Of a stretch of DNA of 64,000 nucleotides, positions 1-64,000 are shown piece after piece. The translations under genes and the position numbers were made by a program. Position 1 is the first letter of the stretch, and every line of letters starts with the position of its first letter. The notes below the pieces were generated by a model. The model was not told where the DNA came from. It worked only from the letters and a program-made list of their open reading frames with translations, and did no database searches. Origin of the DNA: Muriicola marianensis (GTDB lineage: Bacteria > Bacteroidota > Bacteroidia > Flavobacteriales > Flavobacteriaceae); assembly GCF_014638095.1 (NCBI RefSeq), contig NZ_BMFH01000002.1, forward strand, positions 186,001 to 250,000, read 5' to 3'.

Positions 1-1
1 G

Positions 2-802
2 GTGGAGGATATCCTGGATGAGTTCGATGACGATGAAGACACCATAGAGATCGAATTTCCCATTGTTATTGTCCTGAGTGATTTCAGTGAGATCACGATC
101 AATTCCCTGGATGAGTTTGAGACCTATGCCGATGAGTGTTCGGGGGAAAATGAATACGATGACGACATCGAGTGTATCGATATCGAATATCCTATCACCG
201 TGTCCGTATTCGATACCAACAATGAACTGGTCGATACCATCACGATCAACAGCGACCAGGAACTCTATTTCTTTATCGATGAACTGGATGAGGATCTCAT
301 CGTAAATGTACAGTTCCCCATTACTCTGATCCTCTCAGACGGTACTGAGATCTCTGTATCTAATCTCGACCAGCTGGAGGATGTTATTGATGAGGCCGAG
401 GACGACTGTGACGAAGATGACGACTACGACTACAATGATGACGACTGTGACAATTGTACCACTGAAGGCCTGGCTGATTTCATTACCGGTTGCGACGGCT
501 GGTATGTAAAAGACCTGGAGAGAAATGACATGGACCTCACAGATCAGTATGTGGGATACACCTTTAGTTTTGACGCCGAAGGTAATGTCACTGCCGATTC
601 CGGTACAGAAACTTTTACAGGTACCTGGGAAAGCAGTGGGTCCGGGAACTTTATCACCGTGAGTATCAATATTCCAGATCTCAGTGATTTCAATGCCGAC
701 TGGACATTGCACGAATTGGAGCAGTATGAGGATGAATTTGAGGTCGACCTGAGAATGGCGAATGATGATGAACTGGAATTCAGAAGTAACTGTGCCCCTT
801 AA
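2..802 (+). CDS. Acidic repeat protein, 5'-truncated by window edge
   Basis: The reading frame is open from the first bases, so the gene almost surely starts upstream; the GTG at position 2 is unlikely to be the real start. The visible 266 residues are very rich in Asp and Glu. They contain three copies of a short unit with a 'YPI' or 'FPI' strand followed by an Asp/Glu-rich helix-like stretch, then a run of Asp with four Cys. The last ~100 residues form a separate domain (GYTFSFDAEGNVTADSG) that also makes up most of the next gene. Lipocalin-like small domains of this type are common in flavobacterial lipoproteins. No function can be assigned. The acidic region could bind cations, but no standard EF-hand or calcium loop is visible. 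A strong terminator follows the stop codon. Confidence 0.75.
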   Translation: MEDILDEFDDDEDTIEIEFPIVIVLSDFSEITINSLDEFETYADECSGENEYDDDIECIDIEYPITVSVFDTNNELVDTITINSDQELYFFIDELDEDLIVNVQFPITLILSDGTEISVSNLDQLEDVIDEAEDDCDEDDDYDYNDDDCDNCTTEGLADFITGCDGWYVKDLERNDMDLTDQYVGYTFSFDAEGNVTADSGTETFTGTWESSGSGNFITVSINIPDLSDFNADWTLHELEQYEDEFEVDLRMANDDELEFRSNCAP

Positions 803-814
803 CCTATGATTTTA

Positions 815-868
815 GGGAGTGTCCAGGTCCTTCTATTGCCCCACAGGGCCTGGATCTCCCTTTTTTTT
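815..868 (+). terminator. Rho-independent terminator after the acidic protein
   Basis: Arms gggag-tccagg and cctgga-ctccc form a stem of about 13 pairs with small bulges, followed directly by eight T. It lies 12 bases after the stop at 802 and separates this gene from the lipoprotein at 905. Confidence 0.8.
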
Positions 869-904
869 AAACACCTTCAATTAACTACATAAAGATTTTA
901 AATC

Positions 905-1381
905 ATGAAAAAGATCCTTTTAACCCTAGCCCTCCCAGCTCTTACTTTCTTCCTTACCCAGTGCTCTTCAGACAATACAGATGAAGAAATGCAGGACCCT
1001 GCTGTGGTAGCCCAGGCGGTCACTGACCTGGCTGTATCCGGGACATGGGTAGTCAGCAGTTACATTGATTCCGGCACTGATGAGACCAGCGATTATAGCG
1101 GTTATACGTTTTCCTTCAATACAGATGGAAGTTTGGTTGCAGACAATGGGAGCAGTATGGTAACCGGAACCTGGTCAGTGACCGTTGACGACAGTTCTGA
1201 TGACGATGACTACGACAGCATGGACGATGTCGATTTCAATATCTTTTTCTCGGCCCCTCCGGCATTCGAGGAATTGACAGACGACTGGGACATTGTCTCA
1301 CGGTCATCTACCAGAATAGAACTGATCGATATCAGTGGAGGAGACGGAAGCACGGATACCCTGATCTTCGTAAAGAACTGA
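905..1381 (+). CDS. Small lipocalin-like lipoprotein, paralogous to the preceding C-terminal domain
   Basis: The 158-residue protein begins with a lipoprotein signal peptide (hydrophobic core, then LTQC with Cys20). The cysteine is followed by Ser-Ser-Asp and further acids, which in flavobacteria fits export to the cell surface, although this signal is not decisive. The mature part has the same core motif as the end of the previous gene (GYTFSF.TDGSLVADNGS, then GTW), so the two are a tandem duplication of one domain. A short Asp-rich loop lies near residue 100. The domain looks like the small lipocalin-type folds often seen in this phylum. The function is unknown. Confidence 0.75.
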   Translation: MKKILLTLALPALTFFLTQCSSDNTDEEMQDPAVVAQAVTDLAVSGTWVVSSYIDSGTDETSDYSGYTFSFNTDGSLVADNGSSMVTGTWSVTVDDSSDDDDYDSMDDVDFNIFFSAPPAFEELTDDWDIVSRSSTRIELIDISGGDGSTDTLIFVKN

Positions 1382-1451
1382 TCCAAAATATGGGGTCGGG
1401 ATCCCCAACCCGATCTCCCGTGCTATGGGAAAGATTGTTCTCTGTTGTAAA

Positions 1452-1477
1452 CTGCCCTGCAAAGGGCAGTTTTTTTG
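1452..1477 (+). terminator. Rho-independent terminator after the lipocalin-like gene
   Basis: A perfect 7-bp stem (ctgccct / agggcag) with a GCAA tetraloop is followed by eight T on the plus strand. The leftward DUF192 gene ends 9 bases away. The minus-strand side lacks a comparable T run, so it probably serves mainly the rightward gene. Confidence 0.8.
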
Positions 1478-1485
1478 TTTTAGGT

Positions 1486-1986
1486 CTATTCTCTGGTAAA
1501 CTGTATCCGGTCGCCTTCCTGCAGGCCCCAGGCTTCACTCAGGCCGGCATTCACTTCCAGGACAAACATGACCGGCTGGGTGGATGGCAGGCTTTCCTCC
1601 TGTAGCGGTTGGGCATCCTTTATAATGCTGGCGACAACGGAGTCCCGGTCTATATAGATGATGTCTAACGGAAATCTGGTATTCTTCATATAGAAACTGT
1701 GGTAAGCCTCTTCGGGGAATACAAAGAGCATTCCCTGTCCTTGTTCCATGCTTTCCCGGTACATGAGCCCGGTCTGGGTCTCGTATTCTCCTTCAGCGAT
1801 CTCGATGTCGAGTCGGGTTATCAGGGAATCCGTCTCTCCCTTAAATAGGCTAAGGGAACCTTCTTTTGTAAAGGTGATGGGGGCTGTGGTGACGACTTTC
1901 CTGGGTTCGTCCTTGCACGCTGTCGCCAGGATAAGACCACAAAAGATGAGCAAATAGGACCAGTATGCGACTTTCAATCTAAGCAA
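1486..1986 (-). CDS. DUF192 family lipoprotein
   Basis: This is a 166-residue DUF192 protein with the family's hallmark stretches GLMYR, GMLFVF, FYMKNTRFPLDIIYID and VLEVNAG. An N-terminal lipoprotein signal ends in LATAC (Cys24), so it should be membrane-anchored in the cell envelope. No ATG precedes the signal peptide. The start is TTG at 1986 or TTG at 1977; the second gives a more usual N-terminus with an early Lys. It is the last gene of the leftward folE-cysS-yidD-lgt run and begins 3 bases after the lgt stop, so it is probably translated in coupling with lgt. The function of DUF192 is not established. Confidence 0.85.
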   Translation of the reverse strand: MLRLKVAYWSYLLIFCGLILATACKDEPRKVVTTAPITFTKEGSLSLFKGETDSLITRLDIEIAEGEYETQTGLMYRESMEQGQGMLFVFPEEAYHSFYMKNTRFPLDIIYIDRDSVVASIIKDAQPLQEESLPSTQPVMFVLEVNAGLSEAWGLQEGDRIQFTRE

Positions 1987-1989
1987 GCT

Positions 1990-2946
1990 TTATGCTTTTG
2001 AAGGTTTGAACATAAAATAAAATCCTATCAGGATAAATGGCAGGCTGAGCCACTGGCCTGTAGACAGGAGTCCGAGTGATTCTTCAAAACCACCCTGACT
2101 TTTCTTCACGAATTCCACAAAGAACCGGATTGTCCACAACAGGACCAGGAAAAGACCGAACAAATACCCCGGACGATGCTTCTTATCGGTCTTCCAATAG
2201 AGGTAATACAGGAGGAGAAAGACAAAAATATAGCTGATCCCCTCGTAGAGCTGGGCTGGATGTCTGTAGGGAATGGCCTCCAGATATTCTGAAAACTGGG
2301 GGTTGTTCTCCAGAGCCTTGTATGCGGCATCTGCCGTTTTTTCCTTGGTGATGCGCAGGGCATTGGATGCCGGCATGTCGTCACTGTCCCTCACGAATTT
2401 CGTGGCGAAAAGGAAGGATTTATCCACGATCTTTCCATTGATCTCAGAGTTGAAAAAGTTCCCCAGCCTGACGCAAAATGCCCCTATGGATACAGGGATC
2501 ACGACACGGTCCAGGACCCAAAGCATTTTAAAGCCCTTGTGTTTTCGAACATAGAGATACATGCCGATAATTATACCGATGGCGGCTCCGTGACTTGCAA
2601 GGCCGGTAAAACCGGTGAACTCATACCCGCTGATAATCCCAAACAGACTGCCACCGGCACGTTCGCGGATCGGGAGGAGTATCTCAACCAGGTGCTGGGA
2701 GTAATAGGGCCAGTCATAGAAGAACACATGGCCGAGCCGGGCACCCAGCATGGTAGCGATCACGGTATAGATAAAGAGGGAATCCAGTTCCTGTACCGTT
2801 TTCTTTTCGTTGAGGTAAATGCGTTTCATGATGAACCACCCAAGGGCAAAAGCGATGATCCACAACAGATTGTAGTACTTGATCTGCAGGAAGCCGATCC
2901 TGAACAGCGTATCAGCCGGATTCCATATAAAACCTAAAAAATTCAT
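1990..2946 (-). CDS. lgt: Prolipoprotein diacylglyceryl transferase
   Basis: Lgt transfers a diacylglyceryl group from phosphatidylglycerol to the lipobox cysteine of prolipoproteins in the inner membrane, the first step of lipoprotein maturation. The 318-residue product has about seven membrane segments and the family signature around RLGNFFNSE, preceded by the conserved HGAAIG segment. Bacteroidota Lgt proteins carry an insert between these and the C-terminal helices, seen here at roughly residues 180-225. It sits between yidD and the DUF192 lipoprotein. The window encodes more than ten predicted lipoproteins that depend on this step. Confidence 0.95.
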   Translation of the reverse strand: MNFLGFIWNPADTLFRIGFLQIKYYNLLWIIAFALGWFIMKRIYLNEKKTVQELDSLFIYTVIATMLGARLGHVFFYDWPYYSQHLVEILLPIRERAGGSLFGIISGYEFTGFTGLASHGAAIGIIIGMYLYVRKHKGFKMLWVLDRVVIPVSIGAFCVRLGNFFNSEINGKIVDKSFLFATKFVRDSDDMPASNALRITKEKTADAAYKALENNPQFSEYLEAIPYRHPAQLYEGISYIFVFLLLYYLYWKTDKKHRPGYLFGLFLVLLWTIRFFVEFVKKSQGGFEESLGLLSTGQWLSLPFILIGFYFMFKPSKA

Positions 2947-3044
2947 GAAGTCATTTTAGGGTCCTAAGATACACAAATACCCAGAGAGGGAAAGGATTTA
3001 GAAGGCTTCTCTGAGAATTCAATACCACCTTTGATCTCAGCAGT

Positions 3045-3266
3045 CTAGGGCACAGGGTCATAGCCACTGCCTCCCCAGGGATGGCAACTGAAAATACGCT
3101 TTACAGATAGCCAACCTCCTTTGAAAAGACCGTGTTTCCTGAGGGCCTCAAGCGTGTATTGTGAGCATGTCGGCGTGTATCGGCAACTTGAGGGCAGGTA
3201 AGGTGATATCAGTAACTGGTATCCTCTCACCAGGAAGATAAAGGGAGCGATGAGGATCTTTTTCAT
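3045..3266 (-). CDS. yidD: Membrane protein insertion efficiency factor YidD
   Basis: This 73-residue protein matches the YidD family over its whole length. The N-terminal amphipathic helix is followed by the conserved core YQ..ISP..P..CR..PTCS.Y...A and ends in the Gly-rich [13 protein letters not shown]. YidD associates with the inner face of the cytoplasmic membrane and assists YidC-dependent insertion. Its start overlaps the cysS stop by 4 bases, which suggests translational coupling. The size is normal. Confidence 0.93.
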
Positions 3267-4747
3267 GAGATGCTGAAGGTAGTGCCTTCCTTCCCGTCCA
3301 TAAGCTGAATACCCATGGCAGAGAGCTCATCCCTGATCTTGTCTGAGGTGGCAAAATCCTTGCTGGCCCTGGCCTCGTTCCTCATCTGGATCAGAAGGGA
3401 AACCACCCCGCTGAGTTTTTCCGAAATTGCACTGTCCTGGGCCTGAGATTCCAGTCCGAGGATATCAAAGACAAAATCATTCATCGTTTTCTTCAACACA
3501 TTCAGGTCTTCTTCCGTAAGGCTTGCTTTGCCTTCCCTGAGTTGGTTGATGTATTTAACTCCTTCGAAAAGCACTGCGATTAGGACAGGTGAGTTGAAGT
3601 CGTCATTCATGGCGTCATAGCACCGTTTTCTCCAGTCCTGTATGTTGAGATCAGAGGTCTTGCCGGTTACCAGGCTGTCCATGAGGCCGATAGCATCCAT
3701 GAGCCGCTGATAGCCTTTCTCAGAGGCCAGGAGGGCTTCGTCGCTCAGATCGAGGATGCTGGTGTAGTGGGCCTGCATCATAAAGAACCTCACCACAGCA
3801 GGGGAGAAGGGCTTGCTCAGCTGGTCGTTTTCCCCTGAGAAGATCTCATTGGGCAGGATGTTATTTCCCGTAGATTTTGACATTTTCTTCCCATTCATGG
3901 TCAGCATATTGGCATGCAGCCAGTATCTCACCGGGGACTGTCCCGTCGATGCTTCAGACTGGGCGATCTCGCATTCGTGGTGAGGGAATTTCAGATCCAT
4001 TCCCCCTCCGTGAATGTCGAAGGTTTCTCCCAAATACTTTGTGCTCATGGCTGTGCATTCCAGGTGCCAGCCCGGAAACCCGTCACCCCAGGGAGAGGGC
4101 CACCTCATAATATGCTGTGGTTCTGCTTTTTTCCAGAGGGCGAAATCCTGTGGGTTGCGCTTTTCGTCCTGGGCTGTCAGCTCCCTGGTATTGCTGATCA
4201 TGTCCTCCAGTTTGCGACCGCTCAGCTTCCCGTATTCATGGCTTTTGTTGAAGGTAAGGACGTCGAAATACACAGATCCGTTGGTCTCGTAAGCAAATCC
4301 CTTTTCCAGGATCTCTTTGATGATCTCGATCTGCTCAATAATGTGGCCTGTAGCCGTAGGCTCGATACTGGGAGGCAAGAGGTTGAATTTCTGCAGGATA
4401 TTGTGAAAATCGACCGTATAGCGCTGAACGACCTCCATGGGTTCTATCTGCTCCAGCCGTGCCTTCTTGGCGATCTTGTCTTCTCCTTCTCCCGCGTCGT
4501 CATCTTCCAGATGCCCTGCATCTGTAATATTACGCACATATCTCACCTTGTATTCCAGGTGTTTCAGATAGCGGAAGATCATGTCGAAGGACATAAAGGT
4601 GCGGCAGTTGCCGAGATGCACATTGCTGTAGACTGTCGGGCCGCAGACATACATGCCTACATGGCCTTCATTGATGGGCTTGAAGACCTCTTTTTGGCCG
4701 GTAAGTGAATTGTATATTTTCAGTTGCTGATCTCGATAAAGCGCCAT
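3263..4747 (-). CDS. cysS: Cysteine--tRNA ligase
   Basis: CysS charges tRNA-Cys with cysteine in the cytoplasm. The 494-residue protein has the class I features: the zinc-ligand segment CGPTVY (Cys35), the HIGH-type motif HLGN at residues 44-47, and KMSKS at 288-292. The intermediate WHLEC and HGGG..FPHHE segments typical of CysRS are also present. Length is normal for the family. It is second in a tight leftward operon, 15 bases after folE and overlapping yidD by 4 bases. Confidence 0.97.
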
Positions 4748-4762
4748 TGGGATCCTCGAGGA

Positions 4763-5443
4763 TTAAAAGGTGGTATCCATGTTTATGTATTCCAAAAACT
4801 CCTTGCGTATAGCCTCTTCCTTGAATCGGCCACCGTACTCTGCTGTTACGGTACTGCTGTCTACATCCCGTATGCCCCGGGAATTTACACAGAGGTGTTT
4901 GGCGTCAATCACACAGGCCACGTCTTTTGTACCCAGCACTTTTTGTAGTTCGCGTACGATCTGTATGTTCATCCGCTCCTGCACCTGTGGCCTTTTTGCA
5001 AAATAGTCCACGATCCGGTTCATTTTGGACAGGCCAACCACGGTCCCGGCCGAGATATAGGCAATATGTGCCTTACCTACGATGGGCAACATATGGTGTT
5101 CGCAGGTAGAATAGACCGTAATATTCTTCTCCACCAGCATTTCCCCGTACTTGTACTTGTTCTTGAAAGTAGAGGACTTGGGCTTCCTGTCCGGGTGGAG
5201 TCCGCTAAATATCTCTTCCACATACATCTTGGCAACCCGCTTTGGAGTGCCTTTCAGGCTGTCGTCATCCAGGTCTAGCCCAAGGGTAAGCATAACGTCT
5301 CTCACACTCTGCTCAATGCGCTCAATTTTCTCCTGGTCTGAAAGGACAAAGGCGTCCGGCCTCATCGGTGTTTCTTCGGATGAGGAAAAATGGTCCTCTC
5401 CAACCCCTTCAAAATGGTCTTCCAGCGAACGTTTGAATTTCAT
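4763..5443 (-). CDS. folE: GTP cyclohydrolase I
   Basis: FolE converts GTP to 7,8-dihydroneopterin triphosphate, the first step of tetrahydrofolate synthesis. Residues 112-120 carry the zinc-site motif STCEHHMLP (Cys114, His116, His117), and a second conserved Cys lies in HLCVNSRG. The 226-residue product has about 40 extra N-terminal residues rich in Asp, Glu and Phe, as seen in some Bacteroidota orthologues. It heads the leftward operon with cysS. The folP gene for a later step of the same pathway lies elsewhere in the window (21122-21958). Confidence 0.96.
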   Translation of the reverse strand: MKFKRSLEDHFEGVGEDHFSSSEETPMRPDAFVLSDQEKIERIEQSVRDVMLTLGLDLDDDSLKGTPKRVAKMYVEEIFSGLHPDRKPKSSTFKNKYKYGEMLVEKNITVYSTCEHHMLPIVGKAHIAYISAGTVVGLSKMNRIVDYFAKRPQVQERMNIQIVRELQKVLGTKDVACVIDAKHLCVNSRGIRDVDSSTVTAEYGGRFKEEAIRKEFLEYINMDTTF

Positions 5444-5556
5444 GAAGTCAAGTCTTTTTCAAAGGGCAAAGATATACATAATATGGCACTTTACGCGGGA
5501 TTATGGCCCTTACACAACATAAATTAGTGTTAAGGTAAGGGGTCAACTATTTTTAA

Positions 5557-5572
5557 GTTTTACATGTAAAAC
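5557..5572. promoter_or_regulatory. 16-bp perfect palindrome just before the first T9SS-cargo gene
   Basis: The sequence GTTTTACATGTAAAAC is its own reverse complement and ends 11 bases before the ATG at 5584. It could be a regulator-binding site or a weak mRNA hairpin over the translation start. No second copy was noticed in the window. Confidence 0.4.
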
Positions 5573-5583
5573 AAGGCCTGTTT

Positions 5584-7389
5584 ATGAGAATTCCACTCGG
5601 TTTTCTTGTGATATTCTTACTTTTTTCCCTGAATGTGGTCCGTGCTCAGGTGGCAGAGGACTGCCTTAATGCCATCCCCATCTGCAACAATACCCCGGTA
5701 AATGGCGGGACCCAGGGCTATGGTGTTGACGATTTTGACAATGCCCCTGAAAGCGGTTGCCTGGAACCCACGATCACGGGGTATATCGAGTCTAATTCGG
5801 CCTGGTACCGATTCAGGACCGGGGCTTCCGGCCAGCTGGGATTCAATATCGGTTTTGATACTTCAGAGGACTGGGATTTTGCCCTGTACCGGGCTTCTGA
5901 TTGCGATTCACTGGGCGATCCCGTCCGCTGTAATTTCTTTGACAACAGTGATGAGGATGCCTACATGGGAGTGGGTGAAGACCCGACAGGAAACACGGCT
6001 AACGTACAATACGAGGAGTGGATACAGGTAGAACCGGGAGAGGATTACTACCTGCTGATCAATAATTTCAGCAACAACAACTCCGGCTTCTCCATACAAT
6101 TCTCAGGTCAGATCTTCGAGACCAACCCCAACGATGCTCTGGATTGCTCTATCATCGATAATCTCCTGGGTGCACCCATAGCTGCCTGTGACAATGAAAC
6201 GATCATCCTGGACGCCACCACTACCAATGCCCTTTCGTATACCTGGTATACCGACACAGGGATGGGATATCAGGTGATCCCAGGGGAAACCGCTCCTACG
6301 CTAACTGTAAATTCATCGGCCATGTACCGGGTACAGGTAGAAATGCCCGCACCACCCAACATCATCAGTGAGGTACAGGTCGCCTTTTCAATAGCCCCGG
6401 TGACAAATCCTTTGGCAGATGAGACGGTATGCGTTGAGAACGGAACTTTCGACCTGGAACAGAAAGACTCCGAAGCCCTGGGTGCCCAGGACCCGGCTAC
6501 ACATTCCGTCAGCTATCACTCCTCCCAGGCCGATGCTGACAGCGGGACCAATGTCCTGCCTAAGAATTATACCATCACATCAGGGACAGAAACGATTTAT
6601 GTCAGGGTATCCAGCCTTGACAATCCGAGGTGTTATGACGCCACTGAGCAATTTACACTGGAAGGTTTGGTGACGCCTGACCTGAACTTCGATGATCAGG
6701 TTTTTATTTGCGAGGATACATCAGGTGAGCTCATTGGAGAACTCTATCCCAATGCCCAGTATACCTATCAATGGGACAGTGGGGAGACCACGCCCAGTAT
6801 CAGCGTAACCCAGCCAGGGGATTATACCCTTACCGTCACGAATACAACGGGCGGACTCGCCTGTGCTGCGAGTAGAACTGTGACAGTAACCGTTTCCGAT
6901 CCGCCGCTGATCTCCGAGGTATTAATTGATGACTTGCAGACGGCTAACACCGTTGAGATCGTCAACGGGGTGGAGGGCGATTTTGAGTATAGGCTAGACG
7001 AAGGACCTTTCCAGGCGTCGCCTGTATTCCGGGAAGTGAGCCCGGGGATGCACACCGTAACAATCAATGACCTCAATGGGTGTGGGACCGTAACGGAAAC
7101 CATCATTGTGGTGGGCTTTTCCACTTTCTTCACCCCGAATGGGGATGGGGCAAATGACTACTGGCAGATCGTAGGTATTGAGACCCTACGGGAACCCGTA
7201 GTACAGATCTTCGACAGGTTCGGGAAGTTGTTGTTTGTGATGGAGGAGGATTACCTCGGGTGGGATGGAACCTATAACGGGATACCCGTTCCCTCTTCAG
7301 ACTACTGGTTCAAGGTCTCCTTCCTCGATGAGAACGAGCAGCGGGTAGAGGCCAAATACGTGAACAATCACTTCTCCCTGAGGCGTTGA
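5584..7389 (+). CDS. Secreted T9SS type B cargo protein with gliding-motility C-terminal domain
   Basis: The 601-residue protein has a Sec signal peptide ending in VRAQ, an N-terminal domain starting DCLNAIPICNN and several Ig/PKD-like segments. It finishes with the CHU_C/gliding-motility C-terminal domain (about residues 510-601: FFTPNGDG.ND, IFDRFGKLL, GWDGTYNG, PSSDYWF). This last domain is a known type B sorting signal for the type IX secretion system, so the product should be moved across the outer membrane to the surface or medium. The N-terminal domain contains a jelly-roll-like pattern (WDFALYR, YYLLINNF) shared with the next gene. The mature function is unknown; adhesion is a plausible guess. 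Confidence 0.88.
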   Translation: MRIPLGFLVIFLLFSLNVVRAQVAEDCLNAIPICNNTPVNGGTQGYGVDDFDNAPESGCLEPTITGYIESNSAWYRFRTGASGQLGFNIGFDTSEDWDFALYRASDCDSLGDPVRCNFFDNSDEDAYMGVGEDPTGNTANVQYEEWIQVEPGEDYYLLINNFSNNNSGFSIQFSGQIFETNPNDALDCSIIDNLLGAPIAACDNETIILDATTTNALSYTWYTDTGMGYQVIPGETAPTLTVNSSAMYRVQVEMPAPPNIISEVQVAFSIAPVTNPLADETVCVENGTFDLEQKDSEALGAQDPATHSVSYHSSQADADSGTNVLPKNYTITSGTETIYVRVSSLDNPRCYDATEQFTLEGLVTPDLNFDDQVFICEDTSGELIGELYPNAQYTYQWDSGETTPSISVTQPGDYTLTVTNTTGGLACAASRTVTVTVSDPPLISEVLIDDLQTANTVEIVNGVEGDFEYRLDEGPFQASPVFREVSPGMHTVTINDLNGCGTVTETIIVVGFSTFFTPNGDGANDYWQIVGIETLREPVVQIFDRFGKLLFVMEEDYLGWDGTYNGIPVPSSDYWFKVSFLDENEQRVEAKYVNNHFSLRR

Positions 7390-7515
7390 CCCTGCCTTTT
7401 TATCTGGGTAAACCGTTCATCGATTTACCGCCAAAAAGTGGGTTGAAAGTATACTAAATCCACCCCCATCTAGTTATACATACTGTTCGAACATTGTTCC
7501 CTAGCCCTCAATTCT

Positions 7516-8928
7516 ATGCGTACGTTAGTTTGTGGTGTATTTCTGCTTTGTTTTTGGTCTGTTGGCTTGTTCGCCCAGAATTCCCCTGATTGTCGCAGTG
7601 CTATCCCGGTCTGTGCCGATGCGCCCATCAACTCTTTTGCCGATGGGGCAGGGGACATCGATGATTTCGATCCCGATGTGATCAGGCAAAGCGGATGCCT
7701 GGAGAAAGGCAGTGTCAGTTCGGCCAATATTGAAAACAATACTTCCTGGTACGTGTTCAGAGCCGGGACCCGGGGTCAGATCGGATTCGACATAGAAGCG
7801 TTGCCGGGAACCAGCGGCACGGTCACCGCAGAATGGGACTTTGCCCTTTACGGCCCGGATGTGGACTGTGCCAGTATTAGCAACGGTACTGCTCAACCCA
7901 TCCGCTGTAATTACGAGGTGAATGACACCAATTTCACAGGTGTGGGAGTGAACCCTGAAAATGGACAGGAAGGTGCCCCACCCCTCACGGGAAGCCAGAA
8001 TACTTATGACGAATGGCTTATCGTGGAAGAAGGGGAGATCTATTACCTGCTCATCAATAATTTCAACACAAATTTCGATGGAGACCCCGAACCTTTCCAG
8101 CTAACCTTTACGGGGTACTCAGTGGACCAGGACCAGAACACAGCCCTGGACTGTACCCTGAGGGACGAGTTCCTCGGCCTAGACATCGTAGCCTGTGAAG
8201 GAGACCCCGATATCGTGCTGTCTGCCCTGAATTCTCCTGCTGGTCCTGATATTGCCAATGTGACCTGGAGTGTAGACTATGAGGATGACGGAGTGATCGA
8301 CCAGGTACTTGCTTCCGGACCTGCAGAGACGACTTACACGGTCACCAGTCCCAATTCCGGTCGTTATTTTGTGGAGATCATCACGAACCTCGCAACGACC
8401 ATTACGGATGATATACTGATCACCTTTTACGGAACCCCTGTCCTCCAGGAAGTTATCATTCTGGACGATCTCTCTGACAGCAACAACATAGAGATCGTGG
8501 TAGACGGTGACGGAAGCTACGAATACGCCATCAACGGGGGTGAATTCCAGGATTCTGCCATCTTCTTCGATGTACCCCCGGGAGAGAATACGGTGATCAT
8601 CAATGACAAGAACGGCTGTGGCTTTACGGATCCCATTCCTTTTCTGGTGGTGGGATATCCCAAGTTCTTTACCCCGAACGGAGACGGGATACACGACGCC
8701 TGGAACATACTCGGGATAGAGACGCTTACAGACCCGGTGGTATTTATCTTCGACCGCTATGGGAAACTGCTCAAGCAGTTAGATGAGACAACCATTGGAT
8801 GGGACGGCACCTTTAACGGGAGGCCCATGCCTTCCTCCGATTACTGGTTCAGGCTGGATTATTCCCGTGATGAAGGGGGTATCATTGTCGCTAATTCCGT
8901 GAGGACACATTTTTCCCTGGTACGATAA
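7516..8928 (+). CDS. Secreted T9SS type B cargo protein, paralogue of the previous gene
   Basis: The 470-residue product repeats the layout of its neighbour: a signal peptide ending in LFAQ, an N-terminal domain beginning DCRSAIPVCADAP with the same WDFALYG and YYLLINNF motifs, fewer central Ig-like segments, and a type B T9SS sorting domain at about residues 383-470. The two genes are a tandem duplication in which the second copy has lost or never gained about 130 central residues. A bidirectional terminator follows. The function is unknown; it is presumably surface-exposed or released. Confidence 0.88.
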   Translation: MRTLVCGVFLLCFWSVGLFAQNSPDCRSAIPVCADAPINSFADGAGDIDDFDPDVIRQSGCLEKGSVSSANIENNTSWYVFRAGTRGQIGFDIEALPGTSGTVTAEWDFALYGPDVDCASISNGTAQPIRCNYEVNDTNFTGVGVNPENGQEGAPPLTGSQNTYDEWLIVEEGEIYYLLINNFNTNFDGDPEPFQLTFTGYSVDQDQNTALDCTLRDEFLGLDIVACEGDPDIVLSALNSPAGPDIANVTWSVDYEDDGVIDQVLASGPAETTYTVTSPNSGRYFVEIITNLATTITDDILITFYGTPVLQEVIILDDLSDSNNIEIVVDGDGSYEYAINGGEFQDSAIFFDVPPGENTVIINDKNGCGFTDPIPFLVVGYPKFFTPNGDGIHDAWNILGIETLTDPVVFIFDRYGKLLKQLDETTIGWDGTFNGRPMPSSDYWFRLDYSRDEGGIIVANSVRTHFSLVR

Positions 8929-8931
8929 AAA

Positions 8932-8960
8932 AAAGCCGGCATTTGCCGGCTTTATCTTTT
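8932..8960. terminator. Bidirectional Rho-independent terminator
   Basis: A perfect 10-bp stem (aaagccggca / tgccggcttt) with a 2-base spacer has an A run on the left and a T-rich run on the right. It therefore can end both the rightward gene at 7516 and the leftward gene at 8973. Confidence 0.85.
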
Positions 8961-8972
8961 CAAAATCTTCTA

Positions 8973-10481
8973 TCATAAATTAAGCGTATAACCTACCAGA
9001 ACGTTGGTGTTGATATTGGTCACATTGGCAGGGGAAGGGAATCCCGTGACAAAGAGGGTGTTCTGACGGCTCTGTTCTGCTCGGCTGAAGGCGAGGTCGA
9101 GTCTGCTGCCCCCGAAGTTAAATCCGAGTCCGAAGGAAAATGCCGTAAGATCGCCCACTGTAACACCGTCTTCATAAGGGCTGCTCTCAAAACGATACCC
9201 CCCTCGCAGGCTCAGGTTCTCGATCCTGTATTCCCCTCCGATACGGTAGGTGTTAACCTGTCCAAGCTGGGAAGCGATAAATGTATTCTCATCACTGAAA
9301 GCAGGGTCGGATACAGGGCGTAATTCGGCCTCAGCCATATCCTGGTATCCGTAATCGAAACTGATCAGGCCCTGGGGTCCGAAGACGATCGCCAGGCTTC
9401 CTGTAAGCTTGGCCGGAGTTTTGATCCTGTACTCGTCAAAGAGGTTGACCACGTTGAAATCGATAAAACCGATCTCTGAGTCGGCCAGGTCCGAATTGAT
9501 TCTCTGTGAGGTATCGTCCAGGAGTCTGTACCAGGTAGGCGACTGGTAACTACCACCTATTCGTACGTTTTCGTTCATCACCGCGATGGCCCCCAGGCTG
9601 AAGGAAAAACCTGATCCCTCTGTACGCAGGTAGTTGTCGAAGTTGACAAAGCTGACAGGGGAGCTGGCATCGTATCCCGTCTCGGTGAATTCTGTATACT
9701 GGTCGAATAGCACATCGTGGAAGTTCAGGGAAGCTCCGAGAAAGAGATTCTGTTGGTACTGACCGGCTAAATTCACAGTGAGTTTGCTGTTGTACCCGTT
9801 GGTCCGCTTAAAGTATTGCTGGTCGACATTATTGTAAACGGCATTGGATACATATGCAGTATTGTTGTTGTCGGTTTCATCCACCGGGTCGATCACTCCA
9901 CCGTAATACCCCAGGAAAGCCTGCTGCTCCCTGAATCCGAGGTTGGCACCTATGTCGAGATATGCCTCTTCGATAAATTCACCGTCCTGTATCAGGAGAG
10001 ATCCGAAAGGGACTCCCTGGGCAAAATTCAGAAAGTAATTGTCGATTCCCTGATTGCCGTTTCCATTGACGAAGACCTCATTGTCAAAATTCCTCGCCAT
10101 ATCGTAGTTGAGGGCCAGGGAGATCTTTTGCCAGGGGGTATTGGGATTACGGCTCTTAAAGACGAATACGCCTCCGAGCTGACTGATATCGACCGAATTC
10201 CGGACCTCGGTGGCAGGTGAACCAAAGTAGGTGGATTCGTTATTCTGATGGTAATTGGCCCCGGTTATGGTAAAAAGGCTGTTGGCGAAAACAGCGGAAC
10301 CTGCGGGATTGATATTAAGGGCAGACATATCTCCTCCCAGGGCCCCGAATGCACCGGCCATTCCCTGGAAGCGGGCCGTTCCCTGGAGGTTTTCTGTGCT
10401 GTATCTCAATACGTCATCGATGTTCTGAGCCGATATGGCCAGGCATGACAAACCCATAATGAACGTTAGAAATCTTTTCAT
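8973..10481 (-). CDS. Outer membrane transport protein, OmpP1/FadL-like
   Basis: The start is taken as the ATG at 10481, which gives MKRFLTF and a clean signal peptide ending in SAQ; the frame is open further upstream but that part is charged and lacks a signal. The 502-residue mature protein begins with the pattern typical of Bacteroidota FadL-like proteins (GTARFQGMAGAFGALGGDMSALNINPAGSA) and continues as alternating amphipathic strands to a final strand ending in NL. Such proteins form outer membrane beta-barrels; in the wider family they pass hydrophobic substrates. Flavobacterial members are often labelled hemin receptor without proof. The substrate cannot be told from the sequence. Confidence 0.85.
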   Translation of the reverse strand: MKRFLTFIMGLSCLAISAQNIDDVLRYSTENLQGTARFQGMAGAFGALGGDMSALNINPAGSAVFANSLFTITGANYHQNNESTYFGSPATEVRNSVDISQLGGVFVFKSRNPNTPWQKISLALNYDMARNFDNEVFVNGNGNQGIDNYFLNFAQGVPFGSLLIQDGEFIEEAYLDIGANLGFREQQAFLGYYGGVIDPVDETDNNNTAYVSNAVYNNVDQQYFKRTNGYNSKLTVNLAGQYQQNLFLGASLNFHDVLFDQYTEFTETGYDASSPVSFVNFDNYLRTEGSGFSFSLGAIAVMNENVRIGGSYQSPTWYRLLDDTSQRINSDLADSEIGFIDFNVVNLFDEYRIKTPAKLTGSLAIVFGPQGLISFDYGYQDMAEAELRPVSDPAFSDENTFIASQLGQVNTYRIGGEYRIENLSLRGGYRFESSPYEDGVTVGDLTAFSFGLGFNFGGSRLDLAFSRAEQSRQNTLFVTGFPSPANVTNINTNVLVGYTLNL

Positions 10482-10518
10482 TGTACCTGATTTTAAGAGT
10501 GAAAAATAAATGGGATTT

Positions 10519-11892
10519 TTACATCCTGCCGCCTCGGCCAGAAGATCTTCCTCCTGAAGACCTGCCTCCTCCGCTTCGCATACCGCTGGAAGATCGGCCG
10601 CCACCGGAGCTTCTCATGCTTCCTGAGCTTCGGCTGCTACCGCCTGAACTCCTGAAACTACCCGAGCTTCGACTGCTGCTTCCCGAACTCCTGAAACTGC
10701 CGGAGCTTCTGCTGCCGGAACTTCTCGAGCTTCTGTAAGCACCGCTGCTGCGTGAACTCCTGATCCCGGATGAGGATCTTGAGTAACCCGACGATCTGGG
10801 GGTCCCGGACGAACGGTAACTTCTGTTAGAAGATGGCCTTGCGGTAGTCCCGCTGCTTCTTCTGTATATATTGTTCCTGGATGAAGAATATCCGTTGTAC
10901 CTGCCTTGCGCAGAACTTCTGTTGTAATTAGGAGACACACGCGAGCTTCTGCTGGTGCGGTAACTCCTGTTCCTGCTGATCGCGTCGGCACTGACCGATC
11001 GCCTGGCAGTGGTACCTCCTCTGTAGGTAGAAGAACTCCTCACCCCATTCCTGGAACTCAGGTTAGACCTTCCGCTATCCCTCAATCGGGTATTTCCACG
11101 GGGTGTATTCAGATTAGACCTGCCCCTGAAGGAATTGGCTGCCAGGGAATTGTTATTGTAGAAACCTCTGCGAGACCTGTTGTATCCAAAGCGGCTGTTA
11201 TAGGGATATCCGTAATATCCGCCCCAGCCCCAGTTATTCCAGCCCCAGCCGTTCCAGGCCCAGGCACCGCCCCAACCCCAGTTGTTCCAGCCCCAACCCC
11301 AGTTCCAGCGATTCCAGCCCCAGTTCCAGCGATTCCAGCCCCAACCCCAGTTGTTCCAGCCCCAGTTGTTCCAGCCCCAGCCCCAGTTGTTCCATCTCCA
11401 TGGACTGTAAAGGCCACCCCAGTACCAGCCGCTGTATCCCCAGAAAGGATCGGCCCAGATGGGATTCCATCCCCAATTGTCATTGATATTGATGACCACA
11501 TTGGTAGGGTTATCTCCCCAGCCGGGATTACCGGCATAGGTTTCGTCAGAATTAAAATAGTCTGAGTCTCTCATGATGGCAAGGCTGTCTTCCTCAACCC
11601 CGCTGTAGTAAGAATCCACGTCAGTGAAGATCTCACTGTCCATATACTGGTCTATTTCCTCTGCTCTCCTGCCGAAGTAGTCTCCGTAAATTCCATCGTC
11701 CGCCTGTCTCGCCGGTCTTTCAACCGTTCTCGGCGTATTGTACACGGTGCGCTGCTCTACTCCTGAACCGTAAATTCCGTCATTGTCGTAGTACGATGCC
11801 TGCTGATAGGAACCACAGGAAACCAGCCCGATGCCCAGTAGGCCCAGGACGGCTTTTTTCAGGTTTTTTAGGAGGGGTAAGGAAACTATCAT
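10519..11892 (-). CDS. Low-complexity Trp/Gly/Asn- and Ser/Arg-rich lipoprotein
   Basis: This 457-residue protein has a lipoprotein signal (LVSC, Cys26), a Tyr/Asp-rich segment to about residue 150, and then an extreme Trp/Asn/Gly region at about 164-226 built from WNNWGWG-type units. The last ~200 residues are Ser/Arg/Gly, with repeated RSSG units ending in RSSGRGGRM. The N-terminal half is acidic and the C-terminal tail very basic. Related lipoproteins with a W/G/N-rich core seem to exist in other flavobacteria, but no function is known to me. The composition recalls proteins that self-associate. It lies divergently from proS across a 95-base gap holding a good promoter for proS. Confidence 0.8.
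   Translation of the reverse strand: MIVSLPLLKNLKKAVLGLLGIGLVSCGSYQQASYYDNDGIYGSGVEQRTVYNTPRTVERPARQADDGIYGDYFGRRAEEIDQYMDSEIFTDVDSYYSGVEEDSLAIMRDSDYFNSDETYAGNPGWGDNPTNVVININDNWGWNPIWADPFWGYSGWYWGGLYSPWRWNNWGWGWNNWGWNNWGWGWNRWNWGWNRWNWGWGWNNWGWGGAWAWNGWGWNNWGWGGYYGYPYNSRFGYNRSRRGFYNNNSLAANSFRGRSNLNTPRGNTRLRDSGRSNLSSRNGVRSSSTYRGGTTARRSVSADAISRNRSYRTSRSSRVSPNYNRSSAQGRYNGYSSSRNNIYRRSSGTTARPSSNRSYRSSGTPRSSGYSRSSSGIRSSRSSGAYRSSRSSGSRSSGSFRSSGSSSRSSGSFRSSGGSSRSSGSMRSSGGGRSSSGMRSGGGRSSGGRSSGRGGRM
11215..11400 (-). repeat. Minisatellite encoding the Trp/Asn/Gly tract
   Basis: Short units resembling ccccagttgttccag and ccccagttccagcgattccag recur head to tail here. On the minus strand they encode WNNWGWG and WNRWNWG variants. 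Such DNA is prone to slippage, so copy number may differ between strains. Confidence 0.75.
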
Positions 11893-11907
11893 GGGTGTAA
11901 ATTTATA

Positions 11908-11938
11908 TTGTTGAACATTTTAAAAATAGTTAGTTTTG
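11908..11938 (+). promoter_or_regulatory. Bacteroidota-type promoter for proS
   Basis: TTG at 11908-11910, a 20-base spacer and TAGTTTTG at 11931-11938 match the phylum consensus (TTTG, 19-21 bases, TAnnTTTG). The proS ATG is 49 bases downstream. The -7 box overlaps a small inverted repeat (TAGTT ... AACTA). Confidence 0.65.
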
Positions 11939-11987
11939 CCCAACTATTCTTGAAATAAGTTGCAAGTTTTGTGCCAAAGTATACTAA

Positions 11988-13463
11988 ATGGGTAAAAATT
12001 TAACGACGCGAAAGGAAGATTATTCCAAATGGTATAATGAGCTCGTGATCAAGGCTGACCTGGCCGAGAATTCGGGTGTGAGGGGGTGTATGGTGATCAA
12101 ACCCTACGGGTATGCTATCTGGGAAAAAATGCAGGCTGGGTTGGACAAGATGTTCAAGGAGACCGGGCATGAGAATGCCTATTTCCCCATTTTCATACCG
12201 AAATCCTACCTGAGCAAAGAAGCCAGCCATGTGGAAGGTTTCGCCAAGGAATGTGCCGTGGTTACCCATTACAGGCTAAAGAATGCCGAAGACGGCAGCG
12301 GAATAATAGTAGACCCCGAGGCCAAACTTGAAGAGGAACTGATCGTAAGGCCTACTTCAGAAACGATCATCTGGGATACCTACAGGCGCTGGATACAGTC
12401 GTACCGAGACCTGCCCCTGCTGATCAACCAGTGGGCCAATGTGGTCAGATGGGAAATGCGGACCCGACTCTTTTTGAGGACTGCGGAATTCCTCTGGCAG
12501 GAAGGGCATACGGCCCATGCCACGGAACAGGAGGCCATTGAAGAGGCTGAAAAAATATTGGACATCTATGCCGATTTTGCCGAGAACCATATGGCGGTTC
12601 CTGTAATCAAAGGGACCAAGACCGAAGTGGAACGATTTGCCGGGGCTGTTGAAACGTATTGCATCGAGGCCCTCATGCAGGACGGAAAGGCGCTGCAGGC
12701 GGGTACTTCCCACTTTCTTGGCCAGAATTTCGCCAAAGCATTCGACGTCAAATTTGCCAACAAGGAAGGACAGCAGGATTATGTTTGGGCGACCTCATGG
12801 GGGGTTTCAACCCGACTCATGGGTGCGCTGATCATGACCCACAGTGATGACAATGGTCTGGTGCTTCCCCCAAAACTAGCTCCCATTCAGGTGGTGATCG
12901 TACCCATCTACAAGGGAATGGATCAATTGGAGGCTATTTCGGAAAAAGTGGATCCTCTGGTAAAAGAATTGAGGTCGAAAGGAATCTCCGTTAAATACGA
13001 TGACAGGGATACGCATAAGCCCGGCTTCAAGTTTAATGAATACGAACTGAAAGGGGTGCCGGTGAGGCTGGCCATAGGACAACGCGACCTGCAGAATGAA
13101 ACCTTTGAAGTGGCTCGGAGAGACACCCTGGAAAAGGAAACGGTTAAAGCCTCTGAGGTGATCACTCACATAGAGGAATTACTGGAAAAGATACAGGAGA
13201 ATATCTATAACAGGGCATTGGATTACAGGGATGAGCACATTACAAGGGTGGATTCATACGATGAATTCAAAACCCTGCTCGAGTCTAAAGGCGGCTTTTT
13301 CCTGGCCCACTGGGACGGGACAGCCGAGACTGAGGAAAGGATCAAGGAGGAGACCAAGGCCACCATACGCTGTATCCCGCTTAGTGACGGAAAGGAAGAA
13401 GGGAAATGTATGGTTACCGGAAAGCCTTCCTCCCAAAGGGTGATATTCGCCAAGGCCTACTAA
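11988..13463 (+). CDS. proS: Proline--tRNA ligase (short, eukaryote/archaeal-like type)
   Basis: This class II synthetase attaches proline to tRNA-Pro. The 491-residue product lacks the large editing insertion of the long bacterial type and instead has the ProRS type-3 layout: the catalytic core with RPTSE and the R-E-rich motif 2 ([24 protein letters not shown]), an anticodon-binding domain from about residue 290, and the zinc-binding-like C-terminal domain ending in Tyr (VIFAKAY). This type is usual in Bacteroidota. It is transcribed from its own promoter and is followed by the tRNA-Glu genes. Confidence 0.96.
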
Positions 13464-13491
13464 GTGCCCTTCAAAAAATAATCGGTGGGTG

Positions 13492-13521
13492 TTGTGGTAG
13501 TAAAAAATAATTGTATTTTTG
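13492..13521 (+). promoter_or_regulatory. Consensus promoter for the tRNA-Glu pair
   Basis: TTG at 13492-13494, a 19-base spacer and a perfect TATTTTTG -7 box at 13514-13521 match the Bacteroidota promoter. The first tRNA begins 24 bases after the -7 box. Confidence 0.8.
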
Positions 13522-13544
13522 CATCCGCAATTGCGCAAACCTAT

Positions 13545-13616
13545 GGCCCGTTCGTCTAGGGGTTAGGACGCCAGGTTTTCATCCTGGTAACAGGGGTTCG
13601 ATTCCCCTACGGGCTA
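13545..13616 (+). tRNA. tRNA-Glu (TTC)
   Basis: The 72-base sequence folds as a cloverleaf. The acceptor arm is GGCCCGT with ACGGGCT, the anticodon stem is ccagg/cctgg around TTTTCAT with anticodon TTC, and the T arm is ggggTTCGATTcccc. CCA is not encoded. A promoter lies just upstream. Confidence 0.97.
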
Positions 13617-13659
13617 CAAGGCAGATCATTAGGATCACGCCGTTGATATATTGAATTTT

Positions 13660-13731
13660 GGCCCGTTCGTCTAGGGGTTAGGACGCCAGGTTTTCATCCT
13701 GGTAACAGGGGTTCGATTCCCCTACGGGCTA
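13660..13731 (+). tRNA. tRNA-Glu (TTC), second identical copy
   Basis: It is identical over all 72 bases to the copy at 13545. The two are separated by 43 bases with no promoter of their own visible, so both are probably cut from one transcript that may run on into rpsT. Confidence 0.97.
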
Positions 13732-13739
13732 CTGGGAAT

Positions 13740-13754
13740 CCGCCGGGAAGGCGG
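13740..13754 (+). promoter_or_regulatory. Small hairpin in the rpsT leader
   Basis: CCGCC, a GGGAA loop and GGCGG form a GC-only stem between the second tRNA and rpsT. No T run follows, so it is not a standard terminator. It could be an RNA-processing or translational-control element. Confidence 0.4.
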
Positions 13755-13777
13755 CTGAAAACATTAATTATAACAAG

Positions 13778-14029
13778 ATGGCAAATCACAAGTCGGCATT
13801 AAAGAGAATCAGAAGGAATGAAGCAGTGCGCCTGCGCAACAGGTACCAGCACAAGACCACGCGTAACGCGATCAAGAAATTGCGCAACGAGTCTGACAAG
13901 AAAAAGGCCAATGCCCTTTTGCCTTCTGTGGTCAGTATGATCGATAAACTGGCGAAGAGAAATATCATCCACGATAACAAAGCCGCCAACCTGAAGAGCA
14001 AGCTCACCAGAATGGTGAATACCCTCTAA
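13778..14029 (+). CDS. rpsT: 30S ribosomal protein S20
   Basis: S20 binds 16S rRNA in the small subunit. The 83-residue, highly basic protein begins [22 protein letters not shown], the standard S20 N-terminus, and is of normal length. It follows the tRNA-Glu pair with no clear terminator between and may be co-transcribed with it. A strong terminator follows. Confidence 0.97.
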
Positions 14030-14047
14030 TAAAATATCCTCAATGGT

Positions 14048-14076
14048 AAAAACCCGGCCCTGCAGCCGGGTTTTTT
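14048..14076 (+). terminator. Rho-independent terminator of rpsT
   Basis: The stem CCCGGC/GCCGGG, extended by A-T pairs, with a 6-base loop is followed by six T. Confidence 0.85.
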
Positions 14077-14105
14077 ATTCCCTTTATTTTCAGATTCTAT
14101 TTAAC

Positions 14106-14139
14106 AAAAAAATCCCGGGACATTGCTGCACCGGGATCT
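14106..14139 (-). terminator. Rho-independent terminator of rho
   Basis: On the minus strand a stem (atcccgg ... ccgggat) with an 11-12-base loop is followed by seven T. It lies 19 bases after the rho stop codon. Confidence 0.75.
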
Positions 14140-14157
14140 TGATTTTATAAGGAAAAC

Positions 14158-15771
14158 CTACTGACTCATCGTCATCAGGAATTCTTCGTTGTTCTTGGTC
14201 TGCTTAATACGCTGTTCCATGAATTCCATAGCTTCTATGGGATTCATATCGGCCAGGTACTTCCTCATGATCCACATACGCTGGATCACGTTGTCTTCCA
14301 GCAACAGATCGTCCCTTCTGGTAGAAGAAGAGATGAGGTCGATGGCAGGGAAGATCCTTCGGTTGCTGATCCTGCGGTCTAACTGCAGCTCCATATTACC
14401 GGTTCCCTTGAATTCCTCGAAGATCACCTCGTCCATCTTAGAGCCCGTCTCAGTCAGGGCCGTAGCGATGATCGTCAATGATCCCCCGTTCTCAATATTC
14501 CTGGCGGCACCGAAGAAACGCTTGGGTTTGTGCAGTGCATTGGCATCCACACCCCCACTGAGTACTTTTCCGGAGGCAGGCTGAACGGTATTGTAAGCCC
14601 TTGCGAGCCTGGTGATGGAATCGAGCAGGATGACCACATCGTGTCCGCATTCTACCAGGCGCTTGGCCTTCTCCAGGACGATGTTGGCTACCCTTACGTG
14701 TTCCGTGGCTTCCTTGTCGAAAGTAGAGGCAACTACCTCACCTCTTACATTTCGCTGCATATCGGTTACCTCTTCTGGTCGCTCATCGATCAGAAGGATG
14801 ATCTGGTATACCTCGGGATGGTTAGCCGCAATGGCGTTGGCGATATCCTTCAGCAACATGGTCTTACCAGTCTTGGGCTGGGAAACGATCATACCCCTCT
14901 GTCCCTTTCCGATAGGAGAAAAGAGATCGATAATACGGGTTGAAATATTGCTCTGCCTTTCTGCTAGCTTGAATTTCTCCCTGGGGAAGAGGGGCGTGAG
15001 GTGCTCAAAAGCCACCCTATCCCTAACCACCTGGGGGTCCTGTCCGTTGATCTTGGAAACCTTGATCAACGGGAAATATTTCTCACCTTCTTTTGGAGGT
15101 CTTACATTCCCGAGGACGGTATCCCCTGTCTTCAGTCCGAACAGGCGGATCTGAGACTGGGAGACATAAATATCATCCGGTGAAGAGAGGTAGTTGTAGT
15201 CCGATGATCTCAGGAAACCATATCCGTCTGACATGATATCCAGGACGCCTTCACTCTCGATGATGCTGTCGAATTCGTATTCAGGTTGTTTGTATTTGTT
15301 CTTGAGGTCCTTGTCGTAGTTCTGGGACTTCTTATCCTGCCCGTTATTCTGGTGGTGTGATTTGTTGGTATTCTGTGACTTGCCTGAATGGGAGGAAGAT
15401 TCTTTCTTTTTATGGTCTCTTTTAGAATGTTCCTTTTTTTGGTGGTCTTTCTTTCCGGCTTCATCGGAGCTTTCTGGAGCCTTGCTTTCTCTGCTCTGGG
15501 GTTGCGTACCGGAATCTTGTGCCTCACCACCGCCTTCATTGCGGGTCTTTCTGGGCCTTGGTTTGCGTTCCCTTTTGCGCTCCTGGGGAGCAGCACTCTC
15601 AACAATCTCGGCGTTTTCTTTCACCATTTTGGGATTGCTGGCCTGGAGGTCGAGGATCTGATAGACCAGATCTAATTTTTTGAGGGTTTTGAACTTGGGA
15701 ACTTTGAGGTTTTCGGCAATACTCTGAAGCTCAGGTAGCTTCATTGCCTTTAAATCGGAAATCTCAAACAT
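14158..15771 (-). CDS. rho: Transcription termination factor Rho
   Basis: Rho is a hexameric RNA helicase that ends transcription. The 537-residue protein has the N-terminal Rho helical domain ([18 protein letters not shown]), then about 110 residues rich in Lys, Arg, Ser, Glu and Gln (residues ~60-165), the cold-shock-like RNA-binding domain ([24 protein letters not shown]), and the ATPase core with Walker A SQPKTGKT and the [10 protein letters not shown] segment. The disordered charged insert is usual in Bacteroidota Rho and may aid RNA binding or condensation. Its own terminator is intrinsic, not Rho-dependent. Confidence 0.97.
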
Positions 15772-15929
15772 TGAGTTTTGAATAAGTTATACGTAGATCT
15801 AAAAATTCGAAGTATTGATACTTGGATTAACATGGGAATGGATTCCCAGTGGGTAAGTGCTATCTGAGATAACGCTTCAAAATTACAAAATATTTTGAAT
15901 ATTTGGTGGTTAATATTTAAAAAGACCTT

Positions 15930-15937
15930 TATTTTTG
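15930..15937 (+). promoter_or_regulatory. Likely -7 promoter element before the DUF4293 gene
   Basis: TATTTTTG is a perfect TAnnTTTG box 23 bases before the ATG at 15961. A TTTG lies upstream at 15902-15905, but its spacing of 24 bases is longer than usual. The remaining rho-DUF4293 gap (189 bases) is AT-rich and shows no gene. Confidence 0.5.
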
Positions 15938-15960
15938 CAGGGCTAAAAACCCTTTAGTAC

Positions 15961-16371
15961 ATGATCCAGCGCATACAGACTCTCTACTTAATAGGAGTCA
16001 TCCTCCTCGGGGCCGTACTGCCCTTCTGGGTTTCGCTGTGGACAGATACTGATAACGGGGTTGTATTTGCAAAGAATGAAATCGCGGTTTCGCTGGCCTT
16101 TTACGGGACAGCAGTTTTGGCTGCCCTTGCCATTTTTAAGTACAAGGACAGAAAAAGCCAGTTCGTACTGAACCGCTTCAACATGATAGTGAATCTTTTT
16201 TTACTGGGATTTTTCGTTTACCGGTCGCTAAACTTATCCGGAGGGGCTCAGGTCTCGGAGAAGGGTATTGGGATGCTGATTCCTGTTTTTTCTATCGTTT
16301 TACTGGTCCTGGCCAACAGGGCCATCAAAAAGGATGAGGATCTTGTAAAATCTGTTGACCGCTTACGTTAA
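15961..16371 (+). CDS. DUF4293 family membrane protein
   Basis: This is a 136-residue integral membrane protein with four hydrophobic segments and the DUF4293 opening MIQRIQTLYL. The family is common in Bacteroidota and is often found divergent from rho, as here. A short basic/acidic tail follows the last helix. The function is unknown. The gene has its own -7 box and terminator, so it is a single-gene unit. Confidence 0.85.
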   Translation: MIQRIQTLYLIGVILLGAVLPFWVSLWTDTDNGVVFAKNEIAVSLAFYGTAVLAALAIFKYKDRKSQFVLNRFNMIVNLFLLGFFVYRSLNLSGGAQVSEKGIGMLIPVFSIVLLVLANRAIKKDEDLVKSVDRLR

Positions 16372-16400
16372 ACCTAACATCTTAGTAGTATTAGTGCGTG

Positions 16401-16429
16401 AAACCCCGGTGTCCAAACCGGGGTTTTTT
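16401..16429 (+). terminator. Rho-independent terminator of the DUF4293 gene
   Basis: A 9-bp perfect stem (aaaccccgg / ccggggttt) with a 7-base loop is followed by a T run. It lies between two converging genes. Confidence 0.85.
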
Positions 16430-16456
16430 GCATTTTAAGAATTTGGTCAGCTCCCC

Positions 16457-16951
16457 TTATCTCTTGCCGAGTTCTATTACCTCGAGATCTTTGATTTCAC
16501 TGCCATCAATCACAAACCGAAGCATGGTCCGAACCTGGTGAAAGCCCTGTTTCCCGCAGGCTCCGGGATTCATATGCAGCAATTCCAGTTTTTTGTCCCA
16601 CATCACCTTCAGGATATGAGAATGGCCGCTGATAAACAGCTTAGGAGGATTTTCGGCAATTTCGCGTTTTATCCTGGGGCTGTACCGGTTGGGATACCCT
16701 CCAATATGGGTCATCCACACGTCGACACCTTCACAGGTAAAACGCGCATCGAGAGGAAATTCCCTTTGCAGGACCGCATTGTCTATATTCCCGTAAACGG
16801 CCCTCAGGGGCTTGATTGCTGATAGCCGGTCTGTTACCTCTATGGTGCCTATGTCCCCTGCATGCCAGATCTCATCGGCCTGGCGGGCGTACTTGCAGAT
16901 CGCCTCGTCCAAATATCCGTGCGTGTCTGAGAGCAATAAGATTTTGGTCAT
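16457..16951 (-). CDS. YfcE/MJ0936-type metallophosphoesterase
   Basis: The 164-residue protein has the calcineurin-like metal-binding motifs in order: SDTHG near the start, HAGDIG, YGNID, THIGG and SGHSH. The family hydrolyses phosphodiesters with a two-metal centre in the cytoplasm; the natural substrate is not known. Length is normal. It diverges from truA with overlapping promoter elements in the 41-base gap. Confidence 0.9.
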   Translation of the reverse strand: MTKILLLSDTHGYLDEAICKYARQADEIWHAGDIGTIEVTDRLSAIKPLRAVYGNIDNAVLQREFPLDARFTCEGVDVWMTHIGGYPNRYSPRIKREIAENPPKLFISGHSHILKVMWDKKLELLHMNPGACGKQGFHQVRTMLRFVIDGSEIKDLEVIELGKR

Positions 16952-16959
16952 TTTAGGGG

Positions 16960-16982
16960 TATATTTGTGCGTTACAAAAATA
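16960..16982. promoter_or_regulatory. Overlapping divergent -7 boxes for the phosphoesterase and truA
   Basis: TATATTTG at 16960-16967 (plus) suits truA, and TATTTTTG read on the minus strand at 16975-16982 suits the phosphoesterase. Both match TAnnTTTG exactly. The upstream -33 elements are poor on both sides. Confidence 0.5.
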
Positions 16983-16992
16983 GAATTTCACT

Positions 16993-17745
16993 TTGAGATA
17001 TTTTATTGAGTTTTCCTATGACGGCAGTGCCTACCATGGATGGCAACGCCAGCCCAAGGCCATCAGCATCCAGCAGACCATGGAGGAAGCCATGTCTACC
17101 CTGTTGAGATCTGAGGTAAAGCTCGTGGGTGCGGGAAGAACAGATGCCGGGGTACATGCTCGCCAGCTCTTTGCACATTTCGATCTGGATGAAGCTCCGG
17201 ATTACGCAGACTTGGTCCACAGGCTGAACTCCTTTCTTCCTGAGGACATTTCCGTAAAGCGAATCCTGCCCGTAATTCCCAATGCTCATGCCCGCTTCGA
17301 TGCCCTGGAGCGCACCTATGAATACGTGGTGGTGCAGCGCAAAGACCCTTTTTTGTTCAACTGGGCACATTATGTCCATCTTCCCCTGGATGTACAGGCA
17401 ATGAATCTCGCCTGTGCCGAATTGCTCAAACACACCGACTTTGAATGCTTCTCCAAGTCGAATACAGACGTAAAGACCTATGTCTGCCACCTCAAGGAAG
17501 CAAGCTGGAGTGAACAGGAAGACAGGCTGGTTTTCAGGATCACCGCAGACAGGTTCCTTAGGAATATGGTCCGCGCTATCGTCGGTACGCTGCTGGATGT
17601 AGGTTTGGGTAAATCGGCAGTAGAAGATGTTAATCATATTATAAAAAGCAGGAACAGGAGTGAAGCCGGGGTTTCCGTGCCCGCAAAAGGGCTATATTTG
17701 ACGAGGATTTCATACCCGGAATCCCTATTTCAAATTCATGGATAA
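16993..17745 (+). CDS. truA: tRNA pseudouridine synthase A
   Basis: TruA makes pseudouridine at positions 38-40 of tRNAs. The 250-residue protein contains the catalytic motif GAGRTDAGVHA with Asp51, and the later conserved segments YEYVV and FLRNMVRAIVG. The start is a TTG at 16993, chosen because it gives the canonical MRYFIEFSYDG N-terminus and no ATG or GTG is available nearby. The ABC exporter gene begins 8 bases before the truA stop, so they are probably one operon. Confidence 0.95.
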   Translation: MRYFIEFSYDGSAYHGWQRQPKAISIQQTMEEAMSTLLRSEVKLVGAGRTDAGVHARQLFAHFDLDEAPDYADLVHRLNSFLPEDISVKRILPVIPNAHARFDALERTYEYVVVQRKDPFLFNWAHYVHLPLDVQAMNLACAELLKHTDFECFSKSNTDVKTYVCHLKEASWSEQEDRLVFRITADRFLRNMVRAIVGTLLDVGLGKSAVEDVNHIIKSRNRSEAGVSVPAKGLYLTRISYPESLFQIHG

Positions 17746-19510
17746 AGAAACCGGCAAAGCCTTTGATTACCGTCTCTTTAAACGCCTGATCGCCCAGACC
17801 AGGCCGTACAGGGTCACCTTTTACGGGGTTGCACTGGCAGGTATACTGCTGACCTTCTTTGCCGTACTTACGCCCTATATCCTTCGGAACATCATCGATG
17901 ATGCGATCAGCCTAAAGGATATGGACCTGCTCCTGTGGCTTTCCCTTGCCATGCTGGGCGTCCTCCTGGGCCAGGTGATCTTCCAGCTGCTTTTCAACTA
18001 CTACGCCAACTGGCTGGGAGAATCCGTCATCCGTGATATCCGCGTCCTGCTTTTCAAGAGGATGCTGGGTTTCAAGATGAAATATTTTGACAATTCATCC
18101 ATAGGGGTGCTGGTCACAAGGGCGGTAGCCGATATGCAGCGCATAGGGGAGATCTTTAGTCAGGGTTTTTTTACCATTGTTTCGGACCTCCTGAAAATGC
18201 TGGCAGCGGCCAGTATGATGGTCTATATGAACTGGAGGCTGGCCCTTATGGTCTTCGCCATCCTGCCGGTTATCCTCTACGCAACCCGACTCTTCCAGAA
18301 AGCCATGAAAGTGGCCTTTATCGAGGTGAGGGCCCAGGTCTCCAACCTGAATTCCTTTGTGCAGGAACGCATAACCGGTATGAAGATCGTACAACTGTTC
18401 AACCGTGAGAAGATCGAAAGCGAAAAGTTCAGGGAGATCAACAAAAAACACCAGGATGCCTGGCTCAAGACGGTCTGGTACAACTCCTTCTTCTTTCCCG
18501 TTGCGGAGATCGTGACCTCAATTGCGATCGGACTGGTAGTATGGTACGGGGGACTGCGGAATATCGCCAATATCGAGGTCGACCTTGCCGGAACTATTTT
18601 TGCTTTCATTCTCTACATTGAAATGCTCTTTCGCCCGCTCCGGCAGATCGCAGATAAGTTCAACACCCTCCAAATGGGGATGGTGGCAGCCAACAGGGTA
18701 TTCAAGATCCTAGACACGGACAGCAGAATTCAGGATGACGGTACTTATGAAAAGAAACCCGTTTCCGGTGACATCAGTTTTAAAGATGTGCGCTTCGGAT
18801 ACCTGGAAGACGAAGAAGTGCTTCACGGAATCTCATTTGAGGCAAAAGCAGGGGAGACCGTCGCCATAGTTGGGTCTACAGGAGCGGGTAAATCGACCAT
18901 CATCAACCTCCTCAACCGATTTTACGAGATCAACAGCGGGAGCATCTGTGTGGATGGAGTCGATATACGAACATACACCCTCTCCTCCCTGAGAAAGAAC
19001 ATCGCTATCGTCTTGCAAGATGTCTTCCTCTTTGCGGATACCATTGCCAACAACATCACCCTGAAGGATGATTCCATCACCACGGAGACCATTGAGGAGG
19101 CCGCAAAGCGCATCGGGGTACACGACTTCATTACCACCCTGCCGGGGGGCTACCAGTACAATGTGAAAGAACGGGGTACCATGCTCTCCAGCGGTCAGCG
19201 CCAACTGATCGCCTTCCTCAGGGCCTATGTCACCAACCCCAGTATCCTGGTGCTGGACGAAGCCACCTCTTCCGTGGATACCTACACCGAGCAACTGATC
19301 CAGAAAGCCACGGACAAGATCACGGAAGGACGTACTTCAATCATCATAGCACACCGCCTGGCCACAGTTAAAAAAGCAGACAAGATCATCGTCATGGATG
19401 CCGGAAGGATCGTGGAGATAGGAACCCACAAAGAACTGCTCAAGACAGACGGATACTATTCCAAGCTTTATGAAGCCCAGTTCCTTGCAGAGGAGGAAAA
19501 CGTAGCCTGA
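17738..19510 (+). CDS. ABC exporter, MsbA-like half transporter
   Basis: The 590-residue protein fuses a six-helix transmembrane domain (residues ~20-320) to an ATPase domain with Walker A VGSTGAGKS, the signature LSSGQRQ and Walker B ILVLDEATS. It would work as a homodimer in the inner membrane, exporting a lipid or amphipathic molecule. MsbA-type lipid A flipping is possible, but the substrate is not shown by sequence. It overlaps truA by 8 bases. No terminator is visible before the converging DUF3667 gene, which ends 5 bases away. Confidence 0.9.
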   Translation: MDKETGKAFDYRLFKRLIAQTRPYRVTFYGVALAGILLTFFAVLTPYILRNIIDDAISLKDMDLLLWLSLAMLGVLLGQVIFQLLFNYYANWLGESVIRDIRVLLFKRMLGFKMKYFDNSSIGVLVTRAVADMQRIGEIFSQGFFTIVSDLLKMLAAASMMVYMNWRLALMVFAILPVILYATRLFQKAMKVAFIEVRAQVSNLNSFVQERITGMKIVQLFNREKIESEKFREINKKHQDAWLKTVWYNSFFFPVAEIVTSIAIGLVVWYGGLRNIANIEVDLAGTIFAFILYIEMLFRPLRQIADKFNTLQMGMVAANRVFKILDTDSRIQDDGTYEKKPVSGDISFKDVRFGYLEDEEVLHGISFEAKAGETVAIVGSTGAGKSTIINLLNRFYEINSGSICVDGVDIRTYTLSSLRKNIAIVLQDVFLFADTIANNITLKDDSITTETIEEAAKRIGVHDFITTLPGGYQYNVKERGTMLSSGQRQLIAFLRAYVTNPSILVLDEATSSVDTYTEQLIQKATDKITEGRTSIIIAHRLATVKKADKIIVMDAGRIVEIGTHKELLKTDGYYSKLYEAQFLAEEENVA

Positions 19511-19514
19511 TCCC

Positions 19515-20291
19515 CTATTGCTGAGGCGCAAAATCCTGTAGTTCCAGTGTACCCGTCATAAACATGACGATGTAGAAAAGGATGATGATGCCGATATACC
19601 CTATCGCAGTCAGGATAAAAAACAAGATCGCCCTTAGTGTGGCAGCCGCGGCTGCGTACCGATGAATCCTCTGCATGGCGAAGACACTGTACCCGATCAT
19701 AATGAAAAGAGTCGGGAAGCTCAGGTCGATATAAGATGTAGGCGCAAAAATCAGGACCATCAGGGAAATCGGAAAAAGGAAGATACTCCACTGAGAAAGG
19801 ATGTAGATGTAGGCGATGATATATTCCGAAAGCAGATAGTCCTTGCGGTTGAAGGTCAGGTAGCCCGCGACCGCAAATACCGGGATGTAGAGGATAAAAA
19901 ACAGGGAAGAGTAATCGTAAATTGAATTGTAAAGTTTTCCGGCCACCTCTTCAGGGAGCTGTCGCCCGTAGGCAAAGAACATCTCCGGGGTCATGACCTT
20001 CTGCATCACAAAGATGATGATCCCGGACAATGTCAGAGCGATCCCGAGATGGCTAATGGGGTTGAGGAACCTTCTTCGAACCCCCTGAATATAAGAATCG
20101 ATCACCATCTCTGGCCGGACAATTAACTGAGCAAAAGTCCGGAAAAATGAGTTGTCCAAGTCAAAAACGCGTTGGGAGATCTCATAGGTCAGGTTTCTGA
20201 AGGTCAGGCGATTCAAGATCACTTTGGCTCCGCAAAACGAACAAAAATTGGATTCAGAGGTCAGGGGCTTCTCGCAATTTTTGCAAATCAT
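19515..20291 (-). CDS. DUF3667 membrane protein with zinc ribbon
   Basis: The start is the ATG at 20291, giving MICKNCEKPL; the longer open frame overlaps cdaA and is not needed. The 258-residue protein has an N-terminal zinc ribbon (CKNC ... CSFCG), a cytoplasmic helix-rich stretch, and about five membrane helices from residue ~85. This layout matches DUF3667, a family found mainly in Bacteroidota with no known function. It starts one base after the cdaA stop and is probably co-transcribed with cdaA and folP. Confidence 0.8.
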   Translation of the reverse strand: MICKNCEKPLTSESNFCSFCGAKVILNRLTFRNLTYEISQRVFDLDNSFFRTFAQLIVRPEMVIDSYIQGVRRRFLNPISHLGIALTLSGIIIFVMQKVMTPEMFFAYGRQLPEEVAGKLYNSIYDYSSLFFILYIPVFAVAGYLTFNRKDYLLSEYIIAYIYILSQWSIFLFPISLMVLIFAPTSYIDLSFPTLFIMIGYSVFAMQRIHRYAAAAATLRAILFFILTAIGYIGIIILFYIVMFMTGTLELQDFAPQQ

Positions 20292-20292
20292 A

Positions 20293-21138
20293 CTAGAGCA
20301 AGTCTTTTTTGATAAGGGTCTCCAATTCCCGCAAGTCTTTATAGATGATAAATTCCCCGTTCTTAATGTAGGAAATGCTGCCGGTCTCTTCACTGATCAC
20401 CAGGGCCAGGGCATCTGTCTTTTCAGTGATCCCGATAGCCGCTCTGTGCCTGAGGCCAAATCTCAGAGGGATATTGCGTTCCTGCGACAGGGGGAGGATC
20501 ACCCGGGTGGCGATGATGCGGTTACCACGGATGATGGCAGCGCCGTCGTGCAGGGGACTGTTCTTGAAAAAGATACTCTCCAGGATAGGCAGGTTGACCT
20601 CCGCATTCATCCTGTCGCCCGAGGATTTTATGAAATCCAGGGAATTGTTTCGCTCGATGACCAGGATGGCCCCGGTTCGACTTTTCGACATTTTCTCACA
20701 GGCTTCAATCACTACTCCCACCCTCAGGTCCGGGTCGATCCCATCCTGTTTTAAAAAACTGAAGCGCTTCCCAAAATTGCGTTTATTGGCGAGATTTGTA
20801 GAACCGATCATCAGGAGGAATTTGCGGATCTCCTGCTGGAAGACCACGATCAGAGCGATCAATCCAACCTGCATAAAACCACCCACCACACTGCTGATCA
20901 TCTTCATGCCCAGTAACTGGGTGAGCTTCCAGAAAGCCCAGATAAATACGATCCCAAGGAAAATATTGACAGCGGCAGTGCCGCGAACCAGCTTATAGAT
21001 GTAGTAGAGGAGTATGGCGACAAGAAGGATATCCAGGAAGTCTGTAATCTTGAAATCCAGAAAATTCAGAAAGTCCAATCCGGTCGTTTTTGTAAAATTA
21101 GAAAAAATAGTGGATTCCAGCCTACAGGCTGGCATCAC
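20293..21138 (-). CDS. cdaA: Diadenylate cyclase CdaA
   Basis: CdaA makes cyclic di-AMP from two ATP at the inner membrane. The 281-residue protein has three N-terminal membrane helices (about residues 30-110) and a DAC domain with the catalytic motifs DGAAII and RHRAA in normal positions. Its first 17 bases overlap the end of folP, so the two are likely coupled. The true start may be a few codons inside; residues 1-20 look poorly conserved. Bacteroidota use this single-copy enzyme in envelope and osmotic control. Confidence 0.93.
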   Translation of the reverse strand: MMPACRLESTIFSNFTKTTGLDFLNFLDFKITDFLDILLVAILLYYIYKLVRGTAAVNIFLGIVFIWAFWKLTQLLGMKMISSVVGGFMQVGLIALIVVFQQEIRKFLLMIGSTNLANKRNFGKRFSFLKQDGIDPDLRVGVVIEACEKMSKSRTGAILVIERNNSLDFIKSSGDRMNAEVNLPILESIFFKNSPLHDGAAIIRGNRIIATRVILPLSQERNIPLRFGLRHRAAIGITEKTDALALVISEETGSISYIKNGEFIIYKDLRELETLIKKDLL

Positions 21139-21958
21139 TTAGTTTGCGATACAGGGACACACATTCCTCAGCTTCCTTTACATCGTGAACCCTGAGGATA
21201 TTTGCCCCTCCCTGAAGGGCCACCATATTCAGGGCAGTGGTGCCATTCAGAGCTTCCGCCGGTGTTCCTCCGAGCACCTTGTAGATCATGGACTTGCGGC
21301 TCAGGCCGGCCAGGACAGGTATCCCAAAGGTATTGAACAGTGACAGCTGCCTCAGCAATTCGTAATTCTGAGCGATATTTTTGGCAAATCCGAAACCGGG
21401 ATCGATCACCAGGTCGTGTATCCCGAGAGCCCTGGCTGCAGCCAATCGTTCCGAAAAATAGAAACGGATATCCTCGATCAGATCAGTGTACGTATTTAAA
21501 TCCTTCATCGTACGGGGATTTCCCTTCATGTGCATCATGATATAGGGGACCCGTGCCTTTGCGACCGTCTCCATCATTTCCGGATCCAGATGGCCGGCCG
21601 AAATGTCGTTGATCAGAGCCGCACCCGTATTCAGGGTTTCTTTCGCAACCCTGCTCCTGAAGGTATCTATGCTGACCAGGATGTCCGGAAAATGCTTCAG
21701 CAGGAGTTCTAACACCGGGACAATACGACGTAATTCCTCTTCTACTGGAATATCCTCTGCCCCCGGCCTCGAGCTGTAAGCACCGGCATCTACGAAGGTT
21801 GCACCCTCCTCAAGCATCTTTTCCGTTTGTGAGAGAATGCTCTTTTCGTCCTTGTACTTCCCGCCGTCGTAGAATGAATCGGGAGTCAGGTTTAAGATCC
21901 CCATGACCTTGGGAGTGTTAAGATCGATCAGTTGTCCTTTGCAGTTCAGGGTCATCAT
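21122..21958 (-). CDS. folP: Dihydropteroate synthase
   Basis: FolP joins 6-hydroxymethyl-dihydropterin pyrophosphate and p-aminobenzoate in folate synthesis. Family motifs are clear: MGILNLTPDSFYDGG, DAGAYSSRPGA, INDISAG, DPGFGFAK and LAGLSRKSMI. The frame is open to 22054, but the upstream 32 residues are unlike the family. The paired ATGs at 21958 and 21955 give a standard ~279-residue enzyme, so that start was chosen. It is divergent from the DUF1599 gene. Confidence 0.95.
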   Translation of the reverse strand: MMTLNCKGQLIDLNTPKVMGILNLTPDSFYDGGKYKDEKSILSQTEKMLEEGATFVDAGAYSSRPGAEDIPVEEELRRIVPVLELLLKHFPDILVSIDTFRSRVAKETLNTGAALINDISAGHLDPEMMETVAKARVPYIMMHMKGNPRTMKDLNTYTDLIEDIRFYFSERLAAARALGIHDLVIDPGFGFAKNIAQNYELLRQLSLFNTFGIPVLAGLSRKSMIYKVLGGTPAEALNGTTALNMVALQGGANILRVHDVKEAEECVSLYRKLSDASL

Positions 21959-22065
21959 AGGTAAGCGCGCAGTGTTCTGCGAGAATTCATTTTGCCGATT
22001 TAGATTAAACACCGACCTTTGAAGCCGATGCTTTTGGGATCGAAATGTACGCAAAATAGCAGGAT

Positions 22066-22611
22066 ATGCAGCATACTTCTGAACAATACGACTCGGTAAT
22101 TACCCGGTGTAAGGAGTTGTTCGATAAGAAAATGAAGGACTACGGGAGTGCCTGGCGTATTTTGCGGCTTCCCTCCCTCACAGATCAGATCTTTATCAAG
22201 GCTCAGCGGATACGCAGCCTGCAGGAGAAGGAGGTTCGTAAGGTTGATGAGGATGAGCGTTCAGAGTTTATCGGGATCATCAATTACTCCATCATGGCCC
22301 TTATTCAGATTGAAAAAGGGGTGGTGGAACAGCCGGACCTCTCCCCTTCAGAGGCATCCGGACTGTACGACCGGTTTGCCAAAGAGACCAAGAGCCTGAT
22401 GGAAGACAAGAACCATGACTACGGGGAGGCCTGGAGGGATATGAGGGTGAGTTCACTCACCGACCTTATCCTGCAAAAACTGCTCCGGGTAAAACAAATA
22501 GAAGACAATCAGGGGGTCACCCTTGTCAGTGAAGGCATCGCTGCCAATTACCAGGATATTATCAACTACGCGGTCTTTGCCATGATCCACCTGGAGGAAG
22601 AAACCGCATGA
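22066..22611 (+). CDS. DUF1599 protein with an internal duplication
   Basis: The 181-residue protein holds two copies of the DUF1599 unit. Both contain the pattern 'K..DYG.AWR..R..SLTD.I..K..R...' (about residues 20-95 and 107-178), each ending in a helix with INY..MA/FAMI. DUF1599 is also called nucleotide modification associated domain 1. The family lacks a proven activity; the helical repeats resemble MazG-like or HD-like all-alpha folds only loosely. It starts a rightward cluster with the DoxX-like gene, 13 bases away. Confidence 0.82.
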   Translation: MQHTSEQYDSVITRCKELFDKKMKDYGSAWRILRLPSLTDQIFIKAQRIRSLQEKEVRKVDEDERSEFIGIINYSIMALIQIEKGVVEQPDLSPSEASGLYDRFAKETKSLMEDKNHDYGEAWRDMRVSSLTDLILQKLLRVKQIEDNQGVTLVSEGIAANYQDIINYAVFAMIHLEEETA

Positions 22612-22624
22612 TATAGCATATATT

Positions 22625-23722
22625 GTGAAGATCGTAATCACCCTATCAAGAATTTTTGTCGGAGTCCTGTTCATTCTTTCAGGATTGATCAAGCTAAACG
22701 ACCCTGTGGGGTTCTCCTTTAAACTCGAAGAGTATTTTAGTCCGGCCGTACTCGATCTGCCGTTTTTTACTCCATATGCACTCGCCATGGCCATTTTTCT
22801 GGTTATTCTGGAAGTAGTGCTGGGTGTACTCCTGCTGCTAGGGTATCAGAAGCGCATCACTCTGTGGAGTTTACTGGGGATGATCGTATTTTTTACCTTC
22901 CTGACCTTCTATTCGGCCTATTTTAACAAGGTCACGGATTGCGGGTGTTTTGGGGATGCGATTAAGCTAACCCCCTGGGAATCGTTTAGCAAGGATGTGG
23001 TCCTGCTGTTCCTTATCCTGCTCCTGCTCTATGGTCAAAAACACATAGTCCCGATCTTCAGTACCAGGATCTCCCTCGCGGTGGTTCTTGCATCCATAAT
23101 AGCTTGTAGCCTTTTTGTGAACCAGGTGATCAACCACTTACCTGCATTGGATTTCAGGCCCTATAAAATTGGAGCCAATATACCTGATGGCATGGTGGTT
23201 CCTCCTGATGCCCCTAAAGCGATCTTCGAATACGCCTGGACCTTCGACGTGAATGGAACGGAGAAAACCATAGTGACTAATGGGGAGTATCCCACCGTTG
23301 ATGGAGAATTCATCGGGGTGGAGACGAAAGAGATCCAAAAAGGATATGAGCCTCCTATCCACGACTTCACTATAGAAGAAGACGGAGAAGACAGGGCGGC
23401 CGAATTCATGGCAGTACCCAGGCTGGTCATGGTTGTGGCATACGATCTGGCCAAGAGTGACGTCGGTGCATTCGACAGCATAAAAGAGATAACCGACAGG
23501 GCCCTGGATAAGGGCTACAAGGTGATAGGAGTATCTGCATCCAACGAGGCCTTGAGCAAAAGATATATAGACGAGTTTCAACTGAACTTCCAATTTTACT
23601 TTACCGATGAGACCGCCCTGAAGACCATAATCAGGTCGAACCCGGGAGTCCTGGTCCTGGAAAAAGGAACCATCAGGGAGAAAGTCCATTTTAACGACCT
23701 GGACGAACTCACTTTCAACTAA
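22625..23722 (+). CDS. BT_3928-like membrane protein, DoxX/MauE-type
   Basis: The 365-residue protein starts at a GTG and has four N-terminal membrane helices (residues ~5-140), with the motif DCGCFGD between the second and third, as in DoxX/MauE-like proteins. A fifth helix follows near 150-170, then a soluble domain of ~190 residues that looks like a redoxin/thioredoxin-like fold lacking a CXXC pair. This layout matches the BT_3928 family of Bacteroidota. It may have a redox role in the envelope, but this is unproven. tpiA begins 17 bases downstream. Confidence 0.83.
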   Translation: MKIVITLSRIFVGVLFILSGLIKLNDPVGFSFKLEEYFSPAVLDLPFFTPYALAMAIFLVILEVVLGVLLLLGYQKRITLWSLLGMIVFFTFLTFYSAYFNKVTDCGCFGDAIKLTPWESFSKDVVLLFLILLLLYGQKHIVPIFSTRISLAVVLASIIACSLFVNQVINHLPALDFRPYKIGANIPDGMVVPPDAPKAIFEYAWTFDVNGTEKTIVTNGEYPTVDGEFIGVETKEIQKGYEPPIHDFTIEEDGEDRAAEFMAVPRLVMVVAYDLAKSDVGAFDSIKEITDRALDKGYKVIGVSASNEALSKRYIDEFQLNFQFYFTDETALKTIIRSNPGVLVLEKGTIREKVHFNDLDELTFN

Positions 23723-23739
23723 ATGAAATCAACAGCACC

Positions 23740-24492
23740 ATGAGAAGAAAAATAGTAGCCGGCAACTGGAAAATGAATAAGAACAGGGAGGAGACAGCCC
23801 AACTTATTTCGGAATTGAAAACTGCCATAAAAAAATCGGATGCGGAGGTGATCATCGCTCCTACCTTTGTGAATCTGGCCGAATCTGCAGGTAAACTCAA
23901 GGGCTCTTTTATACAGGTCGCAGCACAGAATATGCACTTCGCAGAGAGCGGGGCCTATACAGGGGAGATCTCGGCAGACATGCTCAAATCAATAGGGGTG
24001 AGTACGGTCATACTGGGTCATTCCGAGAGACGTGCCTATTTTGGTGAGGACGACAGCCTCCTGGCAAAAAAAGTGGACGCCGCTTTAAAGGCAGGGATGC
24101 GGATCATCTTTTGTTTTGGGGAAGAACTCGAACAACGCAAAAGCGGAGAGCATTTTAAGGTGGTGGAGAGCCAATTGAAGAATGCGCTCTTCCATTTGAA
24201 GGCTGCTTCCTGGAAACACATCGTCCTTGCCTATGAACCCGTATGGGCCATCGGTACCGGTGAGACCGCTTCTCCCGAACAGGCCCAGGAAATGCACGCC
24301 TTTATCCGCAAGACGATCGCCCGTACTTATAGCGATGATATTGCCCAGGGGGTGACCATCCTGTACGGAGGGAGCGTCAAACCCGGGAATGCCGAAGAGA
24401 TCTTTTCCAAAGTCGATGTGGATGGCGGACTCATCGGAGGAGCGTCTCTGGTCGCTGCCGATTTCGCAGCCATTGTGGCTGCAGCCCGATAG
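23740..24492 (+). CDS. tpiA: Triose-phosphate isomerase
   Basis: TpiA interconverts dihydroxyacetone phosphate and glyceraldehyde 3-phosphate. The 250-residue protein has the opening RKIVAGNWKMNKN, the catalytic His in ILGHSERR, the catalytic Glu in AYEPVWAIGTG, and the phosphate-binding LYGGSVKP. Length is normal. It is packed between the DoxX-like gene and prmA (2-base gap). Confidence 0.97.
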   Translation: MRRKIVAGNWKMNKNREETAQLISELKTAIKKSDAEVIIAPTFVNLAESAGKLKGSFIQVAAQNMHFAESGAYTGEISADMLKSIGVSTVILGHSERRAYFGEDDSLLAKKVDAALKAGMRIIFCFGEELEQRKSGEHFKVVESQLKNALFHLKAASWKHIVLAYEPVWAIGTGETASPEQAQEMHAFIRKTIARTYSDDIAQGVTILYGGSVKPGNAEEIFSKVDVDGGLIGGASLVAADFAAIVAAAR

Positions 24493-24494
24493 AA

Positions 24495-25331
24495 ATGAGC
24501 TATCCCTATCTTGAATACACTTTTAAAGTCAATCCTGCCGATCCCGGCAGAGACATTCTGCTGGCCGAATTGTCTGCCCTCCCTTTTGAGAGTTTTGAGG
24601 AGACAGAAAACGGATTAAAAGCCTACGTGCGTAAGACCGACTGGCGGGAGGAACTTTTAAAGGAGGTGCACCTGCTTGAAAATCCTGCTTTCGAGGTTTC
24701 CTACCGATGGCAGGAAATCCCTCCCGAAAACTGGAATGAACGATGGGAGACCCACTTCGAGCCCATCGAGATAGATGAAAGGTGCCGGGTTCGGGCCCCA
24801 TTCCACATACAAAAAGATGTGCAGTTCGACATCCTGATCGAACCCAAGATGAGCTTTGGTACCGGACACCATGCAACCACGCATATGATGCTGGAATTCC
24901 TCCTGGATATGGACCTGGCAGGAAAAACCGTGCTGGATATGGGGTGTGGAACCGCAGTGCTGGCTATTCTTGCATCCATGAAGGGGGCCTCAGAGATCGA
25001 TGCTGTTGACATTGATCCCTGGAGTTATGAGAATGCTTTGGAGAATGCTGAGAAAAACGGGCAGGAAAGGATCAGGGTCTATCAGGGTGACTCCTCTGCC
25101 ATTCCGCAAAAGAAATACGACCTGATACTGGCGAATATCAACAGGAATGTATTGATCGATGATATCCCTGTATATGTGGATCACCTGGAAGCTGGAGGGT
25201 GTTTGCTGCTGAGTGGATTTTACGACAACGATCTGAAAAGTATTACTGCCCACTGTAATGCACACGGATTAAAGCTCGACAACAAAAAGGAAAGGAATTC
25301 CTGGGTAGCCGTGAAGTTTCTCTTGGGTTAA
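24495..25331 (+). CDS. prmA: Ribosomal protein L11 methyltransferase
   Basis: PrmA trimethylates ribosomal protein L11 using S-adenosylmethionine. The 278-residue protein has an N-terminal substrate-binding domain, the segment FGTGHHATT typical of the family, the SAM site VLDMGCGTAVLAI, and DLILANINRNVL. Length is typical of Bacteroidota PrmA. It follows tpiA directly and clpS lies 103 bases downstream. Confidence 0.95.
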   Translation: MSYPYLEYTFKVNPADPGRDILLAELSALPFESFEETENGLKAYVRKTDWREELLKEVHLLENPAFEVSYRWQEIPPENWNERWETHFEPIEIDERCRVRAPFHIQKDVQFDILIEPKMSFGTGHHATTHMMLEFLLDMDLAGKTVLDMGCGTAVLAILASMKGASEIDAVDIDPWSYENALENAEKNGQERIRVYQGDSSAIPQKKYDLILANINRNVLIDDIPVYVDHLEAGGCLLLSGFYDNDLKSITAHCNAHGLKLDNKKERNSWVAVKFLLG

Positions 25332-25434
25332 CCTGTGCGTATTCAAATACTCCTAGATTCTACGGGACGATTCAATCGATTAGCCCCGAATTCGCAAGTC
25401 CGAAAAATTATTATATTAGTAAAAATTCTCGGCT

Positions 25435-25710
25435 ATGGGTCAAAAAGAAAAATTCTCAGAAGAGGTATTGCTCGAAGAAGTAACGGTTAAACAACATGAG
25501 ATCGTCCTCTTCAACGATGATGTGAACACCTTTGATCACGTTATTGAGACGCTAATCAGTGTCTGCGATCACACCCCCGAACAGGCAGAACAGTGTTCTC
25601 TCATCGTTCACTACAATGGCAAATGCACCGTCAAGACAGGAGAATACGACGATCTGAAACCGAGGTGCACTAAATTACTACAGGCCGGTCTGAGTGCAGA
25701 ACTGGTCTGA
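25435..25710 (+). CDS. clpS: ATP-dependent Clp protease adaptor ClpS
   Basis: ClpS hands N-degron proteins to ClpA/ClpC-ClpP. The 91-residue protein has the family core VLFNDDVNTFDHVIETL, with the substrate-pocket Asn-Asp pair, and C..TPEQAEQ. Length is normal. Its 3' end overlaps by 17 bases the earliest possible start of the regulator at 25694, but the regulator probably starts later. Confidence 0.94.
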   Translation: MGQKEKFSEEVLLEEVTVKQHEIVLFNDDVNTFDHVIETLISVCDHTPEQAEQCSLIVHYNGKCTVKTGEYDDLKPRCTKLLQAGLSAELV

Positions 25711-28588
25711 ACAGAATATTCCGGTGATCTCTATTCCTCAGGGATCTATACAGACAGCTGTATTTAAAGCTTTCCAGTTGAGGCTTACTCTCCTTATCAT
25801 ATTGATCTCTTTTGGTATTACCTGCACCGCACAGGGTATCCCGCCTTTGCAGAATTTCACCCCTGCCCAATACGGGGGAGAGAACCAGAACTGGGATGTC
25901 GCCCAGGACGCCGGTAAGATCCTGTATATTGCCAATAGCCAGGGACTGCTCGAATTCAATGGCGCACACTGGAGTCTTTATCCCCTGCCCAATGAAAGCA
26001 TAGTAAGGTCTGTCCGCGTTTTCGATGAGAAGATCTATACAGGAGGGTTCAGAGAGTTTGGATTTTGGGAACGAAATGCAATCGGCCACCTCGAATATAC
26101 CTCCCTCTCCAACAGCATCAGGGAAAAAATACTTCCCGATGAAGAATTCTGGAATATTCTGAAGCTCGACCGCTTATTGGTTTTTCATTCGCTCAACCGC
26201 ATATATACCTTCGATCTGGATGAACAAACCTTGAACTGGGTAGAAACGGATTCATCCCTTCCGGGAATCTTTACTATAGGACAGACTGTATATTTCCAGA
26301 GACCCGGAGAGGGCCTATTCAGTATTGAGAATGGAATAGCCACTCTTAAATTCAACACTCCGGTGTTCAGGGAAGATGAGGTGGTAAACATGTTCGAACT
26401 CGACGGGGACGTCCTGGTATTGACACGACAAAATGGATTCTATGCTATAAGGGGAGAGGTCATCGAGCCCTGGGGTTTGGATATGGACAGGGAACTGTCC
26501 GGAATGAGTATCTATTCAGCCATTGCCCTGAGGGGTGGTGGGTTCGCTTTGGGTACTATTTCCGAGGGGTTGATTCTGCTCGACAGGGAAGGGCGGTTCC
26601 AATATCAGGTAGATCAGTCGAAGGGATTGCAGAACAACACCGTACTCTCGCTATACGAAGATCAGGAAGGCAATCTCTGGCTCGGTCTCGATAACGGTCT
26701 TAGTGTGCTCAACCTAAGGTCGGCTTACCGGGTCTACCAGGATAACAGCGGGTTTATTGGCAGTGTCTACGCCGTCAGCGAAAAGGACGGATACCTCTAC
26801 ATGGGCACAAACCAGGGCCTGTATTATCTGGAATACGAAAAAGACCGGGATTTTCGATTGGTGCCTGGAACTGAAGGCCAGGTATGGTCCCTGGATCTGA
26901 TAGGGGATACACTTTTTTGTGGTCATCACACCGGTACATACACTATCGAGGCAGGCCGGGCGAAAAAGGTGGTAGGAATAGGAGGGACCTGGGGGGTGAA
27001 AGCCCTTCCCGGCAGGACAGACCTTCTTTTGCAGGGTAATTATACAGGGCTGTATGTCCTGGAAGGAAATAACGGGACCTGGGAGTTGAGGAACAGGATC
27101 GACAATTTTTCTAATTCATCCCGATTCTTTGAGGTTTACAAAGGGGAGATCTTTGTCAATCACGAGTATAAGGGATTGTTTAGAATGAAGGTAGACGACG
27201 ATTACCGGGAAGTTTCTAACCTTGAGGCCGATACCCTTCACAGGGGAGCAAATTCGGGTTTGATCAGCTATCGTGATCAGTTGCTTTTTGCCTTCAGGGA
27301 CGGAGTTTTTAGTTTAGACGGCGCAAGCAGGGGATTTAAAAAGGATACGGTCCTGAGCAGTGTGCTCGAAGAAGGGGGGTATGTATCCGGGAAACTGGAT
27401 TCGGACCGTGAAGGAAAAGAACTCTGGATCTTCACACAAAAGGATATCAGCAAAGTCTCTCCCGGCAATTTGAATTCCAGTCCGGTGATTCGTTCTGTCC
27501 CTTTGATGGCAGCTGACAGGGGAAACATCAATGGATACGAAAATATTTATGGTCCGGATGCTGAGGGAAGGTACATCGCCGGGTCCAATAATGGATTTAT
27601 CTCCTTCGACACAGACCGACTTCCCAAGCGTAAATTCGAGGTGGGAATTCAAAAAGTTGCGGTATCGGCATATGCCAGAGGAACTTGGATTGATTTCCTT
27701 TCGGAACCCGGGACGGAAGGCAGATATTCCGACAGGGAGAACAACTTGGAGATATATTTTTACGCCCCGGTATATTCGGCCTTGATAAAGCCTAGGTTTC
27801 AGTACAGGCTTTCAGGACTGTATGAAGAATGGAGTGAATGGACAGAAGAGAAGAAGGTTTCTTTTAACAACCTGCCTCACGGGACTTACCTTTTCGAGGT
27901 ACGAGCCAAAGTTGGGAATGATATCTCTACGAATACGGCAACTTATTCCTTTGTGATCGACAGGCCCTGGTATGCAACCGGATTGGCTATGGTAAGCTAC
28001 TTGCTGATCGCTTTGTTCGGTGCTATTGTTATCCATAGGACTTACAGGCGCTATTACAGGAATCGGCAGCAGGAGATCATTGACGTCAATAAAAAGGAGA
28101 TGGAACTGCAACGGATGCGCAATGAAAAAGAGATCGCTAACCTGAAGAACCGGCAGTTGGAAGAAGAATTCAGGAACAAGAGCAATGAACTCGCCGCCTC
28201 CACCATGAGCCTGATAAAGAAAAATGAGCTCTTGACCAGGGTGAAAGAACAATTGCTTGCCTCAGAAAAACAGGGGAGCGCATCAGTGAATCAAATCGTC
28301 AAGATCATCGATAAAAGTATCGATCAGAACGATGACTGGGAAATGTTCCTGGAAGCGTTTAACAATGCCGATCACAAATTCCTTAAGAAACTCAAGAACA
28401 AACACCCGAATCTCTCCCCTAATGACATCAAATTGTGCGCGTATCTTCGCCTCAATCTATCCTCTAAGGAGATCGCCCCATTATTGAATATCTCAACCCG
28501 AAGTGTGGAAATTAAGCGGTACCGATTGCGGAAAAAAATGAATCTCGAACATGATTCGAACCTGACAGAGTACATCATCGCCCTCTAA
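25694..28588 (+). CDS. Membrane-spanning one-component regulator of the laminarin locus (propeller, Y_Y_Y, TM, LuxR-type HTH)
   Basis: The protein has up to 964 residues. The frame opens with a GTG inside clpS, but the TTG at 25778 gives a proper signal peptide (MRLTLLIILISF...TAQ) and is the likelier start. Numbered from 25694, a periplasmic beta-propeller sensor spans residues ~50-690, then a Y_Y_Y domain (~700-755), a transmembrane helix (~761-785), a cytoplasmic coiled coil rich in Glu/Lys/Arg (~790-870), and a C-terminal LuxR-type helix-turn-helix (~902-964). There is no histidine kinase or receiver, so it differs from the hybrid two-component systems common in such loci and works more like SusR. 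Its position directly before susC suggests it senses a glucan fragment and activates the locus. Confidence 0.88.
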   Translation: MQNWSEQNIPVISIPQGSIQTAVFKAFQLRLTLLIILISFGITCTAQGIPPLQNFTPAQYGGENQNWDVAQDAGKILYIANSQGLLEFNGAHWSLYPLPNESIVRSVRVFDEKIYTGGFREFGFWERNAIGHLEYTSLSNSIREKILPDEEFWNILKLDRLLVFHSLNRIYTFDLDEQTLNWVETDSSLPGIFTIGQTVYFQRPGEGLFSIENGIATLKFNTPVFREDEVVNMFELDGDVLVLTRQNGFYAIRGEVIEPWGLDMDRELSGMSIYSAIALRGGGFALGTISEGLILLDREGRFQYQVDQSKGLQNNTVLSLYEDQEGNLWLGLDNGLSVLNLRSAYRVYQDNSGFIGSVYAVSEKDGYLYMGTNQGLYYLEYEKDRDFRLVPGTEGQVWSLDLIGDTLFCGHHTGTYTIEAGRAKKVVGIGGTWGVKALPGRTDLLLQGNYTGLYVLEGNNGTWELRNRIDNFSNSSRFFEVYKGEIFVNHEYKGLFRMKVDDDYREVSNLEADTLHRGANSGLISYRDQLLFAFRDGVFSLDGASRGFKKDTVLSSVLEEGGYVSGKLDSDREGKELWIFTQKDISKVSPGNLNSSPVIRSVPLMAADRGNINGYENIYGPDAEGRYIAGSNNGFISFDTDRLPKRKFEVGIQKVAVSAYARGTWIDFLSEPGTEGRYSDRENNLEIYFYAPVYSALIKPRFQYRLSGLYEEWSEWTEEKKVSFNNLPHGTYLFEVRAKVGNDISTNTATYSFVIDRPWYATGLAMVSYLLIALFGAIVIHRTYRRYYRNRQQEIIDVNKKEMELQRMRNEKEIANLKNRQLEEEFRNKSNELAASTMSLIKKNELLTRVKEQLLASEKQGSASVNQIVKIIDKSIDQNDDWEMFLEAFNNADHKFLKKLKNKHPNLSPNDIKLCAYLRLNLSSKEIAPLLNISTRSVEIKRYRLRKKMNLEHDSNLTEYIIAL

Positions 28589-28634
28589 ACAGCTATACAA
28601 GCCCGATTTTTCACCTCAACATTACCTATACAAT

Positions 28635-28735
28635 CTGTATTTTCACTCCTTTTTGTTAAAGAAATATTAATACTCAGTTCATTGCCAAAGTCGTTATTTT
28701 CAGGGGTGTTTCCTGAATAATTGTGAAAAATACAG
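28635..28735. promoter_or_regulatory. Inverted repeats in the regulator-susC gap, candidate operator
   Basis: The 242-base gap before susC holds CTGTATTTTCAC at 28635-28646 and its near-exact inverted partner GTGAAAAATACAG at 28723-28735. Between them is a second, tight inverted repeat, TTCAGG-7-CCTGAA, at 28699-28717. These are natural candidates for binding by a dimeric HTH regulator such as the one encoded just upstream. No clean promoter box was found; a TATA-rich run at 28754-28764 (ending TTTTTTG) is a weak candidate. Confidence 0.45.
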
Positions 28736-28830
28736 TAATAAAATTGCTGCTTGTATATTTTTTGTTGAGGAAGGTTATAAGGAATTACTAATAGCCTTGT
28801 CTTACCTTACGAGATCAAAATTCTCAACCG

Positions 28831-31800
28831 ATGAAATACGTTTTAACAATTGTTCTCGCCCTGTTCACCATCTCTGGAGTACTGGCTCAGGGGATCACCG
28901 TAAGCGGAACCGTCTACGAAGCGGCACAAAGGGGTCCACTTCCAGGGGTGAATGTGGTGGTAAAGAACACCACAATTGGAACTGTAACGGATTTTGATGG
29001 AAACTTTGTCCTAACCAACCGACAGGTGGGTGACGTACTGGTCTTTTCCTACCTTGGATATATCACAACCGAGGTTGTGGTCAGGGATGCCAATCCCCTT
29101 AATGTCACCTTGCAGGAAGACGTAAATGCCCTGGACGAGGTAGTGGTCGTGGGTTATGGAACTTCCACCAAGAAAGAGATCACCGGTGCGGTTTCTGTAG
29201 TAGGAGCCGAGACGATAGAAGATTTAAATCCCCAACGGATAGAACAGGCCCTGCAGGGGCAGGTGGCAGGAGTGCAGATTACTTCTGAATCAGGTTCTCC
29301 GGGTAGTGGATCCAATATCAGGATCCGGGGTATCTCTACGAACGGGGATAACCGTCCGCTTATCCTTGTAGACGGTAACGTGATTGAGGACCTAAGTGTG
29401 ATCAATCCGGGGGATATTGAAAGTATCAACATTCTGAAAGACGCGACCGCAGGGATCTACGGAGTGCGGGCTGCAAACGGGGTCATCCTGATCACCACAA
29501 AGACAGGGAAAAAGAACACAGACCTGAAGTTCAGTTATGATGCTTATGGCGGATTCCAGGAAACATCTAGGAAGATTCCTGTCCTGAACGCCACTGAATA
29601 TGCTATTATTGTGAACGAAGCCTTTACCGCCGGTGGAGGTGTGCCGCCTTATCCCAATCTATTCGGATTGGGCGAAGGGACTGACTGGCAGGACGAGGTC
29701 TTTGAAACGGCTCCCATCATTAACCACAACCTTACCGTGAGTGGGGGAGGCGAGAAGTCTACCTTCTCCTTTGGATCTTCCTACCTGACACAAAACGGTA
29801 TCGTAGGCGGACCTAAAGCTAATTTCCGACGACTCACAAGTCGGATCAACTTCAATTCAGACCTCTTTAAGAATTTTAAATTAACCGCTAACCTTTTATA
29901 TACGGGTACGAATAGAAAGACCTTGCCTGAGAATGCCCTGGGATCGGTCCTCTTTAATGCCCTGAACAATGCTCCTACATTCTCCGTCAAGGATGACAAC
30001 GGGGTTTTCACTTTATCAGAGGGACTCGGAAACGAGGTGATCAACCCCCTCGCGCAGATCGCAAATACCTTTAACGAAAATGATGTACACCGGTTGAGTG
30101 GAAAGATTGGAGGGAATTACGCATTCCTCGATAATTTCACCCTGGAGAGCAGTTTGCAATTCAACTACGCCGAGGTGACAGGCCGCTTCTTTTCTCCAAC
30201 CGTTTTTTATGGATCCGGGAAGGTGTTTAACGTAGACCGGAATTTTGTGGTGGATACAAAGAATATTTTCAGGGATTACACCTGGGATACCTTTATTAAT
30301 TACAATGCCGAATTCTGGGAAGACCATAGTCTGACAGCTACACTCGGGATGTCCCTTTTCCAGACCACAGGCCAGTTCGGGGGAAGCCAGGGGTTTGACA
30401 TACCTGACAATAGTTTCAGCAATGCCTTTATCGAGCAATCCTCGGATGTGATCAACTTTAATGAACAGAACAACACAGTGGGCAAGTTCGATTCCAGGTT
30501 GCTCTCTTATTTTACAAGGCTTCAATACAATATAAAAGGAAAGTATCTGCTCTCCGGGATCATCCGAAGGGATGGATCGACCAATTTCGGGCCGCGTAAC
30601 CGATTTGGCTACTTCCCTTCCGGGTCTGTGGGCTGGATCGTCTCAGAGGAAGGTTTTCTTCAAGACAGCAAGCTCTTCTCCTTTGTGAAACTAAGGGGAA
30701 GCTACGGGATTGTAGGAAACGACCGGATCGGGGGCAACCGCTTCCGTTCCATCCTCAACGGGGAAGGAGCCTATGTACTGGGCGGACAGTTGCTCTTCGG
30801 CCGTGCAGCCGGAGGAATCTCCAACCCTGAGATCGCATGGGAGGAACAAAAGACCCTGGATATAGGTGCAGACCTCAGACTCTTTGATAGTAAGGTGGAT
30901 ATCACCCTGGACTACTTCAACAAACGTACGGAAGACCTGCTGGTTTCACCTCCTGTTTCAGGTATACTTGGGGCAGCAGCTCCCGGTTCCGGTTCACCGG
31001 TCGTAAACGCCGGGACCGTGGAAAACAAAGGATTCGAATTTGTTATTGGCTATGGCAGTGATCCTACCAAGGACTTTTCTTTCGGGGTCAACTACAATGC
31101 CACCTTCCTTGAGAACGAAGTTATCTCCGTGAACAACGGAGTTGGATTTATACCCGGTGGCTCATTTGGAGTCGGCCAGGACCCACCAGCCCGTATGGAA
31201 AACGGAAAACCCCTGGGGTATTTCTTTGGTCTTCAGACCGATGGGATCTTCCAGAACCAGGCTGAGGTTGACGCTCATGCGACCCAAGCCAATGCCGCCC
31301 CCGGCGACCTGAGGTTTGTCGATATCAATGGGGACGGGGTCATAGATAACGACGACCGTACCGATATCGGAAACCCTATACCCGATGTGACCATGGGTCT
31401 GAACATTTCCCTGAACTACAAGGACTGGGATTTCACAGCCTACGCCTTCGCCTCTATAGGAAACGATATCGTCCGTAATTACGAACGTAACCAACCCCTG
31501 GTGAACCGATCTGTCTATACACTGAACCGATGGACCGGGGAGGGAACCACCAACGAATTCCCCAGGGTGACCACGGGAGCCACATCCAATATCCTGTTCT
31601 CCGATTATTTCGTGGAGGACGGCTCATTTGTCCGTCTGCAAAATGCGCAGATTGGATACACCCTCCCACGCAGGATTGTGGATAATGTAGGTATTGATCA
31701 GCTTCGGGTCTATATTTCAGGGAACAACCTGTTTACCCTGACGGAATATAGGGGCTATGATCCCAGTGCTTCTTCCGGCGCGCCCATTGGAGCCGGGATA

Positions 31801-31860
31801 GACCAGGGATTTTATCCGGTACCCAGGACGTACTTATTAGGGGTTAATCTAAAATTTTAA
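28831..31860 (+). CDS. susC: SusC-like TonB-dependent outer membrane transporter
   Basis: The 1009-residue protein has a signal peptide ending in VLAQ, a carboxypeptidase-regulatory-like domain (residues ~22-100, with GTV...G.PLPGVNVVVK and G.VTDFDGNF), and a plug with the SusC markers VVVGYG, LQGQVAGVQI and IRIRGI. A 22-strand-type barrel ends in VNLKF. It has no N-terminal STN signalling domain, so it probably does not work through an anti-sigma system. With SusD it forms the outer membrane importer for glucan oligosaccharides, powered by TonB. The symbol is used in the family sense. It opens the first operon of the locus. Confidence 0.95.
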   Translation: MKYVLTIVLALFTISGVLAQGITVSGTVYEAAQRGPLPGVNVVVKNTTIGTVTDFDGNFVLTNRQVGDVLVFSYLGYITTEVVVRDANPLNVTLQEDVNALDEVVVVGYGTSTKKEITGAVSVVGAETIEDLNPQRIEQALQGQVAGVQITSESGSPGSGSNIRIRGISTNGDNRPLILVDGNVIEDLSVINPGDIESINILKDATAGIYGVRAANGVILITTKTGKKNTDLKFSYDAYGGFQETSRKIPVLNATEYAIIVNEAFTAGGGVPPYPNLFGLGEGTDWQDEVFETAPIINHNLTVSGGGEKSTFSFGSSYLTQNGIVGGPKANFRRLTSRINFNSDLFKNFKLTANLLYTGTNRKTLPENALGSVLFNALNNAPTFSVKDDNGVFTLSEGLGNEVINPLAQIANTFNENDVHRLSGKIGGNYAFLDNFTLESSLQFNYAEVTGRFFSPTVFYGSGKVFNVDRNFVVDTKNIFRDYTWDTFINYNAEFWEDHSLTATLGMSLFQTTGQFGGSQGFDIPDNSFSNAFIEQSSDVINFNEQNNTVGKFDSRLLSYFTRLQYNIKGKYLLSGIIRRDGSTNFGPRNRFGYFPSGSVGWIVSEEGFLQDSKLFSFVKLRGSYGIVGNDRIGGNRFRSILNGEGAYVLGGQLLFGRAAGGISNPEIAWEEQKTLDIGADLRLFDSKVDITLDYFNKRTEDLLVSPPVSGILGAAAPGSGSPVVNAGTVENKGFEFVIGYGSDPTKDFSFGVNYNATFLENEVISVNNGVGFIPGGSFGVGQDPPARMENGKPLGYFFGLQTDGIFQNQAEVDAHATQANAAPGDLRFVDINGDGVIDNDDRTDIGNPIPDVTMGLNISLNYKDWDFTAYAFASIGNDIVRNYERNQPLVNRSVYTLNRWTGEGTTNEFPRVTTGATSNILFSDYFVEDGSFVRLQNAQIGYTLPRRIVDNVGIDQLRVYISGNNLFTLTEYRGYDPSASSGAPIGAGIDQGFYPVPRTYLLGVNLKF

Positions 31861-31869
31861 TCAAGCGGT

Positions 31870-33342
31870 ATGAAAACGAGATATATAAAAGTAGGACTTA
31901 TAATGCTGGCTTCAGGATTGCTTGCTCTTTCCTGTGGGGACGACTTTGTCGACGTGCCATCTTTTGATGAGGACTCTGAGAACTTTTTCAATTCCGAATC
32001 TGACTATCAGGAAGCCCTTATTGCGGCCTATGATATGTTGCAGTCGACCTACCTCAACGTGATGGTAGGAGAGATCGCGAGCAACAACACCCTGGCCGGG
32101 GGAGAAAGCGCTACGGACGTGCCCGGCATACAGGAAATAGACGACATGACCCATACCCCTGTAAACCAGCAACTCAGGGATATCTGGAGCTGGATGTTTG
32201 CCGGAGTGAACCGCGCGAACTACATCCTGGAATTCCAGGACAAGACGGATTTCCCTGGTAAGGACGTGGTCCTTGCTGAAACGAGGTTCCTGAGGGCCTA
32301 TTACTATTTTGAACTGGTTAAATGGTTTGGCCCCCTGCCTTTTAACGTGCAGGAACCGGACAGAAGGATCCTTTTCGGGGACCAGGACGTACTGGAGCGC
32401 CAGCCGGAGGAAGTCATCTACGGCCTGATTGAATCAGACCTGATCTTTGCAGCAGCCAATTTACCGGCTGTACAGGCAGAGACCGGAAGGGCTACCAAAG
32501 GTGCTGCTCAGGCGCTGTTGGGCAAGGCATATCTCTATCAGGAAAAGTTCACCGATGCCGCAGCTATTTTGGATGAAGTGATCAATACCGGCCCTTATGA
32601 CCTGCTGCCGGACTACAGCACGATGTTCGAAAACTTCAACGAAAACAATATAGAATCTGTGTTTGAAGTGCAATACACTGATGTGGAAGGAGCTGGATTT
32701 GGATGTTTACAGTGTAGCGAAGGAAACGTTGCCGTTGGGTTTAACGGAATACGAAATTACACAGGTCCTGTCTTCGAATCGGGCTTCAGTTTCAACGTAC
32801 CGACTCAGGAGGTCTATGATGCCTTTACTGCAAACGATGCACGGCGAGATGTGGCCATCCTTGATATTGAGGCATGGGCTGCGGCCAACCCCGAGGTTTC
32901 CTACGTGGAGGGATTTGAACATACCGGATTCTACAACCGAAAGTACATTGCTCGCCAGGGCGATCTCAACACACCTGATGCCAACCTGACCAACCCTAAT
33001 AACTACAGGGCCATACGCTTTGCCGATGTCTTGCTGATGGCAGCCGAAGCCCATAACAGGACCGGCAATGATACCCAGGCTCAGCAATACCTGAACCGGG
33101 TCCGAAACAGAGCCGGTCTGGGAGATATCAATGATACTGGCACAACCCTGAGAAATGCGATCTACGACGAAAGACGACTCGAACTCGTGGGGGAAGGCCA
33201 CCATTTCTTTGACCTGGTTCGTACCGGAAGGGCCGCACAGGCGATCAACGGCTTTACAGTTGGGAAACACGAATTGTTTCCCATCCCATCTATAGAAATT
33301 GAATTGGCAGGAAACCGCTGGAATCAGAATCCCGGCTATTAA
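31870..33342 (+). CDS. susD: SusD-like glycan-binding lipoprotein
   Basis: The 490-residue lipoprotein has the lipobox LALSC (Cys22) followed by Gly-Asp-Asp, a pattern linked to surface display in flavobacteria. The body shows RagB/SusD features: N-terminal SusD-like helices with RFLRAYYYFELVKWFGPLP, TPR-type repeats, and a C-terminal end with RDVAIL, R..DVLLMAAEA, YLN.VR.RAGL, ERR.EL..EG..FFDLVR and LFPIP. It lies 9 bases after susC, as expected for a SusCD pair. SusD caps the SusC barrel and binds the imported glycan. Confidence 0.95.
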   Translation: MKTRYIKVGLIMLASGLLALSCGDDFVDVPSFDEDSENFFNSESDYQEALIAAYDMLQSTYLNVMVGEIASNNTLAGGESATDVPGIQEIDDMTHTPVNQQLRDIWSWMFAGVNRANYILEFQDKTDFPGKDVVLAETRFLRAYYYFELVKWFGPLPFNVQEPDRRILFGDQDVLERQPEEVIYGLIESDLIFAAANLPAVQAETGRATKGAAQALLGKAYLYQEKFTDAAAILDEVINTGPYDLLPDYSTMFENFNENNIESVFEVQYTDVEGAGFGCLQCSEGNVAVGFNGIRNYTGPVFESGFSFNVPTQEVYDAFTANDARRDVAILDIEAWAAANPEVSYVEGFEHTGFYNRKYIARQGDLNTPDANLTNPNNYRAIRFADVLLMAAEAHNRTGNDTQAQQYLNRVRNRAGLGDINDTGTTLRNAIYDERRLELVGEGHHFFDLVRTGRAAQAINGFTVGKHELFPIPSIEIELAGNRWNQNPGY

Positions 33343-33363
33343 TAAAAAATAAACTTTGAACAA

Positions 33364-36300
33364 ATGAAAATTCTATCCAGACTACTCGTACTCTTTTTAG
33401 TGATAAGCGGCTTCCATTCCTGTACGGAAGAGGAAACCAGCTATGTATTTGAAGGGATGTCAGCTCCTACGGAGGTCAATGCAGTATTCGATATTGCCAA
33501 TGACGACTCCGGGGAGGTAAGTGTAACCCCTACGGCTAACGGAGCTGCCCTGTTCCGCATTTATTTCGGAGACCAGGAGAATGAATCTCCCACCGAGGTA
33601 GCCCCAGGTGAAACCGTAACTCATGTCTACGGGGAAGGGGAATTTACTCTCCGGATCGTAGCCGTCGGTATGACGGGACTCAAGAGTGAGTTGTCCAGGA
33701 TAGTGACCATATCATTTTCTGCTCCAACCAATCTGCAGGTAGATATTGTTCAGTCTAACCCGCTAGAGGTAACCGTTACTCCTTCAGCAGAGAATGCTAC
33801 TGTTTACGACATTTATTTTGGGGACGTGGAGAACGAAGAACCAACAACGATCATGAATGGGGAGTCTGCCGTTCATGTATACGCCCAGCCCGGAGATTAC
33901 ACCATTCGTGTGGTCGCCCGTGGAGCAGGGGCTGCTACTGCAGAGGTTTCTCAGGTATTCACCGTGGTCGATCTGCAGAATGCAGAGGCCTTTCCTATCA
34001 CTTTTGAATCTAACGAGACCCTGACAGGCGTTTTCGAAGAATCAGGAGGTGTTACTGGAGCACCAATTGCCAATCCGGACTCCAACGGAAACAGCTCAGA
34101 AACGGTTTATGAATTCAACAAGGCTGACGGAGCTCCCTGGTACTCAGGTATATTCCACATCTTCTCACAGGATATGGACCTGAGCTCTAATCAGCGCTTC
34201 TCACTCAAGGTGTGGTCGCCCAAAGCCGGTGTCAACATTCGCTTCCAGATCGAAAAAGAAGGAGGCGGAGGCGGAGCCACACTCTTTGTGGATCAAACCG
34301 TGGATACAGCCAATGAATGGGTTACCCTGAGCTACGATTTCACAGGGATCGTCAACGGATCTGACGCCTATGACAAATTCGTGATCTTCCCTGATTTCGA
34401 CGATATAGGCCAACCGGCAGGCGATGGGTCGATCTATTACCTTGATGATATTGACCTAACGGGCAGCTGTACTGCGGAAACCGAAGAGAACATCGATCCT
34501 GCAATGGGAGATATCAACTGGACTTTCCAAACCAATGACTTTGCCCATTCCTTTGAACCTTTTGGTGATATCAATTCTTCCATCGTCAGCAACCCGAACC
34601 CAAGTGGGATCAACACTAGCTGCAACGTACAGAGTTATATCAAAACACCCGGCTGTCAAACATGGTCCGGGGTTGGAAAAGGCCTTGCGAATGCCATTGA
34701 CCTGACCACCTCTCCCAATAAGGTGTTTACCATGAAGGTGCTGGCAGAGACCCAGGTGACCGAAGTGACGCTGAGACTCGAATTTGAGCCGTTCCCTAAC
34801 GTTGATCCTGCTGTGGATGTGGTACAGACCATTTCACAGGTAGGTGTGTGGGAGGAACTGGTGTTCGATTTCTCTGCCCATAGCGATAAGACATTCAAGA
34901 GTATTATCGTATACTTCGACAGGGATCAGCCTTGTGATGGTGCGGTATACTACTTTGATGACATCAAGCAGGTAGCCGATGCCGGTGGAAGCGGGGGAAC
35001 TTCTCCTTCCGTTCCGGCTCCGACACCCACCCAGGCCCAGGCTGACGTGATCAATATGTACAGCAACGCTTATACTCAGGATGTGAACGTGAGCTCCTGG
35101 AGGTCTGACTGGAGTACCAGTACCCTGACCGATATCCAGATCTCAGGTAACGATACCAAGGAGTACATCGATGCGGATTTTGTGGGAGTTGAATTCTACG
35201 CTCCTGACCAGGTGGATGCTTCCGGTATGGATTTCTTCCACGTGGATGTTTGGACGCCCAATGCGACTACCTTCAGGGTGAAGCTAGTGGACCTGGGTAC
35301 AGGAAGCCCCATAGAGGCTGAGATCGCCTTTGACGGCATCGCCCAGGGGCAGTGGGTCTCACTGGATATCCCGATGGCGGACTTTATAAGCGGGGGAATG
35401 AGTGCGACAAATTCCATTCAGCAACTCATCTTCTCCGGATTGCCAACGGGAGAGTTTGATTTCTATATCGACAATGTGTATTTCTACAAGGAGGCTGCTG
35501 CACCCACAGCGCCGACTGTACCTGCCCCTGATCCCACACAGGCACAGGCCGACGTGATCAACATGTACAGTGACTCCTACACCCAGGATGTGAACGTAAG
35601 CTCCTGGAGGTCTGACTGGAGCACCAGTACGCTGACCGATATCCAGATCTCTGGAAACAATACCAAGGAGTACATCGATGCGGACTTTGTAGGAGTGGAA
35701 TTCTACGCCCCCGACCAGGTGGATGCCTCCGGAATGGATTTCTTCCACGTGGATGTATGGACGCCCAATGCGACTACCTTCAGGGTTAAACTGGTGGATC
35801 TGGGTACGGGAAGTCCCATCGAGGCTGAGATCGCTTTCGATGGTATCACCCAGGGGCAATGGGTATCCCTGGACATCCCAATGGCCGACTTTATAAGTGG
35901 AGGAATGAGCTCGACGAATTCTATTCAGCAGCTCATCTTCTCAGGATTGCCAACGGGAGAATTTGATTTCTACATAGATAATGTCTATTTCTATAAAGAA
36001 GTGGCTGCACCCACAGCGCCGACTGTACCTGCACCTGATCCGACCCAGGCACAGGCCGACGTGATCAACATGTACAGTAACGCCTATACGCAGGATGTGA
36101 ACGTAAGCTCATGGAGGTCTGACTGGAGTACCAGTACCCTGACCGATATCCAGATCTCCGGTAACGATACCAAGGAGTACATCGATGCCGATTTTGTGGG
36201 AGTGGAATTCTATGCCCCCGATCAGGTGGATGCTTCTACCATGGATTTCTTCCACGTAGATGTATGGACCCCGAACGCGACCACCTTCAGGGTGAAGCTC

Positions 36301-37008
36301 GTGGATCTGGGTACAGGAAGCCCCATAGAAGCCGAGATTGCCTTTGACGGTATCGCCCAAGGGCAGTGGGTCTCCCTCGATATACCCATGGCCGACTTTA
36401 TCAGTGGGGGAATGAGTGCGACAAATTCCATTCAGCAACTCATCTTCTCCGGCTTGCCAACCGGGACATTCGACTTTTACATAGACAATGTGTATTTCTA
36501 TAAAATTCCACCGACATCACCGACCACGGCAGCTCCTGACCCAACAGAAGCCCAAGCCGATGTGATCAACCTGTACAGCAATGTGTATACACAGGATGTG
36601 AACGTAAGCTCGTGGAGGTCGGACTGGAGTACCAGTACCCTGACCGATATTCAGGTTGAGGGGAATGACACCAAGGAGTACATCGATGCAGACTTCGTAG
36701 GAGTTGAATTCTATGCACCAGACGCAGTTGATGCCTCCGGTATGGCTTTCTTCCACGTAGACGTATGGACTCCCAATGCCACTACCTTCAGGGTAAAACT
36801 TGTGGATTTGGGTACAGGAAGTCCCATAGAAGCAGAGATCGCCTTTGACGGGATTGCCCAGGGGCAGTGGGTCTCGCTTGACATCCCCATGGCCGACTTT
36901 ATCAGTGGGGGTATGAGTGCGACCAACTCCATCCAGCAACTGATCTTTTCAGGTTTGCCAACAGGCACCTTTGACTTTTATATAGACAACGTATATTTTC
37001 ACAACTAG
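33364..37008 (+). CDS. Large modular surface glycan-binding lipoprotein (four tandem modules)
   Basis: The 1214-residue lipoprotein has its lipid anchor at Cys20, followed by Thr-Glu-Glu-Glu. Two PKD/Ig-like domains (residues ~30-205) lead to two carbohydrate-binding-like beta-sandwiches (~208-370 and ~375-540) and four tandem ~168-residue modules (~545-1214). Each module starts with 'QADVINMYS..YTQDVNVSSWRSDW' and ends with 'FYIDNVYF'. The modules are almost identical, so they are recent duplications. The position after SusD is that of SusE/SusF or SGBP-B proteins, which bind the polysaccharide at the cell surface. Conserved Trp and Tyr residues suit glucan stacking. No catalytic motif is seen. 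Confidence 0.85.
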   Translation: MKILSRLLVLFLVISGFHSCTEEETSYVFEGMSAPTEVNAVFDIANDDSGEVSVTPTANGAALFRIYFGDQENESPTEVAPGETVTHVYGEGEFTLRIVAVGMTGLKSELSRIVTISFSAPTNLQVDIVQSNPLEVTVTPSAENATVYDIYFGDVENEEPTTIMNGESAVHVYAQPGDYTIRVVARGAGAATAEVSQVFTVVDLQNAEAFPITFESNETLTGVFEESGGVTGAPIANPDSNGNSSETVYEFNKADGAPWYSGIFHIFSQDMDLSSNQRFSLKVWSPKAGVNIRFQIEKEGGGGGATLFVDQTVDTANEWVTLSYDFTGIVNGSDAYDKFVIFPDFDDIGQPAGDGSIYYLDDIDLTGSCTAETEENIDPAMGDINWTFQTNDFAHSFEPFGDINSSIVSNPNPSGINTSCNVQSYIKTPGCQTWSGVGKGLANAIDLTTSPNKVFTMKVLAETQVTEVTLRLEFEPFPNVDPAVDVVQTISQVGVWEELVFDFSAHSDKTFKSIIVYFDRDQPCDGAVYYFDDIKQVADAGGSGGTSPSVPAPTPTQAQADVINMYSNAYTQDVNVSSWRSDWSTSTLTDIQISGNDTKEYIDADFVGVEFYAPDQVDASGMDFFHVDVWTPNATTFRVKLVDLGTGSPIEAEIAFDGIAQGQWVSLDIPMADFISGGMSATNSIQQLIFSGLPTGEFDFYIDNVYFYKEAAAPTAPTVPAPDPTQAQADVINMYSDSYTQDVNVSSWRSDWSTSTLTDIQISGNNTKEYIDADFVGVEFYAPDQVDASGMDFFHVDVWTPNATTFRVKLVDLGTGSPIEAEIAFDGITQGQWVSLDIPMADFISGGMSSTNSIQQLIFSGLPTGEFDFYIDNVYFYKEVAAPTAPTVPAPDPTQAQADVINMYSNAYTQDVNVSSWRSDWSTSTLTDIQISGNDTKEYIDADFVGVEFYAPDQVDASTMDFFHVDVWTPNATTFRVKLVDLGTGSPIEAEIAFDGIAQGQWVSLDIPMADFISGGMSATNSIQQLIFSGLPTGTFDFYIDNVYFYKIPPTSPTTAAPDPTEAQADVINLYSNVYTQDVNVSSWRSDWSTSTLTDIQVEGNDTKEYIDADFVGVEFYAPDAVDASGMAFFHVDVWTPNATTFRVKLVDLGTGSPIEAEIAFDGIAQGQWVSLDIPMADFISGGMSATNSIQQLIFSGLPTGTFDFYIDNVYFHN
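35020..37005 (+). repeat. Four tandem ~505-bp coding repeats
   Basis: The anchor 'gacgtgatca' (gatgtgatca in the fourth unit) occurs at 35044, 35551, 36058 and 36559, giving periods of 507, 507 and 501 bases. Units are highly alike at DNA level as well as in protein. They could recombine and change the number of binding modules; assemblies of this stretch deserve care. Confidence 0.92.
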
Positions 37009-37032
37009 GAATAACAAACACATCTAGTGATT

Positions 37033-38661
37033 ATGAAGACTTTGCAAATGATTATGCGTTATTTCCTACTGCTCGCGTTTCTGGTGGGTTGCCAGGAGGA
37101 CATACCCAGCCTGAGTGCCGTGGTTGTGCCTTCAAACTTAACCATTACCACAAACGTGGCCAGTGACCAGTCCGGGAACGTAACGGTAACAGCTACGGCC
37201 GATGATGCCCTGAATATCCATGTGATCTTCAAGCAAAATGCAGCGCCCGTGGTAGTGAGCCCCGGTGAGCCGGCCAGCTTCAGGTACACGCAGTCCGGAC
37301 AGTATTCCCAGCTTATTACCGTAGTTGCCTTCGGAGCCGGGGGTACGGCCAGCTCTAGGAGTATTACCATAGATTTGGATGTCAAACTCCTGATCGATCA
37401 GGACATCCTTCAGAAGATTGCCGGTGACGGAACAAAAAGGTGGGTCTGGAACAAGGAGGAAACAGGACACTGGGGTGCAGATGCCGCCTTTAACGAAACG
37501 AATAACGGCTTTCAGGCGCCTCCCAATAGTATCAATCCCTGTGCCTATGACGACGTACTCACTTTCTCCTATGACGCCAATGACAATTACGGCTATCAGC
37601 TGGAGACGGGAGCAGGTGATGAGACGCTGGTGGGTTGGGCCGATGTGAATGTATTCTTCCCTAATGCCACGCCTTCCCAATTTGTCGATGAATGCCGGGA
37701 TATCACCTCACCCAACAGTACAGCGGTTAAGACTCTGGATACGGATACCAGCTTTTTGATCTACGAGGAGGACGGGGACCTGTACCTGGAAGTTGAGAAC
37801 AGCACCCTTTCCTTTTGGTCGGGAGCTACGCGATATAAAATCCTTGAATTGACAGAGGATTTCCTCTTTGTCAGAGGGGATCACCTGCCATTGCTGGAAA
37901 CAATAGAGATTGCCTATTATCACCAGTTCAGGCCGGAGGATTACGATCCCAATGCCAGTGGGACCCAATTCGAGACCCTGGTTTGGGCCGATGAGTTCGA
38001 CGTGGACGGGGCGCCTGATCCCACCAACTGGACCTATGACTTAGGGACCGGAAATAACGGGTGGGGTAATGGAGAGTTGCAATCCTACACCAGTGATCCG
38101 GAAAACGTAGTTGTGGAGAACGGTGTTCTCAAGATCACGGCCAGGGACGACGGGGCCGGGGGATATACCTCTGCCCGCGTGAAAACGGAAAACCTGAGGG
38201 AGTTCACCTACGGCCGTGTTGAGGTAAGGGCGAAATTGCCGTCTGCCACAGGTACCTGGCCAGCCATTTGGGCACTAGGTGCCAATTTTGAGACCGTAGG
38301 ATGGCCAACTTGCGGCGAAATAGATATTATGGAACAGACTGGTGCAGAAAAGAATACGGTACTGAGCACCGTTCACTTTCCCGGTAATTCCGGAGGAGGT
38401 GGGATCACAGATTCAACCCCCCTTCCCACTTCAACCACGGAATTCCATGTTTATACGGTGGAATGGACGGCCGATGAGCTGAAATTCTGGATCGATGAAG
38501 AACCTGTTCATCACACGGTCACCAACGACCCCTCAAGACCTTTCAATGACGATTTCTTCTTTATCATGAATGTCGCTATGGGGGGAACCCTGGGCGGGAC
38601 CGTAGATCCGTCATTCACCGCTGATACCATGGAGATAGATTATATCCGTGTATATCAATAA
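37033..38661 (+). CDS. GH16 endo-beta-1,3-glucanase (laminarinase) lipoprotein with N-terminal accessory domains
   Basis: GH16 laminarinases cut internal beta-1,3-glucosidic bonds by a retaining mechanism. The ATG at 37033 gives a lipoprotein signal with Cys20 followed by Gln-Glu-Asp; an upstream GTG is less likely. Of 542 residues, ~25-115 form a PKD/Ig-like domain and ~120-300 a separate domain opening KRWVWNKEETGHWG, often found in flavobacterial GH16 lipoproteins but not assigned here. The last ~230 are the GH16 jelly roll with EIDIME (Glu429 nucleophile, Glu434 acid/base) and the upstream W.A.WALG. It probably sits on the cell surface as the initial depolymerase. Confidence 0.92.
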   Translation: MKTLQMIMRYFLLLAFLVGCQEDIPSLSAVVVPSNLTITTNVASDQSGNVTVTATADDALNIHVIFKQNAAPVVVSPGEPASFRYTQSGQYSQLITVVAFGAGGTASSRSITIDLDVKLLIDQDILQKIAGDGTKRWVWNKEETGHWGADAAFNETNNGFQAPPNSINPCAYDDVLTFSYDANDNYGYQLETGAGDETLVGWADVNVFFPNATPSQFVDECRDITSPNSTAVKTLDTDTSFLIYEEDGDLYLEVENSTLSFWSGATRYKILELTEDFLFVRGDHLPLLETIEIAYYHQFRPEDYDPNASGTQFETLVWADEFDVDGAPDPTNWTYDLGTGNNGWGNGELQSYTSDPENVVVENGVLKITARDDGAGGYTSARVKTENLREFTYGRVEVRAKLPSATGTWPAIWALGANFETVGWPTCGEIDIMEQTGAEKNTVLSTVHFPGNSGGGGITDSTPLPTSTTEFHVYTVEWTADELKFWIDEEPVHHTVTNDPSRPFNDDFFFIMNVAMGGTLGGTVDPSFTADTMEIDYIRVYQ

Positions 38662-38687
38662 TGAGTGTTGAGTAAAGCGGAAAGCTT

Positions 38688-38722
38688 AGAAAAGGGTTGG
38701 CTTACCGAGTTAACCCTTTTCT
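38688..38722 (+). promoter_or_regulatory. Strong hairpin between the GH16 gene and the TIM-barrel/beta-barrel gene
   Basis: Perfect 11-bp arms (agaaaagggtt / aacccttttct) around a 13-base loop are not followed by a T run. It may be a partial terminator, an RNase processing site or a 3'-end stabiliser that lowers expression of the downstream part of the operon. Confidence 0.55.
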
Positions 38723-38799
38723 GGGCTAAAAGCAAGAGCTATAAACGATCAATGAATTATCTGAGTAGGAAGATATTCTACCAAAAACTAAACACCACT

Positions 38800-41700
38800 A
38801 TGAAAAATTATTTTCTAAAAGTTTTATTGGTCTTGTTCACCACAGGCCTCTTTGCCCAGGCTGACCAGGTCTCCGTGGTTCAGGATGAAAACGGAATGAA
38901 ATTGGTCGTGAATGGGGAAGATTTCATGATCAATGGGATGAACTGGGACTATATTCCTATAGGTACGAACACTGTTAACGCAGGTTTCTGGGAGCAATCC
39001 GATGACTTGATCAAAGCGGGGCTCGACACAGAGATGTCTCTCCTTAGGAATATGAACGTAAATGTAATTCGCCAATATACAGGTGTTCCGGCCCGGTGGA
39101 TCCGATACATATATGAAAAGTACGGTATCTATACCATGCTCAACCACTCCTTCGGAAGGTATGGCCTCACCCTGGATGGGGTATGGACGCCCATTACAGA
39201 TTACGCAGATCCAAAGACACAGGAATTCCTTTTGTCTGAAGTGGAAGCCCTGGTTCGGGATTATAAAAATACCCCCGGACTCCTTATGTATCTTCTGGGA
39301 AATGAAAATAACTACGGCTTGTTCTGGCAGGGGGCTGAGACTGAGGACTTTCCAGATGATGAAGGAAGAATCGCCTTTATAGGGGAGAATCGTGGCAGGC
39401 CCATGTACAGGCTGATGAATGAAGCATCAAAGATGATGAAGTCCATGGACGCCTCTCATCCCGTGGCTATTTGTAACGGAGATGTACTTTTTATCGACAT
39501 CATCGCCGAGGAGTGTAAAGACGTGGATATCTATGGTACCAATATGTACAGGGGGATATCTTTCGGGGATGCCTTTCAGGTGGTAAAAGAGAAACTAAAC
39601 ATGCCCATCATGTTCACAGAATTCGGGGCAGATGCCTTTAACGCCATCGAAAACCAGGAGGATCAGAAATCCCAGGCATATTATATGGTAGGGAACTGGA
39701 AGGATATATATGAAAATGCAGCCGGACTCGGCAAGGCTGAAAACTCTATCGGAGGATTTACCTTCCAATTCAGCGATGGCTGGTGGAAATTCGGTTTCGA
39801 TGACCGTAAGAATGCTGATGTACACGACAATAACGCTTCCTGGGCGAATGGCGGATACGACAGGGATTACAAGGAAGGCGAAAACAACATGAATGAAGAA
39901 TGGTTCGGGATCTGTGCCAAAGGACAGACCAACCCCCGTGGCCTTTACGACCTGTACCCGAGAGCAGCCTACTACGCCCTAAAGGAAGTACATAAGCTCA
40001 ACCCTTATGAGGAAGGAGTTACCCTCGATTTTGTACAGAATTATTTCAAGAACGTAGACCTGATGGACGCCGTACTCAAGGCCAGGGGTGATAAGGCTGC
40101 TTTGGTAGGAGAGGAGAGCAGTATGCTCAGGGTAAGCAGGCTCGAAGCCCGTTTTACTACGTTCAATACAGGAGGGAATCTGCTAACCACACCCAGCAAT
40201 CCGGACCCTAACGAACCGACTACGTATCCAGATCAGACAGGTTTTGATCATATGCAGTCCTATTTTGTAGGCTTCGAGGGAGAACCTGCCCCCAATATGA
40301 GGGCCAACGTTAATTTTAACGTGATCGGAAAGGTAGCGACCAATCCCATAGACGAAATCTTTTACGAGAACAGGGCCAGACCGGTGGAGGTAAATACCGA
40401 TGAAGGTGATGTAGTCCTGTCCGACGTCAACAGGGTGGCCGTATACAACGCCTCATTCGACTGGAATGCGAAGAATTTCGACCTGAGGGGATTTTATCGT
40501 ACCGGGCACTATCACTGGGGCTATGAAGGCGACTTCTTTGGTCTTTATCCCGAGGCGAACTACGGGCCCAACCTCGATATCTATAATGGGGAGATAAGCG
40601 GTTTTGAACTTGACGGGAAGCGTGCCATCAAGGGGCTGAAGGCCGCATTCGGACCTCAATTGTGGTGGGGTGCCAACCCGGCTGTACTCGTGAAATACGA
40701 AAGACATATCGGCAAATTTGACGTGGCCGGGGTCTTCCATGAAGACATTGATACGTTTGGGAATATTGTTTCCTCCCTGGCTGTACCTATGCCCAGAACC
40801 AGAAGGGCTACGCTCTATATAGGAAGGGAATTCGGAGATGTAAAACTTGAAGTTGGAGGAATCTGGGGAGGACAGCCTTTGAACGGCAGGGAATTCCAGA
40901 TTGCAGAAGACAACCCCAACTACGATCCCAACAACCCCGATGCCACTTCAAAGTATATCGTATATACGGACAAGGTAAACGACAAGGATAACTGGGGTGG
41001 CAAAGCCAAGATCACTTATACAGGGGGCAAATTCAACTGGTATGCCCAGGGTGCCATTCAGGGCCTGGTGGCTAATGGAGGTGCCGATCTGACGAGGACA
41101 TTTACCGGCTGGAAACTAAAGGATACGGGAAGTGGGAACCAGACCAATTTCCTTTCTGGTTTCACCTATACGGTGGGCAATGTACAGATAGCGCCTAACT
41201 TCTTATGGCAAAAACCCATCGTGGGACCTATGCCCAACGACGTCCAAGGACCGGGCAGACTGAGAAATATCCTGGACGACCCCTTCTCAGTGCGCTGGAA
41301 CCGGGAAACGGTTGCAGGAGAGATCCTCCTCACCTGGGACCCGACTCCGGGCACTTGGATGTACGAGTGGGACAACGACCGGGCTGAGGACGCCAAGCTC
41401 GCCGTGAGCGCAGGCTTCGTCTTTAAACACCTGCCTACTACCATGGATGCACACATCGGATTCCTTGGCAACAGGACCCTCTTTGCCTTCCCGAATTCGG
41501 TACCGGCACAGGACCTCTGGGAGACTCATGCGAGGATCGTATCCAAGATCAATCCCGAACTGGGGATGATAGCCAATATCTATTTTGGAAATGCCCAGGC
41601 CAATGGTGACAGTGAACGTTTGATTGAACGGGTTGGTGGGGATATCCGTCTGCTCTATAAGAATATTAAGGTTCAGCATATGTTCAAGATCAACGACTGG

Positions 41701-41976
41701 GGACCTTTTGATTACCACAGGGATTTCAACCTTACCTATCCCGTACAGCTGATGCTCGATATCTCAACTACCCTCGGAAAACCAGATTGGTTTATCCTTC
41801 CGAATACTCAGGTGGGGATTCGCGGCACCTGGAGGTCGCTTAATGAATTCTCCAACAGGTATGCACCCAATGCGGCTGAGGAGTTCGCTGCGGAGCCCAT
41901 TATCAGTCCGGTCGGATTTGGCTTAGGAAACGAATGGGAGATCAGAACGTATGTACACATCAACATCGGTAGATAA
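38800..41976 (+). CDS. Clan GH-A-like TIM-barrel enzyme fused to an outer membrane beta-barrel
   Basis: The ATG at 38800 gives a signal peptide (MKNYFLKVLLVLFTTGLFAQ); the open frame upstream is not used. Residues ~25-400 look like a clan GH-A TIM barrel resembling GH2/GH5-type catalytic domains, with a likely acid/base Glu169 in LLGNENNYG and nucleophile Glu274 in MFTEFGADAF. After a linker (~405-440), residues ~445-1058 are a long series of amphipathic beta strands with aromatic girdle patterns (DLRGFYRTGHYHWG, LYIGREFGDVKLEVGG) ending in RTYVHINIGR, as in porin-like barrels. So the enzyme seems anchored by its own outer membrane barrel. Family and exact activity are not assigned; a beta-glucan-active role is inferred from the setting. 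Confidence 0.72.
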   Translation: MKNYFLKVLLVLFTTGLFAQADQVSVVQDENGMKLVVNGEDFMINGMNWDYIPIGTNTVNAGFWEQSDDLIKAGLDTEMSLLRNMNVNVIRQYTGVPARWIRYIYEKYGIYTMLNHSFGRYGLTLDGVWTPITDYADPKTQEFLLSEVEALVRDYKNTPGLLMYLLGNENNYGLFWQGAETEDFPDDEGRIAFIGENRGRPMYRLMNEASKMMKSMDASHPVAICNGDVLFIDIIAEECKDVDIYGTNMYRGISFGDAFQVVKEKLNMPIMFTEFGADAFNAIENQEDQKSQAYYMVGNWKDIYENAAGLGKAENSIGGFTFQFSDGWWKFGFDDRKNADVHDNNASWANGGYDRDYKEGENNMNEEWFGICAKGQTNPRGLYDLYPRAAYYALKEVHKLNPYEEGVTLDFVQNYFKNVDLMDAVLKARGDKAALVGEESSMLRVSRLEARFTTFNTGGNLLTTPSNPDPNEPTTYPDQTGFDHMQSYFVGFEGEPAPNMRANVNFNVIGKVATNPIDEIFYENRARPVEVNTDEGDVVLSDVNRVAVYNASFDWNAKNFDLRGFYRTGHYHWGYEGDFFGLYPEANYGPNLDIYNGEISGFELDGKRAIKGLKAAFGPQLWWGANPAVLVKYERHIGKFDVAGVFHEDIDTFGNIVSSLAVPMPRTRRATLYIGREFGDVKLEVGGIWGGQPLNGREFQIAEDNPNYDPNNPDATSKYIVYTDKVNDKDNWGGKAKITYTGGKFNWYAQGAIQGLVANGGADLTRTFTGWKLKDTGSGNQTNFLSGFTYTVGNVQIAPNFLWQKPIVGPMPNDVQGPGRLRNILDDPFSVRWNRETVAGEILLTWDPTPGTWMYEWDNDRAEDAKLAVSAGFVFKHLPTTMDAHIGFLGNRTLFAFPNSVPAQDLWETHARIVSKINPELGMIANIYFGNAQANGDSERLIERVGGDIRLLYKNIKVQHMFKINDWGPFDYHRDFNLTYPVQLMLDISTTLGKPDWFILPNTQVGIRGTWRSLNEFSNRYAPNAAEEFAAEPIISPVGFGLGNEWEIRTYVHINIGR

Positions 41977-41987
41977 AAAATAGCACA

Positions 41988-43424
41988 ATGAAAAATATCA
42001 GAGTTAAAAATATAGGTATCCTTATACTTTCAGGCCTTGTTCTGTCATGGTCAGTAGGATGTGAAAGGGAAGTTTCGGACGAAGTGGAATTCGCCAGCTT
42101 TCCGCAACGAGCAGAGATCTTTATTGACGGATTCAGCGGAGGTCTGGAATACCTTCCTTTTGGGGGTTCCAAGCTCGATGCATTCTCAGTGGATACGGAT
42201 GTAAAATACCTGGGGGAGGCCTCCATGCGTTTCGACGTCCCTAATTTCGGAGACCCGTCAACCAGCCTGGGTTTTGCCGGAGCTATATTCCCGGATTACG
42301 GAGGACGCGATCTTTCGGACTTTGATGCCCTGACTTTCTGGGCAAAAGCTTCAAGAGCGGAGACGATCAGTCAGATAGGCTTCGGAAGTGATTTTGGAAA
42401 CAGTCCGTATCGGGATATGCAGGATAAATTCCTGGTGACAAAGGAAAACCTGAGAGTAAGCACGGGCTGGCAAAAATATGTCATACCCCTTCCTGATCCC
42501 GGAAAGTTGATCAATGAAACTGGGATGTTTTGGTATGCCGAAGGGCCTGATGCCAATGGTGATGGTTATTCCTTTTGGATCGATGAATTAAAGTTTGAAA
42601 AGCTCGGTACGGTAGCACAACCAAGGCCGGCTATACTCAATGGGGAAGACAGGATGGAAAGGTCCTTTCTGGATTTTCAGATCAACCTGACGGGCCTTAC
42701 CCAGACGTATAATCTTGAGACCGGGGAGAACCAGACCGTTGCGGCCGCTCCGTCCTATTTTACCTTTGAATCTTCGGATACAGGTGTAGCTATCGTAAAC
42801 GGCATGGGTGTTGTCACCATGGTAGGCACGGGAACTGCAGAAATCACAGCTACTCTCGGTGGTGTTAGAGCTGCGGGCTCCCTGACGGTGGATGTAGGAG
42901 GATCATTTGATTTTGCCCCAGTGCCAACAAGGGATCCGGCAACCGTGATCTCCATCTTCAGTGACGCCTATACCAATGTGCCTGTTGATTTTTACAACGG
43001 ATTCTTTGCACCCTTCCAAACTACGCTGGGTGGCGCCATTAATATAAACGGGGATAACATAATTGAATACACAGAGCTCAATTTCGTAGCTACCGAATTC
43101 AAGAATCCTACGGTCAATGCTTCGGCTATGACCCACTTCCATGTGGATATCCGCATAGATGAAAATATAGATCCGGCAGACTTCATCGCTGTCGAACTGG
43201 GTGATTTCGGGGCAAACGCTGCATTTGGAGGAGGAGACGACTCCAGTTCAAGGATCACCTTCGATAGCAGCACCCTGGTAAGCGGGCAGTGGATCAGCCT
43301 GGATATTCCGCTTTCTGATTTTACCGGACTGGCTAGCAGGAATAACCTGGCGCAGATCTTCTTTATCTCCGATGGGACCATCTCGACACTCCTGGTGGAC
43401 AATATGTATTTCTACGCCGAATAA
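41988..43424 (+). CDS. Surface glycan-binding lipoprotein with one locus-type module
   Basis: The 478-residue lipoprotein has Cys25 (WSVGC) followed by Glu-Arg-Glu. Residues ~35-205 form a carbohydrate-binding-like beta-sandwich with WAKAS and FWIDELKFE, ~220-300 a bacterial Ig-like (Big_2) domain with SSDTGVAIV.G.GVVT, and ~310-478 one copy of the module seen in tandem in the neighbours (start 'DPATVISIFSDAYTNVPVDFYNGF', end 'LVDNMYFYAE'). No catalytic residues are recognised. It probably helps hold glucan at the cell surface. Confidence 0.8.
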   Translation: MKNIRVKNIGILILSGLVLSWSVGCEREVSDEVEFASFPQRAEIFIDGFSGGLEYLPFGGSKLDAFSVDTDVKYLGEASMRFDVPNFGDPSTSLGFAGAIFPDYGGRDLSDFDALTFWAKASRAETISQIGFGSDFGNSPYRDMQDKFLVTKENLRVSTGWQKYVIPLPDPGKLINETGMFWYAEGPDANGDGYSFWIDELKFEKLGTVAQPRPAILNGEDRMERSFLDFQINLTGLTQTYNLETGENQTVAAAPSYFTFESSDTGVAIVNGMGVVTMVGTGTAEITATLGGVRAAGSLTVDVGGSFDFAPVPTRDPATVISIFSDAYTNVPVDFYNGFFAPFQTTLGGAININGDNIIEYTELNFVATEFKNPTVNASAMTHFHVDIRIDENIDPADFIAVELGDFGANAAFGGGDDSSSRITFDSSTLVSGQWISLDIPLSDFTGLASRNNLAQIFFISDGTISTLLVDNMYFYAE

Positions 43425-43445
43425 ACCGGGAAAAAGCAAGCAAAT

Positions 43446-44348
43446 ATGAATAGCAATAAACAGTTTAATATGAAAAAGAATTCAGGATTAAAAGAAACCC
43501 TGACCTTGAGAAAAGAGACTTTCCCTGCTCTCTCCAGCGGCTTCCTGCTTATCGCTCTCTTCCTGCTCAATACGGGCTGCGCAGTGGACGATACCCAGAC
43601 AGTGGTGAATTTCACCACCCTGACCATGCAGGATGAATTCGATACAGACGGTGCTCCGGACTCTTCCATTTGGGGATACGATATTGGTACTGGTATGAAC
43701 GGCTGGGGAAACCAGGAACTGCAGTACTATACAGATCGCCCTGAGAACGTAACTGTCAATAACGGAGTGTTGATCATCACGGCGAGGAAAGAGGACTTCC
43801 AGGGCTCCGGCTATACCTCTGCAAGGCTTATTACACAAGGTAAATTCTCACAGACCTACGGCCGGTTCGAAGCCCGGATCCGCGTGCCTTACGGCCAGGG
43901 AATGTGGCCAGCCTTCTGGATGCTTGGTGTTCCGGACAGCCCGGGTGAGATCTGGCCCAGTTTAGGAGAGATCGATATCATGGAGATGCGTGGGCAAAAT
44001 CCAACCACCCTGATCGGCAGTGTACACGGACCGGGATATTCTGCCGGGAATGCAATCTCAAAAGAGTATGTCTTTCAAAACGACCGAATGGATACAGGTT
44101 TCCACGTCTATGGGATAGAATGGGGACCAGACTACGTAAATCATTACGTGGATGACGTATTGTACAACCAGATCACCCCTGAAGACCTTCCTGAAGGTTC
44201 CGAATGGGTGTTCGACAACGATTTCTATATCCTGATCAACCTGGCAGTAGGAGGGAATTTTGTGGGTTCTCCGAATTCGGAAACCGTCTTTCCTCAGTCC
44301 ATGCTGGTCGACTATGTGAGAGTATATGAATATAACGGACTAAACTAA
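43446..44348 (+). CDS. GH16 endo-beta-1,3-glucanase (laminarinase) lipoprotein, compact form
   Basis: This is a single-domain GH16 enzyme of 300 residues. A long N-terminus leads to a hydrophobic segment and lipobox (LNTGC, Cys45) followed by Ala-Val-Asp-Asp. The catalytic stretch GEIDIMEMRG has Glu175 (nucleophile) and Glu180 (acid/base), and W.AFWMLG lies upstream. The start might instead be the ATG nine codons in, which would shorten the odd n-region. It differs from the first GH16 in lacking all accessory domains and may act on shorter or different laminarin chains. Confidence 0.92.
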   Translation: MNSNKQFNMKKNSGLKETLTLRKETFPALSSGFLLIALFLLNTGCAVDDTQTVVNFTTLTMQDEFDTDGAPDSSIWGYDIGTGMNGWGNQELQYYTDRPENVTVNNGVLIITARKEDFQGSGYTSARLITQGKFSQTYGRFEARIRVPYGQGMWPAFWMLGVPDSPGEIWPSLGEIDIMEMRGQNPTTLIGSVHGPGYSAGNAISKEYVFQNDRMDTGFHVYGIEWGPDYVNHYVDDVLYNQITPEDLPEGSEWVFDNDFYILINLAVGGNFVGSPNSETVFPQSMLVDYVRVYEYNGLN

Positions 44349-44362
44349 CTAAAAGAAGAACT

Positions 44363-47300
44363 ATGAAACAAGTAATGAAAAAAGCTAAAGCCATTGCCGT
44401 ATTCTTTATGGCTATAGCTTATTTGGGATGCGAGGATGTCACCAACCTCTTTCCGGATGTGGTATCGGCATTTACCTATACCATAGATTCAGAAACCGGC
44501 GTCGTTACCTTTATCAATATTTCGGAGGAAGCGGACACCTATTTATGGACCTTTGGGGACGGGGACAGTTCTACAGAAATCAACCCTGTAAAGGCCTATA
44601 CTGCTTCAGGAACGTATACGGTGACCCTTAAAGCCACCAATGTGGCGGGAGCTTCGGACACCTCCGAAGATGCGGTCACCATCAATCTCCCGGTTGTCCT
44701 GGAGGATGTGACTCTACCCATCACCTTTGACGACCCAGATGTGGACTACACGCCTGAAGCCTTTGGAGGTACCTCTTTTGCGATCGTGGACAATCCGGAT
44801 GTTTCGGGAAGCAATGATAAAGCTACCAAGGTGGGGGCCATTACCAACAGTGGTGCGGCCTTCGAGGGAATTTTCTTCGACCTGGGTGCTGCCATTGATC
44901 TGACCACTGAGAAATCCATTACCATGAATTTCTGGGCAGATGCCCCCGTTGACCTGCTTCTGAAACTGGAAGAAGGTACGGCGGCAGCCATTGAGACCAC
45001 CGTGAGTCATGGCGGAACAGGGTGGGAAACTACTACATTCGACTTTACCTCTGCCGACCAGTACTCCAGGCTTACCCTCTTTGTGGACGGTCCCGGAACC
45101 ACGGCGGGTACGTTCTATATCGATGACGTTGATCAGGCGGAGACTTCCACAGGTGGTGGAGGGGGGCCTATCGCCCCGACGGCTGGTCCGGCAGCTCCTA
45201 CCCAGGATCCGGCCGATGTGATCTCTATTTACAGCGATACTTATACTGATGTACCCAATGAAGGATTTAACAACTACGGCTCGGCTGCCTTTGAACAGGT
45301 AGATCTCGCCGGAAATGCCGCATTGAAATATACATTTGCAGCCGGCGGCGGCGGAAACTTCCAGGTGATCGAACTCGGCGGCGCTAACCAGATCGATGCC
45401 GCGGCAGCTGGTATGACCAACTTCCGATTCGATATCTGGTTCCCCAATGAGGTGGATGCCAGTTCTGCCTTCCTGATGAAAGTAGTGGACATCCCCGGCA
45501 GTGGGGCCACAGAGGCACAGATCAATATCAATGATTCGTCAACCCCTCCAATAGAGCAGGCTACCTGGCTTTCCTTCGACATTCCGATCACGGAATTACA
45601 GGCCAACGGCCTGGGAGGCACCAGCAACATCCAGCAAGTGGTGATCGACCTGGTGACTTCAGGAGAAGCCTATATCGACAACATCTACTTCTACAAGCCA
45701 GCCGGAGGTGGTGGCGGTGGCACAGCGCCAACGACGTCGGCTCCTGTACCCCCTGCCAGGGATCCGGGAGACGTGATCTCGATCTTCAGTGATTCGTATA
45801 CGAACATTACAGGGGTGAATTACGATCCCAACTGGGGTCAGTCTGGCCATACCCTTGTGGATCCGGCCTATGATCCGGGAGATGGGAATTTTGCTTTGGC
45901 CTATCCTAACTTTAATTATCAGGGTACCGACTTTGCCGGAAATGCGCAGGATGCCTCTGCCATGGAGTTCCTCCATGTGGATATGTGGACGGCCAATGCT
46001 ACGGATGTGAAGGTCACACCGATCAACGGCAGTGGTGCCCCTACAGAATCCCTGGTCTCACTGACGCCGATCACCTCGGGCCAGTGGGTCAGCTATGACA
46101 TTCCGCTTACGGATTTCACGGCTTCGGGGATGACATTGAATCAGATCATCCAGATGAAGTTTGACGGGCAGGGTGGAACCACCCCATCCGATATCTATCT
46201 GGACAACATCTATTTCTACCGGGCAGCTGGTGGTGGTGGAGGCACAGCACCAACCACTTCGGCTCCTGTACCCCCTGCTAGGGATCCCGGGGACGTCATT
46301 TCGATCTTCAGTGATTCGTATACGAATATCACTGGGGTGAATTACGATCCTAACTGGGGCCAGTCTGGCCATACCCTTGTGGATCCGGCCTATGATCCGG
46401 GAGATGGGAATTTTGCTTTGGCCTATCCTAACTTTAATTATCAGGGAACAGAATTCGCTGGAAATGCACAGGATGCTTCTGCCATGGAATTCCTCCATGT
46501 GGATATGTGGACAGCCAATGCCACGGATGTGAAGGTGACCCCGATCAATGGAAGCGGGGCGCCTACAGAGTCACTGCAGACATTGAGTCCGATCACTTCG
46601 GGCCAGTGGGTAAGCTATGACATCCCACTTTCGGATTTTACCGCTTCAGGAATGACTCTGAATCAGATCATCCAGATGAAATTTGATGGTCAGGGCGGAA
46701 CGACTCCCTCTGATATCTACCTGGATAATATTTATTTCTACAGGGCAGCCGGCGGAGGCACAGCGCCGACCACTTCGGCTCCTGTACCCCCTGCCAGGGA
46801 TCCGGGGGACGTGATCTCGATCTTTAGTGATTCGTATACCAACATCACCGGGGTGGATTACGATCCAAACTGGGGTCAGTCTGGTCATACGCTGGTCAAT
46901 ACGATGTATGATCCGGGTGATGGAAACTTCGCCCTGGCCTATCCTAACTTTAATTATCAGGGAACCGACTTTGCCGGAAATGCACAGGATGCTTCTGCCA
47001 TGGAATTCCTCCATGTGGATATGTGGACACCCGACGCTACGGTTGTGCAGGTCACACCCATCAACGGATCTGGGGCGCCCACAGAATCTTTACAGTCTCT
47101 GACTCCGATCAACACTGGTCAATGGAACAGTTATGACATCCCCCTTACGGATTTCACGGCATCGGGTATGACCCTGAACCAGATCATTCAGATGAAGTTC
47201 GATGGGCAGGCTGGTGTAACACCATCCGACATTTATCTCGATAACATCTATTTCTATCGCGCTGCTAGTGGCGGAGGCGGTGGCGGAAATCTCGCTGCCA

Positions 47301-47776
47301 ACGGGGATTTCGAGACAGGAGCTGAAGCCCCTTGGTTATTATTCCAGAATGGAGGAACCGCCGCATTAGACAATACGGTGAATAACACAAGTGGAGGAAC
47401 CTGGTCAGGCAGACTAGCCACCGGAGGCCCGAGTAATCCGGCATTCAAGCAAGAGAGGATCGGCGCCGGTACCGTTGCAGCGGGGGATACTGTACAAATC
47501 CAATTCGATCATATCGGTGCGGTAGTACAGCCCGGGGCTGTGTTTAACGTGCTTCTTTTTGGAGAGGGTGCCGGAGGTGCTTCCTTTACCCATGTCTTTA
47601 ATCCTGCCCCGACCCTTTCTGGTAGCTGGACAACTTTTACAGGGACCTTTACTATCCCCGGAGGAACAGATGTCTCTGAGGGTATATCCTTCCTGATAGA
47701 GGCTGTTTGCGGAGGAGATGCGGGTTGCAGCGTAACGGCAAACATTGATAATGTTAGTGTAACTCTCAATCCATAA
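44363..47776 (+). CDS. Large modular surface glycan-binding lipoprotein with PKD and CBM-like domains
   Basis: The 1137-residue lipoprotein (Cys23 followed by Glu-Asp) has a PKD domain (~30-110, with FGDGDSSTEINP), a beta-sandwich (~115-265), one divergent module (~280-455) and three near-identical modules (~470-975). A C-terminal CBM4/9-like domain starts NGDFETG (~980-1137). Modules are joined by Gly-rich linkers (GGGGGG) and prolines. Each of the three close copies carries the aromatic stretches YDPNWGQSG and LAYPNFNYQG, likely sugar contacts. No active-site motif was seen, so it is probably a second SGBP. The operon terminator follows 9 bases after its stop. Confidence 0.85.
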   Translation: MKQVMKKAKAIAVFFMAIAYLGCEDVTNLFPDVVSAFTYTIDSETGVVTFINISEEADTYLWTFGDGDSSTEINPVKAYTASGTYTVTLKATNVAGASDTSEDAVTINLPVVLEDVTLPITFDDPDVDYTPEAFGGTSFAIVDNPDVSGSNDKATKVGAITNSGAAFEGIFFDLGAAIDLTTEKSITMNFWADAPVDLLLKLEEGTAAAIETTVSHGGTGWETTTFDFTSADQYSRLTLFVDGPGTTAGTFYIDDVDQAETSTGGGGGPIAPTAGPAAPTQDPADVISIYSDTYTDVPNEGFNNYGSAAFEQVDLAGNAALKYTFAAGGGGNFQVIELGGANQIDAAAAGMTNFRFDIWFPNEVDASSAFLMKVVDIPGSGATEAQININDSSTPPIEQATWLSFDIPITELQANGLGGTSNIQQVVIDLVTSGEAYIDNIYFYKPAGGGGGGTAPTTSAPVPPARDPGDVISIFSDSYTNITGVNYDPNWGQSGHTLVDPAYDPGDGNFALAYPNFNYQGTDFAGNAQDASAMEFLHVDMWTANATDVKVTPINGSGAPTESLVSLTPITSGQWVSYDIPLTDFTASGMTLNQIIQMKFDGQGGTTPSDIYLDNIYFYRAAGGGGGTAPTTSAPVPPARDPGDVISIFSDSYTNITGVNYDPNWGQSGHTLVDPAYDPGDGNFALAYPNFNYQGTEFAGNAQDASAMEFLHVDMWTANATDVKVTPINGSGAPTESLQTLSPITSGQWVSYDIPLSDFTASGMTLNQIIQMKFDGQGGTTPSDIYLDNIYFYRAAGGGTAPTTSAPVPPARDPGDVISIFSDSYTNITGVDYDPNWGQSGHTLVNTMYDPGDGNFALAYPNFNYQGTDFAGNAQDASAMEFLHVDMWTPDATVVQVTPINGSGAPTESLQSLTPINTGQWNSYDIPLTDFTASGMTLNQIIQMKFDGQAGVTPSDIYLDNIYFYRAASGGGGGGNLAANGDFETGAEAPWLLFQNGGTAALDNTVNNTSGGTWSGRLATGGPSNPAFKQERIGAGTVAAGDTVQIQFDHIGAVVQPGAVFNVLLFGEGAGGASFTHVFNPAPTLSGSWTTFTGTFTIPGGTDVSEGISFLIEAVCGGDAGCSVTANIDNVSVTLNP
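45200..47270 (+). repeat. Four tandem ~520-bp coding repeats
   Basis: The anchor 'gatgtgat/gacgtgatc' recurs at 45215, 45770, 46292 and 46808, giving steps of 555, 522 and 516 bases. The last three units are nearly identical in DNA; the first is diverged. They encode the same fold as the repeats at 35020-37005 but form a distinct sequence class. Confidence 0.9.
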
Positions 47777-47784
47777 ATAATGAT

Positions 47785-47836
47785 CCGGCTGACAGAACAA
47801 ACAATGAAGTTTTTCTGTTGGCCGGTTTTTTATATA
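47785..47836 (+). terminator. Terminator of the SusCD operon
   Basis: Arms ccggc..acagaa and ttctgt..gccgg form a 13-position stem with two mismatches, followed by six T. It closes the unit that starts at susC and separates it from the GH3-led unit. Confidence 0.8.
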
Positions 47837-47900
47837 GATGTGTAACCTTAAGATCGCATGTTGAATCTATTAATTCTATGTCTTTCTAAAGCGTGCAAAA

Positions 47901-49694
47901 ATGAAAAGGGATACTCAAGGAACTACTGAACAACGCCTTGAACATAAGGTTGATTCCCTCCTGGTCAAAATGACCCTGGACGAAAAGATCGGGCAGATGA
48001 CCCAGGTACGTCATTTTGATGACATATCAGAAGAGGATATCGCCACCAAATTCATTGGTTCGGTTATCCATACACAAGGTCCCCTGCCGGGAGCAAACGC
48101 GAAAGAATGGCAGGAGAAATTCACCCGCCTGCAAAAGAAAGCCCTGTCAACCAGGCTTGGTATCCCTCTGTTATTCGGGGTGGATGCTGTGCACGGGCAG
48201 AATACCTATGAAGGAGCCGTTATCTTTCCACATAACATCGGTCTCGGTGCCAGCAGGAATGCTGAACTCGTCCGAAAAGCAGCTGAAATTACGAGAATTG
48301 AAGCCAGGGCTACCGGTTTTAACTGGGTGTTCTCGCCCTGTATCGCCATCCCTTATAACGAGAAATGGGGGAGAGTATACGAAGCGTTCTCTGAAAGTAC
48401 GGAACTCACAGAAGAATTTGCCAGAGCCTCCGTTAAAGGGCATCAGGGTACTGAACTGAGTGCCCAATCCGTCATGGCCACGGCCAAACACTTTATTGGT
48501 GACGGGGCTACGGATAATGGGGTAGAAGGAGGGGACTGCTCCCTGACTCCCGAGGAAGTCAGAGAAAGGCTATTACCTCCGTACAGGGCAGCTGTGGAAG
48601 AAGGTATAGGCTCAGTAATGGCCTCCTTCAACAGCATGTCGGGTCAGTTTATGCACGCTCATAATTACTGGATCTCGGACGTCCTCAAAGGAGAGCTTGG
48701 ATTCAAGGGGATCATGGTGTCCGACTGGAAGGCGTACTCCCGCTTTGGCGGGAATGAGATCATCAATGCCGGGATCGATGTGGTCATGGCGGTAGACGGA
48801 GATCTTCAGATGTTTCATGAAGGACTCAAAGCCGGAGTTGAGAACGGGGAAGTATCCATGGACCGCATAGACGATGCCGTAAGGCGCGTTCTCACTCAGA
48901 AATTCAGGCTCGGGGTGTTCGATAATCCTTTCCCGGATCCTTCCCTCATTCCTCAGATCGGGTTACAAGCTCACAGGGATGTCGCGAGACAGGCCGTCAG
49001 GGAATCCCTGGTCTTATTGAAAAACGATGGAAACATACTCCCCCTGAATAAAAAGACTTCAAAGATCGTGGTGGTTGGCGAACACGCAGATAATACCGGT
49101 CTCCAATCGGGCGGCTGGTCCATCAACTGGCAGGGCTCTACTGAAACGTATGCGGGTTCCACGACCATACTTCAGGGGATCGAGAAGATAGCGAAAGGAA
49201 AGGTGGTCTATGATGCCGATGCTACGGGGAATCATAAAGATGCCGATGTGGCTGTGATCGTGGTAGGTGAAACCCCCTATGCCGAATTATTTGGCGATAT
49301 TGGCGGCGAGATAGATGCCTATCAGCTGACCCTTACCGAGGAGCATCAGAATTACATCAACACCTATGTGAACCTGGGGGTAAAGGTGGTCACCCTGTTT
49401 ATCTCGGGGCGCCCTTTGGTGACGACTGATCAAATAAACAAATCGGATGCCTTTGTGGCTGCCTGGTTGCCGGGGTCTGAGGGGGATGGAATTGCTGAGG
49501 TCCTTTTCGGGGAATTCGACTTTAGAGGTACGTTGCCACATGCATGGCCCGCCTCTGAGGGAGATTATCAAGGAAAATACGGACCCAATTTCTGGGATGA
49601 CTCTGTGGAACCCTTATTTCCCTTTGGATTTGGGTTGAATTACAGGGATGAGACGTCAGAAAATGACACCACAACGGGAAAACGAAGACAATGA
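47901..49694 (+). CDS. GH3 beta-glucosidase, no signal peptide in the annotated frame
   Basis: GH3 enzymes release glucose from the non-reducing ends of beta-glucans. The 597-residue protein covers both GH3 domains: KHFIGDG, GFKGIMVSDW with nucleophile Asp275, and a C-terminal domain ending FPFGFGLNY. The overall sequence resembles exo-1,3/1,4-glucanases of the ExoP/barley ExoI type. The N-terminus (MKRDTQGTTEQRLEHKVDS) has no signal. A short frame at 47858-47929, offset from this one, encodes a signal-like MLNLLILCLSKAC, and removing one A from the A run at 47897-47901 would join them. Location is thus uncertain. It overlaps the next gene by ATGA. Confidence 0.92.
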   Translation: MKRDTQGTTEQRLEHKVDSLLVKMTLDEKIGQMTQVRHFDDISEEDIATKFIGSVIHTQGPLPGANAKEWQEKFTRLQKKALSTRLGIPLLFGVDAVHGQNTYEGAVIFPHNIGLGASRNAELVRKAAEITRIEARATGFNWVFSPCIAIPYNEKWGRVYEAFSESTELTEEFARASVKGHQGTELSAQSVMATAKHFIGDGATDNGVEGGDCSLTPEEVRERLLPPYRAAVEEGIGSVMASFNSMSGQFMHAHNYWISDVLKGELGFKGIMVSDWKAYSRFGGNEIINAGIDVVMAVDGDLQMFHEGLKAGVENGEVSMDRIDDAVRRVLTQKFRLGVFDNPFPDPSLIPQIGLQAHRDVARQAVRESLVLLKNDGNILPLNKKTSKIVVVGEHADNTGLQSGGWSINWQGSTETYAGSTTILQGIEKIAKGKVVYDADATGNHKDADVAVIVVGETPYAELFGDIGGEIDAYQLTLTEEHQNYINTYVNLGVKVVTLFISGRPLVTTDQINKSDAFVAAWLPGSEGDGIAEVLFGEFDFRGTLPHAWPASEGDYQGKYGPNFWDDSVEPLFPFGFGLNYRDETSENDTTTGKRRQ

Positions 49695-50968
49695 AAAGTT
49701 CAATCAAATTATTAATCGCTGTTTGTGCACTGATCTCAGGCATGGCCTGTAAAGAAACCCGTGAAAAAACAGAGGATAAACAACCGCAAATATCAAATGA
49801 TATGAATGCAAAGGACATTCTTGGAAACCCTGAGTATCTGGCTATTTCCTATGGGGGTTATCGGACAAAGACGAGGGATAACCAACCCTCTCTTGATGAA
49901 CTCAAAGACGATATGAGGATCCTGCATGCCATGGGGATCCGAATCGTTCGCACTTATAATGTTCACCTGGCCCAGGCTTCCAATCTTCTGAAGGCCATCA
50001 GGGAATTGAAAGAAAATGATCCGTCTTTTGAAATGTACGTCATGCTCGGGGCCTGGATCGACTGTAAGAATGCTTGGACCGGTAAAACGCCTGACCACAA
50101 TGTAGAGAGTGAACGGAATAAAAAGGAGATCGCAACAGCCGTGGAGCTGGCAAATCAATATCCGGATATTGTCAAGGTGCTCGCCGTTGGAAATGAAGCC
50201 ATGGTGAGATGGGCTGCCAGCTATTACGTGCAGCCTTCTGTGATCCTGAAGTGGGTAAACCACTTGCAGGAACTCAAGAAATCCGGGAAACTCCCGAAAG
50301 ATCTCTGGATCACCAGCTCTGATGATTTTGCATCCTGGGGAGGGGGAGATGAAAGTTATCACACAGAAGACCTGGCGAAGCTTATAAAAGCTGTGGACTA
50401 TATTTCCATGCACACCTACCCTTATCACAATTCGCATTACAACCCTGAATTCTGGAAGGTGCCGGAGGATGAGACTGAATTATCAGACATGGAGAAAATA
50501 GATGCGGCCATGGTCAGAGCCCTGGAATTTGCACAGCAACAATACGCGGCCGTCACGGCCCATATGCAAAGCCTGGGCGTGGATAAGCCCGTCCACATAG
50601 GAGAAACCGGGTGGGCGACCATTTCGGACGGACTTTACGGGCCGGAGGGATCTAAAGCCACCGATGAATATAAGGAAGCCCGGTATTACCATCTTATGCG
50701 GGAGTGGACCAATGCAGAAGGCATTTCCTGTTTCTACTTCGAAGCCTTCGACGAACCCTGGAAAGATGCAGGTAATCCTATGGGGTCAGAGAATCATTTC
50801 GGCTTATTTACAGTGGATGGAAAGGCCAAGTACGCCTTATGGGATCTGGTAGACAAAGGTGTATTCAATGGGCTTTTACGCAATGGGAATACCATCACAA
50901 AAACATTTGACGGAAATAGGGATGCTGTGATGGAAGAAGTACTGGCACCTCCCCTGGCGGGAGAGTAA
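49691..50968 (+). CDS. GH17 beta-1,3-glucanase lipoprotein
   Basis: GH17 enzymes hydrolyse, or transglycosylate on, beta-1,3-glucans with retention. The 425-residue lipoprotein (SGMAC, Cys20, followed by Lys-Glu) has the acid/base Glu169 in AVGNEAMVRW and nucleophile Glu305 in HIGETGW. The barrel runs over residues ~45-400. It should act in the periplasm or on the cell surface. Marine flavobacterial GH17 enzymes with this layout are known laminarin-active partners of GH30. Its ATG overlaps the GH3 stop. Confidence 0.93.
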   Translation: MKSSIKLLIAVCALISGMACKETREKTEDKQPQISNDMNAKDILGNPEYLAISYGGYRTKTRDNQPSLDELKDDMRILHAMGIRIVRTYNVHLAQASNLLKAIRELKENDPSFEMYVMLGAWIDCKNAWTGKTPDHNVESERNKKEIATAVELANQYPDIVKVLAVGNEAMVRWAASYYVQPSVILKWVNHLQELKKSGKLPKDLWITSSDDFASWGGGDESYHTEDLAKLIKAVDYISMHTYPYHNSHYNPEFWKVPEDETELSDMEKIDAAMVRALEFAQQQYAAVTAHMQSLGVDKPVHIGETGWATISDGLYGPEGSKATDEYKEARYYHLMREWTNAEGISCFYFEAFDEPWKDAGNPMGSENHFGLFTVDGKAKYALWDLVDKGVFNGLLRNGNTITKTFDGNRDAVMEEVLAPPLAGE

Positions 50969-51026
50969 ATGGTCGCTAAAAGGTCTTGTGGCTTTAATGC
51001 GACTCGTCAATCGAAATACTGAAACG

Positions 51027-52523
51027 ATGAAAAAGTTTAACCCAATTAATTATCTCTTGATTATTAGTTTGATTGTAAATGGTTGTTCGGTAGAGCAGAA
51101 ATTGGAGGTGGAAGTTTTTGAGACGTCTGCCGATGGTAATAAAATGACCCCGGTTACGGAATTCAGGGTTTTACAGGATATACCTGTGATTAAAATCATG
51201 CCTGAGAATGAGTATCAGGTAATTACCGGATTTGGCGGATCGTTCACGGAAGCTTCGGCATCCCTGCTCAATGCCCTGGGACCGGAAAACAGGCGTAAGG
51301 TTATTGAGGCCTATTTTGGTGATGACGGGGCTAAATACTCCCTTACAAGGACGCATATGAATTCATGCGATTTCTCCCTGACCAATTATTCTTATGCACC
51401 CGTGGAAGGAGATAGTGACCTTCTTTATTTCAGCATAGAGGAGGATCAGGATGACATTATCCCTTTCATCAAGGAAGCCATGGAGGCCTCTTCAGAAGGG
51501 TTTAAGATCGTGGCTTCTCCCTGGACAGCCCCCCCATGGATGAAAGACAACAAAGACTGGCGCGGGGGTAAATTACTTCCCGAATACAGGGAATCCTGGG
51601 CACTTTTCTTTTCCAAATACCTGGAGGCATACCAGGCGGAAGGTATCGATATCTGGGGGTTTACCGTAGAGAACGAACCCCTGGGAAATGATTACAACTG
51701 GGAGAGCATGCACTTCACGCCAAAAGAGATGACAGATTTTGTGACCGAGTACCTCGGTCCCCGTCTGGAACAAGACGGGCATGATGTCAAGATCCTGGGA
51801 TACGATCAGAATCGTGAACACCTCGAGGAATGGGTGGATGAGATGTTCAGGGATGAAGCGGCCCGGAAGTATTTCGATGGTACAGCGATACACTGGTATG
51901 CCAGCACCTTTGAAGTCTTTCCGGATGCCCTTCAATACGCGCATAATAAGGCGCCGGAGAAATATCTCATCCAGACAGAGGCCTGTGTGGATGCAGAGGT
52001 CCCCAAATGGCAGGACGACAAATGGTACTGGTCTAAGAGGGCGACAGACTGGGGTTGGGACTGGGCCCCGGAAAAGGACAAACACCTCCATCCCAAATAT
52101 GCCCCCGTCTACCGTTATGCCCGTGATATCATCGGTTGTCTCAATAACTGGGTCGACGGATGGATCGACTGGAATATGGTCCTCGATAAAAGGGGTGGTC
52201 CTAACTGGTTCAAAAACTGGTGCGTGGCTCCTGTGATCGTAGATCCCGAGAAGGATGAGGTATATTTTACCCCTCTCTACTACACCATGAAGCATTTTAG
52301 CAGGTTCATTCGTCCCGGGGCAGTGCGCATTGGCTTCGAAAATCCCGACAAAACTCTACAGATCACTGCTGCGAAGAATCCTGACGGGTCGATCGTGGTA
52401 GTCGCGTTCAACCAGGATCACAAAGGGAAGTCATTCGATCTTATCCTTGGAGAACGTTCTCAGAAGTTGTCTATAAGTCCACAGGCGATCCAGACGATTG
52501 TTATCAAACATTCAACTAACTAA
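51027..52523 (+). CDS. GH30 lipoprotein, probable beta-1,6-glucosidase trimming laminarin branches
   Basis: The ATG at 51027 gives a lipoprotein signal with NGC (Cys20); the frame upstream is open but lacks sense. The 498-residue protein has the GH30 features GFGGSFTEASA, SPWTAPPWMK, acid/base Glu217 in TVENEPLG, nucleophile Glu318 in LIQTEAC, and the C-terminal beta-sandwich domain. In characterised marine laminarin loci, GH30 enzymes remove single beta-1,6-linked glucose side groups, which lets GH17 and GH16 work on the backbone. The same role is inferred here from family and neighbours. Confidence 0.92.
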   Translation: MKKFNPINYLLIISLIVNGCSVEQKLEVEVFETSADGNKMTPVTEFRVLQDIPVIKIMPENEYQVITGFGGSFTEASASLLNALGPENRRKVIEAYFGDDGAKYSLTRTHMNSCDFSLTNYSYAPVEGDSDLLYFSIEEDQDDIIPFIKEAMEASSEGFKIVASPWTAPPWMKDNKDWRGGKLLPEYRESWALFFSKYLEAYQAEGIDIWGFTVENEPLGNDYNWESMHFTPKEMTDFVTEYLGPRLEQDGHDVKILGYDQNREHLEEWVDEMFRDEAARKYFDGTAIHWYASTFEVFPDALQYAHNKAPEKYLIQTEACVDAEVPKWQDDKWYWSKRATDWGWDWAPEKDKHLHPKYAPVYRYARDIIGCLNNWVDGWIDWNMVLDKRGGPNWFKNWCVAPVIVDPEKDEVYFTPLYYTMKHFSRFIRPGAVRIGFENPDKTLQITAAKNPDGSIVVVAFNQDHKGKSFDLILGERSQKLSISPQAIQTIVIKHSTN

Positions 52524-52536
52524 ACAACCTATCTAT

Positions 52537-54888
52537 ATGAGCAGTTCAACACAAACGATTACAACCAAAGTGCCGTTCGGGCAAAAAGTTGCCTTTGGGA
52601 TCGGCATGTTTGCCAATCAGATGTTTCCGGCCATTCTGGGTATTTTTATGGTGGTTCTTGTAGAGGACCTGGGATTTCCCGGTTGGATGTGGTCACTCAT
52701 CTATTTCTTTCCCAGGATTTTCGATTCTATCACAGACCCCATCATGGGCTTTATCTCGGATAATACCAAATCCAAATGGGGAAGGAGAAAACAGTATGTG
52801 CTCATAGGTGGCCTTATCATGGGGGTGGCCTTCATATTTATGTGGCAGCTCTATGCATCCGACACATTACAATATAATTTCTGGTATTTCTTTCTGTGGT
52901 CTATCGTATTCTATTTAGGGCTGACTTTTTTTAGCGTTCCCTACGTGGCCATGGGGTATGAGATGAGTGACGATTTTCACGAACGCACCGATATTATGGC
53001 CGTTGCTCAGTGGATCGGACAATGGGCGTGGGTGATTGCTCCCTGGTTCTGGGTGATCATGTACGATCCGGACTGGTTTCCCTCAGCTGATGTTGCCGTG
53101 AGAGAATTGGCCATCTGGGTTGCCATTCCCTGTGCCATTTGCGCCATGGTTCCTGCCATTTTTATCAGAAGCAAATCGACCCTTGACGAAGATTATGAAC
53201 CTCTGAATGCTGCCAACATCGTCAATAGCCTGAAGAAGATCCTCGATAGCTTTAAAGCAGCTTTCAGAATAGAACAGTTCAGGAGAATATGTATGGCCAC
53301 CTTCCTGATCTTTAACGCATTTAACACGGTTGCTGCCCTTACATTTTTTGTCGTTGTCTATAAATTATTTAACGGGGATGCTGATGCTTCCGGGATCTGG
53401 GTATCCTTATTTGGATGTCTGGGAGCATTGGGTACCACCTTTATCGTGATTCCCATAGTGGCCCGTATGGCAAGGGTTATGGGTAAGAAAAAGGCGTTTA
53501 TGCTCGCCCAGGGTATTTCAGTTGTTGGTTACATCATGTTGTACTTTCTTTTTGTACCAGGAAAACCCTGGCTGTATATTATTGGTCTTCCCTTCTTCTC
53601 ATTCGGGATAGGCAGTTTATTTACCATCATGATGTCTATGACCGCAGATGTCATAGATATTGATGAGCTGAATTCCGGGAAACGCAGAGAAGGTATTTTC
53701 GGGGCTATTTACTGGTGGATGGTCAAAGTTGGTTTTGCCATTGCCGGGGCGCTGAGCGGACTTATTATTGCCTTTGTAGGCTTCAATCCGGACCTCCCTA
53801 CCACAGAGCAGCAATCTGCTGTAGACGGCTTGCTGGCATTCTTTTGCTTCTTCCCCATGGTGGGTACCATAATCGCGATGCTTGTCATGAGGAAGTACGA
53901 CGTGACCGAGGCGCGGGCCAATGAGATCAGGGCGGAAATAGAGAAGCGTAAAAAACCCAAAAGCTCTTCTTCTTACTACGGTGGGAACAAGCTCTCCACT
54001 TTTGATACTCTAGGTCTGGAAATAGACCCGAGTACCGATTTGGATTTTACGAATATGTCTGATACCAGCGTGAGAAAGCAATTCCTGATCTCTCTCGAAA
54101 AAGGGATTCACGGCATGTGCTTCAGTCCGTATCGCGAAGGACAGGATATCGGGGATATACTTTCCGAAGAACAGATCCGAATCCGTATGGAGGTCGTGAA
54201 ACCCTATACAAAATGGGTGCGCTCCTTTTCCTGTACGGATGGAAACGAATATATCGCGAGAATTGCCAAGGAAAACGGACTCAGGACCATCGTCGGAGCG
54301 TGGATTGGTGAGGATATAGAGAAGAACGAGAGAGAGATCAGCAGCCTCATTAACCTGGCAAAAGACGGCCATGTCGATATCGCTGCGGTAGGTAATGAGG
54401 TTTTGCTCAGAAATGAATTGCCAAAAGAGGAGATCCTTCAGTATATTCGCCGCGTAAAAGAGGCTTTGCCGGATATCCCTGTGGGGTACGTCGATACCTA
54501 CTTCAGGTTTTATGAGCATCCGGATCTGGTAGATGCTTGTGATGTGATTATGGCCAATTGCTATCCTTTTTGGGAAGGGTGCAGTGTAGAGGAAGCTTCG
54601 AATTACCTTAAAAAGATGCATGCCCTTGCTGTGAAGGCAGCCGATGGAAAACCTGTCATCATTACAGAGACCGGATGGCCGGATAATGGAAATAACGTGA
54701 ATGAGGCAGTGCCTACAGCACTGAATGCGATGAAGTATTATATCAATCTTCAGGCTTGGGGGGAGAAATACAATACGGAATTATTCTATTTCTCTTCTTT
54801 TGATGAAGCCTGGAAGATACATCACGAAGGAGAAATTGGTGCCAGTTGGGGCATTTGGGATAAAAATGAACATTTGAAATACAGCTAA
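52537..54888 (+). CDS. GPH-type (MFS) sugar transporter fused to a C-terminal GH17 domain
   Basis: The ATG at 52537 was chosen; the longer frame overlaps GH30. Residues 1-455 form a 12-helix GPH/MelB-XynP-like symporter, with the loop motifs SITDPIMGFISDNTKSKWGRRK and SMTADVIDIDELNSGKRREG. A charged linker (456-504, EIEKRKKPKSSSS) leads to a GH17 barrel (505-783) with acid/base Glu621 in VGNEV and nucleophile Glu711 in TETGWP. Both termini of such carriers lie in the cytoplasm, so the enzyme would sit at the exit of the channel. The GH17 part closely resembles the separate GH17 that starts 3 bases downstream. No frameshift or stop separates the two parts. Confidence 0.88.
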   Translation: MSSSTQTITTKVPFGQKVAFGIGMFANQMFPAILGIFMVVLVEDLGFPGWMWSLIYFFPRIFDSITDPIMGFISDNTKSKWGRRKQYVLIGGLIMGVAFIFMWQLYASDTLQYNFWYFFLWSIVFYLGLTFFSVPYVAMGYEMSDDFHERTDIMAVAQWIGQWAWVIAPWFWVIMYDPDWFPSADVAVRELAIWVAIPCAICAMVPAIFIRSKSTLDEDYEPLNAANIVNSLKKILDSFKAAFRIEQFRRICMATFLIFNAFNTVAALTFFVVVYKLFNGDADASGIWVSLFGCLGALGTTFIVIPIVARMARVMGKKKAFMLAQGISVVGYIMLYFLFVPGKPWLYIIGLPFFSFGIGSLFTIMMSMTADVIDIDELNSGKRREGIFGAIYWWMVKVGFAIAGALSGLIIAFVGFNPDLPTTEQQSAVDGLLAFFCFFPMVGTIIAMLVMRKYDVTEARANEIRAEIEKRKKPKSSSSYYGGNKLSTFDTLGLEIDPSTDLDFTNMSDTSVRKQFLISLEKGIHGMCFSPYREGQDIGDILSEEQIRIRMEVVKPYTKWVRSFSCTDGNEYIARIAKENGLRTIVGAWIGEDIEKNEREISSLINLAKDGHVDIAAVGNEVLLRNELPKEEILQYIRRVKEALPDIPVGYVDTYFRFYEHPDLVDACDVIMANCYPFWEGCSVEEASNYLKKMHALAVKAADGKPVIITETGWPDNGNNVNEAVPTALNAMKYYINLQAWGEKYNTELFYFSSFDEAWKIHHEGEIGASWGIWDKNEHLKYS

Positions 54889-54890
54889 AC

Positions 54891-55793
54891 ATGTCAACGA
54901 GAAACATATCATCCAGAAAAGAGAAATATCTGGCCCTTGCGGCCCTGGATTACGCAGGAAAGACGACCAATGAGCTAAAGAAACTTTGCAGGAGCGTTTT
55001 GGATGAAGGGATGCACGGTCTTTGTTTCAGCCCATATCTGGAAGGGCAGAACCCTGGAGACCAGATCTCCGAGGACCAGATTCGCCGAAGAATGGAGATC
55101 ATCAGTCCCTACACGAAATGGATCCGATCCTTCTCTTGTACGGAAGGCAATGAGGCCATTCCGAGGATCGCCCGTGAATTTGGGATCAAGACCATGGTGG
55201 GAGCCTGGTTGGGCGACGACCCTGAGATCAATGCTCAGGAGGTGGAGAACCTGATCCAATTGGCCAACGAAGGTTATGTGGATATTGCTGCAGTGGGCAA
55301 TGAGGTGATGTTGAGGGGCGACCTTACGGAAGACGAATTGCTCCAAAAACTGGACCAGGTAAAAAAGGCCATTCCTGACGGAATTCCTGTCGGTTATGTG
55401 GACGCTTATTACGAATTTGCAGAACGTCCGAGGATTACAGAGGCGTGCGATGTAGTTCTTGCCAATTGTTATCCTTTCTGGGAAGGATGTGATCTGGATT
55501 ACTCTCTGCTTTATATGAAAGATATGTACAGGCGAGCCATCAATGCTGCACAGGGCAAGAAAGTGATCATATCTGAGACCGGATGGCCCTTTCAGGGAAC
55601 GAATCTGGAAGGCGCTTATCCCTCTTATGAGAACGCCCTCAAATACTTCATGAATACCCAGAAATGGGCCGCGGAGGAGGATATCGAAATCTTCTATTTC
55701 TCTTCCTTTGACGAGTCCTGGAAGGTTGGGGCTGAAGGGGACGTAGGTGCATTCTGGGGGTTGTGGGACAAGGATGAGCAACTCAAATTTTAA
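54891..55793 (+). CDS. Cytoplasmic GH17 beta-1,3-glucanase/transglycosylase
   Basis: The 300-residue protein has no signal peptide or lipobox. It has a complete GH17 active site: Glu138 in AVGNEV and Glu229 in ISETGWP. About half or more of its positions match the GH17 domain of the preceding fusion (shared GLCFSPY, SPYTKWIRSFSCT, ANCYPFWEGC, FYFSSFDESWK), so one arose from the other by tandem duplication. It begins 2 bases after the fusion stop. It probably processes imported laminari-oligosaccharides; whether it hydrolyses or transfers is open. Confidence 0.92.
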   Translation: MSTRNISSRKEKYLALAALDYAGKTTNELKKLCRSVLDEGMHGLCFSPYLEGQNPGDQISEDQIRRRMEIISPYTKWIRSFSCTEGNEAIPRIAREFGIKTMVGAWLGDDPEINAQEVENLIQLANEGYVDIAAVGNEVMLRGDLTEDELLQKLDQVKKAIPDGIPVGYVDAYYEFAERPRITEACDVVLANCYPFWEGCDLDYSLLYMKDMYRRAINAAQGKKVIISETGWPFQGTNLEGAYPSYENALKYFMNTQKWAAEEDIEIFYFSSFDESWKVGAEGDVGAFWGLWDKDEQLKF

Positions 55794-55833
55794 ACAGGGT
55801 TTACTCTGAACCTTATACCTGAACATTCTCATT

Positions 55834-55862
55834 AAAGGCCGGAGCCAGTAGCCGGTCTTTTT
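55834..55862 (+). terminator. Terminator after the GH17 gene
   Basis: AAGGCCGG and CCGGTCTT pair over eight positions with one G-T, and a short T run follows. It ends the GH3-to-GH17 unit. The sugar porter gene 75 bases on probably has its own promoter (a poor match, TACTTTCG, is at 55883-55890). Confidence 0.65.
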
Positions 55863-55936
55863 AACTATATTTATCTTCCTTGTACTTTCGGAAAGATGGG
55901 CAGGGATCAGAGCGATACGAACCTAAACACTAGAAA

Positions 55937-57478
55937 ATGAACCAGCCAGCCACAGTTATTAAGATGAACAAGTCCTATACTATCCTCATCAGCCTTATCG
56001 TGGCCCTGGGAGGATTTTTACTTGGTTTTGACAGTGCCGTGATCTCCGGAGCCGTCAGGGGGATTACCATTTATTTTGAGATGACGGAATGGATGCTGGG
56101 CTTTTCTGTGGGATGTGTGGTATTTGGGGCCATGGCGGGAAACCTGCTGGCAGGTCCGGTTGCAGACAGGTTCGGGCGGAAGAATACCCTTATTGTTGTA
56201 GCCGCCCTGTTCACGATTTCAGCCACCTGGTCTGCCCTGGCCACGGGATATACAGAGTTCATCATTGCACGTATTATCGGAGGTGTGGGGATCGGGGGTG
56301 CCATTCTCATAGCACCTGTATATATTGCTGAGATCGCCCCTCCAAAACTCAGAGGCAGCCTGGTTTCCTTTAACCAGTTGAATATTGTAATAGGGATATC
56401 CGTAGCTTATTTCTCTAACTACTTTCTGGTCAATGTAGGGGAGGAAAGCTGGAGGTGGATGCTGGGGGTAGAGGCTATACCCGCACTGATCTATTTTATC
56501 AGTCTCTGGACGGTGCCAAAGAGTCCGAGGTGGCTTATCCAGAAGCTCAACAAGGTAGAACTGGCGCGCAAGATCCTCCAAAAGATAGGGGGAGAGGAAT
56601 ACGCCGAGGTAACCATACAGGAAATACAGAGGGGGATTGACAAAAAAGAGGAAAAGGGTAAACTCAGGGATATCCTGGACAGCAAATACACGACTATCAT
56701 GATCATTGCTCTGGGGATTGCCTTCTTCCAGCAGATCACAGGGATCAACGCTATCTTTTACTACGCCCCCACGATCTTTGAACAAGCAGGCGGAAGCACG
56801 GATTCCTCCTTCCTTCAGGCTATTGTGGTCGGGCTTACCAACCTGGTCTTCACCCTGGTGGCTATCTGGCTGATAGATCGCCTGGGACGTAAACCCCTGC
56901 TCCTGATCGGTACTACCTGTATGACGATCGCCCTGCTGATGGCCACCTTTGCCTTCAACAATGCAACCTATGATTTTAACGAGGAGACCATCGCCAAGGT
57001 CGGGGATGATGAGATAAGAGCTGCTCTTGCAGGACTTGACGGGCAGTCATTTGACGGGCAGGCCGTATTGTTTTCGGCAGTTCAGCAGGAACTCAATGAA
57101 GAACAATTCCTAAATTTCAGAAGGAATGAGATCACGAACTTCATACAGATCAACGCATCTCTGGTCCTCATAGCCATTCTGTTGTACGTGGCCTCATTTG
57201 CCATATCCCTGGGACCGGTTATGTGGACGCTGATTTCCGAGATCTTCCCAAGCAAGATCAAGGGTATCGCGATCTCTGTAGTGGGCTTTTTCAACTCCCT
57301 GGTAAGTTTCTCGGTAACCCAGGTATTTCCCTGGGAACTCTCGAATTTGGGTCCGACCGTAACCTTTGCCCTCTATGCCCTGCTCTCGTTTATCGCCATC
57401 CTGTTTGTCTATAGGTTTGTCATCGAGACCAAAGGAAGAACACTGGAGGAGGTGGAAGAATTGCTCATCCGCAAGTAA
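55937..57478 (+). CDS. MFS sugar porter
   Basis: The 513-residue inner membrane protein has 12 helices and the sugar-porter signatures: GGFLLGFDSAVISG in the first helix, DRFGRK after helix 2, R..GG.GIGGA, VPKSPRW, FYYAPTIFE and IDRLGRKPLLL. It would import glucose or a short glucoside, probably with protons. An insertion of about 60 residues, mostly charged (~345-405), lies in the loop before helix 10 and should face the periplasm. The start may be the ATG at 55964 (MNKSYTI). The phosphorylase gene follows after 101 bases. Confidence 0.9.
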   Translation: MNQPATVIKMNKSYTILISLIVALGGFLLGFDSAVISGAVRGITIYFEMTEWMLGFSVGCVVFGAMAGNLLAGPVADRFGRKNTLIVVAALFTISATWSALATGYTEFIIARIIGGVGIGGAILIAPVYIAEIAPPKLRGSLVSFNQLNIVIGISVAYFSNYFLVNVGEESWRWMLGVEAIPALIYFISLWTVPKSPRWLIQKLNKVELARKILQKIGGEEYAEVTIQEIQRGIDKKEEKGKLRDILDSKYTTIMIIALGIAFFQQITGINAIFYYAPTIFEQAGGSTDSSFLQAIVVGLTNLVFTLVAIWLIDRLGRKPLLLIGTTCMTIALLMATFAFNNATYDFNEETIAKVGDDEIRAALAGLDGQSFDGQAVLFSAVQQELNEEQFLNFRRNEITNFIQINASLVLIAILLYVASFAISLGPVMWTLISEIFPSKIKGIAISVVGFFNSLVSFSVTQVFPWELSNLGPTVTFALYALLSFIAILFVYRFVIETKGRTLEEVEELLIRK

Positions 57479-57579
57479 ATAATATGTCCTTTATAAGTCC
57501 GGTAAGTAATTTAATTGCCTGCCGTTAACACAGAAGGAAACAACATTAAGAATAAATCAAAAAAGAAAGTAAAAGCAAC

Positions 57580-60500
57580 ATGAAGCAAAATATTCACGTA
57601 GGAAACAGTACGCTGAACTTTCAGGATAGAAAAGTAGAAGGAACTTTGGTCGTCATAGACGGCGAGACCTATTACAAGATCAGCAACTGCGACCAGATGC
57701 GTCCCTTCTTTATGAGTATAGTGAGCGATTCTAACCACTGGATGTTCCTATCCAGTAATGGCGGGCTTACTGCAGGCAGGAAAAATAGTGAATTTGCCTT
57801 GTTTCCTTACTATACAGATGACAAGATCACTGAATCTACTGAGATCACGGGAAGTAAGACTATTATCAGGGTTGTGACCCCTGAGGGGGATAAACTATGG
57901 GAACCCTTTTCCAGAAGATATGAAGGGATGTACAGGATTGAACGGAACCTGTTCAAAAATACCTTTGGGAACAAGGTTATTTTTGAGGAGATCAATGCAG
58001 ATCTGGGATTGGTTTTCCGCTACCATTGGAATTCGAGCAACCTCTATGGTTTTGTCAAAAAAGCCACTCTATTAAATACGGGGGGTGATAAAATACAGCT
58101 TAGCATCCTGGACGGATTACAAAATATCATTCCGTATGGGGTGAATGCCGACCTGCAGAATACGCGAAGCAATCTGGTGGATGCCTACAAGAGGAGTGAA
58201 CTCGTCCCACAGGCGGGGATAGGTATTTATGCCCTGAGTGCCATCATCGTCGACAAGGCCGAACCCAGTGAGGCACTTAAGGCAAATGTAGCCTGGTCTC
58301 TTGGGGTGTCGAATCCTACCTATCTGGTATCATCCCTGCAGGTCGACTCATTCAGGGAAGGAAAGGACCCAAGTCAGGAAGCGGATATCAAGGCAGAAAA
58401 AGGGGCGTATTTCCTTCATTTCCATACCTCCCTGGGTGCAGGGGAAGAGAAGGATTGGATGATTGTATCCAATGTCAATCAAAATGCCTCGGATGTAGCT
58501 TTGATCAAAAGGAAGCTTGAAAATCCGGAGGCACTTAAGGAAGAATTGCTTTCAGACGTGGCCTCAGGGACACAGAGGCTCAAGGTCCTCGCCGGGGCAG
58601 CCGATGCCTTTCAGTGCTCTCGGGATACCCTCCAGACCTCCAGGCATTATGCCAATGTCCTCTACAATATCATGAGAGGTGGGATTTTTGATAAAGACTA
58701 CCAGATTGAGAAAAGAGATTTTACTATATACTTAAGAAATGCGAACAAGGCTGTTCACGATCAATTCAAAGGAGATATCTCACAATTGCCGGAGGTTTTC
58801 GACCTGAAGATATTGAGGAAACTAGCCCTTGAAAAAGCACAACCCGATTTCCAGAGACTATGTCTGGAATACCTGCCACTGAAATTCAGCAGGAGGCATG
58901 GGGATCCCAGCAGACCCTGGAACCGTTTTTCTATCAACACCCAAAGTGAGGTAGATGGATCAAAGATCCTGGATTATGAAGGTAACTGGAGGGATATCTT
59001 TCAGAACTGGGAGGCCCTTGCCCATTCTTTCCCTGATTTTATAGACGGGATGATCCATAAATTCCTCAATGCCTCCACCTTTGATGGATATAACCCGTAT
59101 AGGGTGACCAAGAGCGGGTTCGACTGGGAAGTGATCGAACCTGATGATCCCTGGTCGTACATCGGCTATTGGGGAGACCATCAGATAATCTATCTCCTAA
59201 AATTCATCGAATTCATAGAGGATTATTTTCCTTCCCGATTGGCCGTGTATTGGGATAAGCCCATGTTTGTATACGCCAATGTACCATACAAGATCAAGAG
59301 TTATTACGACATTGTGGCCGATCCGAAGGACACCATCGTCTTCGATCATCAACTCCACAATGAGATAGAAGACCGCAGGAACAGGATGGGTGCAGACGGC
59401 ACATTGCTTTCCGGCCGGGACGGTAACATCGTCCGTGTAAACCTGGTCGAAAAATTGCTGGCCACGGTGCTTGCGAAGGTCTCCAATTTTATCCCGGAAG
59501 CCGGGATATGGTTGAACACCCAGCGCCCTGAATGGAATGATGCCAACAACGCCCTGGTCGGAAATGGGGTATCCATGGTGACCCTGTATTACCTGAGGAG
59601 ATTTCTGGTTAAATTCAGGGAAATCCTGGGAGTCGTGGAAAAGGACCAGGTAGAAGTATCAGAGGAACTGATCGTCTTTCTGACCAAAGTGGTGGCGACC
59701 CTGAAAAAGCACGAGACCATCTTAAAGAGGAGTTTTACTGATGCAGAACGTCTCCAGGTGATGGACGGATTAGGAATGGCCGGAAGTGATTACCGGGAAC
59801 AGATCTACAATTCAGGGTACAGCGGGAAGAAGGAGAAGGTCAGTAGAAAGGAAATACTTCATTTCACAGATTCCGTCCTGGCGTACCTTGAGCATTCCAT
59901 TGATGCCAACAAAAGGAAGGACCAGTTGTACCACTCCTATAATCTGATAAGCATTGAGGCGGGAAAAGGTGCAGCCGTTGATTACCTGAGTGTTATGCTC
60001 GAAGGCCAGGTTGCTGTCCTCAGTGCCGGATACCTGAATGCAGATGAGGTGCTTACACTCCTTGAGAATATGAGGAAGAGTGCGCTTTACAGAAAAGATC
60101 AGAACAGCTATATCCTTTATCCGAATAAGGATCTCCCGGGATTCATGGAAAAGAATGTGATCCCTGAATCTCTTGTAAAGTCTTCTGATCTTTTGAAAAA
60201 AATGCTGGATACAGGAGACAGGCAAATCCTCGAAAAAGACGTGGATGGTCAATGCCATTTTAACGGGAATTTCAATAATGCAAACGATCTGAAAAAGGCT
60301 CTCGATGACCTCAAGGGAGGCCCCTATGCTGAGCTTGTAAATTCAGAAAGACAGAAACTCCTCGATATTTTTGAGGAGGTCTTTGATCACAAATCCTTTA
60401 CGGGCAGGTCGGGCACCTTCTTCGGATACGAAGGTCTGGGATCCATCTACTGGCATATGGTCTCCAAATTGCTGCTGGCAGTGCTCGAATGCAGCAGAAG

Positions 60501-61053
60501 GGCCATGGCCGAAGGAGCACCCGATAAGGTAGTCAAAGGGCTTATGAAGCAGTACCATGAGATAAACGAGGGAATTGGGGTGCACAAATCTCCTGTATTA
60601 TACGGTGCCTTTCCAACCGATCCGTATTCCCACACTCCCGCAACTAAGGGGGCTCAACAGCCGGGAATGACCGGACAGGTAAAGGAAGATATCCTGAGCA
60701 GGCTGGCCGAAGTAGGGGTAAGCGTTCAAAACGGCAAGATCTCTTTCGGGACCGGACTCCTGGAAAAGGAAGAGATCCTTACCCAAGAGGCGACCTTTAC
60801 CTATATAAATCTCGAAGGAGAGGAAAAATCCATCACCCTCTCAGCAGGCAGCATGGGCTTCACCTATTGCCAGATCCCTGTTGTGTACACCTTTGGATCT
60901 TCTGAAGGTATACGCCTCCACAGAGAAGATGGTACTCAGGAAAATGTCTCCGGACTTACGCTGGATACGGGAATGAGTAATGAGATTTTCTTTCGAACCG
61001 GCGAAATCACTCGGATCGATGTGGCTCTCCGTTCGGACAAGGTGCCCATGTGA
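57580..61053 (+). CDS. GH149-like beta-1,3-glucan phosphorylase
   Basis: The 1157-residue protein has no signal peptide. An N-terminal beta-sandwich (residues ~10-330) carries the GH94-like stretch HWMFLSSNGGLTAGRKNSEFALFPYYTDD, and a long (alpha/alpha)6 barrel follows. Candidate catalytic acid Asp654 lies in QRPEWNDANNALVG, at the place of the GH94 acid in that clan. Length and motifs match GH149 beta-1,3-oligoglucan phosphorylases better than GH94; GH161 is the main alternative. The enzyme would use phosphate to release glucose 1-phosphate from imported oligosaccharides, saving one ATP per glucose. Its place after the sugar porter fits this. Confidence 0.85.
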   Translation: MKQNIHVGNSTLNFQDRKVEGTLVVIDGETYYKISNCDQMRPFFMSIVSDSNHWMFLSSNGGLTAGRKNSEFALFPYYTDDKITESTEITGSKTIIRVVTPEGDKLWEPFSRRYEGMYRIERNLFKNTFGNKVIFEEINADLGLVFRYHWNSSNLYGFVKKATLLNTGGDKIQLSILDGLQNIIPYGVNADLQNTRSNLVDAYKRSELVPQAGIGIYALSAIIVDKAEPSEALKANVAWSLGVSNPTYLVSSLQVDSFREGKDPSQEADIKAEKGAYFLHFHTSLGAGEEKDWMIVSNVNQNASDVALIKRKLENPEALKEELLSDVASGTQRLKVLAGAADAFQCSRDTLQTSRHYANVLYNIMRGGIFDKDYQIEKRDFTIYLRNANKAVHDQFKGDISQLPEVFDLKILRKLALEKAQPDFQRLCLEYLPLKFSRRHGDPSRPWNRFSINTQSEVDGSKILDYEGNWRDIFQNWEALAHSFPDFIDGMIHKFLNASTFDGYNPYRVTKSGFDWEVIEPDDPWSYIGYWGDHQIIYLLKFIEFIEDYFPSRLAVYWDKPMFVYANVPYKIKSYYDIVADPKDTIVFDHQLHNEIEDRRNRMGADGTLLSGRDGNIVRVNLVEKLLATVLAKVSNFIPEAGIWLNTQRPEWNDANNALVGNGVSMVTLYYLRRFLVKFREILGVVEKDQVEVSEELIVFLTKVVATLKKHETILKRSFTDAERLQVMDGLGMAGSDYREQIYNSGYSGKKEKVSRKEILHFTDSVLAYLEHSIDANKRKDQLYHSYNLISIEAGKGAAVDYLSVMLEGQVAVLSAGYLNADEVLTLLENMRKSALYRKDQNSYILYPNKDLPGFMEKNVIPESLVKSSDLLKKMLDTGDRQILEKDVDGQCHFNGNFNNANDLKKALDDLKGGPYAELVNSERQKLLDIFEEVFDHKSFTGRSGTFFGYEGLGSIYWHMVSKLLLAVLECSRRAMAEGAPDKVVKGLMKQYHEINEGIGVHKSPVLYGAFPTDPYSHTPATKGAQQPGMTGQVKEDILSRLAEVGVSVQNGKISFGTGLLEKEEILTQEATFTYINLEGEEKSITLSAGSMGFTYCQIPVVYTFGSSEGIRLHREDGTQENVSGLTLDTGMSNEIFFRTGEITRIDVALRSDKVPM

Positions 61054-61080
61054 TTCCCGGTATGACCTAAATTTATATAA

Positions 61081-61115
61081 ACAGGCTTCTCCTGCTTAAT
61101 GGGGAAGCCTGTCTT
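61081..61115. terminator. Shared terminator between converging genes
   Basis: ACAGGCTTC-TCC and GGGGAAGCCTGT form a stem of up to 12 pairs with an 8-base loop and a T-rich right flank. It overlaps the last codons of the leftward YeeE-like gene. Confidence 0.75.
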
Positions 61116-61509
61116 TTATAAGCCCGTAGAAAAAGGTGCCCAGGATCGCTCCCGCGATCACCAGCAACATACTCAGCACTCCGGTTCCCACAAGGATGTA
61201 CATGGGGCCGGGACAAGCTCCCGCCAGGGCCCAACCCAGGCCAAAAATAGTACCTCCTATGAGGTATCTCGCTATACTGCGATCCTTAGGTGGCAGGACA
61301 ATTGGTTGCCCCTCTATACTGTTGAGTTTTGATCTCTTGATCAGCCATACTCCGATGATTCCCACCACCACAGCTGAACCTATGATCCCGTACATATGGA
61401 AGGACTGGAATTGGAACATCTCATAGATCCTGTACCAGGATACAGCCTCGGACTTTACCAGTACGATCCCGAAAAAGATTCCTGTCAATAAGAATTTCAG
61501 TGATTTCAT
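61096..61509 (-). CDS. YeeE/YedE-family membrane protein, second half (DUF6691-like)
   Basis: The 137-residue protein has four membrane helices and the motif GLGWALAGACPGP, with the conserved Cys found in the YeeE/YedE (TsuA-type) family. The family imports thiosulfate or related sulfur compounds through a line of cysteines. It begins 4 bases inside the end of its partner at 61506. The pair together equal one full-length YeeE, so it is a split transporter. The sulfur role is inferred from family only. Confidence 0.88.
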   Translation of the reverse strand: MKSLKFLLTGIFFGIVLVKSEAVSWYRIYEMFQFQSFHMYGIIGSAVVVGIIGVWLIKRSKLNSIEGQPIVLPPKDRSIARYLIGGTIFGLGWALAGACPGPMYILVGTGVLSMLLVIAGAILGTFFYGLIKDRLPH

Positions 61510-62069
61510 GCGCTAAAAATTAAAGGGAATAAGACATGGATCATAAAGAGTCCGCCTATAAAAAAGCCTATCACGGCAACCAGGGAAGGCCATTGAAGGT
61601 TGCTCAGGCCGGTGATCGCGTGCCCGGAGGTGCACCCTCCGGCATAACGTGTCCCGAACCCTACTAAAAAGCCTGCACCTATAAGGATCATCAGTCCTTT
61701 TGGTGTCCATACGTTACCCCAATTGAATAATTCAGGAGGCAGTAGGGAAGCCCCGGCGTTATCAAATCCCAGGGTGCTGAGATCTTCAACTGTTTGGGAA
61801 TTCAGATCTATGAGTGAACCGTCTGAGAGGAAATTGACAGCGATAAACCCTCCTATGACGGCACCCAAAACCACCGTCAGATTCCATAGCTGGGATTTCC
61901 AGTCAAATTTAAAAAAAGAGGCGAAATTGTCAGCACCTCCAATGGTACAAAGGGTACGCAGATTGCTCGACATTCCAAATGTCTTGCCGAAATAGATCAG
62001 CGCGAGCATGACCAGCGCGATCAGAGGCCCTGAGACGTACCAGGGCCATGGTTGAAGTATGTAATCCAT
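61506..62069 (-). CDS. YeeE/YedE-family membrane protein, first half
   Basis: The start is the ATG at 62069 (MDYILQPWPW); the frame extends six codons further to a TTG. The 187-residue protein has about five membrane helices and the family motif GFLVGFGTRYAGGCTSGHAITGLSN with the conserved Cys. An extra-membrane loop of ~50 residues follows the third helix. It overlaps the second-half gene by 4 bases, which suggests coupled translation of a two-part sulfur-compound transporter. No rhodanese or sulfur dioxygenase gene is visible nearby. Confidence 0.88.
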   Translation of the reverse strand: MDYILQPWPWYVSGPLIALVMLALIYFGKTFGMSSNLRTLCTIGGADNFASFFKFDWKSQLWNLTVVLGAVIGGFIAVNFLSDGSLIDLNSQTVEDLSTLGFDNAGASLLPPELFNWGNVWTPKGLMILIGAGFLVGFGTRYAGGCTSGHAITGLSNLQWPSLVAVIGFFIGGLFMIHVLFPLIFSA

Positions 62070-62179
62070 GTGCAAAAGTTTATACAAAGATACGTGATGC
62101 CCTGCTCCGAAGTGTAATCAGGGTTACAAAGCTTTAAGATAATCAGCCTCCGGCCTCAACGCTATTTTTTCCTCTAAAC

Positions 62180-62656
62180 CTATTGTTTAAGGTAAGTCTG
62201 GGTTCGGAATTCGGGGAGGTCTTCCCCCAGGGTAAGGACCATTTCTGCTCCGTTCAGGGAATACACCCAATCCGGTTCCCCACTGAGAACGATATCCTCG
62301 TTTACGAAGTCCCAGGTTCCATTTTCTGTCTTGTACTCCCCACAAAAAATGGCATACTGCTCATTGGTGATAAAGGTGATATCCAGCTCTTCATAGTATT
62401 TGCTATAAGTAAGATCTTCCCTGAGGATGATGCTCCCGCTGAGGCAGTCGAGTTCATCCATCAAGTCCGCAGAAAAAGTATCATCCTGGTTGAGGTCCTG
62501 GGGAGGGTTGACAATGTACTCCGAGAGGTTGTAAAGCCCCGAGACTGATTCGATCTGAGCCAGGGTGAGCAGCTGATCTTCGCTCGCAGCATCTTCGGAA
62601 CAGGAATAACCAAAGAGAACCACAAGTAGTAGGGATATGAGAGTTTTCCATTTCAT
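62180..62656 (-). CDS. Lipocalin-like lipoprotein
   Basis: The 158-residue protein has a lipoprotein signal (FGYSC, Cys19) followed by Ser-Glu-Asp. The mature part shows the pattern of small lipocalin-like domains in Bacteroidota: SGLYNLSEY, a loop with DCLSGS, then NGTWDFVNEDIVL and a closing strand MVLTL. Two other cysteines may form a disulfide. The function is unknown. It is a lone leftward gene. Confidence 0.75.
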   Translation of the reverse strand: MKWKTLISLLLVVLFGYSCSEDAASEDQLLTLAQIESVSGLYNLSEYIVNPPQDLNQDDTFSADLMDELDCLSGSIILREDLTYSKYYEELDITFITNEQYAIFCGEYKTENGTWDFVNEDIVLSGEPDWVYSLNGAEMVLTLGEDLPEFRTQTYLKQ

Positions 62657-62847
62657 AGGACCGGCATTTTAGGGCGAAGATATTAAACTTGGTCCTTTAA
62701 GTCTATCCTACTTCACATTTTGGGAATCTTTTATTCTTATATCTCTCGGGTTGAATCGGAATCATTACCTTTAGAAGGCTCTGGAAAGAACCTCTGATGA
62801 ATTACCTGTTATGCAAATCTGTAAGAACTAAATAAAATCACATAACC

Positions 62848-63714
62848 ATGAAAAATACAATTACGAAATCTACAAGTCTTATACTTCTGTTGGGATTACT
62901 GTTATCCGGCTGTGCCGAGAGTCGTATGGGCGGACTTGCTCTCTACACCGTGCGGGATGACATGAATGCCGATGCCAAGGAAACCTTGAGATCTGTGGCA
63001 GATGCAGGCTACCTAAATATTGAGGCCGCTGGGTATGCAGAGGGAAAGCTTTATGGGATGGCACCCGAGGAATTCAAAGCCTATGTGGAAAGCCTGGGCC
63101 TGAATCCCATAAGTACCCACCAGGGCTCGGTGACCCTGGAAAATGCCGATGCCATGATGGCCGACGTAAAGGCGGCCGGATTTGAATATTTTGTGGTTCC
63201 CGTACCTCCTATGGGATTGTTCACCTTTGATCCGGAGACCAGGACCCTGGGCATGACAGGTGGAGCCGAGAACCTCACCAAGATCATCAATGAGTTGGGT
63301 CAGAAAGCGCAGAAAGCAGGTCTGAAATTGCTGTATCACAACCACGATTTTGAGTTCATGGAAGATGAAAACGGGGTGGTTACCATCGACTATATGCTGG
63401 AAAATACGGATCCCGAGATCGTGAATTTCCAGATGGACCTCTATTGGGTCACCAAAGCGGGAGCCGATCCCGTGGCCTACTTTGAAAAATATCCGAATCG
63501 ATTCAAGATCTGGCACGTCAAGGATATGGATGAGCAGGGTAGGTTTGCTCCCGTGGGAAAAGGCAAGATAGATTTCAAGAGGATCCTGGACAAGAAGGAT
63601 CTGTCGGGGATGAAATACTATATGGTGGAGCAGGATATGACCTTTGACGGTCTGAAACCCCTTGAAGCAATAGGGATCAGTCACCAGGGCATTAAGGAGA
63701 TCGGGTTTGAGTAG
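62848..63714 (+). CDS. Sugar isomerase/epimerase-like TIM-barrel lipoprotein
   Basis: The 288-residue protein has a lipoprotein signal (LLSGC, Cys22) and a xylose-isomerase-like TIM barrel. Conserved metal-site-type segments are present: ISTHQGS, LLYHNHDFEF, FQMDLYWVTKAG and WHVKDMDEQGRFAPVGKG. Such lipoproteins are common in Bacteroidota near glycoside-degrading genes and may act on keto-sugars or sugar epimers in the envelope; the reaction is not known here. A second GH3 gene starts 49 bases downstream. Confidence 0.85.
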   Translation: MKNTITKSTSLILLLGLLLSGCAESRMGGLALYTVRDDMNADAKETLRSVADAGYLNIEAAGYAEGKLYGMAPEEFKAYVESLGLNPISTHQGSVTLENADAMMADVKAAGFEYFVVPVPPMGLFTFDPETRTLGMTGGAENLTKIINELGQKAQKAGLKLLYHNHDFEFMEDENGVVTIDYMLENTDPEIVNFQMDLYWVTKAGADPVAYFEKYPNRFKIWHVKDMDEQGRFAPVGKGKIDFKRILDKKDLSGMKYYMVEQDMTFDGLKPLEAIGISHQGIKEIGFE

Positions 63715-63763
63715 AATTTTTTAAACGAGGACAGTCAACTCCTGTCCTATCCAAATGTAGATC

Positions 63764-64000
63764 ATGAAAAATCAAATGGTTATCGCAATCATATTAAGCC
63801 TCGTGCTGTCGGCCTGCGGACCTAAATACACAGAAGAAAAAAAGGATACGTATATCCTGATCAAAAATGAAGACGGTGCACAGCTGGGTTATTCACCGGA
63901 ATCCGGAGTTAAGGTTCTCGACCAGGACGGTTATGCTTTTAAGGACCTGAATAAGAATGATACGCTGGACGCCTATGAGGACTGGAGGCTCCCAGCTGAG
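63764..64000 (+). CDS. GH3 beta-glucosidase lipoprotein, 3'-truncated by window edge
   Basis: Only 79 codons are present. A lipoprotein signal (VLSAC, Cys18) is followed by a linker and the phrase DLNKNDTLDAYEDWRLPAE. The 'DLNKNG.LD.YEDWR.P.EER' pattern is typical of the region just before the first domain of a class of bacterial GH3 beta-glucosidases, which supports the call although no catalytic residue is in view. It probably forms a unit with the isomerase-like lipoprotein. Confidence 0.7.
   Translation, partial: MKNQMVIAIILSLVLSACGPKYTEEKKDTYILIKNEDGAQLGYSPESGVKVLDQDGYAFKDLNKNDTLDAYEDWRLPAE

Follow-up and report, generated by a model that had tools for sequence, protein, structure and literature searches.

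Why should a laminarin utilization locus encode a sugar carrier and a GH17 enzyme in one polypeptide, and a second, free GH17 immediately behind it? This question is raised by the window, the whole stretch of 64,000 nucleotides of Muriicola marianensis DNA that we analysed, in which a laminarin utilization locus ends in a GH149 phosphorylase (Table 1). The fusion sits beside a lipoprotein GH17 and a GH30 enzyme, as do fusions of the FbGH17B type, and the GH30 enzyme of Formosa, FbGH30, is a beta-1,6-glucosidase according to the accessible text of PMC6246565. GH149 lies inside the fetched stretch in 170 of the 193 loci compared here. The MFS-GH17 fusion itself is already known: it was published in 2018 (PMC6246565) and described as frequent in 2023 (PMC10108472).

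Table 1. Features of the Muriicola marianensis laminarin locus, in window coordinates
Feature	Position	Strand	Basis
Regulator with Reg_prop, Y_Y_Y and LuxR-type domains	25694..28588	+	
SusC-like protein, TonB-dependent receptor plug and regulatory domains	28831..31860	+	
SusD-like protein	31870..33342	+	
GH16 enzyme	37027..38661	+	
GH16 enzyme	43446..44348	+	
GH3 enzyme	47901..49694	+	
Lipoprotein-type GH17, by its position of the FbGH17A/MlGH17A type; distant relative of both other GH17 enzymes	49691..50968	+	
GH30 enzyme	50988..52523	+	
Fused MelB/GPH-fold carrier and GH17 domain, 783 aa	52537..54888	+	ORF, Pfam, AlphaFold, fold match
Carrier part, ~residues 1-452, 12 helices; cation-site D63/D67	52537..53892	+	
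Junction: post-TM12 helix 458-472, hinge 475-481, short helix 485-492	53893..54060	+	
Tethered GH17 domain; E621 and E711; L624, H762, H763	54061..54885	+	
Free GH17, 300 aa; E138 and E229; L141, G280, A281 at positions 136, 274, 275	54891..55793	+	
Sugar porter family MFS transporter	55937..57478	+	TIGR00879, 376.2 bits, cut-off 237.8
GH149 beta-1,3-glucan phosphorylase	57580..61053	+	NCBIfam equivalog NF058639, 1739.7 bits, cut-off 1150

The fused reading frame runs uninterrupted from an ATG at 52537 to a stop codon at 54886-54888. In Pfam, residues 20-458 match MFS_2 (212.8 bits against a cut-off of 27) and residues 707-783 match Glyco_hydro_17 (PF00332; 33.0 bits against 28.2), and the catalytic glutamates of the tail lie in a GNE motif (E621) and an ETGW motif (E711). 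The single frame and both glutamates, as claimed in the original prediction, are thus seen in the ORF and the domain matches. GC and GC3 are alike on either side of the carrier/GH17 junction. The proposed search for this architecture recovered 113 carrier-GH17 ORFs of identical layout in the 193 loci, one per locus, which rules out a sequencing artefact or a chance frame. Spacing between carrier and GH17 was measured in 100 of the 113 fusions and is 38-49 residues there; two of the 113 ORFs are truncated, namely L220 and, at the end of a contig, L239.

These 113 fusions comprise that of the Muriicola window, 39 from loci L084-L195 and 73 from loci L196-L275. Loci L084-L195 are 112 stretches picked by hand among the stronger matches listed, and 80 named loci are the best 80 by similarity to the fused domain. 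The fused shares, 40/113 in the first set and 113/193 in the full set, are no population frequencies, because the loci were chosen by hand or by similarity. Matching genomes numbered 13 of 40, 124 of 395 and 52 of 392 in overlapping samples that include weak matches to the lipoprotein type, and some genomes are counted twice among the 193 loci, which come from two overlapping collections.

The carrier half matched the MelB structure 4m64 (E 3.1e-12), and Foldseek returned four MelB entries (TMt 0.81-0.84). The GPH model TIGR00792 scored below its cut-off (184.7 bits, cut-off 231.35), but was still the best NCBIfam match. Carrier residues D63 and D67 align to the MelB cation-site aspartates D55 and D59, the D55C variant being named as a cation-site mutant in PDB titles, and are invariant in 62 aligned fused proteins (62 of 72 fused candidates were used and ten left out). 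MelB D19 is matched by Q28, as counted by hand on the alignment. With 12 helices, whose limits were set by hand, the carrier has 22 lysine and arginine residues in inside loops versus one in outside loops. Loop charge, MelB homology and fold agree in supporting a GH17 tail on the cytoplasmic side, as had been anticipated. A periplasmic tail that cuts oligosaccharides before product uptake would suit the accessible wording of PMC6246565, in which two enzymes are likely periplasmic and hydrolysis and product uptake might be coupled, yet it is most improbable given this topology and the lack of a visible signal peptide (judged by eye) on the related free GH17.

Structure prediction of the whole chain, another proposed check, returned a MelB-fold carrier and a GH17 fold; no whole-chain structure shows the active site touching the exit of the carrier. 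Residues 475-481 have pLDDT values below 50 and the overall pTM is 0.63; this hinge is predicted to be disordered or flexible, and a fixed docking of GH17 on the carrier is therefore not predicted. The suggested direct handover of sugar finds no counterpart in the model. A flexible hinge could permit the movement of a tail that senses or regulates the carrier, with catalysis being secondary. A precedent is provided by GPH carriers that end in a cytoplasmic domain, such as LacS, which is regulated by its IIA domain. We nevertheless regard such a role as quite improbable: Pfam matched only GH17 and no PTS IIA domain in the tail, the catalytic glutamates and the positions of N186, W191, E192 and E276 are invariant in 101/101 tethered domains, and FbGH17B, in the available part of PMC6246565, is active as an enzyme.

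The free GH17 starts two bases past the fused stop codon (TAA AC ATG) and carries glutamates 138 and 229 in GNE and ETGW motifs, so that a second enzyme with both catalytic residues does lie just downstream. Aligned over 292 residues, it shares 53.8% identity with the fused domain. A more distant relative, as had been noted, is the lipoprotein-type GH17 at 49691, with 25.9% identity to the fused and 32.0% to the free enzyme (PF00332: 48.1 bits in the free and 33.5 bits in the lipoprotein GH17, cut-off 28.2). The pairing of fused and free enzyme proved to be a conserved arrangement, in which a free GH17 directly follows 106 of the 113 fusions; three lack it there and four leave no room to judge. 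For both domains, the best solved structure by sequence is RmBgt17A (E 3.6e-33 for the fused, 2.4e-35 for the free GH17), to which the fused domain was matched by Foldseek with a TMt of 0.87.

On the question whether the two enzymes share or divide the work, a few residues were compared in the numbering of MlGH17B, a beta-1,3-glucanosyltransglycosylase of Muricauda lutaonensis, in which Tyr136 is said to matter for transfer (PMC11005184, accessible text). In the fused domain, L624, H762 and H763 occupy the positions of MlGH17B Tyr136, Gly274 and Ser275. Of the residues used to recognise MlGH17B-type transglycosylases (Tyr136, Trp191, Glu192), the free copy keeps the latter two as Trp197 and Glu198, but has Leu141 in place of Tyr136, so both Muriicola copies have Leu at position 136. 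Across the loci, tethered and free domains have different residue preferences at positions 136, 274 and 275: residue 136 is L in 65, M in 19, Y in 9, Q in 4, H in 3 and F in 1 of 101 tethered domains versus Y in 159, L in 20 and F in 1 of 180 free ones, and residue 274 is H in 62 and R in 29 of the 101 tethered domains, versus G in 165 of the 180 free. Separate clades and these residue differences favour a division of work, whereas the shared Leu136 in this genome does not. A simple scheme of fused hydrolase and free transglycosylase was rejected for this genome on account of Leu141, and a clean split between the two activities is unsupported, because nine of the 101 tethered domains also keep Tyr.

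After near copies had been dropped at 95% identity, domains decreased from 317 to 284 and carriers from 192 to 167 (166 in the carrier tree). In the resulting 284-row tree, tethered GH17 domains form one clade, which holds 103 of the 104 tethered and none of the 180 stand-alone domains. A 73-row tree built without the trait columns contains 38 tethered domains, of which 37, all but that of L185, make up exactly one side of a branch with support 97/95. L194_FREE1 was dropped from an earlier domain tree, and L085_FREE1, at a contig end, was taken as free in early counts and later as a cut-off fusion. L185 is the single locus with a free-type GH17 domain on its carrier.

By sequence distances, carrier and tail of the fused genes have different histories, which switch at the linker. 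Distance correlations, which are not a formal recombination test, were 0.73 between carrier halves and 0.63 between tail halves in 81 fused loci, and 0.044 between the carrier C-half and the tail N-half. The 17 residues of the post-TM12 helix (459-475) go with neither half of the protein (0.15 with the tail, 0.056 with the carrier), and the junction region is the stretch where distance relations change from carrier to tail. Loci were kept if they had one unambiguous fused ORF, a free GH17 next to it and a lipoprotein GH17; of these 101, 81 remained once nine distant carriers and near copies had been taken out. In an unfused set of 62 loci, 48 with distant carriers and 47 used, correlations were 0.274 between carrier and lipoprotein GH17 and 0.642 between free and lipoprotein GH17. 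Carrier exchange is thus not special to fusions, because the carriers of unfused loci are likewise discordant with the neighbouring genes. Two carrier subfamilies bear tethered tails, a close one (84 carriers) and a distant one (7). A single clade of fused carriers was rejected (AU p 1.2e-5, 50-row subset, groups chosen with the label in view), as was a fused-carrier clade within the close subfamily (20 fused versus 9 unfused, p 6.6e-44, label-aware grouping), in a carrier tree flagged for long branches. From these differing histories, carriers appear to have been exchanged beneath a tail that stayed tethered, which suggests that tethering of GH17 is under selection.

Fusion could also be incidental, if co-expressed neighbours merely lost a stop codon and thereby gained equal expression and no special function. 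In unfused relatives, carrier and GH17 genes adjoin in the same order, and seven of eight unfused carrier tails looked at stop just past the post-TM12 helix, which is the fusion point; a model that predicts no fixed docking fits such an origin as well. This origin is unlikely, since occasional breakage would be expected from it, whereas the tethered clade contains no stand-alone domain despite exchanged carriers, and its tails sit on two carrier subfamilies. We give an even chance to the more far-reaching proposal that tethered GH17 domains are a distinct and obligately attached type of enzyme, specialised at the aglycone site and never occurring as a free protein, that their carriers are swapped at the linker, that their tethering is selected, and that the free neighbour is a division-of-labour partner.

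The Muriicola protein is probably a member of the FbGH17B class, that is, a cation-coupled MelB-type importer of beta-1,3-gluco-oligosaccharides with a cytoplasmic C-terminal GH17 exo-hydrolase, from a tethered GH17 clade whose attachment was kept while the carrier was exchanged. The periplasmic lipoprotein GH17 and GH30 would make oligosaccharides, which would enter through the carrier. Positioned about 40 residues below the carrier exit, the tethered GH17 could shorten them at once, and thereby hold the oligosaccharide level low at the inner face and supply the cytosol with glucose and shorter chains, which GH149 would phosphorolyse to glucose 1-phosphate. The free GH17 may work on the bulk pool, either as a transglycosylase of the MlGH17B type or as a hydrolase. 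In this reading, the tethered GH17 is an enzyme clade in its own right, altered at the aglycone site, whose link to a carrier appears to have been kept by selection while the carrier half was swapped at the linker. Should the enzyme need to be at the inner mouth of the importer, this would be a natural case in which one chain couples transport to catalysis, and if the obligate tether is real, channelling at a sugar importer becomes directly testable, with the swapped carriers, the seven fusions on the other carrier subfamily and L185 as natural comparisons.

Outside these loci, viral contigs gave 60 pattern matches and no relatives, ten plasmid records all had less than 60% identity, and no sugar carrier is annotated within the 16.8 kb examined of a Vibrio fortis plasmid record. 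A search of open-access literature for glycosidase-transporter fusions gave 14 papers, none devoted to such fusions by its title, and obligate tethering with carrier exchange was not found in the accessible main-text passages of that literature. According to the available text of PMC10108472, which counts loci in MAGs, Gammaproteobacteria included, GH17-MFS fusions are common among bloom bacteria in laminarin loci of variant 1; the same text holds no treatment of a tethered-domain clade, fused/free pairing or carrier exchange. As laminarin is described in the literature cited here as a large marine carbon flow, a fusion that is reportedly common in its consumers is of corresponding relevance.

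Among known systems, the GPH melibiose permease MelB has the fold and cation-site aspartates of the fused carrier, but transports another sugar and is without an enzyme domain. RmBgt17A, the beta-1,3-glucanosyltransferase of Rhizomucor miehei (PDB 4WTP/4WTR), shares the fold of the fused GH17, but is fungal and stand-alone, and has Tyr102 where both Muriicola copies carry Leu. MlGH17B, predicted to be cytoplasmic and adjoining an MFS carrier in its locus (PMC13188888, available part), belongs by motif and position to the same subgroup as the free Muriicola enzyme, from which it differs by its Tyr136. Among the loci listed in PMC10108472 are some that combine GH149, GH30 and GH17, as found around the Muriicola fusion. 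The closest counterpart is FbGH17B (FORMB_24740), the assayed MFS-GH17 fusion of Formosa sp. Hel1_33_131, which converts oligosaccharides to glucose and releases glucose in exo-acting fashion from debranched laminarin (PMC6246565, accessible sections). Both proteins, although they differ in sequence, combine an N-terminal 12-helix MFS carrier with a C-terminal GH17, in a gene cluster that also encodes a GH30 enzyme and a GH17 laminarinase, and neither has Tyr at position 136, which is Met in FbGH17B (PMC11005184, accessible text) and Leu in Muriicola. The apparently new point is that, across the compared genomes, the enzyme part kept its attachment, whereas the importer part seems to have been replaced.

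The carrier and the GH17 domain are encoded in one unbroken frame of 783 residues, as the original prediction held, with MFS_2 at residues 20-458 and GH17 at the C-terminus, both above the Pfam cut-offs, and the predicted catalytic pair, E621 and E711, in place. Two bases separate its stop codon from the ATG of a free GH17 (300 residues, E138 and E229). The tethered and free domains share 53.8% identity; the lipoprotein-type GH17, predicted to be a more distant relative, is 25.9% and 32.0% identical to the fused and free domain, respectively. The gene set of the window reads as a laminarin utilization locus. The window also encodes a PKD/CBM protein with three tandem repeat units, whose second and third 300-nt cores share 92% and 87% identity with the first core and lie at spacings of 522 and 516 nt.

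Features of the laminarin locus and the window
Feature	Position (strand)	Remark
Regulator	starts 25694	
SusC-like protein	starts 28831	
SusD-like protein	starts 31870	
Two GH16		
1103-aa protein	38665-41976	inside the locus; sole match GH2 barrel (29.8 bits, cut-off 21)
PKD/CBM protein	44363-47776	1137 aa
GH3		ahead of fusion
Lipoprotein-type GH17	49691-50968 (+)	ahead of fusion
GH30		ahead of fusion
Carrier-GH17 fusion	52537-54888 (+)	
Free GH17	54891-55793 (+)	follows fusion
Sugar porter		after free GH17
GH149 beta-1,3-glucan phosphorylase		after sugar porter

Searches for the GH17 tail in overlapping samples of 40, 395 and 392 genomes gave matches at E 0.001 in 13, 124 and 52 genomes, counts that include weak matches to the lipoprotein type. 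We compared 193 loci, namely the window, 112 stretches taken from stronger matches and 80 named loci (the best 80 by similarity), with some genomes present in both sets. The joined MFS_2 and GH17 architecture, for which a wider search had been proposed, was found in 113 of them, a figure that reflects selection by tail similarity and is no population frequency. A free GH17 directly follows the fusion in 106 of the 113; it is absent in three (L159, L268, L185), and four stretches left no room to judge. A GH149 gene lies within the fetched stretch in 170 of the 193 loci; for the 113 fusion loci the count is 103. The window's genus is represented by nine genomes. The fusion occurs in just two of them, the window and G006; in five (G002, G003, G004, G005, G008) the free GH17 stands next to a distant carrier with 34-39% identity to that of the window; and G001 (80% complete) and G007 (68% complete) gave no tail match. 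The fusion of the window is real and well conserved, and its architecture is already known.

Several loci show further peculiarities. The fused ORF of L220 (CP070731.1) has just 548 aa, away from the stretch ends, perhaps because its carrier was shortened or disrupted by a frameshift. In 39 fetched loci an additional small GH17 is present that the window's gene list lacks; it spans 308-366 aa from stop to stop, shares 28-33% identity with the lipoprotein GH17 and, in examples such as L089, L091, L093, L155, L202 and L216, lies downstream of the free GH17. The eight N-termini inspected bore no signal peptide. A Vibrio fortis plasmid (L276, 7911-9723) encodes a free GH17 with 51% identity to the tail, whose gene shares a few bases with the glycosyl hydrolase gene that comes next; no other laminarin genes are annotated in the displayed stretch.

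Tethered and free domains are two enzyme types. In a tree of 284 GH17 domains, with near copies removed and three tethered domains cut by contig ends included, one branch (SH-aLRT 94) parts 103 of 104 tethered from all 180 free domains, L185 being the sole exception; a 73-row tree without the trait columns gave the same split (37 tethered versus 35 free plus L185, support 97/95). L185 (genome G455), whose stretch lacks a separate free GH17, is a natural domain swap: its fused ORF of 821 aa is the only fusion with a free-clade GH17, carrying Tyr136 and Ser275. The types differ at positions (numbered as in MlGH17B from Muricauda lutaonensis) where PMC11005184 locates aglycone contacts. Position 136 is Tyr in 159/180 free domains and in 9/101 tethered ones (Leu in 65, Met in 19); position 275 is His in 76/101 tethered and mostly Ala or Asp in free domains; position 274, probably on the aglycone side like its neighbour 275, is Gly in 165/180 free and His or Arg in 91/101 tethered domains. 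N186, W191, E276 and the two glutamates are unchanged in every domain, save single unreadable or gapped rows, and one free row has Asp in place of E192. The constancy of the active site is the strongest argument against a tail that serves regulation alone, a reading that we consider quite improbable. In the window, the tethered domain carries L624, H762 and H763 and the free one L141, G280 and A281; by the argument of PMC11005184, the free copy may lack transfer activity. The predicted sharing or division of work gains from the separate clades and differing residues, but the Leu at position 136 common to both window copies counts against it.

The fused genes are mosaics. The fused state requires 16 changes on the carrier tree (166 carriers) versus 2 on the GH17 tree, and fused carriers belong to both the close (84) and the distant subfamily (7), as do unfused ones (18 and 57). 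A single clade of fused carriers was rejected in a 50-row subset. Across 81 non-redundant loci with close carriers, the two halves of the carrier agreed in their pairwise distances (0.73), and so did the two halves of the tail (0.63), but the C-half of the carrier did not agree with the adjoining N-half of the tail (0.044). Residues 430-489 follow the carrier (0.556, versus 0.29 with the tail) and residues 460-519 the tail (0.628 versus 0.073), which places the switch between these segments; the short helix after TM12, taken alone, tracks neither. Compared with the lipoprotein GH17 in its own locus, the tail agrees moderately (0.449) and the carrier much less (0.176). Unfused distant carriers, compared in 47 loci, are out of step too (0.274, versus 0.642 between free and lipoprotein GH17). 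Since this holds for fused and unfused loci, exchange of carriers seems to be general in these loci, with the tail, where fused, remaining in place and tethered. The strongest argument against an incidental fusion, which we regard as unlikely, is that the tether has persisted through the exchange of carriers.

The tail is most likely cytoplasmic, as predicted, judging from loop charge (22 inside versus 1 outside K+R, the helix boundaries having been placed manually on the hydropathy profile, in broad agreement with the later AlphaFold2 model), from homology to MelB and its fold, and from D63 and D67, the counterparts of MelB's two cation-site aspartates, invariant in 62 aligned fused proteins. 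The 2018 description words the enzymes as likely periplasm-resident, and suggests that hydrolysis and product uptake might be coupled (PMC6246565); our evidence favours the inner side, making a periplasmic tail very improbable. In the whole-chain AlphaFold2 model (62 sequences; mean pLDDT 86.5, pTM 0.63), TM12 is followed by a helix (458-472), after which a low-confidence hinge (475-481) and a second, short helix (485-492) lead to the barrel. In the 100 of 113 fused relatives measured, 38-49 residues (median 43) separate the carrier from GH17. The linker is thus modelled as a short tether with no rigid dock predicted, so that direct handover of sugar to the tethered GH17 is plausible by proximity, though unproven.

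In the proposed mechanism, laminari-oligosaccharides would enter through the fused carrier by cation symport, and the tethered exo-GH17 would shorten them at once. GH149 would then phosphorolyse the chains, characterised members taking chains of at least two glucose units (PMC6484121), and the free GH17 would work on the bulk pool.

Related systems have been described. FbGH17B of Formosa (Unfried et al. 2018) joins a 12-helix MFS transporter to a C-terminal GH17, accepts only debranched laminarin and converts oligosaccharides to glucose, and BLAST indicated that MFS-GH17 fusions are common among marine Flavobacteriia (PMC6246565). A 2023 study reported at least one GH17-MFS fusion in most variant 1 laminarin loci, with SAR92, Luminiphilus and SAR86 likewise listed as having loci of this type (PMC10108472). 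MlGH17B, a free relative predicted to be cytoplasmic, has transglycosylase activity and is 53% identical to FbGH17B (PMC11005184). Given these reports, the fusion, the main point of the original prediction, is a rediscovery; what is new, and can be tested, is that the trait under conservation seems to be the tether.
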